A DNA stretch of 64,000 nucleotides, taken from contig CAIIXF020000012.1 in NCBI GenBank assembly GCA_903813345.2, forward strand, positions 15,618,020-15,682,019. The letters are read 5' to 3'. Both the position numbers and the translations under genes were made by a program. Position 1 is the first letter of the stretch. Every line of letters begins with the position of its first letter. Shown in pieces: positions 1 through 64,000 of this stretch. Source of the DNA: Owenia fusiformis. Taxonomy: Eukaryota; Annelida; Polychaeta; Sabellida; Oweniidae. The notes below the pieces were generated by a model. The model did no database searches. It was not told the DNA's origin and saw only the letters and a list, made by a program, of their open reading frames with translations.

Positions 1-3000
1 TTTTTGAGAAAAAAGCAGCATAGCATTTGCACGACTGAACTTAGAAATTCAATGCAAGGGTATTCAGACATATATTATATGGCAGTCTAATCGAATGATT
101 GAAGCATTTCAATAAATTAAGTTTAATACATTTATAATGGCTCTTGAAAAAAAATACAGCAAAAACTATTGCACTGATTTGTGTGTTCAAATGTTGCCAT
201 TTGTGCCGTGAAAAATATCCAAAAAGCATACAAAGGTTTACTTTTTGAAATAGATCAATAAATTACTTTTTCAGTCCACATATCTTGCACTTCAAAATTA
301 TAATCTTTGTGATTTACAACAATTAACTCTTAAATGAACTTTAGTGCCACTCTTTCTAAAACAAAACTGAATTAACTAACTGATCTTCAAAATTTTACAC
401 AAATTAAGAATTTTTTTCTACATTCCTGTTCAACTTATTCCTTGCAAATTCTATTCTTTTCTCGCACTTCACTCTACATTCTATTTTAATCGTGAACATT
501 TTCATGTGGGCATTAAGTTAATGTGACCTTGAGGTCGACATGATGAGTTACAGTGTCACCTCTTTGGTGAACAAAGTACAATATATGATCAAGATCAAAG
601 TACAATGTTCAATGTTCAAGTGATTGTTCCAGGCAAAAACTTGGCAATTAATCAGGCAAAGAAAATATAAAAATATAATAAATTGTACTCCTGGGAACTT
701 TCAAAACTATTTGTGTGATTATCCCACTACTATTTTACCATATTTGGCAATTTCTCAAAATTTGTAACCAATAACCCAGATGCGAGTAGAAATAACCTTG
801 ATTAACGTCATTAAAAATTCAAAATTCAATCAAAGTAATATCATATTCGAAATCTACATGTAAAATTGCATCTAGAAATGTGATTTTAAAAAGTGTTTAT
901 CAACTTTGAAAAATTAATTTTCTTTGAAAATGGGACTTCTAGCTCGGGGAGATTCCCCATAGACCCCATGCTATAAAATCACAAAAAATGAAATATCTTT
1001 TCCTTTAGTGGACAGATAATATTTTGCTTTACTGGACATATTTTCATTAGTATAAGTATCAGACACATAAGGGTTATATGAAAATTGAGCCACTTAAATT
1101 GATAATATTGAAGTTTAAGGGAACTTTCTTATATACCTGCCATGTTAATTGACCCGAATCAGCCACCTGGTGGTGAAACTGGTAACTACCTACTCGCATT
1201 TGGGTAATTCAGTTTTTACAGTAATCCGAGTTCTATTAGAATGATTTCACCTTTATACTGAAATACTGTATATGCTTTTGGCTTTTGGTAGTAAGAGGAA
1301 TTCATTCTTATAGCAATGACAGAATGATAATGACATAGTTCTAAAGAAATTATTAAATCCAGGAAATTTTGTAAAAATACATATCCGAAAATTCCTACAA
1401 TCTGAAAACCTCTCAATGTGAACACTTTTCAATTCTTTTTTAATTTGTCATAGACACTCATGTTAAAAACCTTGAAATCTGAACATCTTTTAATATGAAC
1501 ACTTTTGGCCAGTTCCAGTGGCATTCCAGTTAGACTGGTTTCACTGAAAAATATATTTTGTAAAATTGGACTGTGTTCTTTACACATAGAACTAAGAAGA
1601 CAAACCCTCAACAACAACAAAAATGTAGGTAGAAAAAATTTGGCATTGATCCCAGTGAGAAAGTGAAAGACATATGGCAAGATTAGGAATGATTTAGTAC
1701 ATCACTGATATGAATTCATAACTTAGCATGTTATAGCTAGGAAATTATTTTTCTACATATTATTCCCATTTTTGATAATCACTCGCTAATTGCAAATTGA
1801 AAACCGAAACCAAGTAAAAGTGGAATCTCGCGCAGATTGCCTCGAATTTACTGACTGATTCAGTGAAATTCTAGAAAATTAAAAATGCTTTCCCCTGTTG
1901 ATTTCAAGATCCACCCCTCTGTACTATGTAGTCCTTATAATGCTTGCAGAACTGCAATAAAAAAAGCAGTAAATGCAGCCTTGCTGGTGTTTACTGATTG
2001 AAGCTTTAGACACGCCTATGCCCTATACTGATACATAAGATAAAAAGTATTACAATTCTCCAACTCTATTCGAAATCCCAATCCTGAGCTGTATTATTTG
2101 TATGATTTCCTTTGGGAACTCTACGAAGGTACCTTTCTACATTTTCCTATACTCAACTTGCATAGTAAAGTCATTTGCATTCATTAATACATCTCTGCTT
2201 GAGAAGCAAGGCTGCTCTCTTGATATTAACAATGTGGATTTTTCTATAAATTGATATTGCTTGTTCAGATCCAATGCATGTATCTCACCAATCCTAATAC
2301 TTATACATCTTTGAAGACTGCATAGAAATCCATCCTCTGAATTTGCACATATCCTATGTTTAAGTAGCTCTATGGAATCCACATACAGGAGAGAAAATTC
2401 CAAGATCCAGTACAGATGTACTTATCACTGACTGTACTACAGACAGTATGCAGTCTAGTAATGTATTTGTCTAGTAAAACACTTCTACTGCATACAGACA
2501 GTTTTTGCCTGCAGTAGTCCATTCACCCATAAGATCTCCTTTTTTCGTTATCAGATCATCTGTATTTGATATTTACTTTTTCAAAAGATTATGAACTTGA
2601 TTTAAATGGTATGATCAAATGCTTTTTTAAATGTGTATCATTTCAATTTATCAATGAAAATAGCACCCTGTAAACCTATTAAATAAACAGGGTTTACAGT
2701 AATATCATAATGTCTGGGAAAACTGCTATATCCCAGGAGGCTATTTAAGGTCACATGATATGATATAACCAATCAAAATAAAAAGCTCAACGTAGGATGA
2801 ATAAATAACTGGGATTGGTATTGATTTTGCCAAATATGGTCAGATCAGCTGATCACCCCATATCCCTTAACATAAATAGTAAAATACTACACTTTCTTTC
2901 TACAGTTAATAAATGAAAAATACAAACAAATAAAATAAACATATTAAAGGTTAAAAATAATTCTCACATTTCAATAATTAAAAGGGGTAAAATGCATCTG

Positions 3001-4789
3001 TCTTATTTCCAGCAAAATAATATGTCAGGTGAATTTGTAGATAGATAATGTTATCAGTCTCACAACTCTCACTTGGGTCAGAACATGGATGATTGATGTT
3101 TCCAAGGCAACAGAGTCTGAGTCAGAAAAGCACAAATGTTTTTAATATGGCAATGTTGCTACTAGCAGTGCTTGCTTACTTACTTACTGTTTAACCCATT
3201 ATTTCAGGCTTTTTGATTTCATTAATCTGTTTTGAGTAAACATAAATATCGATAGTATGGATTAAACTAAGGGGCCAGATCAAAAGTCCATTTTATTCAA
3301 GGAGGAGTCTATAGCTCAATATAACATGTATAAGGCATTAACATAAACAAAATCTCATCACTTGATTGCAATTAAAAATAAAATAGGATCCAAAATATCA
3401 CTTTTTTACCTTCAGAAGGCCATTGAAGGTAAATTCTCAAATCTTAAGTCAGATTTGAAGTTCTGAGAACTTGTAGATGATGTTGAAAAAAGATATTAGG
3501 CCATTTGAAGTAAGTTGAAAAAAGACCTTTTTTGACCTTCAATGTCTACTTTTTGGTTGCCATGGTGACAGATATTAAAACTCACATACATGTTTATATA
3601 TGTTGACAGTGAAAATTTGAAGTCAGCCTATACTCATTAAGTTATTGGAAGTTGTGAGAATTACATTCACTGACCACCGAACACAGTCCACAAAAAACTT
3701 GGAGACTACAACAATATGTCAACACTTCTGGTGGTGACATAAAATAAACTATGAAATACATAAGCAATGTTCTCAAATATTAACTGAATTACAAAATTAT
3801 TAAAAAATTGATATTTTGATCCAGTCATAAATAATTATCTTTGAAAAATCAATAATGTTTTTTTGCCTCTGTTAATGACCGAGGTGCCAGTAGGTTGATT
3901 CAGGTCAGAAAATATGACAGACAATGACCGACATAAACTTGAATAATATAAAATATAGAGGATCAATTTTCACCTTACCTTTTTGAGTCTGATAAACATA
4001 ATTTTAAATACGTTCAGCGAAAAATTATTTCATGATTATATAACATGGGCGCAATGGGAAATCACATTGAAGTCACATTTCCAAATAAAATTTAAAATTT
4101 GAATTTGAAATAAAAACCAGATATGGTATGGCAAATGATTTAAGACAGTTATATCTATTTATATGCATTTTCTCACCATAAATTCAACGTCTTATCAAAA
4201 TAATGTTTTCATCCAATTGAGGTCCCCTGGGGCCCGTTTTTGCACCGTTCGTAATAATGAACGTTTGTAAGTCAATTGTTTAATTTGCAAATTCAATAAA
4301 GTTGTATTTTCATAACATTCGTAAAGTTTACGAACGATTCATAAAATTACAAAAATAGTGACGTCATGCCTGCTTTCGTTCGTAGATTTAATCGCACCTC
4401 TGACTTATTATCAACCCATTTCTATATGTACTTTAGTATTTTTCATGGAATCATTATTTTTATACAATTCTTATGGTAAGACTTTATTTTATTATTTTGA
4501 TAAATCCTGTTTGTTGTACTATCTGTCCTGACAACTGTGGAATATGACGTCAATCCATTCGTCAATCCATTCGTTAATCTAGCTCAAGACAATTGAAAAA
4601 GTATGAATAAACTTATGAAAGCGTACAAAAATGGTCCATTCATAACTTCACAAATTCGTAACTTTTTAAGTATTAATAAATTACGAGTCACATTTTTGCT
4701 GAACCATTTGTTTAAATATTTAGACAAGGCATTAACATGACAAAATGTCAACACCAGTTGCTCACAATATGATGATTTTGAAAAAATGG

Positions 4790-5280
4790 TCAATTTGAAG
4801 CAAGTAGACAAAAAGGCTTTTTTTGACCCTCAAAATATCATTGAAGGTGGAATCTCAAATCTAAAGTCAGATTTGAGATTCTCAGAACTTCTGAGAACTT
4901 GACCTTGAGAAGGTCAATGAAGGTCAAATCTCAATTCTAAAGTTAGTTTTGAACTTCTGATATCTTGTAGATAATTTTGAAAAAAATTGTCAATTTGAAG
5001 CAAGTTGAAAAAAGACCTTTTCAACCTTTTTTTACCTTGAGAAGGTCAATGAAGCTCAAATATTAAGTCAGATTTGAACTCCTGATAACTTGTAGATGAT
5101 TTTGAAAAAAAATTGGTCAATTTGAAGCAAGTTGAAAAAGACCTTTTCGACTTTTTTTGACCTTGAGAAGGTCAGTGAAGGTCAAATCTCAAATCTAGAG
5201 TCAGATTTAAACATCTGATAACTTGTACATGATTTTGAAAAATTGGTCAATTTGATTGAAAAATAATTGGTCAATTGGCC
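4790..5280. repeat. Degenerate tandem repeat, ~125-bp unit
   Basis: Three to four diverged copies follow each other. Each contains the words 'gaccttgagaaggtcaatga', 'aagtcagatttgaa', 'cttgtagatgattttgaaa' and 'caatttgaagcaagttgaa'. A further partial copy lies at about 3405-3540. No coding potential is seen. Confidence 0.75.
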
Positions 5281-5726
5281 AACCCCCACCTGCCGATCAC
5301 AAACCACCGTCAAAAAAAAAACAGAGACCATAACAACTGCATGATAAATTCAAATATCATCAACGGCCTGCACTTTTTTCACAGAGATGTTTTTTACTTG
5401 CTTTTGAAAGAATAGATGGCATACAGGGTGTTCCAAAAGTAACAGGACTGGTGCTGGTATTTTGTTAAATATGCACCAATCGTCTTGAAAATGTTACATA
5501 ATGTACTTTCATGTATTGTTACTAAAACTGCAAAGTTTCAAAAAATATTATGAAATTCGGGTAGAGTTATGGTTGCTATGGTAACATGACATCACAATAC
5601 CCGGGGCAACATTCCGCGCAGAAAATTACAGACGTTAAGCCTTTTGAACAACCCATATAAAAGTTGAAATGCAACAATTCAGCTGGTGAAAATTAGATTT
5701 ACTTTACATCATTTGATATTCCTATT

Positions 5727-6046
5727 TATCACATGATTAGGAGTGTCTACGCATTTTGATTGGTCAATTGTGATGATGTATATTCCGTATCACATAATTT
5801 TCATGTGATACGGTGAGCTGAGTCAATAGCAACGATGTGACGTCACACTGATTATATCACTTCAAGCTAAGGAAAACAATATGACGTCATACTATTTCAC
5901 AAAAAAGTACGAATACAACGGTATGACTTCATATTGTTTCAAAGCGAAATCAAAAATTATAATAGTCACCAGGAGTACAGAGTACTGAAAACAATCATAA
6001 CTGACCAAATCAAAATGCCTCAAAATTCCTAGACATGTGATAAAAT
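5727..6046. mobile_element. Nested MITE inside the mariner-like element
   Basis: The left end 'ttatcacatgattagga' through 'gcattttgattggtca' is matched in inverted orientation by 'tgaccaaatcaaaatgc' through 'tcctagacatgtgataa' at the right end. The arms are about 40 bp with some mismatches. It has no coding capacity. Confidence 0.6.
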
Positions 6047-6049
6047 CGT

Positions 6050-6190
6050 CATCACACGTTTCAGCTTATGTGATACATGAAATATTCCACTCGGGTAACA
6101 ATGTATCACCACTCAAGCTTCGCTTTCGTGGACGATACAGTATTACCTTTCGTGGAATATTTCCTGTATCACATGCCGAAACGTGTGATA
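6050..6190. repeat. Long imperfect palindrome
   Basis: The segment runs from 'atcacacgtttcagcttatg' to 'catgccgaaacgtgtgat'. Its two halves are near reverse complements around 'caagcttcgctttcg', so it would fold into a roughly 60-bp hairpin. It is probably the remains of another foldback element. Confidence 0.6.
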
Positions 6191-6219
6191 ACTGATAGTA
6201 TCCTTACTTTGCAAAGTAG

Positions 6220-6600
6220 GCTCCTCCTCTTCTCAGTATAAGAGTAGCACTCTGGATCCATGATTCAAACATATAAGTGGACCAATCTGAGGACATGTCA
6301 CACAGGGTTGATTGGACAACTAGGAGCAGGTCATTTTCATTTTTAAAGGTCTTACCACGCTGATTAGGATTCCATTCTCCATATAAGTAAAAATTAGATA
6401 TTGCATGATCATAAGAGTATGGTGCATGGGTTTAGACATCAACACCTAGCTCCTCTATAGCTGCAGTGTTCTTTAATGCTGACTTGCGTGCAGGCGCGTT
6501 ATCAAGGTGGATGACTGGCTTCAAATTGCATTTTTTCAATCTAACTCAATCCTTAGTTGTGCAAACTGTTATACGTAGTGATATTCCAGGAAATTGAATT
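6220..6600 (-). pseudogene. Mariner-family transposase remnant
   Basis: Read on the minus strand, the segment gives LKPVIHLDNAPARKSALKN, then an in-frame stop, then THAPYSYDHAISNFYLYGEW, then a region ending in SWIQSATLILRR. This matches the mariner pattern of H-x-DNAxxH/R followed by a PPYSPDLxPxDF-like block, which carries the last catalytic acid. Here the block has degenerated to PYSYDHAISNFY and the preceding stop breaks the frame. The rest of the transposase is not recognisable. Identification rests on the order and spacing of the two motifs. Confidence 0.65.
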
Positions 6601-8001
6601 AGTAAATAAATATTATTATTATGAAATCATACTTGGATCTGAGTTGAATAGCAACACCATTACAACAAAACAACTAATAAAACAAATAGGAAATGTTGTG
6701 TTGTAATAGGTGAATTAGATACTTTCTTCAGTCATACAAAAATGTTGAATATCATATTTTCATGAAAAAGTTGCCCCGGGTATTGTGATGTCATGTTACT
6801 ATAGTAACTGTAACTCTACCCACATTTTATATTTTTTTCTGAAACTTCACAATTTTAGTTGTAATACTTCAAAGTACAATTTGTGAAAATTTGAAGACAC
6901 TCTGTACAAATTTGACAAAATGCCAGCACCAGTCCTGTTACTTTTGGAACACCCTGTATAAACAAGGTTGATACCTTTACTAAAGAAAGAATCACAAGAT
7001 AGAACACTGAATATTTTACCCATCTGGCATTGAAAATGAGGAAGATTGAAATATAACTTCTATATAACTTTTATTGACATCTTGTATCATAACATGATTA
7101 CATTAGTCATAACTATGAAAAACTAAATATCTAAACTACAAATACTAACTAAAGCAAAAGTACAAAAATATATACGAGATATACAAAAACCAAAAATAAA
7201 AGCTAGTATACATCATGATGAAAGGACAAGGTTACAAGGTTACATTTAAAGTGTGGTGCACATACCCTGCATTCTGACTATAAATTCTTAAATGAATGAT
7301 AAATAAATTTTCCAATGTGTCTTTGTAATGTTAAGTTTTTACTTGAAATGAGATTGACAAATAAATTTTCACTAAAGTTGACAGATACGACGTATAAGAT
7401 AACTGATTGTCAGCCAAGTTATGGCTATAAGCTGGCTTTGGTGTCAAATGAAAGAACGCGTACTTGTACTTATCAATCCATTGAAAATACCTGGATGATG
7501 AAATTCAAATCATTTATATGCATCCAGTCACTTCATAATTAATGTCAATTTAAACCCACCATAAGGTTGAAATGGATATTTTAACATTTTTATGTGGGCA
7601 TCAATTATGATTGAATACTTACTGTGGTACAAAATTAAAATATTTGAGCAGTTTACTTTACAATCAAATGTGGGGAAATGTTATATTCTCCAAGGGATAC
7701 TACTGATTTTATTTTTGTGGAATAAATTATGTAAATGATAATATACTTGCCAGCCTAAAGCAAAAATCAAGGTAGATTCATGTTTTTAAGACTGGTGTTT
7801 GCAGGTAGATTTTTTCTGAATATGCCATTTTTCTGATAGACTAAAAAATTTAGATTTCTTTTCAAAAGTTTCCCAGTTTTCTAGATGACATTACATTTTG
7901 TTTTTATTAAAACCCAAATTAAAAAAGTATGTTTTATATGGAATTTTACTAACTTATAATCCTGTAGGTTGGCAAGTCTCTATGCAAATATATAAACCTA
8001 C

Positions 8002-9983
8002 CTGCCAGTCTTTGGCCACTATTGCACTTGGCTCTTCAGCTTGATTAATTTTCCGTTTTTCTCGTTTTATGATGTGTCCTAACTGCTGGTAGCTAATATA
8101 AGCAAGGCCTACGCCAGTTGGAATCCAAACCCATTTTAAGGTACGTACATATCTTAGGAAAGGATTGCTCTGTGCAGAGTTGGTACCTGGAAAATTCATT
8201 TTCTATCAGTCACCTTCATGTTTAGGCAGGGTGACCTAAAATGTGGGCCAAATTATATCATTCAACTTCTATACTATATGTGGTATCAATTTCATTTTGT
8301 TTTTATATATTTTATCTCAAATCTATCTATGCATACTTTCCTAGCATAATTCAATATGAACTATATTTTTATCAATTTGCTTTATTCATTCTAATATGCA
8401 GTGTGTCAAATAAATATGTTCTCTCCCTTAATTTCAAATGTACTTTTGTGCATAAAAGTGCATCTAGTTGAGCTAGTCTTCTGAAACTTCTTGTGGAGTT
8501 GCTCCATGAAACCTAGTCTTGCCTTTTTTTTTGAGAGAGGGGTTTCACTTATCGTGCAAGAGCAATACCACCTCCGTGCTTCGTGCTTGCAATGCAACTC
8601 ATAACTGACTTATATGATTTCGGATGCGTTTTAATGCAAACCATGGGTTAAAATCTGTTGATTAATGCGTCAAGTATTTTATATCTATCTATATATTTTA
8701 TATACATAAGGTATAAACCATATGTACATACTTAATCTATATCTACTGTCAATTGTGATCTCTGAACAAATGATCTCTCAAATGGTTGTAATTGGACGAT
8801 GAGGTAGCGGTAGCATCTTATATCGTCTGTGGTTCATTGGATGAGATGCTTACATCGACCTTGGGAAGATGGTTTGCACTCAACTAATGAGATAAGTGTA
8901 TTATAAAATGTATAAAACGTATGTTCATACTTAACCTTTTTTACTTTTTCAATTATGATCTCTGCACAAAATGATCTCATTAAGGGTTGTAATTGGACGA
9001 TGAGGTAGCGGTAGCATCTTATATCGTCTGTGGTTCATTGGATGAGATGCTTACATCGACCTTGGGGAAGATGGTTTGCACTCAACTAATGAGATAAGTG
9101 TATTATATAATGTATAAAATTGTATGTACATACTTAACCTTTCTTAACCTAACCTTTTTTACTTTTTCAATTATGATCTCTGCATAAATGATCTCATTGA
9201 GGGTTGTAATTGGACGATGAGGTAGCGGTAGCATCTTATATCGTCTGTGGTTCATTGGATGAGATGCTTACATCGACCTTGGGGAAGATGTTTAGCACAC
9301 ATCTAACGTATAAAGTGTGTTTTATATATTGTATATATTTTTATTCTATGTTCATTTAACATTAATGTTATATCAGGATTATTTTCATTGTACACTGTAT
9401 ACATGTATCTCCTTTTCATAAAGGGCAATAAAGATATACATACACACATAGAAAAATTCAGTATCATGCAGACAAAAAAGTTCTGCGACATTAAGTGAAT
9501 GTTAAAGCTAAGGGGGAACATATTTATTTGACAGTCTGTCGTTCTACCCATGCAGCACTCTCCCCAGGATTTTTTGTGTGGAGGATTTTTTTTATTGTTT
9601 TAGCCCGACATTTTAGCATTTTGTAACTTTTTGTGGACATTTTATGATTTTGCAATTTTTTGTGCAACATTTTAGAATTTCCTTGTAACATTTTAGGAGG
9701 CACATCTAATTGCATTGAAGAGCATTTTGGTTTTAAAAAATACACAGAGGTGCTGTGCCTCAATTTCAATATGGAAAAAGCACTGCCATGTTTATTTCAT
9801 TTTGCATGCTAAAAGGCGATCAAATGATGTTTTAAAATACATATTTTGTTGCTTCGACAAAAATTAGATAAAAAAATAATTAACAGACAAACCTGTTGAT
9901 TGTAGTCGAATTTGTGATGCTCTTTCTCTAGGAGTCCTAAAGATAACTCGAGTAGCTGTTCCACATTGCCACATCATCCTCAT
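8002..9983 (-). CDS. PISD: Phosphatidylserine decarboxylase, N-terminal exons (partial)
   Basis: Two coding exons are seen: 9893-9983 (start ATG at 9983) and 8002-8186, joined in phase (ACA G|GT) with GT-AG borders. The first exon encodes MRMMWQCGTATRVIFRTPRE, an Arg-rich, nearly acid-free leader like a mitochondrial presequence. The second has a hydrophobic segment (WVWIPTGVGLAYISYQQ) followed by a basic stretch and ends AKDWQ. This matches the inner-membrane anchor of animal PISD, whose human counterpart reads GGYAGYRQYEKY...HWEVALYK. The enzyme makes phosphatidylethanolamine from phosphatidylserine in the mitochondrial inner membrane. The catalytic domain with its self-cleaving LGST-type site is not in the window and must lie left of position 1, which implies an intron of at least 8 kb. 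An upstream non-coding exon is possible because the ATG exon also begins with a good acceptor (9988-9990). Confidence 0.72.
8757..9295. repeat. Three tandem ~205-bp repeats with an invariant core; possible structured RNA
   Basis: Three units begin at about 8784, 8985 and 9202 (spacing 201 and 217 bp). Each holds a core of nearly 100 bp, from 'ggttgtaattggacgatgag' to 'cttacatcgaccttggg', that is essentially identical in the three copies, while the AT-rich spacers vary. Within the core 'agcatcttat' pairs perfectly with 'atgagatgct' around a loop of about 18 nt, and weaker pairing continues outward (cgatg/catcg). The array sits in the PISD intron. A plain tandem duplication would also explain it. 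Confidence 0.55.
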
Positions 9984-9999
9984 ACTTCTGCAATATAAA

Positions 10000-10560
10000 A
10001 AAATCATAACCAAATAATGATGACACCAAGGTCAAAGGTGAATCAAATCCTTATTAAAGAGGAGTGACCTGCTCCCCTACCTATAATTGTCAGACACTCC
10101 ATCTTTTGTAAAAGGATAGCCGGTTTTATTTTTCCATAGACTGTACACTCAGTGCATCCAGTTATCCAAAAATTATTATCTTTTTGCCACCAACGACAAC
10201 ATTTTCTGTAAATGAATGACAATGCCTCCCTCTCCAGGGCCCATGGGGTAGCCTAATGTTACTCGAGTCTCTAGCTTACAGCTAGACGAAACTTCATTGA
10301 TTTCGTATGTACTGTGCTACACGCACCTACACGCACCTAGAACTCATTTTTAATAAATTTTATAAATATTTTTAAGAATATTAATCATATTTAGGATGAA
10401 GCGTTGCTTGTCTGGATTTAGATATTTCAAAATTTCATTTCGGAGTTTGACACATGGTGAAATTTTCTCGCTGTAGCTAAAAATGGCTTCCGGTTCTGGA
10501 CGTGAATAACATTTGAAATTATTCTCGCTTAAAGAAATCAAATATAACAATAGATCACAG
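10000..10560. other. Upstream of PISD start exon, no gene seen
   Basis: No further coding exon or clear promoter motif was recognised between the PISD start exon and the transposon starting at 10561. The open frames here are short and AT-driven. Confidence 0.5.
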
Positions 10561-13500
10561 CACTATCAATGGTATATTCTAAAAATATAGGGAATAGTAT
10601 ATAGAGACTAAAAGTCCAAAAGGCTTTTGTGACAATATTTCCCGGAAGTGTTATATTTCCATTTATCCTTCAAACTGTGACATTTATGCTAATAACTCGA
10701 CATGTATATGATTCTTACATACCCAATACGATCAAAAACGTTACTAACATACCAAATGAAAGGTGATTTCCTGGTCAAACTTGCAAAAGTTTGTCCAAAT
10801 TCGCACTTGAACCGAATATTTACCAGAAGTGTTTATATTTCCATTTAGGTGTCACTACGGTAAATCATTGAAAAATAATGAAAAAATCACAAAATTCAAG
10901 TTTGGGATACATATCGCCATTTTCGAACGAATTAGCCCATACAATAACTATATTTCTGCGTTCCCCTATACATAACCTTCATCTTGACCATACATTTAAC
11001 ATAGGGTTTGCGTCTCGATTTTTAAATATCACTTCGCCAACATAGGGACTCATTTTTAGGTAAAATCCCTGTGCTTCACCGATGAAAATTAACGAATAAA
11101 GTAGTTCCAGTTTACGGCACTATATTTTGGCGATTTCTTTCTAAAATGGCACACAATGTCATTTAACACATTTTCTACAAATTCTAGTCATATTTGGGGA
11201 AATAGGTGAGGGCTGAGTCTCTAAAAACTGGCCAAAATGACCTAAAATTGGGTCATCAACTTCAGACATCTCATGCAAAAAATTTAGATGCAAAATCCCC
11301 GAGATTATCTCATTTTGTAAATCATTATAGCAATGCCTTTCAAGTATTACACAGAATGTACTGAAATGTATGTTGCTAAATGCAAATATTTTGAGTTAAA
11401 TGTGGTCCCCATGTGGAAAATCTGCCCTTTTTCTCCCCTTTACGCCAGTTAGGCCCCAGTGTATTGTGACATCATACTCATACCATTGCTACAATGTAGC
11501 ATTTTACAAATTAATCATGATTACTCTTCCTGTGATACACAGTTGAACACTGTTTTTGCATTGTGATATTCCCCAGTGTGTTGACTGATTACACGCCAGC
11601 TTACTTAGTTACTTACTAAGTACGCAATAACCACCATCAAAGACCTGCCGGCACCTATTTATTTTTGGGTTGGTAATGGAATTTTACAAGGGCAATACGA
11701 GAAGAATTCAATTTTTCAGAATTTCATGATAATTACGGTAGATTTTACGGTAGTTTGAACAAGAATACTTTAAATTCCAGCAGAAATATTGTAGTTTTCA
11801 AATATTTACGGTATATTTTTAGGCTGTTCTTATAGAAAAAATCGAATTATAATAAAATATTTTACGGTAGATTTTGGTAAAATTACAGTAGATTTTTTAC
11901 GGTCGTGTTTACAGGAAAAAACAGTAATTTTTACGGTATTTGTGTTTTTTTTACCGAAAAACGAATATTTTATGGTAGATGCCGGTAAAAATACGGTAGG
12001 TTGGCAGGTATGAGTTACCATGGCAACCGTGGAAATGGGTAAAAATGAGAGCAAAAAACACCCAGACCTGCCATAATGGCACTTATTTTCAAAATATTTC
12101 GAGACATACAAATTTTCTTAAACTTTGATATCATCTAGAACACTTCTAGACAACAAAAATTGGGGGAAGGTTTATCACTTCAATTTTTTGCAAGCCTTGG
12201 TCAAAGTAAAGCTACGAAAAAAGCACTCATTTTCACTTTAGAATCACCTATTATCGCCCAAATGGCTATATGTTGTCCAGGTCGCCATGTTAAAAGTAGA
12301 ATTAGAATGCTTTTCAGACAATGTTAGATAGCTTTCCTTTATCACGGAACAAAGATCTTTGCACTGGTATGCCCATTTCCATGAGATAATGCACGTGACC
12401 CACCATGGTTTGGGACCATTATTTTTTAAACATTGGATTGAAAATGATGTAATTTATATAAATGATATTGTTATAGATGGAATGTTATGTTCATATAATG
12501 TCATAGTTCAAAAAGTACAGCGCAATTGACAAACCATGCTGCAGTATAATATAAATAGAGAATTATGTAAATCAGATTCAAAGTATATACGATCAGAGTT
12601 AGTCTTGGCAAGAAAATGTGATATTAAATATGATAATACATTGATAAGTAAGGATGTGTGGAACACACTTTTTAATTGTACAAAAGATAATAAGCTCAAA
12701 ATTATCCAATGGAAGATTATCCATAAAATTTATCCAAGTGGCAAATATCTAAAACAGTGTAAAATACAAGATTCAGATAAATGTAAATATTGTGATAATG
12801 AAATTGATGATGATATGCACTATTTCATGTATTTTGTGAAGTGTAAAGAAGTTTTAAATATTTGGAACACCTGTGATTGTAATTGTCTCAGTGATAAACA
12901 AAAACTTGGTATTGAAAATTTCGCACAATAAAAATATTTTAAAAGTGTGATTATAAAAATAGCTATCCATATGTTTAAATGTGATCTGCTGAATGAGCAG
13001 GAAACTTTGAAAATGATAGATAATAGGGAAAAATCATTTTACAACATGTAACCTTTATATGTAAATGTATTAATTGTACTGTATATATGTTTTTGATTTG
13101 AAATATAGTTTTTTAATAAAAAAAATGGTGGGTTTGGGTGCTTTTTTGCTCCCATTTTTTACCCCATTTCTACGGTTGCCCTGGCAACTATTAGGCTTTG
13201 GTAACCATGCCAACTTGATTTTTGAAGGACATCCACCTGATAGTAGTTGGGCCAGGTTTGATGGAAAATGGGCCTGGTTTGATATGCTGGCAGTGAGGCT
13301 GATTGTGACAAGTAGTGAAACGGCAAAACAATGGTGGAGTCTTGTACTATAATTTTAAATTAGAGCTCTCCAAGAGAAATATTATCATGTAATGCAACAG
13401 GTAACTTATGTAAACAAATTTTTAAATTTGTGTAATCTTTTTTGAATTATCTGAAATAAAAAAATTAAATATAAAAAAAGGAATGCAATACAAAGAGAGA

Positions 13501-13672
13501 ATTATATAATAATCACAAACTTTTAATAAATACATGCTGGTATAAAGTAAAAAAACAACAAAAAAACAAAACAAAGGTGGAGTTATACCATACCGCAGTT
13601 GTGAAACAAAATGGCAAAAAGCTTTTGAACTTTTAGGATTATATCTAAAGGTAGAGTATACCATTGATAGTG
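10561..13672. mobile_element. Non-autonomous inverted-repeat element A (CACTATCAATGG ends)
   Basis: It starts CACTATCAATGGTATATTCT and ends with the inverted counterpart AGAGTATACCATTGATAGTG. The arms are about 60-70 bp and diverged. Left-arm sequence (including 'ccggaagtgttatatttcc' and 'cataccaaatgaaaggtgat') recurs inverted in the right arm of element B (14166-16309), so the two are one family. The CACTA...TAGTG ends recall CACTA/EnSpm transposons, but no clear 3-bp target duplication is present, and similarity between the two right ends may extend slightly beyond CACTA. No transposase is visible. A LINE fragment lies inside at 12424-13124. Confidence 0.6.
12424..13124 (+). pseudogene. 3' fragment of a non-LTR retrotransposon (LINE) reverse transcriptase
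   Basis: The plus-strand frame contains IIQWKIIHKIYPSGKYLKQC followed by KCKYCDNEIDDDMHYF and a W about 15 residues later. This is the zinc-binding C-terminal domain (zf-RVT) that ends many L1-like ORF2 proteins. The frame is broken by stops near 12528 and after 12928, and coding similarity continues to about 13040. The fragment ends in 'taataaaaaaaa', consistent with a poly(A) tail. It matches the cleaner copy at 60152-60785, so the family is the same. It is 5'-truncated and dead. Confidence 0.8.
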
Positions 13673-14299
13673 CTGACTTTGCAATAGATTCAGACGGGGA
13701 TGTGAGCTGATGTTCTTCAAATCTATACATAACGGTATATTTCATATTATTATGCCATATTTACTGTGCGTGTGACACAATGATTTACAATATTTATAAT
13801 ACTAAGGCAGCTCAATCTTCCTCCTCAAAGCCGGAATATAGAGAAGGCTTTGGACCGAAGTAAGCCTAATGTCACATGTGTCAAAAAATTTGGTTTCATA
13901 AGGAAGTTTGGAATTTGGGTTGAATAACTCATCAATAAAAATCACACAATGATATGAAAAATAACAACTGGGCGTTCTAGATTTTTCTGTCAAACTAGAT
14001 TTACTACATGTACATACACAGCCTGTCAAATAAATGCAAATGCAAAAAGTATTTTGAAAAAACATTCCTACATTTTTGCTGCCATCTTGCCGCTTCCACA
14101 ATTGACAAATATGTGCTATCGAACTCCCGTGCAGTGATATACCGAGACACTGCATACACAGTCAGCACTATCAATGGTATACTCTACCCTTAGTAATATA
14201 AGAGAGAAGTTCAAAAGCTGTTTGTCACAATATTTTCCGATCCATCCACTCTCTCCAATACGCATGTGCAGCTCGATGTAAAAAATAAGGCAGTGACTG

Positions 14300-14450
14300 G
14301 AGAGCCTAAAATTTTAGGCTCTTTAGCATTTTGGTAACCCATTTGGCTAAAGAGCCTTAAATTTTAAGGTTCTTTGGCATTTCGGCTAGAAAGCCTTAAA
14401 TTTTAAGGCTCTTTAGCATTTTGATTGCCAATTTTGCTAGAGAGCCAGCC
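14300..14450. repeat. Tandem palindromic units (AGAGCC...GGCTCT)
   Basis: Three successive units of about 50 bp each contain the self-complementary word 'gccttaaattttaaggc' or a close variant, followed by 'tctttagcatttt'. An inverted partner is at about 15965-16020. Each unit can form its own small hairpin. Confidence 0.7.
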
Positions 14451-15335
14451 TTAAAGGAATTCTAAGTGACGGAAATGACAAAATATTTCTTCTGGGACGA
14501 GATCAAACGATTTTGACATATGTTTTGTAATTTAACAATCAACTCAAATTAACATACTATATTTAAGCAGATACCGGAGATATTCATAAAAATATATTTT
14601 TTGATCGATAAACTCACCGATTATTAAACCGGAAGTGTCTTCTCTGAGGTCCGCGAAGAAAACCAAGAAGAAACATACAACGATTTTAGTCATTTCAATT
14701 TTGCCGTGGATTTGATTTTAAATGCTTCTAAATGATCTTTGAATGCTTACTTTGACTTCCTATAAGAACTGTTTTGACTTCACCACTTCATAAAAAGAAC
14801 ATTATCACTTTTTACTCGACTCGTAAATTTACTTCCGGTCTACCGAAAAAAAGTTCTTAGAACCTTTTCAATCCTCAGTCTAAATTTGGCTTTTTAAAGG
14901 TTCAGTAACCTTCGTGGTGCTGCAACTTGGAGCAGTCATATACTTGTTCAATTTTACTAATCAGTAAAGATTTTGATATTTGGAATAGGCCCTTGGGAGA
15001 ATGGTGTTGAGGTCACATTTAGTGATGCCCAATTGGAGGCTAGCCTAAAAAAAACGTTGATACAAATGAAGGACTTTTGAGGGGGAAGTTTTTGCAAAAA
15101 ATTGAAAAAAAATTTTGTGCCTCTTGTCATTTGAAAATCCTAAAAAATCGGCATGGGAATCAAATAGGCAATAGATTTGGAAGTGTATTCTCTGATGTCC
15201 CCGGGCTGATGTCCCTACATTCCCGATAAACTGCATCATGATGTGCTGTATCTAGAATTTAACAATATTTTTAAAAAATTGTGTACATAATATCCGGACC
15301 TCAGAGAACTTCATAATGAAAAAAATTGTACCAAC

Positions 15336-15400
15336 ATGGAATCGAACCTGCACCGTGGGAGTACTAGGCGAACGCCATAACCACAAAACTAGAGTGTGTT
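15336..15400 (-). repeat. tRNA-like segment, probably a SINE head
   Basis: The minus strand reads 'ttgtggttatggcgttcgcc', then 'tactcccacgg', then 'gcaggttcgattcc'. These resemble the D-arm/A box, anticodon arm and T-arm/B box of a tRNA at the right spacing. The acceptor ends do not pair, so a functional tRNA gene is unlikely. It lies beside a LINE fragment inside a transposon. Confidence 0.5.
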
Positions 15401-15404
15401 TTCT

Positions 15405-15960
15405 TTTTGTAAAATCTATATTTCAATAATAAAACATATATAAATAATATAATTATACATAGACCCAGTTACATTGTTATTTCTGTACAGTTTTTCATTT
15501 TCAAAATATGCATGTATACTTCCAGTTTTGTCTCTATTGAAAACTTGTATTTTCCTCCTGGCTATTAAAACTTCTTTATAATTCTTATACTTATTTATTC
15601 CTATAATTTGATCAAAAGTGATTTTATCAAAAAAATTCCATATATCCCTTATTTTTGTACACTCATAAAAATTATGTTTAACATTGTCAATTACATTACA
15701 ATTTTAAAAAGAAATATCTCTAATTCTAAAACCATTTAAAATCTCATTACATGGATATACGTTGTGTAATGTTTTCCAATGAATAATTAAGAGTTTGGTA
15801 TCTACTTTGCACTTAAATGCTCTAATCCAAGTTGCACATGAAATATCCTTACCATTATACTGTAGAAACAATTTTCTTTTATCTGTACATATAATCCAAA
15901 ATCTGATGTTTCATAACATATTATATCTATACCATTTAAATATACTAGAGTGGCTTGTAC
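15405..15960 (-). pseudogene. LINE reverse-transcriptase 3' fragment, minus strand
   Basis: The minus strand encodes WIRAFKCKVDTKLLIIHWK, then TLHNVYPCNEILNGFRI, a stop, and NVKHNFYECTKIRDIWNFF. This has the same layout (WK.LHN.YP, then the Cys/His knuckle, then a terminal W) as the zf-RVT domains at 12424-13124 and 60152-60785. The first knuckle cysteine region is damaged by an in-frame stop. It is a decayed 5'-truncated insertion. Confidence 0.72.
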
Positions 15961-16547
15961 ATGCATAAACTTAAAGGCTCTTTGGCCGAAGTGCTAAAGA
16001 ACCTTAAAATGTAGGCTCTCCAGTCACGGCCTTATTTTTAACATCGCTGCACATGCGTATTGGAGGGAGTGGAGGGATCGAGTGTGAGTTTGGACCAACT
16101 TTTGCAATTTTGACCAGGAAATCACCTTTCATTTGGTATGTTAGTAACCTTTTTGATCGTATTGGTATGTAAGAATCATATATATGTCGAAATATAAGCA
16201 TAAATGTCACAGTTTGAAGGATAAATGGAAATATAAACACTTCCGGTAAATATTCTGACAAAGAGCTTTCGGACTTTTCTCTTCTATTACTAAAGGTAGA
16301 TTGATAGTGATGACTTTGACTGCATAGGAGTTCGATGTGCTATTGGAAAGCATCAGAACTCAGGATTTAAAACAAATTTGACACAAATACATCTGTTGGC
16401 TGGTATATCAATGTTTGAACGATAGTATGGATCGGAATTATTTTACTTTTCAGCTCAGAATAGAGTAGAAGGCGATTTCATGTATTTGTGATTGCTGAAG
16501 CGGTATGACCTCTGACCCATAACAACTGGGGAACTTTGACTTGGTAC

Positions 16548-16850
16548 AAGGAGGATTGGCTCCCAGAGTGCACCACCGATATTCTGTCCCATATATGGGT
16601 ATGTCGTAATACAAAATTCGAATTCAAACAGCCGCCATTTTGTTCACTTCAACATTTAAATCGTGAATTTTGGTCTTATTTCCAAACGAAAAATTCCAAA
16701 ACTCACAAGAAATGATCGAGATATTGGTTCGAATCTTTTGAACTGTTTATTTTGAATTTATAGTCGGTTTTAATTTCAGAAAATAACGACATTTCGACGT
16801 TTTCATTGTTGGAAAATATCGAGTTTCGATCCTGGGAGCCAATCCTCCTT
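16548..16850. mobile_element. 303-bp MITE, copy 1 of a tandem pair
   Basis: It begins AAGGAGGATTGGCTCCCAG and ends with the exact inverted form. It is flanked on the left by 'acttggtac' and on the right by the same word before copy 2. It is nearly identical to copy 2 over its full 303 bp and has no coding potential. Confidence 0.85.
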
Positions 16851-16861
16851 GGACTTGGTAC

Positions 16862-17164
16862 AAGGAGGATTGGCTCCCAGAGTGCACCACCGATATTCTG
16901 TCCCATATATGGGTATGTCGTTATACAAAATTCGAATTCAAACAGCCGCCATTTTGTTCACTTCAACATTTAAATCGTGAATTTTGGTCTTATTTCCAAA
17001 CGAAAAATTCCAAAACTCACAAGAAACGATCGAGATATTGGTTCGAATCTTTTGAACTGTTTATTTTGAATCTATAGTCGGTTTTAATTTCAGAAAATAA
17101 CGACATTTCGACGTTTTCATTGTTGGAAAATATCGAGTTTCGATCCTGGGAGCCAATCCTCCTT
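16862..17164. mobile_element. 303-bp MITE, copy 2 of a tandem pair
   Basis: Same length and ends as copy 1, with only a few differences (for example atgatcg versus acgatcg). 'acttggtac' again follows directly. Three copies of the target word thus alternate with two copies of the element, about 60 bp upstream of the MIF-family start codon. Confidence 0.85.
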
Positions 17165-17231
17165 GACTTGGTACAGGTTCAAAACATCCCATTTTCTAGT
17201 TTGGAAGAAGCACAGTTATCTCTAGTTAAAC

Positions 17232-19460
17232 ATGCCTTTAGTTGCCTTTCAAACGAACATACCTGCAGCTGAACTGCCAAGTGACATTGACCTGCAACTT
17301 GCTGATTGCGTAGCAAAGACCTTGGATAAACCCATTGAGGTAAGGATAAAAAGGGGCGGGGTCACTCTCAGAACTCTAAGGGTATTGGAACCAAGAAGCG
17401 TAACAAACAAGAGAATGATCCGAATACCAGGAAAGATATTGTGTTTTGTATTTCAATAAATTTTGTTATTTGTTTAGATGCTGATTGCCCATCTCTAGCT
17501 TCCATGTTCAAGGGCATTTCAAGAGTACAAACTGTCAACACTTCATCTTTCATCCATATATAACATTGGATTTTGTGGTATGAAAAGACCAGCCCTTCTT
17601 CTCTTTTCCTTTTTTACATCTGTATCTTGTCACTTCTTTAGCTTATGATTTTTCATTGTCACATCTGTACCTTGTCACTTCTTTACATTTTGCCTTTCCA
17701 TTGCCACATCTGTACCTTGTCACTTCTTTACATTTTGCCTTTCCATTGTCACATCTGTACCTTGTATTAATCTTTACCTTGTCTTGTCTTTATTAGACTT
17801 CATGATGTCCCTAGTCCCATGGCCATTGGGAAAGGCTGGTCTTTATCTTGTCTTATCTGAACCATAGGCCAAGGGTAAAGTAATAGTAAGCCGTATATAG
17901 AAGAGACAGGTGAACAACTCTGACTTAGACCACTTGTTAAGATGGAGATTTCAACAATATTTAGTGTATTATTTTCAAAAAGCCATGGGGAGTTGATAGA
18001 AAATTGATAGTTTGTAGCTCTTACCTAAGATTGAAACTCAGTCAGATGATATAGAGTGAATAATGCTGTCTAAAAGAGAGAATTTCTGAAAACCTACAAT
18101 TGCCTGGCAAGTTCATTAGTAAACAAGTGATCTGATTGGTCACTGCTGACCTCCCTGACCTCCACCAGTGACAATCAGTTTCAGCTTGCCAGGCAATTGT
18201 AGGTTTCCATAGTTGTTGTTTTATATGCAGTATAATATGCAGTTTTTAGATAAAGATTTGAAAAAAAACAATGATATAAGTTTGAAAAACACTTTGAAGA
18301 AGATTTTGGAGAAATTTGGGAATACAATTTGATACCCGTAAGGAGAACTAGTGCCAAGACTAAAAAAATTTGAATAATTTTCAATCTTACTTGTGGACCT
18401 GTCTCTTCTATATACAGCTTAGTATTACTTTTCCCTTGGCCTATGATCTGAACCTTGTCATCTCTAACTTGTCACACCATTGCCTATTCACTTTTTGTCA
18501 CATGTGTATATTGTCACACCTTTATCTTGTTACTTCTTTACTTAATCGCCCTTCAACCCTGTCACATATGTAGAATTTTATATCGTCATCTCTTTATCTT
18601 CTCAAATTATTTCATGTCACCTCTTAATTTTCTCATTTCAGAAAGTATTGGTCTCAGTTCAGCCAGGAATGACAATGAACTTTGCTGGTACAAGAGATCC
18701 CGCCATTCTTCTGAGTGTGAAGTCTATAGGAGTATTCAGTGCAGAGAAAAATCCCATATATGGGAAAAAACTCGTTGAATTTCTTCAGCCAAAATTCACA
18801 AAAGTTGGCCCAGCAAGGTATGTTATTAATGCTATTTTTCACAAAAATAGAGCGTGATTTAAAAGCCGAGATGTGAGTAGAAATTATCCTGATTTTCATC
18901 ATTAACTTCCAAAATGTGAATAGTTTATGGTGAGTACAGCATTCAAAATCAAAATATTTTAAACTGATGTTGAAATAACATTTTGCTGATTTTAATGTCA
19001 CATATCAGGCCCGTAGCCAGGGGGGTTCACAGGGTTCGGGCGAATCCCCCCTGGCCAAAAATTCTTTCAAAATCATGCAGTTTTCACCATTTTGAGCACT
19101 TCTCAAGTGATTTTAGCCTAATATTTGAGCCAAAATTGTCAAATGTGAACCCCCCTGGAAATTTTTGAAAACTGAACCCCCCTTGGCAAATCCTGGCTAC
19201 GGGCCTGCATATTGTTATAGTCACCAACTTTTTTGTGGGTGGAGGTTGGTGTTTAGCGTATGTAACAAATGGTAGGTTGTGATATTTTGCATGTTAATGC
19301 CCTGTTTTTGTTTCCCATTGTTTCTTCATTACACATGTAAAACTACCATATGCTTTTAACACACTCCCGAACCCATAATTTTATAAAATTTGATTTTATT
19401 TTCAGAATGAGGATTCTGTTTGTTCCTATAGTAGCGTTAACAGATATATTCTGGAATTAA
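17232..19460 (+). CDS. MIF-superfamily tautomerase (D-dopachrome tautomerase-like)
   Basis: Three exons (17232-17339, 18642-18817, 19406-19460) with GT-AG borders join in phase to a 112-aa protein. Length and three-exon structure match MIF/DDT genes. It starts MPLVAFQTNIPAAELPSD; after Met removal Pro-1 would be the catalytic base of the tautomerase active site. Lys in DKP at about residue 33 and the SVKSIG block (SISSIG in human DDT, SLHSIG in MIF) are conserved, and the chain ends TDIFWN. The CxxC redox motif of MIF is absent, which favours a DDT-like member. MIF proteins are small secreted homotrimers with cytokine activity in vertebrates; which activity applies here is not shown. Intron 1 carries a minisatellite and a 583-bp MITE. 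I cannot tell DDT from an invertebrate MIF paralogue by eye. Confidence 0.88.
17590..17775. repeat. ~45-bp tandem repeat
   Basis: Repeated units read 'cacatctgtaccttgtcact' then 'tctttacattttgcctttcc'. About three clear copies occur, and degenerate continuation appears on the far side of the MITE at 18455-18640. It lies in intron 1 of the MIF-family gene. Confidence 0.7.
17863..18445. mobile_element. 583-bp MITE with 8-bp target duplication (hAT-like)
   Basis: The ends are inverted copies of CATAGGCCAAGGG followed by (T/A)AAAGTAATA and GTATATAGAAGAGACAGGT, about 45 bp. 'atctgaac' flanks both sides directly (17855-17862 and 18446-18453), a perfect 8-bp duplication as made by hAT transposases. 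The middle holds a second inverted pair, 'aacctacaattgcctggcaa' (about 18080 and 18190). It has no coding capacity. Confidence 0.88.
19006..19207. mobile_element. MITE of the CAGGCCCGTAGCCAGG family, copy 1
   Basis: The ends are inverted copies of CAGGCCCGTAGCCAGG. 'catat' flanks both sides, a 5-bp duplication. Internal runs of C and G surround 'aaaatcatgcagttttcacc', which is shared with the copies at 27055, 46504 and 50394. It lies in intron 2 of the MIF-family gene. Confidence 0.85.
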
Positions 19461-21381
19461 TATAACAAATTGGTAACAGTGTCAAGATTGTGATATCATC
19501 AGAGATTTTAATTGAAAGACCATTTAACTTTAAGACATGTATATGATTTAACTAGGCTTCCTCATACAAGGCCATGGTCGAATAAGTGGTTCTGATGTCC
19601 AACATTTAAGACCAGGATATGACACAAGTGCGGATCCTGAGCCTCATTGAGATTTGAACTAACCTATGCACCAGTTTTATCATTTAAAATTTGGATCATG
19701 TCACTCAAACAATATCGATATATTGAAAATTTATCTGCCTTAAAATTTTGCCAAAGTAATGTCACAAAAGACCATGGGCTTTCAACTAGATCTAATTGAA
19801 AGCCCATGAAAAGACTAATGACTTAAGAAAAATGAGTCACTGATAGATGGTTGCAATGACTTATGTACAATCAGTATTAATGAACATCAGTAAATGAAAC
19901 TGTAGAGCGCACAACTGACACAGTATAAAAACTGGGAAGGATAAGGATATTAACAAGAATGAGACCAAATTAACATATTTTATGAAAATGCTATTTTTTA
20001 TTATGCCTTTAACTATGAGGAGATTTCTTGAATTGTTAATTTTTCCAAAAAGTGCAATTTTGTCAATGAAACTCTAAAAGGGCCACTTTTAGTCCTCAGT
20101 AAAAATAAACACTTGGTACGACATGTACTACTTGACTGATGTATCAAAAGTATAATCATGTTTACTATACCCTAAATCTCCATTAACACCTGGATAGCCA
20201 CCCATTCTCCAAGCATAGGGTCAAGAGATCATTCAAATAAAGGAAGAACTGGAGATTGTCTGAACACCTGCATTTGGAGAATGCCAACTTCTCACTGACT
20301 ATTCATTAGCCTACAGGGTAAATATATTTCAAGGTTGTGATACATTGTAAACTGAGAGCTCTATTTTAAGAGCTAAAGTATACAGTTTTCACCTAGCTAT
20401 TATAAATAAATGTAGATTTAATCAAAATTGGATGGACCAAAGCCAAAACTTCCGATGTTAAATCTGATAATTTACAAGCATCCTCCTAAGCAGGTATCCA
20501 GAATCCGTACCTCCTTCCCCAAGCTATAACCAATTTGGAAGCGCCCGATTAAACTGAAACACGTGATCTAATTATGCGCAATGACTTATACATGATTTCT
20601 GTCGCAGTGTTGCGACAGCCAATCAGATTGCGAGTTCTTAATTGGGGAAATGCTAACTGCTTATCGCAGGGGGTAAAAAGAAAGAATATATTCTGGATTT
20701 TGAAGCCCTGTGATCGGAGGATGATTTACAAGAGGCCACACATCAATGGTTGAGTGTACACAAAATGTATGACTGGCATTGAGTACAGCCAAACATTTTC
20801 TAGTATATCTAGAAATTTGACATAAATTAAGTAAAATCTTACTGCATATATGCACAACATCACCAGCCAAAAAATCATTATGTGCGCACAAGATGTTTTA
20901 GTACTAAATATACATGCACAATGTACATGTGCCAATATTGAGTCATATGTATTTTAAAATATTTAATAAAATAAATAATTTACATATCATGTTTTCTTGT
21001 ATTATTTTTACAAAATATATTACATACTGTACAGACTTCAATTAAGATTTTTGACATTTATATTTACATAAAATATATATAATTCACAAACACCAGTAAG
21101 AGTCTCTTTAATTAAAATGAGAGAAAATTCCATTATCAGAGCGTGTCTCTTTAAATAGAGGTGCCGTTCTAAGAATAGGAGTTATATTTCCCGATGTCTA
21201 ATGACCACTTTAAGGCAGAGGTAATCGGGAGTATTACTGATTTTAGTCCTTATGTCCAGAGCAAAGACAAATTCTACTGAAGAACGTCCGTTTATTGGAA
21301 AACACCCCATTGAGGAACACCTTGTTGGAGGCCGCACCATTGGAAAACACCTCATTGAAGAACACCTCATTGAACAATACC
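19461..21381. other. Tail-to-tail spacer between MIF-family gene and CDC45
   Basis: Both neighbouring genes end here. Apart from the 245-bp MITE at 20479-20723, only AT-rich sequence is seen. No coding exon could be supported. Confidence 0.6.
20479..20723. mobile_element. 245-bp MITE with 9-bp target duplication, copy 1
   Basis: It starts CATCCTCCTAAGCAGG and ends ATCGGAGGATG; the arms pair over CATCCTCC and, further in, TCCAGAAT. 'atttacaag' flanks both sides exactly (9 bp). A second copy is at 35846-36093. The interior holds the hairpin 'tgtcgcag...ttgcgaca'. Nine-bp duplications are typical of Mutator-like transposases. Confidence 0.85.
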
Positions 21382-21396
21382 TCATTGAAGAACACC
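21275..21396 (-). repeat. 15-bp tandem repeat covering the CDC45 stop codon and 3' UTR
   Basis: Read on the gene strand, the last codons GGT GTT CTT CAA TGA are repeated: GGTGTTCTTCAATGA, GGTATTGTTCAATGA, GGTGTTCTTCAATGA, then four diverged units. The first unit is coding (GVLQ-stop) and the next two would also read GV/I-L/F-Q-stop. The seventh unit mutates to CCAATAAACG, giving an AATAAA polyadenylation signal at 21291-21296, 86 bp after the stop. Confidence 0.85.
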
Positions 21397-24300
21397 TATC
21401 AGAGCATCAAAGAATTTGCTCTTATCTTCAGACTTGATTTGTATAACTGGAAATAAAAATTGATTTCTTTTATAACCAATATGCGAGAGAATTTTAATGT
21501 TTCTGTGGTTTCACAGAAGTTACAAAACTGTCAAACTTACATACTGTACAACAAGGTTAAGATCATATACTGTATATTAAAACAGTAATATGGCAAAACA
21601 AAAAATAAGAAATACTTCATGGTGATTAAGAGGATAATCTGAATGGACATTGATTGGGAATATGCATTTAATGAATGGTAAAACCAGATGTAAATGTTAA
21701 GGAAAGTTGCGAAAAAAAATTGGCTTAGATCTTACTAGGTCACAGGTGTCTTAATTTTTATGGGATTTATATACAATTTTAGTATCAATTGATATGTCTG
21801 TTTACTTTATTTCTTGCTAATTCCACTCTTTCACTGTATTTTGCAATTTAAACCATGACCATTATAGAGTTTTCTCATATATTCAATACAGCTGTACTTA
21901 CTGTGAGAGTCAAAGCTGTCAAGTAACATCCGCGAGTTTGTCATTTCACCCGCTTGCTCAAATGCCTTGCCAAAGAAGCTGAAATAATTTTTAAAATATT
22001 TCTCAAAACTATAACAATTTTCATTTGTTTAATGTCTTCCCTATCTAAAATGATTTTCGTAATATTTTGAAAACTATATTTAAAACAATTTTCACATACT
22101 CATAACATGAGAAACTGAAATGACTTTGAGAATCTTTTTATCAATTTAATAAATGCTTTACAATAAAAAAATACAAAAAAAAGAAATTTCAGATTGCACT
22201 TTATATAATTATCTAATGACTTTTAATACACATTTACTTTATTCCTTGCTGATTTCACTCTTTATTATTTCACATTTCAAAAACATGACAGCATAGAGTT
22301 TATCCAGAAAAGCTCTTTACCTGCGCCTACTTTCATCCAATATTGGAGGAATACCTATGATGATGGTTGTGCCAAGTTCAGCATCCAAGGGAGCCCCCAA
22401 CACAAGAGGTAGCGCTCGGTTCTTCTTGCTTTTACACTGAAATCAAAAAAGCATAGCATGAAAGTATCTGGTCATTACAATTGCTTTGTCTATCAAAATA
22501 TTGTAGTTAACATATATGACACAGATTTCAGAATTATGCAGGGGAAATACTGAAATTATGAAGCAAAAAACACAAAATTATGCGGGGAAAATGCAAATTA
22601 TGCAATATGGTTATTTTTTGAAATTCAAAATAATGCATAATTAAAATGCACCATGTAAAAACGTAATTCTGGGATCTCTGATATGAGCTTTACCCTTTCC
22701 GCATTAAATCATGTTTTATGGAGGATAACCCCCACACCCAACACCATTTTCACCCAACACTTAACACCCTTCTTTTACCCCACAACCGATGCCCTTTTCC
22801 CAAAGCCCACTTTTTACCACATACGAGGGGTGATCCAAAAGTCTTGGACGCCCTGCTCTATTTTTGTTGGTTTTTGATAAAATTACTTTAAACTTTCCAA
22901 TAATAAAGACAAACAACCTAACTACTTTGTGTATTAATTTCATGGAGAAATGATATATTTTGTATAGTTTTCTAGATAGTTTTTGATACAGGGACCCTGC
23001 CACCCGGAACGGTATTCGCACATGGCAACTTTCAGCCTTAAATGTTACCACCATTTCACTTGTTTCGCAAGTCTTGACCACTATATTTCTTTGAATTTTG
23101 AATTTTAAACCATGTTAGTTTACTTCCTTTGTTACTAGGCAACCAATTAATTGTGTTTTAATTATAATGTCACATATGACAATGGCCGCACATGTCAAAT
23201 TCTAAGAAAATGCCATCAGACAAGCAACCCTCATTCTCATATCATTTTTGCTGCAAGATGGCTGCTGAAAGGCAGAACACGAAAGAAATCAAAGTGGAAC
23301 AACGAATACTACAAGATATTGTCACTATTATTGACCTTGAGCAGCTACCATATGCACGATACAGTCTATCTATGGCTCCATGTAATTTTTTTCCTTTTCT
23401 CCAAGTTGAAAGGATGGTTGAAAGAAAATGTTTTTTACTCATCGAATGAGGTTTAGAGTAGCACTCCAGCAGCATTTGTATCACAGAAGCAATGACGGTT
23501 TCATAAATGTCTTCCATTCATTGGTAAAGTGGTATGAAAAATGTGTTCAAATTCGTTGAAAATATGTTGAAAAGTATGTCTTAATATGTGAAGATGATGA
23601 TTTCAGATGACACTCAGATTGAAAATCGAAAATTCTCTCATATCGTGGCTGGTGTTAGGTTGTGCACCTGCACCTAAAGTATTTGCCATAGTATAACAGT
23701 TGTGACGTGATTTGCTATATTCATATACCGTTCCGGGTGGCAGTGACCCGGTATTAAAATATATGTAGAAAAGTAGCTAAAATATATTATTTTCTGTTGA
23801 AACTTATACATAAAATTGTTAAGATGTTGATCTTTATTATCTGAAAGTTTCATGTAGTTATTTTTAAAAATAGCAAAGTTAGAGCGGGGCGTCCAAGACT
23901 TTTGGATCACCCCTCGTACATTTATTCAAAGAGTTCATCATACTTACAACAGACGCATATGCTTCTAATGTATAATGTGCCAGGCGTTGCAAACATATCG
24001 CCTTGGAGAAGAACTTCACATCAAGTGTTCCCTGAAATACAAAACGCATAAATGAGGCACAGAATCATTATGAGCAACAAAGGGGTGCATATATTAGATA
24101 AGGGGGTCAGAAAGATTCTTCAACTAAAAATTGGATTGAGTTGAATAATCTCCAAATAATGGAATAAACTGACTGTGACCCACATGCCCAGATGAGACAC
24201 ATAACAGACAGGGCTCATGATCCATTTCGGAGTTCAGTCAGGGAATACACATGAATATATAGACCCAAGGAAGTAGTAGCCGATCAGAATGCCACTGGGA

Positions 24301-27300
24301 TCGGCCAAGAGTGTTCAGAGAGGCAGGTGTTTGCAGTTAAGATTTTTAACATGGAAGTCTATGGCAGATCAAAAATGGGGCTGAAACAAGCATTCACATT
24401 GAGAGGTGTTGGAAATACTGATTTCACTAAAATGCAGAATTTAAAAAAATCAAACTTACTGGCTGTATGAAGGCATACAGGAAAGGTCCCGCAGAGACTA
24501 TCTGGTTCATATCAAGAAATGACTGAACTTGTGAAACGATTGCTTTAGTCTGCATCTTAGCCAATCCCAGGCATTTCTCTTTAGCTTCAACGTTTGCTCT
24601 GGTTAGAACATCTAGAGCACTGAGGAAACTGTCTGTCATACTAGCATCCCTGTCCTACAATGGAGTTCAATTCAACAATCAAATATTATTTTAAATGACA
24701 AACAAGGCATTAAAATCCAAATATCACAACCTGCAATTTATTACAGATGCCAAGCACTGAATGCCAAACACCGAACACCATCTACAAAAAGTTGGAGACT
24801 AACACTTGTGGTGGTGACAAAAATGCAAAGTACAACAGGCTGCATTTTTAGATAATCCAATGGAATTCAATTTATTTTAAACTACAACAAGATCTACCAG
24901 ACAATGTTTTTTTTGTGGCCCTGGACATTTCTCTGTGGTTTAAACAGCAAATCTGTGAAATTATATATGTACAGTCTGATAGTGAAAAGTGTATAAATGT
25001 AATATTTGTAACATCCCAAAATAGTGTTCCACTTATGGATGCAGATGTTGTTCCACTTACAGAGGTGTTCCACTTTACAAGCTTGATCAAAGAGGCAGGA
25101 GAACAAATCATAGACTTTTAGTATGAAATACCATGGTTTAAATAATACAAGTTCTGTTCAACACATTGAATTCACAGATGCCTTGAATTTGAAAAGAATG
25201 TTACAATTATAAAATTGAGAAACTTGCAAATATTGCTAAAAAACATGAGTATACGAAAAGAAACAAAGTACAAATCTGCCAAAACTGCTGCAGCAAATTC
25301 TGTGTTTTACAGTATCACAATTAACAAGGCTAGCCATGACAAATTACAATAAACAAGGCCAGCCATGACACATTACAATAAACAAGGCCAGCCATGACAC
25401 ATTACAATTAACAAGGCTAGCCATGACACATTACAATTAACAAGGCTAGCCATGACACATTACAATTAACAAGGCCAGCCATGACACATTACAATTAACA
25501 AGGCTAGCCATGACACATTACAATTAACAAGGCTAGCCATGACACATTACAAGTAACAAGGCCAGCCATGACACATTACAATTAACAAGGCCAGCCATGA
25601 CACATTACAATTAACAAGGCTAGCCATGACACATTACAATTAACAAGGCTAGCCATGACACATTACAATTAACAAGGCCAGCCATGACACATTACAATTA
25701 ACAAGGCCAGCCATGACACATTACAATTAACAAGGCCAGCCATGACACATTACAATTAACAAGGCTAGCCATGACACATTACAATTAACAAGGCCAGCCA
25801 TGACACATTACAATTAACAAGGCTAGCCATGACACATTACAATTAACAAGGCTAGCCATGACACATTACAATCAACAAGGCTAGCCATGACACATTACAA
25901 TTTACAAGGCCAGCCATGACACATTACAATTAACAAGGCTAGCCATGACACATTACAATTAACAAGGCCAGCCATGACACATTACAATTAACAAGGCAAG
26001 CCATGACACATTACAATAAACAAGGCCAGCAATGACACATTACAATTAACAAGGCTAGCCATGACACATTACAATTAACAAGGCTAGCCATGACACATTA
26101 CAATTAACAAGGCTAGCCATGACACATTACAATTAACAAGGCTAGCCATGACACATTACAATTAACAAGGCCAGCCATGACACATTACAATTAACAAGGC
26201 TAGCCATGACACATTACAATTAACAAGGCTAGCCATGACACATTACAATTAACAAGGCCAGCCATGACACATTACAATTAACAAGGCCAGCCATGACACA
26301 TTACAATAAACAAGGCCAGCCATGACACATTACAATTAACAAGGCCAGCCATGACACATTACAATAAACAAGGCCAGCCATGACACATTACAATTAACAA
26401 GGCCAGCCATGACACATTACAATAAACAAGGCCAGCCATGACACATTACAATTAACAAGGCCAGCCATGACACATTACAATAAACAAGGCCAGCCATGAC
26501 ACATTACAATTAACAAGGCCAGCCATGACACATTACAATAAACAAGGCCAGCCATGACACATTACAATAAACAAGGCCAGCCATGACATATTACAATAAA
26601 CAAGGCCAGCCATGACACATTACAATAAACAAGGCCAGCCATGACACATTACAATAAACAAGGCCAGCCATGACACATTACAATAAACAAGGCCAGGCAT
26701 GACACATTACAATAAACAAGACCAGCCATGACACATTACAATAAACAAGACCAGCCATGACACATTACAATAAACAAGGCCAGCCATGACACATTACAAT
26801 AAACAAGGCTCGCCAAGCTACACAATATTTTACTTACAATAGACTCTAAGACTGAGGAACAGGCCAGGACAACATCTGTGGCACACACTTTATTCTTGTA
26901 ACCATATGACGCATGGAATGAAGGTAGGAAAACATACTGTTTGTCAAACCTGGAAAAAAGTTTATCGAGCCCTTTAAAATGTTCTACAGGAGACTTACAT
27001 GGGCATGAGCATTTTGTTGGATCCTTTTCGTTTATATCAATTTACAATTTAAACCAGGCCGGTAGCTAGGAGGTTTGACCCCACTGGACAAAATTTCTTT
27101 CAAAATCATGCAGTTTCTTTCCATTCTGAGTTCTTTCCAGTGATTTTGGGCCAAAGTTGTCAAATGTGAATCCCCTGGTTTTTTTGAAAAGTGAATCCCA
27201 TGGCAAAAGCTGGCTACAGGCCTGTAAACTGTATGATAAATGTAAAAAAGTAATTCACCCAGTATTTGGGTACTACCCTACTACTGTATGTAGCTAGGCA

Positions 27301-30300
27301 CCCAGTTGGGATTACAAAAATCAGTGTGAGAAAGTTGAAAAAATGGATAATCCATAATGAACCTAGCTATAATCAATTTGCCCTTTGTAGATATATAATA
27401 ATTTTGAAAATCATGACAGAAAATGAAAAGTATGTACCCATATTTTTCCATTTTATCTAGGATCATAGAGCTGATTTCATCCTTGAAGTTGACATCCATA
27501 GCAGTCCACTTTTGTTGACATTGCACTAATGGTAGTCTACAAAACAATAAAAACACAATGCGGTGTTCAGATTAAACAGGTTTACTCTATTACTTTATCA
27601 GTCGGAGTGCTACATTCATGAATGTCATTATTTGAGAAAAAGCTTGAATCCCTTTTCACTGTCATCCCCTATACTACATGTCTTCCCCTTAACATATTCC
27701 CATCCAACAAATATCCATTTTCGGGACCTTACTAACATCGGAGAAATGACACTTGTAAATTAAATTGCTTGAAAATGACACATTTTAAAAAGAATTGCAT
27801 TTAAACTTTCTCTTTTTACCATGATTTATGGTGTATAATACCTTATGGGTATGTTTCATATCTATATACTGACTGAAAAAGAACACCACAAACAATATCA
27901 AACAAAAATATCTAAATATACATACCCCATATCTGCTAAAAACTCATGTAACTTTTTGCGTCCTTTCATAGTCCAGACACGGAACTTGCACGCCAGATAT
28001 GGTGAGTGACAGAGACTCTCAAATAACGACCAATGTCTGTAAAGCGTCAACTGTAGCTCCTCCTCATATGTGATCCTCAGACAGTTTACTGATATTGTAC
28101 TCTCAACATCATCTCCTCTACAAAAAGGTTTTGGTGTTTGCTATACTGAGTTGCCAAACTAACCTCTGATAGTAACCAACTGAATTTACATTGATTTACA
28201 ATCTTTTTGTTTTGGAGATGCTCAAAATATTAGCCGGGACAGAATAAGTCATCGCTCTCTTTTTCGGATAACTTTTTCAATTCTCAGTTTAATTATTTTA
28301 GATACCAAAGAGCACATACTTCATAAGGGTGCACACAGTATCAATGTCTTATTCCAACAAAGAAGTATTTTCTGGTTGCTACAGTAATCTACATGTACTA
28401 CATACCTGTGATTGTGCCTGGACACATGGTGCTGAAGTTCATCTATATAACTCATGTAAACATCTCTGTCAACTTTAAAGTTTATAAACTGGTCAGTAAC
28501 TCCTAGGATTGCTAACCTGTGGATGTATAAAACGCTAACTGGTTAAAGAACAGAAAGAGGTATATTTACCTTACAGCATTATTATGGGAGAAGGCAATAA
28601 ATATGCAAGCCAAAAATTTATTCATTTTGAATCTATGAGTTTCTAAGTCAAAAGATGGGCTGTTTTGTCAACACTTTCTAAAAATCACACAAAACAGAAA
28701 ATCCACTTGATGGGCCATACTTACCATAAAAGATCATTAGTGTCTTTTGACATTTTCCAAGCCATTTGGTACATTGTAAGTGCAGCCTGGAAGTATATTG
28801 GGTTATGCAACTTTAATCTATATCTTGGATATGCTGTAATTCTACATTCTTCAACTATTGATGTAGTCTTTACAGTGACTCAAAATCTTGTGTTTCATGT
28901 TAACTAATCTGGGGACTATTAACAGAAATTAACAGAAGGAATTCCTAAAATTCATTGTTGTCTAACTATGATGTCATCATATCTATGGTTACAACAACTG
29001 ATTTAAGAATTTTTAACTTTATGTAGTTTCTGATAATAACCCCAATGATCTCTAGAAAGCCCCTCGTTCAACATGCATTCAACAAATCATAATACTTTTG
29101 ACATTAAAGTGTATTGTACTTGTACTTACAGACTTTCCATATTTTGAATATTGTTCATATTCAAATAAAATATTTGTTCTTTTTTCTTCCCAGAGCCTCC
29201 GATTACGTCGTTTTTCTAAGGCCTCAGGATTAAATCTTCGTTTTTTTCCTGATGGTTCGGAACCTTCACTTTCATTTCCAGAGTCATCTTCGTCCGACTG
29301 CAATCAAGATGTTTTACATTTCTATTGGAAATATCAAATCAATTTTCATTGAATATGCTGCCAATTAACGATTCGAATTCTAAAAAATTCAATAGTGCTA
29401 ATTATTCCTTTTTGATAATTTCTATAAATAGATCATTTATTTTTCTGTTACCTCATCATCGCGAAAAACCTGGTCATATTCTGGTAGATCGTCCCCAGCT
29501 TCCCTTTCTTCCACTAACATCTTCACTTGTACTGCATTATATGCATTAAATACATCAATAGGCCTGTGGCTGAAACAAAAGGTGAAACAGACATGTTATT
29601 TGATGTACCAGTGAATAAATATTTAAAGAAATAATAAAATAAACATCTTGTTTTGTTACTTTAGAATGAGTTCAACAAAATAAAGAATCAAATACATACA
29701 TCTTGATGCATCCTGAATTTGAATGTTGCTTTAAGATTGAAAAATAAAATTCAATTTAGATTTTTTTCGAAAAATTTAAATTAACCTAAAAATTTAAACC
29801 ATTGCACACTTCAAATTTTCAATTAATGTATGGTTCAAAGGCGAATTAAGCCTAACAGTTACATACCTGTCACAGATATAAAAGAGGACTTTGTCTTCAG
29901 GTTGAAGTAGCTCAATGACATCAAAGTTTCCACCACAATTTAACATAACAACATATTTCACCTACAATCGACAAAGTACATGTAAACACAAAAATTGAAC
30001 AATACACGACTCACAAATATTACATAATTCTCCAGCAATTCTGGCACTCAATTTAATCAAGTTGTACTACAAGGTCAGAAATTAAAATTCAATGAAATGC
30101 ACCTATTGCACATCATTAGATTTTATTCACACTGATTCTTATATACTATATACAGTAAAACCTGTCTCAGTGAACACCTCTTTTCAGTGAACACTTGTGT
30201 CTAGTGAACACCCATTATCAGCAAATACTCAATGATTTCTGTATAAAATCACTTCTCTGGAATGAACACCTTCTTACAGTGAACACATATTTGTTCCTCC

Positions 30301-30799
30301 ATAGGTGTTCACTGGCTGTACACAGGTTTCACTGTATAACTATATTTTAAGTATAGTATATATGGGAGAACTTCCCACTATCTATGTTTTTACTTCTATG
30401 GTTTCATTACCCCTTCGGAATTCTCCTGGTATGCACTCTCCAGATCTTCCCGTCCTGACACAGGAACAACTGTGTATGGTACATGGTCACATTGGAATAG
30501 ATGAAGTAGAATCTTACACGCTGCTAATGCATCAACATCAAACCCGACTAATATCAACACGCGCTGGAAAAAAATATAGATATTTGAGGAGAACAATGAG
30601 GAAATAAAATATCTTGATGAAAGGACACTTACTTGATTGACATTGTTTTGTTGAAATTTCTTGAACTTGAACTTGAAGTGCATAAAAATAAAAATGTCCA
30701 ATTTATTTTCAGAGTTGAAGTTCAGATTTAAACTTCTTTACTCACCTGATGATCAATAACGTCGTAGAAGTCTTTCCTCAAATCATTGATGAACCCCAT
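21382..30799 (-). CDS. CDC45: Cell division control protein 45 (CMG helicase subunit), complete
   Basis: Fifteen exons, all GT-AG and in phase: 30746-30799, 30411-30563, 29867-29961, 29452-29569, 29130-29297, 28725-28786, 28406-28516, 27926-28117, 27438-27536, 26838-26949, 24460-24654, 23948-24031, 22321-22436, 21902-21978, 21382-21446. They total 1701 bp, giving 566 aa, the same length as human CDC45. Diagnostic stretches: [20 protein letters not shown] (DHH-like fold), [17 protein letters not shown], the acidic [19 protein letters not shown] insert, [30 protein letters not shown], and the C-terminus [15 protein letters not shown]. Cdc45 joins MCM2-7 and GINS to form the replicative helicase in the nucleus. 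The start is fixed by alignment with MFVSDFRKEFY of human and by the divergent UFD1 start 262 bp away. Introns carry a mariner-like element, a 29-bp minisatellite and MITEs. Confidence 0.97.
22824..23916 (+). mobile_element. Mariner-like transposon in CDC45 intron 12
   Basis: The ends are inverted copies starting CGAGGGGTGATCCAAAAGTC and both abut TA. Weaker inverted similarity continues for about 190 bp to 'gccacccggaacggta'. A decayed transposase lies inside on the plus strand. Like the element at 5424-6956 it has unusually long inverted repeats for a mariner. Confidence 0.85.
23190..23565 (+). pseudogene. Mariner transposase remnant
   Basis: Across two plus-strand frames one reads [16 protein letters not shown] (mariner PPYSPDLAPCDFF block), [20 protein letters not shown] and [18 protein letters not shown], the usual C-terminal order ending in a W-x-K-C-x-x motif. 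Frameshifts and stops separate the blocks, so it is not functional. The N-terminal DNA-binding half is missing. Confidence 0.7.
25317..26816. repeat. 29-bp minisatellite, about 51 copies, in CDC45 intron 10
   Basis: The unit is AATTAACAAGGCTAGCCATG followed by ACACATTAC (29 bp). Two variable sites give variants: AATTAA/AATAAA and GCTAGCC/GCCAGCC. The left half is mostly AATTAA, the right end uniformly AATAAA, and between about 26300 and 26540 the two alternate strictly. There is no spacer diversity of the kind seen in CRISPR arrays. Confidence 0.97.
27055..27224. mobile_element. MITE of the CAGGCCCGTAGCCAGG family, copy 2
   Basis: It begins CAGGCCGGTAGCTAGG and ends with the inverted CTGGCTACAGGCCTG. 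'taaac' flanks both sides. It shares 'aaaatcatgcagttt' and 'ttgtcaaatgtgaa' with copy 1. It lies in a CDC45 intron, close upstream of exon 10. Confidence 0.8.
30153..30334. mobile_element. Short Tc1/mariner-type MITE
   Basis: Ends CAGTAAAACCTGTCTCAGTG and the inverted form of CAGTGAAACCTGTG are flanked by TA on both sides. The interior is built of 'agtgaacacc' words. It is in CDC45 intron 2. Confidence 0.75.
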
Positions 30800-31061
30800 T
30801 TCTAGTCATTTGCGCTTAATAATTGGCAAAACTAGCTTTTATTCTTGAAATTTTATTTTATTTTTTTTTTCAATTTGGCGGGGTATTCCAAAACGATTTA
30901 AGAACTCAATTTTGATTGGTCAAAGGGTGAAATTCTTGAAAAGTTGGCCAATGAAAAAATTCATCACAAACCCTTCTCGGCTTTGTCATTCCAAGAAAAT
31001 AAACTTCCGGTTGAAAAAATATTTTTACAAAGATACACATAAACAATAATACAAGGCCATA
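30800..31061. promoter_or_regulatory. Bidirectional CDC45/UFD1 promoter
   Basis: Only 262 bp separate the start codons of the two divergent genes. The interval holds an E2F-type site TTTGGCGGGG (30874-30883), two CCAAT boxes (ATTGG at 30915-30919; CCAAT at 30948-30952) and an ETS-type ACTTCCGG (31003-31010). E2F control suits CDC45, a known G1/S gene in animals. No TATA box in a sensible place was noted. Actual transcription starts cannot be read from sequence. Confidence 0.8.
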
Positions 31062-34000
31062 ATGGTAAGATAGATTATATTTTGTTGATCCAATTGTTAA
31101 TGTAGTAGTAATTCAATATATTGTATTAATCTTAGACGGTTAGAGATTGGGCTGTGACCTAAAAAATACTTTAAAAAATGAGTGGGCGATAATAGGTAAA
31201 GTACAAAGTCATTTTTGATGAATATCAGGCCTGTCAACTTGGGAACACCTAACATGAGTGACTTGGAAATGTTAAACACCTCCCCTCAAAATGTGGACAC
31301 CTTGGTCCAAATCTGAACACCTTGATCCAAATTTTGAACACCTTGGTTTAAATTTTATTACATCTTGCCAAATTTTGAACACCTTTTCGCGCTCGCTACG
31401 CTCGCGTTTCAAACATCCATCGACGGGGGGGGGGGGGGGGGGGGGGGGTAGGTACGAAAAATTTCGAACGGAATGCGTGACATATACGTAATTCGCGTGA
31501 AAAGTCCGAACGAAATGCATACATTTTTTTCCCGCGTTCGTATTTTTGCTGTGTAGACGATCTTTTTTGAGAAATTTTTCTACAGAAACATTTTTGCTTG
31601 ACAATTACCAGGTAAAATGCGTATTTGCGTGACATTTTCTGTCACGCAAAAATAACTGGCGTGACTTCAAATTCTTCAGCAAATGCGTGACAAATACGCA
31701 AATTGCGGGACAGTTGACAGGCCTGGAATATGCATAGTAACAAACATAAATACACCCAAATTTATTAGATCGATGGCATGGGACTTTCTTCATCTAAGAA
31801 ACAGTGTCGATTTCATGGTTTAAAACATTCTTTGGTGATTCCATTTACGAACTATGCACGAAAGTCCATTCAAAGTTGTCTATTTAACCTTGAAAAGCCA
31901 TATTTAGACTGAGGATTGAAAGTTGTTCACAACAACTGTCAGCTCATCTTTATTTTGATGAACTGGAAGTGAATCTTCGAGTCGAGTAAATTGTGATAAT
32001 GTTCTGTTTATGAATTGGGGAAGTCAAAACATTACAAACAGAAATCATAGTAAGCATTTGAAGATCATTTAGAAGCATTTAAAGTTGAATCCACTGCAAA
32101 ATTTGAAATAATTGAAATTCTTCCACGCCAAACTCAGAGAGCACACTTAGGGATTTATAATCGATGATCCTACCTAAATATGGTATGTATACTGGTCTTG
32201 ATTGTTGTTCCATATCGCCCAGAATCCCTTTAAACGAACTATGAAAATTTCCAATATGAACACTGGCTTGTCATTTCCGGAAGTAATGATACATTAAATT
32301 ACCAAACATATATGAAATAGGAATTTTTGTTCATTCATTTATCCTTGCAGCTCGACTGAAATGCCAATAAAATGAATTAGTGACTCTAATGATACAATCA
32401 TATTAATTTCATGATAGAGGCAACGTCAAATAAGAAACGTAAAATGGAAACTTTGAAAAATTAGTAAGACTAATTTCGTGTTAATTTCTATCGATTACTC
32501 TACTCGTGTTCTATGTTGACAAAATTGACAAGCTGATGGGGTTCAATTTACTCAATGTATACTACCATCTGGAAGGCACGGGAGGGTCCCATTTATGAGT
32601 AACTCTTATTTCATATATCTCATTGAGCTGCTTGCCTTTCTTTAGGTGAAACATATACACTGATATACGGGTTCTATACTACAGTTTGGACCATAAATAA
32701 ATGAGTCATATATTTGCTGAAGTGAGGATTTCCCATGTTAAAAATAAGAGAATTTCCAAGAGGCCAGACATCAGCAGATGAGAGTCATGGATGGGAATAT
32801 AAATTGCATCAAAATGGCCGGAAAGTTAGTTCTTTGACAACTGGACTGCACTCTTATCATAATGTACATGTAGTATTATAATTTTAACTAATTGGCTGGG
32901 TAAGTTATCTAAATAACATCATTTTTTGCAGTCTAGCTGGTTAGTAGAAATTCCTAACACTAATTATACAAAAGAGCCCCATCTCATTGTAAATGTAACC
33001 TGGGTACGTTCACATTCATTTCCCAATTTGATGCATTGCAGTTTGGTGGACATTTTCACGGAGGCATGTTCCAGCATGATCTACAAGGTTCATTTAAGAC
33101 AACGTATCGCTGTTACTCTGTATCCATGTTACCAGGCAACGAAAGACAAGATGTGGAGAAAGGCGGTAAAAGTAAGACTGTTTGTTGATCATTTCTATAT
33201 ACCTTTTCATTAAAAAGTGCTGTTAGATTATTTCTAATAAATGAAGGTCGGGACAAGCATTGTGATGCAGAATTTCTATTTTGATTTTGTGAGGCTACTG
33301 TAACAACCTTTGATAACAAGTTGCTACTACGGCCAAACTGTAGTGGCTTAAGCCTTTATAGTCCAGTCGTTAGAGCATCAGACTTTGGATCCAAGGGTCC
33401 TAGCTTCGATTCCCACGTGGGACATTGAATTTAGCACACTTTCTTTCAATTTCTTTATCTGGCTTGTTACACTATACTCGTTAGTTTGTCCCTTTGGGTG
33501 CCCTTGGGTCATTACACTACGAATGCCATACACCAGTTGTAGAGCAAATGTGACCGAGGCTTTAGTGACTTGATTTTATATTGGTAACTTAATGATTATT
33601 GAATTAACAACCTAAACGCATACAATAGATTTCTTTAAAAATGCTTTGTAAAATAATGTTTGCACACAGTATAAACATAAAAAACAAATTAGATTTACTA
33701 TTTTATTTGCAGTTATAATGCCCCCATCTGCATTAGACAAGCTAAGTAAGTGAAACACATTTTTATGATACATATCAGTGATCTCCCCAGCATTAAAGCA
33801 AGTGGGCGCAGCACCCACCTGAGATTTTGAAAATAGGCTTGCACCCACCTGAAAATCCATATGCACCCACTTAAAGTAAGAAAAATCATGAAAAATTGGC
33901 ATATTTCGACCAATTTTGGTCTGAATTGTGAAAATGAAAATTTTGTCTCACCTGAGAAAAAATCCTGGGGAGATCACTGCATATTATATTGTGTCACCAC

Positions 34001-37000
34001 CAGAAGAACTTTTTTGTGGATGGTGTTTGGCGTTCAAGGTTCAGCATCTGGAGGCCGTTTCTCAAAACTTATCCTTATTAACGAATCGTTAATAGAGAAT
34101 CATGGATTTGTTTCTATGGACACCACATCGTTAATTGAATAACGAGACCCCCATTCATACTCATAAAACCAATCATGGATAACGAATAAATCGTTAAAAA
34201 TCATGACGTCATCGCGAATCGTAGAAAAATCATTATTGAATTAATGATTTGTCAATAACGAAACTCTCCGTAAATGACCTCCTAACGCATTTTTACAACA
34301 TCCAATAACTGGTGGAGTCATTTTGTCATATTAATGCCTTGTTAATTTTTTCACATGAGTAAATCTACCAATTTTTCTCAGGTATGAATTAGTACAATAT
34401 TGTTATAACTAGAAATTAGTACAATATTGTTATAACTAGAAATTAGTACAATATTGTTATAACTAGAAATTAGTACAATATTGTTATAACTAGAAATTAG
34501 TACAATATTGTTATAACTAGAAATTAGTACAATATTTTTATAACTAGAAATTAGTACAATATTGTTATAACTGGAAATTAGTACAATATTGTTATAACTA
34601 GAAATTAGCTCATGATTTTTTAAGGTCCTAACAATTAAAGCTCAATTGACGAATACCATTTACCCTGCAGATCTAAAATCATAAAACCATTTATCAGACA
34701 AACAAGTGAATATTTACATTTTTTGTTTTTTCATTTATTTTCAGCACGACTCAACATACAATACCCGATGTTGTTCAAACTGACAAACACTAGAACGAAG
34801 AGAGAAACTCATTGTGGCGTATTAGAGTTTGTGGCTGACGAAGGCAGGATCTATCTTCCATATTGGGTGTGTGTTGTAAAATTTACAAGAGTTAATATTA
34901 GAAAAAGTTCTGCTCTGTTTCCTCAAAAATGTTTCTTCGTAGATTTTTCTAATTATTGGTTGCAGGCATGCCCTATGTAGTACTTAATCTCTGTATGTCC
35001 TATCATTAAGTCATCATATTTTTCCATAACTGGCAGCAATGTCATAACAGGATAGGTGGATTGTTTATTAGTCAATATCATTTGATGAATATTTGGTCAT
35101 AGTAATGTGATAAGTGGCATGACAACATACATGATACATAGAACAATTGATATATCCTTATTCATCCTGACCAGTAAATAACAGATATATCCCATATAAA
35201 TAACAGATAATCCTTTCTCTTACTCTCAATGTTATAATTGAATTTGTGATTAAATACATGTACAAAATATCTTACTATATCTAATGTGAGAATTTTTGTG
35301 ATTTATGAATCAAACTTGATATCAGGATTGAAATGATGATGGATTAGCATCACTGTCTCTGCAGTCTCGAGGTTCCTCCCAATTTTTAAAACAGAATTTT
35401 TTATTGCATAACTTTGGTCACCTAATATCCTGCGGGTCATTAACAGAAACTTCGTAAAGTTACGAATTCTTAATTCAATTGTTGTAGCCATGGATACAAT
35501 GACGTCACAGTTAGAGAACAATGGACTTTACAAATTCTTAACGTGATGAAGTTTCTGTAAATGGCCCCCTGATTATGAGTCAGGTAATTTGAGAAGGGCT
35601 CATTGTACTAAATGATCATTATCAAAAATTGCCTGTATAAGTCCATTCAATGTTTTTGTTACAGATGATGAGGAATTTGTTGTTGGAAGAAGGAGCCCTC
35701 GTTGGAATCGAATGCATCTCACTCCCTGTCGCAACATTTACAAAATTCCAGCCACAGTCTACAGACTTCCTGGACATCTCAAATCCCAAAGCTGTGTATC
35801 CTTTAGCAACTTTTATTTGTGTTTTTATGTCAGCACCACAAGAGGCACCCTCCTAAGCAGGTATCCAGAATACGCACCTCCTTCTTCCCCCTGCTATAAC
35901 CAATTTGGAAGCGCCCGATTAAACTGAATCACGTGATCTAATTATGCGCAATGACATATACATGATTTCTGTCGCAGCGTTGCGACAGCCAATCAGATTG
36001 CGAGTTCTTAATCGGGGAAATGCTAACTGCTTATCGCAGGGGGTGAAAAGAAAGAATATATTCTGGATTTTGGAGCCCTGTGATCGGAGGATGCACAAGA
36101 GGTGACATATTGTTATAGTCTCCAACTTTTTTGTGGCAGTGGTTGGCGGTTGGTGTTCAGCGGCTGGTGTTTTGTGTTCAGCATTCAGCGGTTTGTGTTT
36201 AGCATTTGGCATCTGTAACAAATGGCAAGTGATCATTATTTTGCTTGTTAATGCCTAGTTTTATAATGTCATGTGTTGTGGTAAGGATTCAAATATATCA
36301 AAGGATGTCATTCATTTCATTTTAGGGTGTTAATTCGCTATATGCGTTAAGGGCCACTTCTTTATACTGACATCAATATCTGATTTGATTCTTTGCGATT
36401 AAAAGTCAAATATAGATTCAGGTGACCGAAGTGATTGAAAGTCAGCAAGATATGTTATTACATCAACAGCAAGAAGTATTGACATATTGCTATGTCCTCT
36501 ATTTATTGTGTCAGCAGTTGATCATCAGCATTCAATGTCTGTAACTATTGAACACCTTTGTAACAAATTGCAGTTACAAACCAGGTATTGATATTTTATT
36601 GTGTTAATCCCTTGTACAAATATTGTTTCTTAACCAAGTTACAGACTTGAAAATGCTTTGAGAAACTTTGCATGTCTTTCTACCGGGGATATTCTAGCCA
36701 TCAAATACAATGATCGGGTAAGTAAGCAAAATATGTCCATGGTGATACACATTACTTCATTTTTCAACACAGGCTCTCACTATGAACACTTTTAGTCAAT
36801 TCAAATTCAAAATCATTACTCATTCTTTGAAAAACGTCAATAAAACCTCAGATGTCAGACCTCTAGTGAGGAGAGGCTAGGGGAATCACCCCCCCCAAAT
36901 TATCTCCATGTAATTATTCTACTGATACTTATTTCTTGATGTTTTTTTTATTTTAATCATGAGAATTAATGATTGTCCCAAACTACATTGGCTTAAGTTT

Positions 37001-39264
37001 CACCTTGCCTATTTATTCATTCTTGCTAGTTTTGCTTCCTAGCCACTGATTTAACATTTAATTTTCTAGGACTATGAACTATGTGTACTAGAGACAAAAC
37101 CTGGCAAAGCGGTATCAATCATAGAGTGTGATATGAATGTCGACTTTGCGCCCCCTGTTGGCTATGAGGAACCCACACGCAATGCACCCACAGCCAAGAC
37201 ACATGAGGAGGAAGAAGAACCTGGTGTTGATATGACCGATTATGTTGATCCTAATCAGTTTAAGGTATGGATCTTATAGAAATTAACCCCCCCTTAGGAC
37301 TTATGGTCCCCTCTTTATATGAACCATGCTAGCCCTGAGTATTTTTCTACTGACTATCTTTGGTCGTTTATGTGGTGTCTCGTAAGCCGATGTTGGCTGT
37401 TGGTTTTTTTAATAGATGTATTTTTTACTTGTAATATTTTTGTAAACCTGTGACACAGAAATAACCTATCATTAAACTTAAACTAAGTATAGATTGATAC
37501 AGAAACATTATAAACAGTGCACTATATATAAAGTATCAAAGATTGAAAGAGAGAGCCATATTGTTTGCTGAGGACCAGAAAGACATGTGTATCATGACTC
37601 CTCACTAGAATAGTATTGCAAAGGTCTAAAACTTCTGTTCAATAAATTGTGAATATATTTTTGATTTTCTTCTTTTGTTGTAAAATTTGACCTAGACAGT
37701 GCATCAGACAACAGACTTTTTTCAATATTCAGTAATTCAGTAAGAATACTTTTTGTTGCAGATATTCAGTGGTTCAGGAAACAGACTAGATGGCAAAATA
37801 AAGAATACAGAAAGTGCACCAATTACTGGACAGACAAGTGAAATAAAAAGGTAAAATTCTGAAAAATTCTAGCTAATTCTTCAAATGAAAAATTGCCCAA
37901 TTAAACCACTTTACACTTACAGTAGCCTGAAGTATATACTCACACCGGAATAGCCTGACTACGGTAAAGTCAGATACCGTTGTCACAAATTGCAGACATA
38001 ACCGTCGCTTCAACTGTTTAATCACTTGGTCCTCATCTCATGGGATTTTATTGTATCGAATTTAGTCTAGGTGCTCTATTAAACATACAGTTCATGAAAA
38101 TCTAATTGAAGCGATGGTTATGTCCGCCATTTGTAACACCAGTATCTGACTTTACCATTGTCAGGCTATTCCGGGGTGATACTGTAATAGTAAGTAAGTA
38201 CCTAGCATGGAATGTTAGGAAGACAAGATTCATGTGTGTCAGAAACCAATAAATAACCACCACAAGAAATCCCACACAATGTTTGGTGATTTTATAGTAT
38301 TTTTGCATCAAGTCTCGACATAATTATTTACTTCATCTTAAACTCACGGACCTCTACCAGATTACCTCTTCTTCAGTGGTGTCTAGGCTCAATAAATATA
38401 CTCATCCTTTGAGCCTACTACCAATAGGGACTGGATCTGGCTCCAGATCTGTGCTTAAACTTGCAGAGATGATTTCTGCTAGAGGGGAGCTGAAGCGAGA
38501 CTTATTTTCTAGATCTTGAAATGGAAAATTCAGTTGAATTAAAATTCACTTGACCATGGATAATTTATTCGGTTGTGCTTTAAGACATCTTTGCTTATTA
38601 TTAATAACATTAACAATTGAATCATATGATAAGATTGTGATCATTCTTACATGTTTGTTTTTATTTGTTTGCAGAGGAATTCCAAATTATAATTACAAGA
38701 AAGGAAAGATCACATTTATTCGTACCCAGAAAAAGATAGAAAATGGAGCTGATGTATGTAGAATTTAAGCATTTTATCATCATCTCTATTCTCATCAAAT
38801 AACATTTTCAAATCTTATACAGGGGCAACGACACACAATGCATTGACTTAAATGTCTTGGAAACCAGATATCTGATAAACAATATTAAATTCCTGCTCAC
38901 TACTGCCACGTTTGCCATGACATCTATATTTCATCTTAAAATGCACATTGTACAATTGTTGATTATTGAGAGATCAGAAACAGTTATACGTTGTCTTATT
39001 GAGATGAGCCTGTGTATTTTTACTTGAACTAGCTATAGGCTATGACAAAACTCAAATGATCAAATTAATTTCACAAGATTCGGGGACACAGAATTTGCCA
39101 AAAACTAGGCCTTTTGTAACCATAATCTCATAAAAATAAGTCTAAATTGATTGTAATGCTATTGAGTTGAGTTGTTATTTGTTTTATTCCAGATGGACAA
39201 TGATGACTTTGAGGCATTTTCAGGATCAGGACAGTCTTTACGCAAGACTAAAGGACGGAAGTGA
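31062..39264 (+). CDS. UFD1: Ubiquitin fusion degradation protein 1 (p97/Cdc48 cofactor), complete
   Basis: Ten exons, GT-AG and in phase: 31062-31064 (the ATG alone), 33042-33171, 33713-33745, 34745-34866, 35665-35795, 36645-36717, 37070-37264, 37762-37850, 38675-38753, 39193-39264. They total 927 bp, giving 308 aa (human 307). Diagnostic stretches: [92 protein letters not shown], and a C-terminal RGIPNY / [10 protein letters not shown] segment that carries the p97-binding motif. Ufd1 pairs with Npl4 to recruit ubiquitinated proteins to the p97 ATPase for ER-associated degradation and chromatin extraction; the latter includes unloading of the CMG helicase that contains CDC45. The start is chosen because exon 1 is ATG followed directly by a GTAAGA donor and reading continues [11 protein letters not shown], in line with human MFSFNMF. 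Confidence 0.97.
31226..31725. mobile_element. 500-bp inverted-repeat element with poly-G tract, UFD1 intron 1
   Basis: Ends CAGGCCTGTCAACT and AGTTGACAGGCCTG are inverted copies, and 'gaatat' flanks both sides (6 bp). Inside are repeated 'aacacctt' words, the palindrome 'cgcgctcgctacgctcgcg' and a run of about 22 G near 31427-31448. It has no coding function; the frames across it are repeat-driven. Confidence 0.75.
33345..33590 (+). mobile_element. SINE with tRNA-like head, UFD1 intron 2
   Basis: The head carries 'tagtccagtcgttagagca' (A box/D arm) and 'cttcgattccc' (B box/T arm) about 50 bp apart, with 'agactttggatccaagggtc' as an anticodon-arm remnant. The acceptor stem does not close. 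An unrelated body follows ('tttgggtgcccttgggtcat'). This head-body layout is typical of tRNA-derived SINEs. The 3' boundary is uncertain. Confidence 0.6.
33776..33979. mobile_element. 204-bp MITE, UFD1 intron 3
   Basis: It starts CAGTGATCTCCCCAG and ends with the exact inverted CTGGGGAGATCACTG. 'catat' flanks both sides (5 bp). The interior repeats 'gcacccacctga'. Confidence 0.85.
34040..34283. repeat. Foldback/MITE-like segment, UFD1 intron 3
   Basis: 'ggaggccgtttctcaaaact' at the left is partly matched inverted by 'gaaactctccgtaaatgacc' and 'tcc' at the right. The interior is full of 'taacgaatcgttaat' words. The arms are diverged and no clear target duplication is seen. Confidence 0.45.
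34388..34612. repeat. 27-bp tandem repeat, about 8 copies
   Basis: The unit ATTAGTACAATATTGTTATA followed by ACTAGAA is repeated nearly perfectly in UFD1 intron 3. Confidence 0.95.
35425..35572. repeat. Foldback element, UFD1 intron 4
   Basis: 'gtcattaacagaaacttcgt' at the left is matched inverted by 'gatgaagtttctgtaaatgg' at the right. The inner arms 'acgaattcttaa' and 'acaaattcttaacg' also pair. It resembles short PIF/Harbinger-type MITEs but no target duplication was proven. Confidence 0.5.
35846..36093. mobile_element. 245-bp-family MITE, copy 2, UFD1 intron 5
   Basis: About 95% alike to the copy at 20479-20723 by eye. 'cacaagagg' flanks both sides exactly (9 bp), starting 42 bp downstream of UFD1 exon 5. 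It includes 'cagccaatcagattgcgagt', which contains a CCAAT word. Confidence 0.85.
38341..38455. repeat. Dispersed repeat, inverted partner at about 54640-54745
   Basis: 'gtgtctaggctcaataaata' and 'gagcctactaccaatagggac' here reappear reverse-complemented at 54640-54745, which share 'gatccagtccctattggtag'. This is an interspersed family of unknown type. Confidence 0.7.
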
Positions 39265-41028
39265 AAAATGAACTTCTAAATAATCAGGACATGATTGAGA
39301 CTTTTTGAAGGATATTTTCACGAAGGCTTAACCCACTGACCTTCTATTTTTATCAACAAGTCATTTTCATTAGGCTAGTAATGTAAAGGACTAGGAGAAA
39401 TTTTGTCACACTGTACCATGCGTGTGTACTTCAGGGAATTTCAATGTGCTATTAATGTGATAATGGCAAAATATTACAAGATTTAACGCCAGAACTGCAA
39501 AATTGAATACAGAAAAAATGTTGAGAAATTGGCAATTGAATTTGAAGAAATCATAAATCAGTGAAAATTGATATAGGAGCAAAATTTCAAAATCACAAAA
39601 AATGTGAAATATATTATTAATAGCTTCAGACTAATCAGGAGTACATTACTACCCATCCATTATTGCCAAAAAGGTTTACTGATATACAGTAATCCATTTT
39701 CTTCAAAATGCCTGTTTCTTTAGTACCAGGCAATGGTGCCTGTACATGTACCTCAAAAACATTAAAATTAAGTTGTAGCCTAATTCACAATTTTGCAAAT
39801 CTTTCTTTCACGTAGGATGATTTTGAGAAATTGACCCAGGTTTGCCAGTTAATGAAAGAACAGATAGGACATGTTGTAAATTGTAGTAAATTGTTTGTAG
39901 ACTGTTTTCACACTCCCCTCCATAAGTTTGGCAACCTTAGCTCCCCATTGAACTACGTGTTAAAGCGTGGAAATCCAATACCTCCAAATTTTCCCAATTT
40001 TTTCCTAAATTACAATACGTCGAATATTGATGATAAATTTGATGAATTTTTGAAAATCCTCATTCCCATGTAATCCAATGGGAAATGGGAACTATTTTCA
40101 TCACAGGTTAAGTAAATAAAAATTCAAAGGTAAGGAGGCTTTAACACGTAGTTCAATGGGGGAGCTAAGGTTGCCAAACTTATGGAGGGGAATGTATGTC
40201 GTTTTTTTGTGGATGGTGTTCGACAGGTGGTGACATTTTGCATGTATTGTCAATGGCTTGTTATTGCTTATGATAACAATTAACACACCCAGTTCTCATC
40301 TCATTGTATTTCTCTTAAGAGTTGTTTTTTGAAACATGAAAAGATGTGAAAGAAAATATTCAGGAATTATATTTTGAAGTATATCAGCTATTCGGATAAA
40401 GGAACAGGAAAGGGATAAAGTTTGAAATTAACTTGAGCAATTAGATGAAACAGATGACATTATTTCTCTCTGTAAACGCTAAACATATTTATTAAATTAT
40501 TATTTACATAGTAAGCTCATTAAGGTTAATAAAAGCCAAAACGTGTAAATACAACTTGTACATATATAGCACCTAATAATAAATGTGCAATTGAAATATA
40601 ATATAGTCCTCCTCTGCTTCAAAAACGGAGATTAAAATTCAAAATGATTGTTTAAAATTCAAAATGCTGTTTACAGTCTGTCTGCATACAACAGGTCACG
40701 CACGAACGGTATTTTTGTAAGATATTTCAAAATTCAGAGCTGTGTGAAAATCTATGACTAGGAGACTATTTTACTACTCAAAGTGTTCGGTTACTATATT
40801 TTCATCGCATGGGATGCTAGAATGCTGGATCACTTTATGTTATATAACAGTAACAATATTATTCTTAGAGCATCATCATCTGCGTTTGTGTCCACTGGCT
40901 CACCCTTCGTTTACTGTACTTAATTTAACTTTTTAATTTTGAGTGATACAAGAGTTGAACTTTTAATCACAACGCAACTTTAGGACTATGGACTGTATCT
41001 GCCAGGTGTATAAGGACCATTCTGCTTT
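39265..41028. other. Convergent 3' spacer between UFD1 and the 671-aa gene
   Basis: Both flanking genes end here. AATAAA at about 40115 (plus strand) could serve UFD1. The foldback at 39911-40193 is the only structured feature seen. No coding exon is supported. Confidence 0.55.
39911..40193. mobile_element. Foldback MITE with ~55-bp arms
   Basis: 'tcccctccataagtttggca' and onward to 'tacgtgttaaagc' (39914-39966) is repeated almost perfectly inverted at 40138-40192. The spacer is about 170 bp. No target duplication was recognised. Confidence 0.8.
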
Positions 41029-43440
41029 TCAGACACTTGTAGATGGATTCTCAAGGACGGTGTTGGCTGCCCCTATAATATCATCTTTGTCCTTGCTCTC
41101 TGCCTTGTCATTATCAGAGTCATTGCTTTCATCACTCGCATTGTCCTTGGTCTCTCCCTTCTCCGCTGACCTTTTACCCTCTTCATTCTCTGTGGAATCT
41201 GGAACATTTTCAGACCAGAATTCTCCTTCAATCGCATCCGTGAGCTGTTTACAGAGCTCAACCATGTAGGTCACGAAAAATTGATGGTCTCCATAACGTT
41301 TTTCTAACTCGGCGAAATTGTCAGGGATTTTTTTGGTCTCCAGAAAGCTTGGTAGAATCTTGTACATTATTTCATCAAGGAAAGCATCTTCTTGCTCAAG
41401 AAGCTCCATAATGTGATTATAAATAGCACCATTGAGCACTTGGGCAAGTTCTGCTGGGGACATGTTGAGGTGCTCATGCATTCTTGGACATTTCAATTCG
41501 TCTTCTTCGCCAAGGAAGAATCTGTGATAACCTTCGTCTTGTTCGAATATTTGATAGAGGTTTTCAAAGGATTGTGTTTCCTGATTTATCATCTGAGATA
41601 CGATGTCGCCCATCAATGGATTGTCGTCCGTGGCAAGTAGTCTCGTGTAGAGTTCAGTGATGTCATTTAGACGTCCATTACTCTTTAATCCAGCGAGGAG
41701 GTCATTTGGGGCGTTTTCCTCGCTAGGCTCCTCATCCTCTTTCATATCAACAACAAGATGCGTAAATCCAGGCTTTCTCTCTAAGGCCTCTGAAGTTATA
41801 GCCTTTCCAACTACACATAGTCCATCAGAAACGGATCTTTCCTCGTTGGTATTATCATTGAGTGATTCATCTCCGTTGGGAAATTCACCTGTTATTTCTA
41901 GCTCTTCAGTTGGTGCTATCTCAACATCTCCGGCCTTTACCTCTTTTGATTTATTTGGGACGTCTACTGATGCACAATCTATTGGCTCCATCAGTTTTTT
42001 GGGAAGTAGAGATCCCTGCGCATCACCAGCTTGTGGAAAGACCTTGTCATTCTCTGTATTATTACATTTTTCGGCAGCCTGATTGATGAGTTCATCAAGA
42101 ATGTCTTTAATAGTTTCACTCGGCTTTGACTCATCACCTTTGCCGTGTGGATCCACCACAGGCGCACTTTGATCAGTATCATTTGAAGCAGGGGTGTCTG
42201 TGTTAGGGTCATCACGTGGGCTGGATAACGTTTTCAATTCACCATCGACTAAAGTGATTCCATCTTTGAATCGTTTTACGAGTGCTTCTTCGTCGATGTC
42301 ACTGTCAGAATCTTCCGAACTTTCACCAGATGACTCTCCACATGGGTCATCTCCCAGACATTTTAGGAAGTCTACGCGAGAACAGTAGAATGCATTTCTA
42401 GCGATCATCTTCGCCGTTGTTGGCTCGACCAGCGTTTTCTTGTCAACTGCTGCTAGGACGGAAACAGCAGCATTGTAGAACAATCTCAGGACAGGGGTGC
42501 TGCAATAAGCGACCCCACGTGGTATCCAAAAGGTGTGACGCATTTCTGAAGCCTGAGCATAGGCGTAGGCCAGCACGAGCGGCATGTATTTTCTGTCCTT
42601 GGAGTTGGACGGCCCGTTGACAATCTTTGCGACAAACGATTCAAAAATACGGGCATGAGCAATGAGCAGTTGGTTTCTATGCACGTGATAGGTGTTGTAG
42701 AAATTAACAACTGATTCTAATTCAGAAACACATTTTGTGATGTGGATGTTGCACCAAACAAGATCTTGGAGCACACTCCGCAGGAGTTGGGGAGGGGAAA
42801 CTTTTTCTTTGGATTCTGTCTTATGCTCGGTCTCTCCCTCAGTAACGCCACCACTTGAATTCTTTTCCAAGCCTGAAAAGAGAAAGGTTCAATGCATTTG
42901 TTGTGTTTAGACTAGACGTGTGTATGTGAATATATGCCATATATCTTATGAAAACAAAGGCATGAAAGATCGAAGATTAGGCTATATTTCTGAAGCATGG
43001 GTTGCACTAGGCCTATAGGCTTGGCCAGCCTAAACTTAGACTTAGAGTTAGCCTATTCGGACGTGTCGTATTCTAAAGAATTTTGCCTCCATTTTACTCA
43101 GCGTAGCATACCATTTTAAAACTTAATAACTCATTTTATCTCGACTCTAGGCTGTTTTCAAGTAAGCCTAGGCTAGACATGAGAGTGAGTCAAGATGATC
43201 ACCATGTCAGTTGTCACACTCACAGAATCAGATCAAGTTTTGTTGTTAGCAAAAACTTCATGACTTACCGCGACCTTCTAATTCTTTGACAAATTCTTCT
43301 GATGTCTGTTGAGCTTTCTCCATGAGAAATGACTTTATGGCATGTACTTCAGATGGTGTGTCATTAATATCTAAAGTTATGCATTCGGTGGTTAGGCCAT
43401 CATGCGCATCGGCGGTCGCTCCGATTTCAACACCCGCCAT
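41029..43440 (-). CDS. Unrecognised acidic 671-aa protein
   Basis: Two exons: 43269-43440 (ATG at 43440, MAGVEIGATADAHDG) and 41029-42872, joined CGC G|GC with a GTAAGT donor and a pyrimidine-rich acceptor. I do not recognise the family. Residues about 84-228 are a compact, likely all-helical block (QLLRSVLQDLVWCNIHIT, FYNTYHVHRNQLLIAHARIF, AYAYAQASEMRHTFWIPRG, RNAFYCSRVDFLKCLGDDP). Next comes a Ser/Asp/Glu stretch (about 237-254, GESSGESSEDSDSDIDEE), then a long low-complexity acidic region. Residues about 445-610 look helical again (LNDITELYTRLLATDDNPLM, FENLYQIFEQDEGYHRFF, HIMELLEQEDAFLDEIMYK). An acidic Lys/Asp/Glu tail ends NPSTSV. No signal peptide or membrane segment is seen; a nuclear or cytosolic scaffold is a guess. 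The gene is divergent from the FN3 gene, with 940 bp between starts. Confidence 0.9.
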
Positions 43441-44380
43441 CTTGGAATTCGTTCATGTGTGAAGTGCGTCAGAGCGTAATTACAACACGTTATATTATGA
43501 CGTCACTTTTACCATGAGATTCCAAACAGGTACCGACCAAATCATGACGTCATTCATACTTGATTGAATTTCAATCAACAACTTGAATGTCGGGTGAAGG
43601 GGGTATTATTAGAGATATATAACTTATTGAAATTGTCCGTCGGCATTTAGACAAGAATTGACATGTTAAGAATATTCGTTCCTGGACACAGAAATACTTG
43701 TAAGAAGATTATTTTTTCGATGAACAGAAAGGGAGTCTAAATTATACGTAGGCCATGTCCAATGTGCTGAGCATCAGGTTGTGTTTCAATAGCACTTTTA
43801 AGTAACATATTATACTAGGCCTATGTAACTCAAATCCATGTTCCATTTGATCCATGTCGAATTACAAAACTTAATCGGGATATACTAATCCATGATTACG
43901 AATTTAGGCTATTGCTATAAAGGTCATGCTTTTTATATAATGATACCATACTTCAAAATGAATTCATGAATATTAGCCTATATAGAACCCCCCAAACTTA
44001 TGAAAAAGGTCATTTGTGATCAATATAAGTGCAATTGGATAAACAGATTGCTTTCAAACCACCCTCACAACGTAACAGAATTGATGGGGAAACTATAATA
44101 GCCGACTAAATGTTTAGACTAATCCTATTGTTAGACCAAAAGATTATCGGAGGCATTTCAATAAATCTTAACTGCGCGGATATTAACATAGCCACAAATC
44201 AGGTTTTGTATCATACCCAAATATTTCTTGTAGAGAAAATACAATACTTTCATCTGTAAGGTCGACAAATTGGAATAGTTTAGAAAACGTCGAAGATGAC
44301 ATTGAAATAATTTAGTGGGATATCTAAAGGACTAGAATCTGTAGATACATCTGAACATTTGCATTAGATAAGCATTTACC
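43441..44380. promoter_or_regulatory. Divergent upstream region of the 671-aa and FN3 genes
   Basis: 940 bp separate the two start codons. Words 'atgacgtcac' (43498-43507) and 'tgacgtcatt' (43545-43554) resemble CRE/ATF sites and lie within 120 bp of the minus-strand start. Nothing else is recognised. Confidence 0.45.
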
Positions 44381-47300
44381 ATGTCACCGACCGTGTTTGC
44401 CGTATTTTGCGTTTTAGTTGCAGTCCACAATGGTAAGCCGCATATTTGTCAAAGATGATCACATGATTTAATTTAATTTCGTTTAAACTTTTAATAACTT
44501 TGTTTGTGTTTTTTTGCAAAAATTGAAAACGACATTAGAAATTAACAATTAGGCCCAGGCATAAGAAAAGGTGAAGCGCAATAGGAATGTGACATCTCTA
44601 CATATAATAACACAATTCACACTTTTAAATACATTTTATATAACTTTATGTTCTAAAATGATACTCATAACAACTAGGATGAAGAAAAAAGTTACCCACA
44701 AAACAAAAGTGAAATCTCAAATACATTCATAAATATGGTCGTGCAACTCCTTTGGTATCATTTAAAAATCTAAATGGAATCAATATAGGCTTCGATTATT
44801 CGTTAAGCGAAATTGATGTCAGCTAAAACCCAAGGAAAGGGCTAGCATGAAGCTGATGAAAAAATTCAATTTAAAGATGATATTTTAAACACTAACTAAA
44901 ATTTTATAATTTGCTTTTATTTTAATTTTATAGCGAACGGCGCCGTCTACACACCATCCAATTTGGTTGTCAATGTGATTTCATCCACCGTGCTTGTCAT
45001 AAACTGGGACGCCGATCCCACGGACACAGGTGGCGCCACGACAGGATACAGGATATATATGGACAGATTGGATAATAGAGGAACTACGAACTGGGTCGTA
45101 AGTGTTGGTTTGTTTAACTTTGATTCAGATGACCCCAGTCAGATGGTTGAGGAAATATGTAACACCCTGCGATAGATTCACTTTTTTAAATCATTTTATT
45201 TAGCCTAGGGTTTACAGTTTACACTCCCCTAGCTAAGGGGTCTACATATAAAATTTTGAGATGTCATGCAATAGGTTAGACAGTTTTATATGGTTATAAA
45301 AATCTCTGAGTGTCTCTGATGAATGTCTGGACATGATTAAATAGAGTGCAGTTGTCAATGAATGAAGAATCTTTGTTTCCATGAATTATATGATTGAGAA
45401 GATTATGTCTATTGGTTACGGCTATGTTCCCTAGTTCCCTGAAAAGAGTTGTTCTTTGGGCAACATAGAGGGGACAGTCAAGAAAATAATGAAGTGGTGG
45501 TAGACTCACATTGAAACATGCGATTCATGTTAATCTGTCCATATACTAGTGATTGAAAAACTGTTATTGTATGTACAGTATTATCATTATTCGAGATGCT
45601 GGGGTTTGTTTCAATATCACGACTGTATACAATGGAACTATAATACTACATGTATATAACGGATGTTTACAATTGTTTTGGGGGTATTTTTTACTCAAAT
45701 ATACATACGGTCTAATATTTTGCAAGTGTATAATAGTTACTCAAAATGCCAACTGGCCAAATACTACGTGTACAACATAAGCTCCAGGGAGTAGCCAGCA
45801 ATTATGAAAGGCGGGGGTGGGGCGATTTTTTGATTTGCATCACTGCAAGTGAAAAATTTTCAACAAATTTTACAAAATTGAATCCTCTCCCGCCTGGGTA
45901 CGCCCATGAGCTCCAACTTTCAAAAATGACAACGTGACGTATCCGTCCTATGATAAGTGTAATACGAATTCATACAAGGACGTACAGTTTTAAATCTACG
46001 ATACGTGTACTCCATAAGGTACACAATGATAAGTGCAATAAGTAAAATACAACTTCCATACAATTTTAACACGCCAAGTCATTATTCACATTATGTTTCA
46101 GCCTGCTAACGTTGAACAACTCGTTAGACAATATACCATATCTGGCGTAGGGATATATGGTGAATACAATGTTAGTGTACTGGCAGTATCTGCAGACGGG
46201 GATGGACCCAAAGTTTCATCCGTCGTCCAAACGTTAGCTGAAGGTGCGTAGGAAGTATTTAACTGAATTTCCATCTTCGCACGCTCGGTCTACACAGCGA
46301 CCAACGCGAGGCAGCTGATTGAACAAAGATGGGTTTCTCAAATAAGCAAACACTGTCTTCCTTTGTTTCTCTTCAATATAATATTTCTCCTGTCTATAAC
46401 AGTACTCGTAGCCCTGGAATTCAAAATCAGAAGCAAAAATGCGATTTCTATAATATTTTAATGGTGAACAATTTTGCCACATGTTTCCACATGACGCCAC
46501 ATCCTTGCCCGTAGCCAGTTTTTACCAGGAGGGGGAGCTTTTTTCCAGGGGGGGGGGAGCTTTTTCACAATTTTGGCTAAAAATCATGCGAAAAATTCTC
46601 AGAATGGTGAAAAACTGCATGATTTTGGAAGAATTTCTGGCCAGGGGGAGCTTCCGCTCCCCCAGCTCCCCCTCTGGCTACGGGCCTGACATCCACATGC
46701 CACAATGCAAGCCTGTTTATTGTAAATAAACGTGACGTGACGCGACGTTATTGAATATAACGTGACATGGCACGTTAATCCCGTGCCATGTTATTCATTC
46801 GCATACTCGACCTACTAAAACGTAGAAACTATTACTTTGGACGTCTGTTCCTCTACTCCGAGTTCGAGTGCTCTCCATGGAAATCTATGTCCATATATAC
46901 CTTGGAATAAAATCACATCATGGTTTAGTATTCCCAGATATATACACATTGTTTTTTTGCATTTCCAGAGCCTGGAAGAGGTCCGCAAAACATAACTGGA
47001 GTACCTGATTACTATTGGATAGCAGTCGAGTGGGAGTCAGTCGACCCATCCTACAGTTATGGAACCATCACTGGTAATAGGGGTTTGCTAGATAGCTTTG
47101 AAATCTCGCCACACTGCGCCCACCTTAAAAGAAATACTTTACACGATCTTTATTTGGAGTCAAAATGTAAAATTGCCATTGCTCCAAAAGCATGCGATGA
47201 AACTGGAAAAAGCTTAAATTGTGTAAACAAATAATTATCAAAAAGCTATAATTTCTCTTTCTTTGAATACATGACTATTTTAGGAGTAATGGGTTTCGGA

Positions 47301-50300
47301 GTAGGGGAACATGGGGCAAAACGGCCCTCTGGGGCAAAGTGGCCCATCGAAATATCTTTTGAACTATAAAAAGATGGTTCTTCAAAAGTCACAAAATCGA
47401 ATTTTGAAATATCTGCCACCTTCTCGACCGTCCATTTTTAACCAAGCAGCGTCTCGCTTTACGTAAGAGGTAATTCTACTTTTCACCCTCTTTTTTGGAA
47501 ATTACCCCTCTCACGAGAATCTCTCAAAAATCCAGCAACAATAGAATATCGTTTTGATTTAACATTTTACATAGAGTGTGCACATTTATTCTTTATTTGT
47601 AAAAATTTCGAGCTTCAAATATTAGGCAAATTAAAATGACGTCTATTTGAAAATTCACATGTCTTTGGGGCAAAACGGCCCACACATGTTATAACATACA
47701 AAAATCGTATTGTGCAAGAACAATTGGTTTTCAAATGTAACAATTTTAACATCTAGCTTGTGCCTTATTTCCTTCCGACACATATCGAATGACTAGAATT
47801 ATGGTAGGGGTTAAGAATACTTTATCTGTCAAAGGTTTGAACGTCTGAGATAAGATGTTTGTGGACGAGTCTTGTAATTGATTAATTTTGGTTTCAAAAC
47901 CCATGTAACAGAGGGTGGGCCGTTTTGCCCCACCCATGGGCCGTTTTGCCCCATTCTCGACAATATTTTTGACCATTGAAAAATCACAGAAGATAGTCCT
48001 AGGAAAGTATAAAACACTCGAAAAATGTAAACCACAAACCATTAATAAAGTGGAACATCAAAGTGCGCGATGATTGACAGATACGAAAATACCCCGTACA
48101 GAACAACTTAAAATTAAATTTTTTGGGCCGCTTTGCCCCATGTTCCCTTATTGGGCTTCGGAGTAATGACGTAAACCCACAGTCATGATACGTATACGCA
48201 CGATCCGTCTTTGAGGAACAACTAGGTGCTCGTAGAGTAGATTATCAAAGCGGATTGGAAGCCAGTATTCAAACTTGATCTTTCATTGCCTGTCTTTGGT
48301 CAATTTGGTTCCAGTGTTATTCATAATTTGAAGAACTGCCAAGGAAGCTTGAATATTACCATGATATTCGAATGTCCATCTTCCAACAAAAGACCTGGTC
48401 CAAAGAGAACCTCATAGAAATATTTTTTATTAAAATTCAAGTTCCACTCCAGGCAATGGAAGATCGAGTTTGAATGATGGCTGCCAATCCTTGGTAGAGC
48501 CTACCTATAGTATAAAGTGTGCGAAATGATAAACTAATTACTAGAATAGTAACCACATCTTCGAATTCCAAGTGGTTATAGTTGGATCAACTAAAACCTT
48601 GAGAATCAAGATGTAGTTACCACTAGTAAAGAGTATCATATATTCTTCCAGGTTGGCAGATATCCTACGAGCTTGCTTACCACGGTGACCCAACGACCTT
48701 TTCAGCAGCATCCAACGTGATGACCGCAAACATTACAGGGCTAATACCTAACAAATGGTACATCATCCAAGTTGCAGGTAATCTACCACATATAATCTTA
48801 ATGTTAGGGGGAGGGGGGGGGGGCATCAATGCCTCTGCCCTCCACAATCAAGTTTGAATTTATGTATAATTTAATGTGCAAATAAAAACAATTATTGTTG
48901 AATGGCCTCTGGAAATCTCAATATTGTTGAATGACCTCTAGACATATTTATATTGTTGAATGACTGATCTAGAAATCTCAATATTGTTGAATGACCTCTA
49001 GAAATCTCAATATTGTTGAATGACCTCTAGACATATTTATATTATTGAATGACTGATCCAGAAATTTCAATATTGTTGAATGACCTCTCGACATATTTAT
49101 ATTATTGAATGACTGATCCAGAAATCTCAATATTACTGAATGACTGATCCAGAAGTCTCAATATTATTGAATGGCTGATCTAGAAATTTCTATATTGTTG
49201 AATGGCCTCTAGACATATTTATATTATTGAATGACAGATCTAGAAATCCCAATATTGTTGATTGACCTCTAAAAATCTCAATATTATTGAATGACCTGAA
49301 CGAGCCACTGATCAATTATGTTGATCGACCACTGTAATATAGAATGACCTCAATGTGGTGAATGAACTCGTGACGAATGACTGTTGAGTGGACTCGTGAC
49401 GAATGACCTCTATAATATTGAATGAACTCGTGACGAATGACTGTTGAATGGACTCGTGACGAATGACCTGTATAATTTTGAATGAACTCGTGACGAATGA
49501 CTGTTGAATGGACTCGTGACGAATGACATGCATACTGTTAGATGAGATTTTGACGAATGACCTCTATAATGTTGATTGAACTCGTGACGAATGACCTCTA
49601 TAATGTTGAATGAACTCGTGACGAATAACCTCAATAGTCTTGAATGCACCCTACATGTTGGATGACTTCAATTACCAATAGACAATTCAAAATAAGTGAC
49701 CTCGCCTTTTATGATTGAAATACCATGGGATATTGTATCATTATGAAAATGTTTTATTTAGGTATCAACGCCATAGGTGTGGGACTCACGAGTAGTACAT
49801 GGGTACTCACGCTAGGTGGCACTCTCGAACCAGCTACCGCGGCCCCGGAGGACAGCATACCCTGCTACAATCTCCTCCCGCCAACTCTGGTGTTTGATTG
49901 GGTAGAAATGCCATGCTGGATCTACTTCATCATAATCTGTTCCCTGTTCTTCTTTTGTTTGCTGTTTGGTAAGTATAATTAACGTCCCTGCATGAGTCTT
50001 CCTAAATTTATTTGGTAACTTGTATAATACCACTTTTCGGGTTTTCTTCAAATTCGTAAACAGATGCTAGAGGGTAACCTTACCTTCTTCTGAGGCCACT
50101 GTATCGTGTTGGCTAGAGACTCGAGTAAGGGTAACCCTTTCTTTTGGTTGTCCTCTTGTTTGTTTTATTTTAGCCATCACTTTTATTTCTGCTAGTTTTA
50201 AAGATAAGTGTATCTCTACTTCTTGGTCAATCTGTAACTAGGCCTATATGATTATCAAAGTGTGTTGTTTTTATATTCACAGGTGTAGCAATGTGTGCCA

Positions 50301-51263
50301 TGTGCTGCAAAACTCCAGCAGGCGGGAAAGGTGACTCACCAGTCGTCGTCGTGCAAAGGTATGGACATGTTATTCACCAAAATTGAAGGAGTACAGGCCC
50401 GTAGCCAGGATTTGCCAAGGGGGAGGGGGGTCCGGCTTTCAAAAATTTCCAGGGGTGGTTCACATTTGACAATTTTGGCCCAAATGTGGCTAAAATTACT
50501 TGAGAAGTGCTCAAAATGGTGAAAAACGGCATGATTTTAAAATAATTTTTGGCCGGGGGGGGGGGGGGTTGCCCGAACCCTGCGAACCCCCCTGGCTACG
50601 GGTCTGACATCTTATTATGCTTATTCATTATAAAAATTACTAGGTCCATACTGAAATTGGAAATATACTTGAGAAGGTTAAGAGTAAAGGTATGGAATTG
50701 CAAGTCATAGATCACAGTCTCTTACGATCCTTATAACGGATGACCAAATCTAAAAGGCTTTGTAAAAATAATCGTACCTCGAACCCATGTGCCCACGATC
50801 GAGAGTTTGAGGGATTACTGTTCCAAGAGTGCTCTTTGTCTCTCAGACTTATATATGCCATAATGAAATTAAAAGTTAATCAAAGCTATCGCTTTTATAT
50901 TTTAGCACACCTGCCCAGCAAAACTGGGGGATGATACGTCAGGGGATCAATAACAAAACTATCCACCAGTCAATCGCTGAGGAGGATGACCAGGGAATCC
51001 TTCCCGGTGGTGTAGAGGAAGAAATCATAGATGAGAATAACGAATTACCTGGGGAGAATACCGAATTAGGTCGGGAGAGTACCAAATTAACGAGACAAAA
51101 CACTAAGATGGGAGATGACGGAATATTACAAGTTGCCGTCGACGAGGAATCGATTGTTGTTGAAACAGAAGATAAAATTAATTCAAGCCGCCAATCTTTG
51201 ACGTCAGCTCGAAAGAAGTCATCAGTCTCTCCAGCACCACAAGATCTAACTGAAATAGTGTAA
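44381..51263 (+). CDS. Single-pass membrane protein with two fibronectin type III domains
   Basis: Eight exons, GT-AG and in phase: 44381-44432, 44934-45097, 46102-46243, 46969-47073, 48652-48777, 49762-49968, 50283-50358, 50906-51263, giving 409 aa. Residues 1-20 are a signal peptide (MSPTVFAVFCVLVAVHN). Residues about 24-118 form one FN3 domain (TPSNLVVNVISSTVLVINWD, YRIYMDRLD, YGEYNVSVLAVSADGDGP). Residues about 121-215 form a second (GPQNITGVPDYYWIAVEWES, WQISYELAYHG, ITGLIPNKWYIIQVAGINAI). Each domain is split between two exons. A Cys-rich, Pro-rich stem (231-248) leads to a membrane helix (about 249-271, WIYFIIICSLFFFCLLF) and a CAMCC cluster that may be palmitoylated. The roughly 135-aa cytoplasmic tail has four 7-residue units (NNELPGE, NTELGRE, STKLTRQ, NTKMGDD). 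It has no kinase or phosphatase domain. A cell-surface adhesion or receptor role is inferred; I know no orthologue. Confidence 0.88.
46504..46688. mobile_element. MITE of the CAGGCCCGTAGCCAGG family, copy 3
   Basis: Ends CTTGCCCGTAGCCAG and CTGGCTACGGGCCTG; 'acatc' flanks both sides (5 bp). It contains G-rich 'caggggggggggagc' and 'aaaaactgcatgattttgg', the latter shared inverted with copy 1. It is in FN3-gene intron 3. Confidence 0.82.
47304..48151. mobile_element. ~850-bp inverted-repeat element in FN3-gene intron 4
   Basis: The left end GGGGAACATGGGGCAAAACG is matched inverted at 48131-48147 (CTTTGCCCCATGTTCCC). 'tgggtttcggagta' (47290-47303) and 'tgggcttcggagta' (48152-48165) flank it, a 14-bp near-perfect direct repeat. 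The word GGGGCAAAACGGCCCA recurs several times inside in both orientations. No transposase frame is seen. Confidence 0.7.
48875..49640. repeat. Complex tandem repeats in FN3-gene intron 5
   Basis: The first half alternates 'tattgttgaatgacctctag' and 'tattattgaatgactgatc' units. The second half is built of 'gaatgaactcgtgacgaatg' and 'actgttgaatggactcgtga' units. Both share a 'ttgaatga' core, so one array appears to have evolved into the other. Frames read through it are repeat artefacts. Confidence 0.85.
50394..50606. mobile_element. MITE of the CAGGCCCGTAGCCAGG family, copy 4
   Basis: Ends CAGGCCCGTAGCCAGG and CCTGGCTACGGGTCTG. It holds a G run of about 14 and shares 'gagaagtgctcaaaatggtg' inverted with copy 1. 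No clear 5-bp duplication remains. It is in FN3-gene intron 7. Confidence 0.8.
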
Positions 51264-52249
51264 CTTGGGCAGTGCAAACATTGATTAGATTATTCTTAGT
51301 TTAACGTTACACTAGGCTATATGTCCTTGATCATATAGGCATATCTTTTGTAAATAATGATGATCTAAAATGTAGAAACATTCTCATACGCAGCTTTTTC
51401 ACATTTTGCATGGCTCTAAATAAGCTCGTAATATCCATAGCCATTCAAAGATTGTTAAAGGTCTGGCTTCTCGGGATTTTTCAACTTCATAAAAAGGAAA
51501 TCTTGAGGATGGCGTTCAAGTGAAACTCCATATTTATGGGACAAGAATAATGTGGATTATTCCGCATGATCACTGTGGTTGCCTGTTATGCATGGCTGAC
51601 AATTTCCACATCTATGGTCATAGAAACCATTTATGTAGCATTGTGTTTAAGTTCGATGTCTGCCAATAGTACTACATACTAAATAGAAGATACTAGTACG
51701 TTATTTACATAGCAACTGTTAAAAAGAACAATTACACCTGAATAGCCGAGCAAATCTCCAATATTATGTTACTTATCGATGATTATGTGAACGATCTCTT
51801 CGAGATCTGTCACAGACTTCCATGTTAAAAAAGCTCGAAATGTGACTACTTGCCGATCCGAATACTTCTGGTCGGTCCCCGTGACATCAAATATCATTAA
51901 CATAGTCAAAGCCTGAAGTTAGTTGATGATCGAATATTATTGTACATTACTACTAAAAATATATTTCAGATTTCAGAACTCTACGGTAGGAACCGTTTTC
52001 AATGTTAATATTTTTTTAAATGTTGTAAATAGACTTTTTAAAATTGATAATATAACTTATGTGTTAAATGATAATCATCTGTTTTCAGTTGGGATTTGTA
52101 AATACAACATTTGGACATTCAAAGTTCAATGTATTCAATGATAATACATTTTGTACATTTGTAATTGATTAAAACATTTGTTTCTGTTGATGTTTTTTAT
52201 TCCAATTTAAAATTTTGTTCATTGTAGACCATATGTAATGTCACGACGT
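51264..52249. other. Converging 3' ends of the FN3 gene and the 116-aa gene
   Basis: This is the probable 3' UTR of the FN3 gene. A minus-strand AATAAA (complement of tttatt at 52196-52201) lies about 50 bp beyond the stop of the 116-aa gene and fits as its polyadenylation signal. No other gene is seen. Confidence 0.5.
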
Positions 52250-54397
52250 TTATGACGATATTGATGTTCTTATTTCAACCTCGTCTAAACTAGAACCAGA
52301 TGAAGAGGCTCGAGAGTAAGATGGTGTCCTTGGCTCTAATGAAGTCGTGCTCGATAAATTCGTTAAACCTGGAATCAGAAAAAACATGCACCTGTCAGGG
52401 TTATGAGACATAGACAGAACAGCAGTTATTCTCACTCTTAAAGGCAGGGCTCCACTATAAAAGCAGAATGTCAGTTAGAAAAGTTAATGAGTTAATGAAA
52501 ACACAGAATGAAATCCTGTGCTAAGAGCTGATGTGAAAAAGTCAGTCCACGCCAGTGGGGGTCGATGTAATAGCATGTTTGAAAATTTAAATGTCCACAG
52601 AATCTGACACCTCAAACCTGTTTTTCCATATATCTCTAGTATTTTGCATGGAATCAGCTAAACCTTTGTTACAGTTATTCATGAATATATTCTAAATCTG
52701 ATGGTAGTTTTAAATTTAAATAGTAGTTCCTATCTGGCTTGAAAAATGTAAAGTAATATATAAAACTGTTATAGCAGTTATATAATAGGCTGCATTGAAA
52801 TAGGGTTGTGGTTTAATTTACCATATGGTAAGGAATCAATGCCTTTAAAGGGGGGGGGGGGGGGGGGCACCGATCTGCTATAACCGAAGATGGTCGAGCG
52901 AAATGCGAAATTTCAATTCTGCCCGGCTACGGTTATCTTTGACCATTTTCGGTTCCCGTTATCCTTAGAACAAGATGCCTTTAATTTGTGTTGAGAAATC
53001 TTGAAGAATTTCATCCCTGTTGATGAGTTTAACACTGGCTTTCAAGACACTAGTATATAGCCAATGGTTTTATGACAGAATCCCTTCTTTGACCTTAACG
53101 ATTCTCTTCATTTTTATCATGCTTCATCCGAACTTCTTCCTTATGATTTTGTAAATGAAATGTTTTCTCATTTATACCATGCTCTACCTTTAACACAGAT
53201 ACTTGGAGACAGCCTCCAAAAGCAGAACTAAAATTAAACAATGGCATATTTCCTTGTTACTAGTACACCTCGTGTGTAGTATTTATATGCCCTTCAAGTT
53301 CCCAAACTTAACAATGGCGTTTTCTTTACCTGAATTTCTCATTGACCGTCCAGACGTGCCACTGTTTGGTTGCATGTTAAGTGTCAGTTTGTGATATGCC
53401 TTGCTTCGATGTAACGTGCTGAAAATATGGAAGCAATACCATATGTAACTTATAGCATTGTCACTATATATGATTGTAGGATCACTCCCTTGGATGAAGA
53501 GACTGATAAATCAGAATGTATTAAAGGCAGAATCAGATTTATGGGGGTGACATAATTACAAGCAACATGCACAATTGGCCAACCAGTCTATTCCTTACAA
53601 TCTCAAATACAATATCTCCTAAAAGATTCACAATATGTTATAGATTGGTGAAGTTATAATGGATTCAAAGTGCAAAAATGGGTGAAAAATGTTTAAATTC
53701 TCCTAAATAATAAGAATGGTAACCATTCTTATAGAAAAATACTACATTATTGTAAAAATTCAGTTTTCCTGAATTAAAGTGCGAATTTTCGGGGATTTTT
53801 AGAAAATAGGATATAAATAATTACAGGTATGGAAACCCATTTGAACTTACAGAAGTGCTCAAAATAATGTTTTTTCTTACTAAGTCTAAACTACAAGATC
53901 TATCAACAATGTACGTTTCCATAAATAGGATCAAATAAAACGATCAAATATTAATGGTCATTCCCCTGTGTTAGAGACGAAGTTCAGAAATTCATCAGAT
54001 TATCTCACCAATAAACCCCAAACAAACAAACAAACAAACAATCAAAGAAACAAACAAATGAAACAAGCAACTCAACTAAAGCTTAGGGTGAGTTATTTTA
54101 TAACTTAATTCGGAATTAAGGCTACACGTAAGTGTGTGTCATGAAAAGCAAGGTATAAATATCAGCGTCCCACTTGATACAGCCTGACATTCCTACGTAA
54201 CACATTTAACCTTTGAATGATTTTATTCCAAGATGTAACACGTAACATTCTTACATCGTTGAATCACCGTGTCCTCCATCCGTATTTTGTGGTTCGCATG
54301 ATTGTGGGCCGCGTGATTGGGGTCCTGAAATGGCACTGCTCCTCGACCTCGAAGCGGTCGATTGGGTCCTCCGAACTGGAGTTTCATGGCCTGGCAT
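52250..54397 (-). CDS. Unrecognised Ser-rich 116-aa protein, three exons
   Basis: Exons 54255-54397, 53330-53418 and 52250-52368 join in phase (ACG AT|C, TCA G|GT) with strong donors (GTAAGA, GTAAAG) and CAG acceptors. The ATG at 54397 sits in a good context (acaaaaATGC). The protein starts MPGHETPVRRTQSTASRSRS, continues with a middle exon TLHRSKAYHKLTLNMQPNSG, and ends in a Ser/Thr-rich segment (LSSTTSLEP, SYSRASSSGSSLDEVEIRT) with the C-terminus SISS. It is basic in the first half and acidic near the end, with no signal peptide, membrane helix or known domain; probably disordered. Each exon is short, so it is easily missed, but three exons that keep one frame across two good introns argue it is real. 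A minus-strand AATAAA follows about 50 bp after the stop. I know no homologue. Confidence 0.65.
54019..54062. repeat. (CAAA)n microsatellite
   Basis: Five uninterrupted 'caaa' units followed by interrupted ones, in intron 1 of the 116-aa gene. Confidence 0.9.
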
Positions 54398-55002
54398 TTT
54401 TGTTGTTGTTTTGTTTTTCCCAAAGGATTTGTTTTCCGTTCACTTTTGCGTAGTGATAGTTGGGAGGCATTGATGACGACACAATTATGAAAAATAATGA
54501 TAACAATTAAGATTCTCAAAAATGATTTGTACTTGTAAAATTCATCTTTATTTTCGCCGATAATGGAAAGATCTTTTCAAAGAATTGTGTTATCATTATT
54601 CAAAACTTTGTCGTCATCATTGTCTACCAATGATGACTTCGCAGAGATCCAGTCCCTATTGGTAGTAGGCTCAAAGAATAAATGAGTATTTATTGAGCCT
54701 AGACACCAAGAAGAGGTAATCTGGCAGAGGTCCGTGCCTGCTCAGAGTATACTTTATCCATAAGACGAAATATGGCCTTTCCTTGGAGGATTTCAATAAT
54801 ACTTCTGGATCTATTGGGAAAACGGCAATTTTGCAGCTGATATATATTCTATAATTTTGACATTTGCCCTAAAATATACATATCGTCAACCATAGAAGGA
54901 TTTTGAATCTGCTGGTGTCAAATTAATCAAGAAAATTTATCTTCAAGCACTCAAGTATGTTTTAGGGTAAATGCTCAAATTATAAAAAATATTGACCTTT
55001 TT
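54398..55002. other. Upstream of the 116-aa gene; repeats only
   Basis: It holds the dispersed repeat at about 54640-54745 (partner at 38341) and a foldback of about 160 bp at 54841-55000 whose arms share 'acatttgccctaaaa' and its complement. No coding exon is seen. Confidence 0.5.
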
Positions 55003-55830
55003 AGCTCACATGGTGAGCTATTGCAATCACTCACTTGTCCGTCTGTCTGTCCGTCTATCCGTCTGTCAACAATTGACCAGTTTTAGAACCTCTGTCAATA
55101 GGATTCCCGTTTTAAATTATTTTTGTTCAACATCAATGTAGGAAAAAAACCTATGACTCCTGGTTCAAAAGCTCCCCTATGTTCAAAATGGCCACCATTT
55201 TTGTCTCGCGAAATTCACTTTTGGACCATTTGTTTTAAAACCTGTGTCTATAGGATTCCCATTTTAAGTATATTTGTTGAACATCAATACAGAAAACTCC
55301 CTTAATCGAAAGCTCGCCTATTTTTAAAATGGCCACCATTTTTGTCACGCGAAATTTCACTTTTGGCCCATTTCCTAGTTTTACAAGTAATTTCAGGTGT
55401 CCTGCATTGTAAAAAGTCATGTCACTGTAAATAGTAGTTATATTAAATACTTTTGATACAAAAAATTGGCAAAACATTTTATCCGTTTTTTATTTTGAGC
55501 CATTTTAGTTAACATTGATTTCGGATTCCCGTTTTAAGTTATTTTTGTTCAACATCAATGTTGAAAACTCCTCTATGACTCCTGGTCCAAAAGCCGACCT
55601 ATCTTCAAAATGGTCATTATTTTTGTCTCGCCAAATTCACTTTTGGGCCATTTCCTAGCTATACAAATAATTTCAGGTGTCCTGCATTGTAAAAAGCCAT
55701 GTCACTGTAAAGAGTAGTTAATTTTAAATAGTTAAAATCGGCAAAAATTACATCCATTTTTTTATTTTCTGCCATTTTAGCTAGCCACCATTCACATTTG
55801 AGCAACACCATGTGAGCCCAGTACCCATGG
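55003..55830. repeat. ~830-bp dispersed element with internal repeats
   Basis: It opens 'tagctcacatggtgagctat' and closes near 'aacaccatgtgagccc', a weak inverted pair. It contains a 'tgtccgtctgtctgtccgtc' tract and three diverged copies of a block with 'aggattcccgttttaa', 'ttgttcaacatcaat' and 'caaaatggccaccatttttg'. A related fragment lies at about 59935-60140, interrupted by the LINE at 60152. No protein is encoded. Confidence 0.65.
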
Positions 55831-56143
55831 TAGTATTTATGTACATTTTATACTTGTAACATTTTTATTGAGCCACTCTGTATAATGTGATAATATACGT
55901 TCATGGGTGAACCGAACTCACCGTCAATAATCTATGGGCAGAATCCAACTTATTATAATCAATTGCTTTTAAAAGGCATTTTATTCCTAAAATTCAAGAT
56001 CTTTGACGGATTTACAATGTGAACAAAATAATATCGTCCTATTTATTAATTTAATAAATTATTTATTATCCAATATTTTCGGTAGAATACTGATCATTGT
56101 CTTGTTGTTCAATGATAAATAAATCATCCCAATTTCAGTGTGG

Positions 56144-56568
56144 CTATTTCTCGACAGGTGGCATCATATACCTGAAATAACACATTTGGGAAATAAATTA
56201 TGAACATATTTTCCATTACAAACTTCAATTACAATTTAGTTTGAAAAGTTGTGAATTTATTAAAATCGCAAAATATTAACATTGACTTTAACATGTGATT
56301 AATCAGCGAATATAGATGATACGTACTGTGTCTGATGAACAGTGAGCTCGCTGTAAATTGGAAGATGATAACTCTTACTAGTGTACCTTTGGGCCTTCTT
56401 TGACATCTTGCGCTCGTTATTCTTTGCTGGTATTAAGTTTTTCTTCGACCATCTCTTTTCAGTGAACGTATTTTGTAATTTTGGCTCACTCTCTGGATGA
56501 TACGGCGAACAAAAGCGTGATTTTTTGTTTGAGTACAAAACTAAGCGTTCGGTTTCGTTGTGTTGTAT
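56144..56568 (-). CDS. Candidate extra 3' exons of the TSSK-like kinase
   Basis: Segment 56327-56568 starts after 'ttatttag' and is open for 80 codons plus 2 bases (KKSRFCSPYHPESEPKLQ, SKKAQRYTSKSYHLPIYSEL). It then meets a GTACGT donor that joins in phase to 56144-56171, ending QYMMPPVEK-stop. Its basic, disordered style matches the kinase tail just upstream. To be included, the previous exon would have to end before its stop, for example at AAAAAG|GTAAAA (56723), which is in phase. It may be an alternative or the main 3' end. Confidence 0.5.
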
Positions 56569-56662
56569 CTAAATAATAGAATGATACAACATTCAAAATT
56601 TTCTCTTTTACTTTAATTCAATTCAATTCAATTCAAATGGGCGTTGAAATCTAGAACCTCTA

Positions 56663-59600
56663 TTATATCACGTCATTTTGATCAATTACAAATGGCCGTA
56701 TGGATGACCGTTTCGTTTTTACCTTTTTAATTGGTGAAGTTCGACCACATTTTCTGAATGGGAGTGCGTTTGTGATCTTCATTGGACATGTACTGACAGA
56801 TGCGTTATAGGCGACCAAATTCATCTCCTTGCGTGTGTGACCTTTATGGACATCAAGATGAATAGGGGGCGCCATACGTGTAGCCATGGGGACTTTATTC
56901 ATTTGTTGAATAGGGTGCACATCATCTAGGCACTGAGTCAATGTACTTCTTGGTTTCGATTCCTTTTTGTCGTATGATGGTTTCTGCATTTGAGATGGGG
57001 TTTTCGATTTTCTATTTGAATTTCCTGGATCGAAAATAAAAACGTTGGTTCCCAACTCATTTTTAGCGGTACTAAGGTTATTAGGCACGGGTGTTTCGAG
57101 CTGTTTTGAGACCCCTTCAGTTGTATCACGCGCTGACTTGGAAAATCTTCTGCTCTTAGATCGGTTATGTGAGTTGTTAGATGCTTTTTCGATAGATTCA
57201 CCACAGTGTTCAAACTTTTTGTGCAAACCAGTCGTCAAAGGTGGGTGAGGTTTCATCTTATCGGTTCTCATTTCAACTGGTGTTTTATGTATGTCAGAAC
57301 CATCTTGTAGACATTTCATTGTGATTGTTTCTGCTAAATCGTGCCTCGTGATAACTGTGGTCAGCTTTCTTTGGGGGCTCAAGCAACTCTGCGGCGGCGG
57401 CGTTTTCATTTTTCGACGATAAGCCCCGTGGCTCCTGATATCAACCTTTGGAGTCTGAAAGAACGGGAAAAATACAATGTTAAAAGGCATATCATTGCTT
57501 GATCTTACAGGCTTGTAGAAAAATCTCCTCAATAATTTTGACGCATATTTTATTATATAATATATTTTCTAGGGTTTGGATATTTTGATACTCCTGGAAT
57601 TCAAAAAAAGTTTTTTGCAAAAGTTTTGTATTTTTTTACAATATGCGATAACAAACGTACCAAACTATAGCATCTTGATTTGTACTGAAGTCCTACGTGC
57701 GGCTGAATCCCTGTAATCCAAGGTTCCTTTAAGATGTCACAAACCTTCGGTCGTTTCCGTGGATTGTGTTGCAAAATCTTTCGACAAAACCGAATGCAAT
57801 CTGTAAGGAAATAATTCAATGGATAAGCGGTGAAACTGCAATAACTGAATAACAAACTGTCGAGGAACTCTACTAAGGTGGCTCAATACTTCATCATCAT
57901 CATTAAAGTACAAGATGCAACCAACGTACTCATGAAATGTGCGAAAATATCAAAGTTTGGGGTAACGGGAATTCGTTTTCCTGTTATCGTGTTTTTCATA
58001 CATATTCGTCTTTCTCCCTTTGGCACCCACATGTGCATATTTTTCACGAATCGAATCAATGGAAAATATCACATTCAAGTCAAAACACGCGATAAACATC
58101 TTAAATTAATACCTAACGAAATGTGTTTTTGAAAGGTTATTCTTTGAAGTCTCATGTCGTCGTCTATTGTTTGCGGCACTTTGGTGTCATCAAACGGCAA
58201 CTTTCCATTCAACATGGCGCAGAGGACGACGCCTCTGGAAATAAAGCGTTACAACAAAAACGAAAACAAGAGACGCTTTAAACATGCAACAGAAAATGGC
58301 CGAGAATATAGCCTAGATATACGGCTCGGTTACTTTCATAAAACTGTATGAAAATTAATCATCGATCATTATCACACTACTATACCTTGCATTTGGTGTT
58401 CATGAGCAACCCATTTGGCTTATTAGTAATGATTATGCATTTGTTTTTATTTGTCTGTTCCTTATGAATGATTTATCGGTTGAAAATTAGATGCTAGTAA
58501 GGCACTTTCAAAAATATATTAAACAATTCAATTAGACAAACAAAGTACCTTATGCATTTCTAAGTGTTAGGTACAGTAGTGTGATTATAAGCGCTCGTCA
58601 TATAGATGGCGTATGTTGTACTTTTCAAAACACCTTGAGTGTTTTTTATTATCAATAGCAGTAGATATGATCTTCTATACCATCCTTTTACTCACATACT
58701 CCATACATCTGCAAGTTCACCGTCATAGTTTTGATTCTGAATTATTTCAGGACACGCGTATGCGTATGAGCCACACCAGGTTTTCAGCAGGGCTTTATAT
58801 TCACCAACCGTTACATCGCTCCGCCATGCTTTTATACGACACGCAAATCCAAAATCTATAATTACATATACTAAATGAATTTGTTTAAGAAACCTTTATT
58901 ATCTATTGTGAAAAAAGAGAAAAACGAAAAATCTCATGTTTTGGCAATGGTTAGAATAAAATCATGTGTCTTGGCAATGGTCAGAATATAATCCTGTGTC
59001 TTGGAATGGTCAGAATAAAATCCTGTGTCTTGGCAATGGTCAGAATAAAATCATGTGTCTTAGCAATGGGGAGAATTAAAGCTGGTGTCTTGAAAGTGGG
59101 AAGAATAAAATCATATATTTGCACTATAGTTTAATACAATATGGCCCTCCATATGAGCGCCATTGATATATTGTTATGTATTCTCTTCGATGAACTAATC
59201 CTATACCTTGGGATATGAAATACGTACCCGTTAACTTTATATTCTTTTCATTATCTATGAGAATATTCTCACACTTTAAATCCCTAGAAATATAAATACA
59301 ACATTATTTTATAGATTATTAATGAACCAAATGAAGCTTCTTCCTATGCCTTTAATCCTAAATCCACGATATAGTGACATGATAATATTTACATATGTTT
59401 TCAGTATAACTCTAAAGGTATTTAAAAAGTGATCTATATGTTTTGGGCTTTTTGTGAATCTTTTTATTTATCTTTTAAACATAAAGTTTTGCAATCAGCC
59501 TTATACTCAACCCAAGAAATTCCAATCATGAGATAATAACTAAATACGATTATATAATCAATATACAATGACTTTGTGCGTGTACAATGACGCCATTACC

Positions 59601-61337
59601 GGTGCACGAATCCATGTCTGTGACAATGAGCAACAGCGGAGGCGAGTTGCATGAAGTACTTCTTTGAAGTCGCCTCTCCAAGTCCCTTAAATGGTCCTTC
59701 TGCTGACACGGCATTGATGTTCGTCAGAAGATCACCACCGTCGCATCTTTCTAACACCATGTACATGAAACTGGGAGTCTCGAAACAATCATACATTCTC
59801 ACCTACGTAAGATAACAAATACACAGGTGAATACATGTAGAGACTATCAAAAATGTTTTTATTTAAATCTAGTTATAAATCTCTTTCATGTCTTTTATGT
59901 TATATTAAAATGCATGGATTGATAGGACATGGTGCAAGCTATTGAAATGAAACACTTGTCCGTCCGTTTGTCTGACAACGCATACGTGGCTCATTTGCAA
60001 TCCTCAAGAGAATCCAAATGATGTTACCATTTTTCTATATAGTCTTCAATTATCCCAGAAGTCGAGTCTCAAAAGCTCGCCTTGTTTCAAAATAGCGGCC
60101 ATTTTGTTGCCGAAAATCAGATTTTCAGCGCTTTCACCATGTGACCATTCTGACATGTAAAATCGGAAAAACTGGTCAAACTTTGTTACAATATAATATG
60201 CTGAAAGCTTGCATAAAACAGGATTTGTATGAATTAAATAACACTGATGACACATTATATTTTAACAATATTAACATCAAGAAAGTGTCATCACAAAACA
60301 TTAGAGAGTCACTTGTTCTAAAAAGAACATGCAAAATCAAATATGATGGGATAAATATATCTGAAGGAATATGGAAATCCCTTTTTCATTGTACAAAAGA
60401 AGCATCACTGTTAGTTATACAATGGAAGATTTTCCATAACATATACCCTAATGGTGTTTATCTAAAAAAATGTAAAATAGAAACAAGTGATTTATGCAAA
60501 CAATGCAATGCAAGTCATGATAACTTACATTTTTTCGTTACTTGTCCCTCTATAAGTATTTTATGGCAAGGTAGCCAGTTGAACAATAACGAAAAGTTAG
60601 GACTGGCTGAAATGAAGCCAGAGTTATTTTACGAAACCCTTGTTATTAAGAAAACTATTCATGATTTCAAATATAAGAACTGTGAGGGAAATTTATTGTT
60701 TTTATATGAGAGCGAAAAAGCTCTTAGATTGTAAATATTATGTATTGTATATATGTTATTTGGAATAAAAAAAAAAAAAAAAAAAATGTGACCATTCTAC
60801 CCATGGTTTACATGATTGTGGTTTTAGTTTTTGAGTGAAACATCTCCTTACCATATTTTTATGCGGAGGAATCGACCGCATTGCATCTAGTTCACGTGAT
60901 AGGAATTTTATGTAATAATCTTTCGGGATGTCTCGCTTATTAACGATTTTGAGAGCTACCTGGAAGTAAAACTATGCTAATTATTCAAATATAAAATGAA
61001 AAAGGCTCGGAGAAAGTATTAGCATATGATCACTTTTATTTACTCGTAATGCCCAGATAAATAAGTATATATAAGTCACCGTAATTTTTCCGTCGATGGC
61101 AGTCCAATCGATGTCCTTGATCCGCCTTTTTCCACAATCAAGCACTTCTCCAAGTTTCACCTTGGCATACGCTCCTGTTCCAAGCACTGTTTTCAACAAT
61201 TTATAACCTTTACACATACACTCTGCGGATTCTAATGCATTTTCATGGTCCAGTTGTGTTTCTTTTTGAAATGCCGCTAGTGTTAGCATTGCCCTTCTTG
61301 TAGTCGAGGAATTTGGCCTCCTCGTTCTTGTTGCCAT
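56663..61337 (-). CDS. TSSK-like serine/threonine protein kinase with long basic tail
   Basis: Eight exons, in phase: 61080-61337, 60852-60959, 59600-59802, 59228-59283, 58696-58855, 58113-58234, 57661-57800, 56663-57454, giving 612 aa if the last exon runs to its stop. Kinase landmarks: glycine loop LGTGAYAKV (52-60), VALK with Lys-90, HRDLKCEN (Asp-191, Asn-196), DFG (209-211), activation segment [14 protein letters not shown] (CPE in place of APE), [20 protein letters not shown], and subdomain [34 protein letters not shown] and the PFDD block place it near the testis-specific TSSK branch of the CAMK group. TSSKs act in late spermatogenesis in vertebrates; a germline role here is inference. 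Unusual points: an insert between the glycine loop and VALK ([18 protein letters not shown]), and a tail of more than 250 residues rich in Lys, Ser and Pro, absent from TSSKs I know. The donor after exon 6 (GTATTA) is weak but the phase fits. Confidence 0.88.
58930..59115. repeat. ~31-bp tandem repeat, six diverged copies
   Basis: Units read 'aatcatgtgtcttggcaatg' then 'gtcagaataaa', in intron 4 of the TSSK-like gene. Confidence 0.88.
60152..60785 (+). mobile_element. 5'-truncated LINE insertion with poly(A) and target duplication
   Basis: The insert is flanked by the 13-bp direct repeat 'atgtgaccattct' (60139-60151 and 60786-60798) and ends in about 19 A after GGAATAAA. Its open frame (to the TAA at 60732-60734) encodes the C-terminal reverse-transcriptase region: [19 protein letters not shown], then [19 protein letters not shown] (the zinc knuckle) and ILWQ. 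The frame is unbroken, so this is a recent insertion by target-primed reverse transcription. It lies in intron 2 of the TSSK-like gene on the opposite strand, inside an older repeat related to 55003-55830. Confidence 0.92.
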
Positions 61338-61973
61338 TTTAGGAACATATGTGGTATCCCAAGTAATTTAGAGAATGAACACTTATATCATTACCCAAAA
61401 ACAACAAATATACCTGTACGCCCGGGTTTCTTTGGAGACCCAGTTCATGTTAAAAATTGTGTGACATCATGAATGATCGTCATACTAATTAGTAATATTT
61501 TAGTAAACTACATCCCCATGCTTTGTATGACGTCACACATGCCAGCTAAAGCATGGCATGTCAACCTTTGCCCGATGGAAAACAAACATAAAGGTACCGA
61601 TTTCAATAATTCAAGCTTTTGAGGTTAATAAAAGCAACCGACCCATTTTGTTTTAAGATCAGTTTTCCATGCTGATAAAGATGTCAAAAATATCAGAGAA
61701 GCCATTCTTCCTTGTAGAGTGCACAAGAAACGGTGTATAAAGAACTAAAATCGTTTATTTACATATATTCATAACTCAATCAGTCCAAGAGCATGTGTAG
61801 ATTTATATTTTCATTGTGAAATGGTTGAAAATCACTTCTAAAACGAAAGAATCGATATATTCGACTTGGAAAATATGTTTAAACCCAAAATATCTAAAGA
61901 ATATGATTTAAGGGTAATATCTCGAACAATCGTATTTTACCAATGGCAATGCCAAATTAACGTCTCTCATTAT
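61338..61973. other. Spacer between TRAF gene end and TSSK-like start
   Basis: 636 bp between the stop of the TRAF gene and the start of the TSSK-like gene, both on the minus strand. No further feature is recognised apart from a 'atgacgtcacac' word near 61518. Confidence 0.5.
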
Positions 61974-64000
61974 CTAAATGTCTTTTAGATCCTCGACATC
62001 AAGTTCACACTTGATAAACATAACGTCGTCTCTAACATAACAAGCTTCTTTATCTTCCAATGCAGACTGAGTACAGAACTTCATGATACCAAAACTGGCG
62101 TTTCGTTGCGTTTTAGGACGTCCCAGAAACACGCTGTTTTGTTCAACACCAGTGTTTGGTTTCACTGAGTGTACGATGTTCTTCCGTTTCGTTATATCGG
62201 GATTTTGATCAAACATTGTGAATGTCACACGTGCTGAGAATGGCCAGGGAAGGAGGCTATCATAATCTCCCTTGCAGATACACAGAAAAACAGACATATA
62301 TTCCCCAACGCCTGAAGGTAAGAGATAAGAGATTCATGGAATTAAAGAATATGGGGGAGAGAGTGCATCCCTGGATTGGACCAGTCCATGTTTTTAAGTG
62401 CACAGATCAACATCATTATAAAATTGATGCTATTATAATATGCAATAGATACTTTCAAAATGAACTGTTATTTACGATTCACAAAATAATCAACTGCTTC
62501 ATAAATCTTTGTATACACTTTCAAACGCTTCTTGAAAATCTATAAAATATCTGACAGATCTATTTTTAGTTAATGACCCTTAATACGTCATATACTGCCT
62601 ATCTAGAATTTATGTTTATTTTAAAGGAGGCTGCCTTTATCTATTTAGGCAGTTTGAAGTGTAGACTTACAATCGCCTTCACCATCCAAACACACTTGCA
62701 TCATCATTTTGTAACCAAATTCACCCGTGAAAAAGAACGGACTAAATAGAGTTTTCTGCTGGCCATTTTTCGCCATATCACGTTTTTTCTCGTAATCATC
62801 CAACTTCCATATAAGGTGGGCCACTCCTCCTCCCCCAGCTGCAGATATGCCACCTTCGCCGCTTGTAGTTTGCTTTGCCTGTTAGTCATAAGAACAAAAT
62901 TGACGATAATTATAATTAGAGGGAGTGGTTAAACGTATTTGGAAAGTTTTATACCAGTTATGATACTCAAAGTATGGGTTACTCTGAAGAGGAATATATG
63001 TATAATGTATTTTATCAGAAGCTTTTGAAGAGTTCGGAGAATAATATTCCGATGGTTACGATTGCAAAAATAATGTGTTTATCGTTATAGAGAAAATTTG
63101 CTCCAATCATTACAATCTTAGCACACGTCGAAATTGAAAATAATTAAAGGATTGGAATCGATATGGCGAACTGAATTCAACATGTTTTTTCTCTCAAACC
63201 AATTATTGAAAACACTCTGTAAAACACTGTCCTTTATGTAATGGTCACTGATTGACAACAATTTAAAGCAAAAATTATTTATAAATATTTTATATTATTG
63301 TTTTTGTGAACAATTTTTTAGTGCAATTGTTTTTGTTCCTTTCTACCAATTCTTGAGAATGAAATAGAAGATATTTTCGAACCTTGTTGGAACAAAATAG
63401 CATATACAACATTTTCTTAGACCTCTCGATATGATAGTTATACAAAGGAACGTTTTGTTCATTTAGCAAAAAGTATTCAAAAATCAAAACAAAAAAACAA
63501 AATAGATAAAAATTAAAGTAACCCTTTTATTTAATTAACAAGATACTTTTCTAAATAAACAAAACTTTCCTTTGTACAATTACAATATTGAGAGACCGAA
63601 ACACGTTTTGTATATGTCATTTTGTTCCAATGAGGTTCGGATAGATGTTCCATTTCAATCCAAACATATAATACCAAGACCAAAAGAAGTGTTTTAAGTG
63701 TTTTCTAAAAAAAAGTGTAGTTTTTTTCAAATTAAATTGTTACCATTATGATTCAAAAGATGATCATTAAATTGACGATGTGTAAAATTTTCAGAATTTT
63801 TTGACATCTGGTTTAAGTGAAACATGTGTTCAATTCAGTTCGCCATAACGATACCAATTCTTTAAATTAGATTGTTATTCATTTAATACCAACCGTGTAA
63901 TATGAGCACCATTAAGTATTTGTATACCTTTATCTGCAACACCTGGACCTGTTTGGCCTGCTTCTCCCGAATGTTCTCCTGTATGTTTATCAGTCGGGTT
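61974..64000 (-). CDS. TRAF-family protein, C-terminal part (partial)
   Basis: Three exons: 63928-64000 (cut by the window edge), 62671-62878 and 61974-62311, in phase. The first encodes a coiled-coil-like helix (RLINIQENIREKQAKQVQVL). The other two make a TRAF-C/MATH domain: GVAHLIWKLDDYEKKRD, LFSPFFFTGEFGYKM, EYMSVFLCICKGDYDSLLPW, WPFSARVTFTMFDQNPD, and YVRDDVMFIKCEL before the C-terminus DVEDLKDI. The order coiled coil then MATH, with SPFF-T-GYKM, GDYDSLLPWPF and DDV-FIK, is diagnostic for TRAF adaptors, which trimerise through the coiled coil and bind receptor tails in TNF/Toll-type signalling. The RING and zinc-finger part lies right of the window, so the subtype is open; the GFG-like FGIMKF and YVRDD blocks lean towards TRAF4/6. 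Confidence 0.92.

Follow-up and report, generated by a model that had tools for sequence, protein, structure and literature searches.

The human UFD1L-CDC45L promoter was reportedly the subject of a paper by Kunte and others in 2001. PMC2887419 illustrates bidirectional promoter regions with this pair and gives very different breadths of expression for the two genes: UFD1L is expressed in 71 of 73 tissues and CDC45L in 11 of 73. Both genes lie within the human 22q11.2 deletion region (PMC4487986). The available text of PMC6554986 names TRMT2A–RANBP1 as having a bidirectional promoter and does not describe CDC45–UFD1 in this way.

Among chordates, 372 putatively ancestral bidirectional promoters were reported, the majority of which were lost in vertebrates (PMC6292497). 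Many human bidirectional promoters postdate the split between chicken and fish, and 60 of 821 human pairs have orthologs in all seven other species considered (PMC2423431), so that deep bidirectional promoters are a minority in that set. Furthermore, functional relatedness of the partners was excluded as a general driver of pair conservation (PMC3403606). Among the literature matches listed, which leave most subscription papers out of scope, there was no description of CDC45 linked to UFD1 beyond the vertebrates, and the available text of PMC8497571, PMC5560861, and PMC2789411 contained nothing bearing on the pair. Here, we describe this pair in Owenia, where the compactness of the spacer allows a test of whether head-to-head pairs are kept by a need for co-regulation or by the entanglement of their promoters.

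Gene models, layout, and neighbourhood

The window, that is, the whole stretch of DNA analysed here, spans 64 kb (contig C12, 15,618,020–15,682,019) of a 498-Mb assembly of 525 contigs, which was the genome searched. It contains CDC45 on the minus strand and UFD1 on the plus strand, in divergent orientation, with 262 bp from ATG to ATG. The original prediction had placed a head-to-head pair with a 262-bp spacer at 30800-31061, and these coordinates are exact. The features of the two genes are as follows.

21382-30799, minus strand: CDC45, 15 coding exons, 566 amino acids
30746-30799, minus strand: coding exon 1 of CDC45, with the start codon at 30799-30797
30800-31061, no strand: 262-bp spacer between the start codons, a probable bidirectional promoter
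31062-39264, plus strand: UFD1, 10 coding exons, 308 amino acids, with the ATG at 31062-31064
31062-31064, plus strand: coding part of UFD1 exon 1, consisting of the ATG alone and followed directly by the donor GTAAGA
33042-33171, plus strand: UFD1 exon 2

All introns of the two models have GT-AG ends, and the predicted proteins match Protein Data Bank chains of CDC45 (up to 636 bits) and UFD1 (up to 403 bits) over nearly their full length. Judged in this way, both genes look intact. A search of the genome for the CDC45 family gave two matches, both within the CDC45 gene of the window, and a search for the UFD1 family gave one, the UFD1 of the window; such searches score only the best candidates and some stretches read N, so that they do not strictly exclude extra copies of either gene. 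A scan of viral contigs with UFD1 gave no relative. When aligned with the Protein Data Bank chain u160535 (9e2z_E), which we take to be human CDC45, the Owenia protein is identical at 270 of 560 aligned residues (48%). For comparison, PMC4487986 tabulates values of 74 (zebrafish) and 39 (fly), which we take as percent identity. Judged by these figures, the protein would be that of an animal outside the vertebrates. A search of the assembly for COX1 gave no match.

The two genes are thus neighbouring, protein-coding, on opposite strands, and divergent, as in head-to-head pairs, and the 262 bp between their start codons is below the approximately 1 kb between start regions used to define such pairs. 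Their transcription starts are at most 262 bp apart unless upstream untranslated exons exist. From this layout we infer that CDC45 and UFD1 may share a promoter. The same divergent pair had been claimed for human, in agreement with the one paper that treats human UFD1L/CDC45L as a bidirectional promoter region (PMC2887419).

The wider neighbourhood is looser. HIRA is near CDC45–UFD1 in human and mouse; for zebrafish, the account consulted names only a tbx1–tango2 cluster. In Owenia, our search gave a single HIRA-family locus, which shares the contig of the pair and lies at 6.83 Mb. This match is 8.8 Mb away from CDC45–UFD1, which means that the pair is tight and HIRA is not. At the other end of CDC45, the gene is adjoined by the start of a MIF-family gene (17226-17456); MIF and DDT are on human chromosome 22. 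An old chromosome linkage may therefore be visible via HIRA and MIF, but CDC45–UFD1 is the one tight pair among the neighbourhood genes considered.

The window has several other features. Two 314-bp tandem copies with 98% matches lie just before the MIF-like gene (16536-17175). In CDC45, intron 10 includes a 29-bp tandem repeat of approximately 51 copies with 96% matches (25317-26809), and intron 12 includes a mobile-element-like insert (22823-23917), which is presumably mariner-like; its 28-bp inverted ends match perfectly, and its outer edges have TA. Intron 1 of UFD1 has a run of 24 G (31425-31448), and other G runs of 10-18 are at 46548, 48813, 50555, and 52850. Near the end of the window there is a TRAF/MATH-domain exon (61977-62333) and, on the minus strand (60984-61367), a testis-specific-kinase-like exon identified by eye only and lacking a Pfam match. 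In the 64-kb window, Rfam at the gathering threshold gave no match and ARAGORN no tRNA.

Words in the spacer and their rarity

We searched the spacer for E2F, NF-Y (RRCCAATSR), and ETS words, using fixed consensus forms that were not fitted to it. The following words were found.

30874-30881, plus strand: E2F-type word TTTGGCGG, 75 bp from the CDC45 ATG
30913-30921, minus strand: perfect NF-Y site RRCCAATSR; its CCAAT is on the strand of CDC45, at 116-120 bp from the ATG of that gene
30946-30954, plus strand: perfect NF-Y site RRCCAATSR; its CCAAT is on the strand of UFD1, at 110-114 bp from the ATG of that gene
31003-31010, minus strand: ETS-type word CCGGAAGT, 52 bp from the UFD1 ATG

The two NF-Y sites are 33 bp apart and on opposite strands, that is, inverted. 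This gives a near mirror layout, in which the strand of each gene carries a single perfect CCAAT box, approximately 110–120 bp before the ATG of that gene. A third CCAAT, a plain one, is at 30822. The spacer is AT-rich, with 29.8% GC and 5 CpG. CDC45 has a putative E2F site near its start, as do E2F-controlled replication-gene promoters; the stricter E2F form TTSSCGC has no occurrence in the spacer, where the E2F word is TTTGGCGGGG.

How often would such words arise by chance? In 20,000 dinucleotide shuffles of the 262-bp spacer, the E2F word was produced 1,560 times (7.8%), and this word alone is hence weak evidence. At least one NF-Y word was found in 801 shuffles and at least two in 8, the ETS word was found in 49, and the E2F word with two NF-Y words in 1. 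It is the NF-Y pair and the ETS word that carry most of the signal above chance. The full set appeared in 0 of the 20,000 shuffles, and the earlier claim that the spacer has E2F, CCAAT, and ETS words is borne out, all of them being present and jointly above chance. Apart from those around the spacer, no 262-bp frame of the 64-kb window has two NF-Y words. On the scale of the genome, the arrangement of TTTGGCGG, 20–50 bp, ATTGGYY, 15–45 bp, and RRCCAATSR has a single match in the 498-Mb assembly (stretches reading N excepted), at the spacer, and its backwards control has 0 matches; base composition predicts 0.06 matches genome-wide. The arrangement was derived post hoc from the spacer itself and therefore these results show rarity, not function.

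These counts also bear on whether chance could account for the locus, either because the two genes met independently in the lineages of Owenia and of vertebrates or because the words are coincidental. Animal gene neighbourhoods are often scrambled, plain CCAAT is common (150 in the window), and the E2F word is frequent among shuffles. Still, among tens of thousands of genes it should be very improbable that two genes, each with one locus, would come together independently in an identical orientation and at tight spacing, and the complete set of words was never produced by shuffling. We thus regard chance as a very improbable explanation.

On balance, we think it rather probable that the spacer acts as a two-way promoter of old origin, in which an NF-Y core is flanked by ends specific to each gene, and that the pair is kept because the two promoters are entangled. 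CDC45 and UFD1 would be transcribed in opposite directions, both starting within the one short spacer. The central inverted NF-Y sites, if bound, would open the region and probably serve both genes. At the CDC45 end, the E2F site would probably add S-phase control to CDC45, and at the UFD1 end, the ETS site would probably add a steady housekeeping drive to UFD1. Such gene-specific ends would fit the differing breadths of expression in human (71/73 versus 11/73; PMC2887419). The two core promoters would overlap physically within approximately 260 bp, and the CDC45 and UFD1 proteins need not cooperate. We propose that the pair stays together because nearly any break within these 260 bp would damage an essential gene.

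The same words could be read in another way, as two independent one-way promoters placed back to back, with each set of words serving only the nearer gene and adjacency persisting through inertia, the genome being slow to rearrange. The E2F word does adjoin CDC45 and the ETS word UFD1, the forward CCAAT of each gene is the nearer one, and the breadths of the human genes differ (PMC2887419). However, 262 bp would leave little room for two separate promoters. Inertia could draw on the survival of two of four other head-to-head pairs in the same genome (see below), but it does not hold generally, given the distance to the HIRA-family match and the two control pairs that were not seen intact. We consider this reading rather unlikely.

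Replication genes and other head-to-head pairs in the same genome

An E2F word is present within 250 bp upstream in all three replication genes with a placed start, namely CDC45, ORC1, and PCNA. The background, which includes the words at these three genes, is 21 words in 121,607 bp of the sequence examined, or 0.043 per 250 bp. Upstream of the PCNA ATG, two E2F words begin at -163 and -146, and there is an NF-Y word at -212. ORC1 has an E2F word 10–17 bp before an ATG that was judged by eye. NPL4, the partner of UFD1, was located in the genome by a search with PF05021, a search with PF11543 giving no match. In the 9.9 kb considered, no first exon bearing the start codon was recognised and the E2F word was absent.

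The NPL4 locus also has a tandem array. At L023:279-1975 (contig C9, about 10,555,278-10,556,974), the start of a coding exon is repeated in approximately 10 tandem copies of 153 bp (9.9 copies by TRF, 11 frames by eye). Each copy has its own 3' splice site and approximately 38 codons, and only the last one continues into further NPL4-like sequence. The repeat resembles a series of decoy splice acceptors preceding a real exon.

As controls for the retention of the pair, we used HSPE1–HSPD1 and PPAT–PAICS, which we assume to be head-to-head pairs in human, together with two others. The latter, ORC1–PRPF38A and CDC26–PRPF4, are named as human head-to-head pairs in PMC3815023. Two of the four, ORC1–PRPF38A and PPAT–PAICS, are kept in the Owenia genome. 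ORC1 and PRPF38A are head to head with 236 bp between their start codons; PRPF38A was identified by Pfam and ORC1 by an exon matching ORC1 chains (81 bits), the ORC1 start being placed by eye, using a short frame that Pfam does not match. The genome also has a second PRP38 locus (L015). PPAT and PAICS are head to head as well, the former identified by its match to amidophosphoribosyltransferase chains and the latter by Pfam; exon 1 of PAICS was not located, and hence there is no gap length for this pair. For the other two pairs, we relied solely on visual inspection or on motif words, a procedure that would miss more distant partners: HSPE1–HSPD1 was not seen in approximately 8.2 kb upstream of the HSPE1 exon, the first exon of HSPE1 not having been located, and CDC26–PRPF4 was not seen in approximately 8.6 kb upstream of CDC26.

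As two of the four control pairs are retained, CDC45–UFD1 belongs among several survivors and is no exception. That only two were seen intact means either that entanglement does not always hold pairs together or that our search was too short-ranged. With the same definitions, the 236-bp spacer of ORC1–PRPF38A has an E2F word and neither NF-Y nor ETS words, so a centrally placed NF-Y pair is not a regular feature.

The controls also bear on the idea that CDC45 and UFD1 were kept together so that factors for the assembly of the helicase and for its p97-driven removal are co-produced in S phase. The biochemical premise is well supported, as had been claimed: Cdc48-Ufd1-Npl4 disassembles ubiquitylated CMG in vitro (PMC7462611), and CDC-48 with UFD-1-NPL-4 has been linked to the release of CDC-45-GINS in C. 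elegans and Xenopus (PMC4853748). The further claim of the original prediction, that retention points to a functional reason, is not supported. The same genome retains ORC1–PRPF38A, which joins replication to splicing and has no link of this kind, and PPAT–PAICS is likewise head to head. UFD1 serves many p97 substrates other than CMG. Furthermore, the breadth of expression in human is very different for the two genes (PMC2887419), and relatedness of partners has been excluded as a general driver (PMC3403606). The same-genome controls thus lean against a special functional story for CDC45–UFD1, and we judge co-production to be quite improbable. The helicase-unloading reason is attractive, yet it is not needed to explain the control pairs. 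A bolder version, slightly less probable still, is that the promoter is a single, very old unit that has balanced helicase loading against p97-driven removal since before the vertebrates, with the E2F/NF-Y core of CDC45 supplying part of the drive of UFD1 when cells proliferate.

Comparison with known bidirectional promoters

We return to the entangled two-way promoter as our preferred reading, and ask how it compares with described systems. The closest one is human UFD1L-CDC45L in 22q11.2, where these two genes likewise occur and their start regions share a single short stretch. For the human layout we rely on PMC2887419 alone, and the comparison covers layout and composition. The two differ in composition: the human starts are under a CpG island (PMC2887419), whereas the Owenia spacer is AT-rich.

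Within the same genome, ORC1–PRPF38A resembles CDC45–UFD1 in that a replication gene with an E2F word at its start backs onto a housekeeping gene across approximately 240 bp. It differs in lacking the NF-Y and ETS words, both of which the CDC45–UFD1 spacer has. Finally, the putatively ancestral bidirectional promoters of chordates (PMC6292497) are, as CDC45–UFD1 probably is, cases in which an old head-to-head layout has been retained outside vertebrates, but that set was defined by CAGE start data or by the order of neighbours. The Owenia pair extends to a distant animal a gene pair from a human disease region whose bidirectional arrangement has already been published, in a class of promoters that is itself known.
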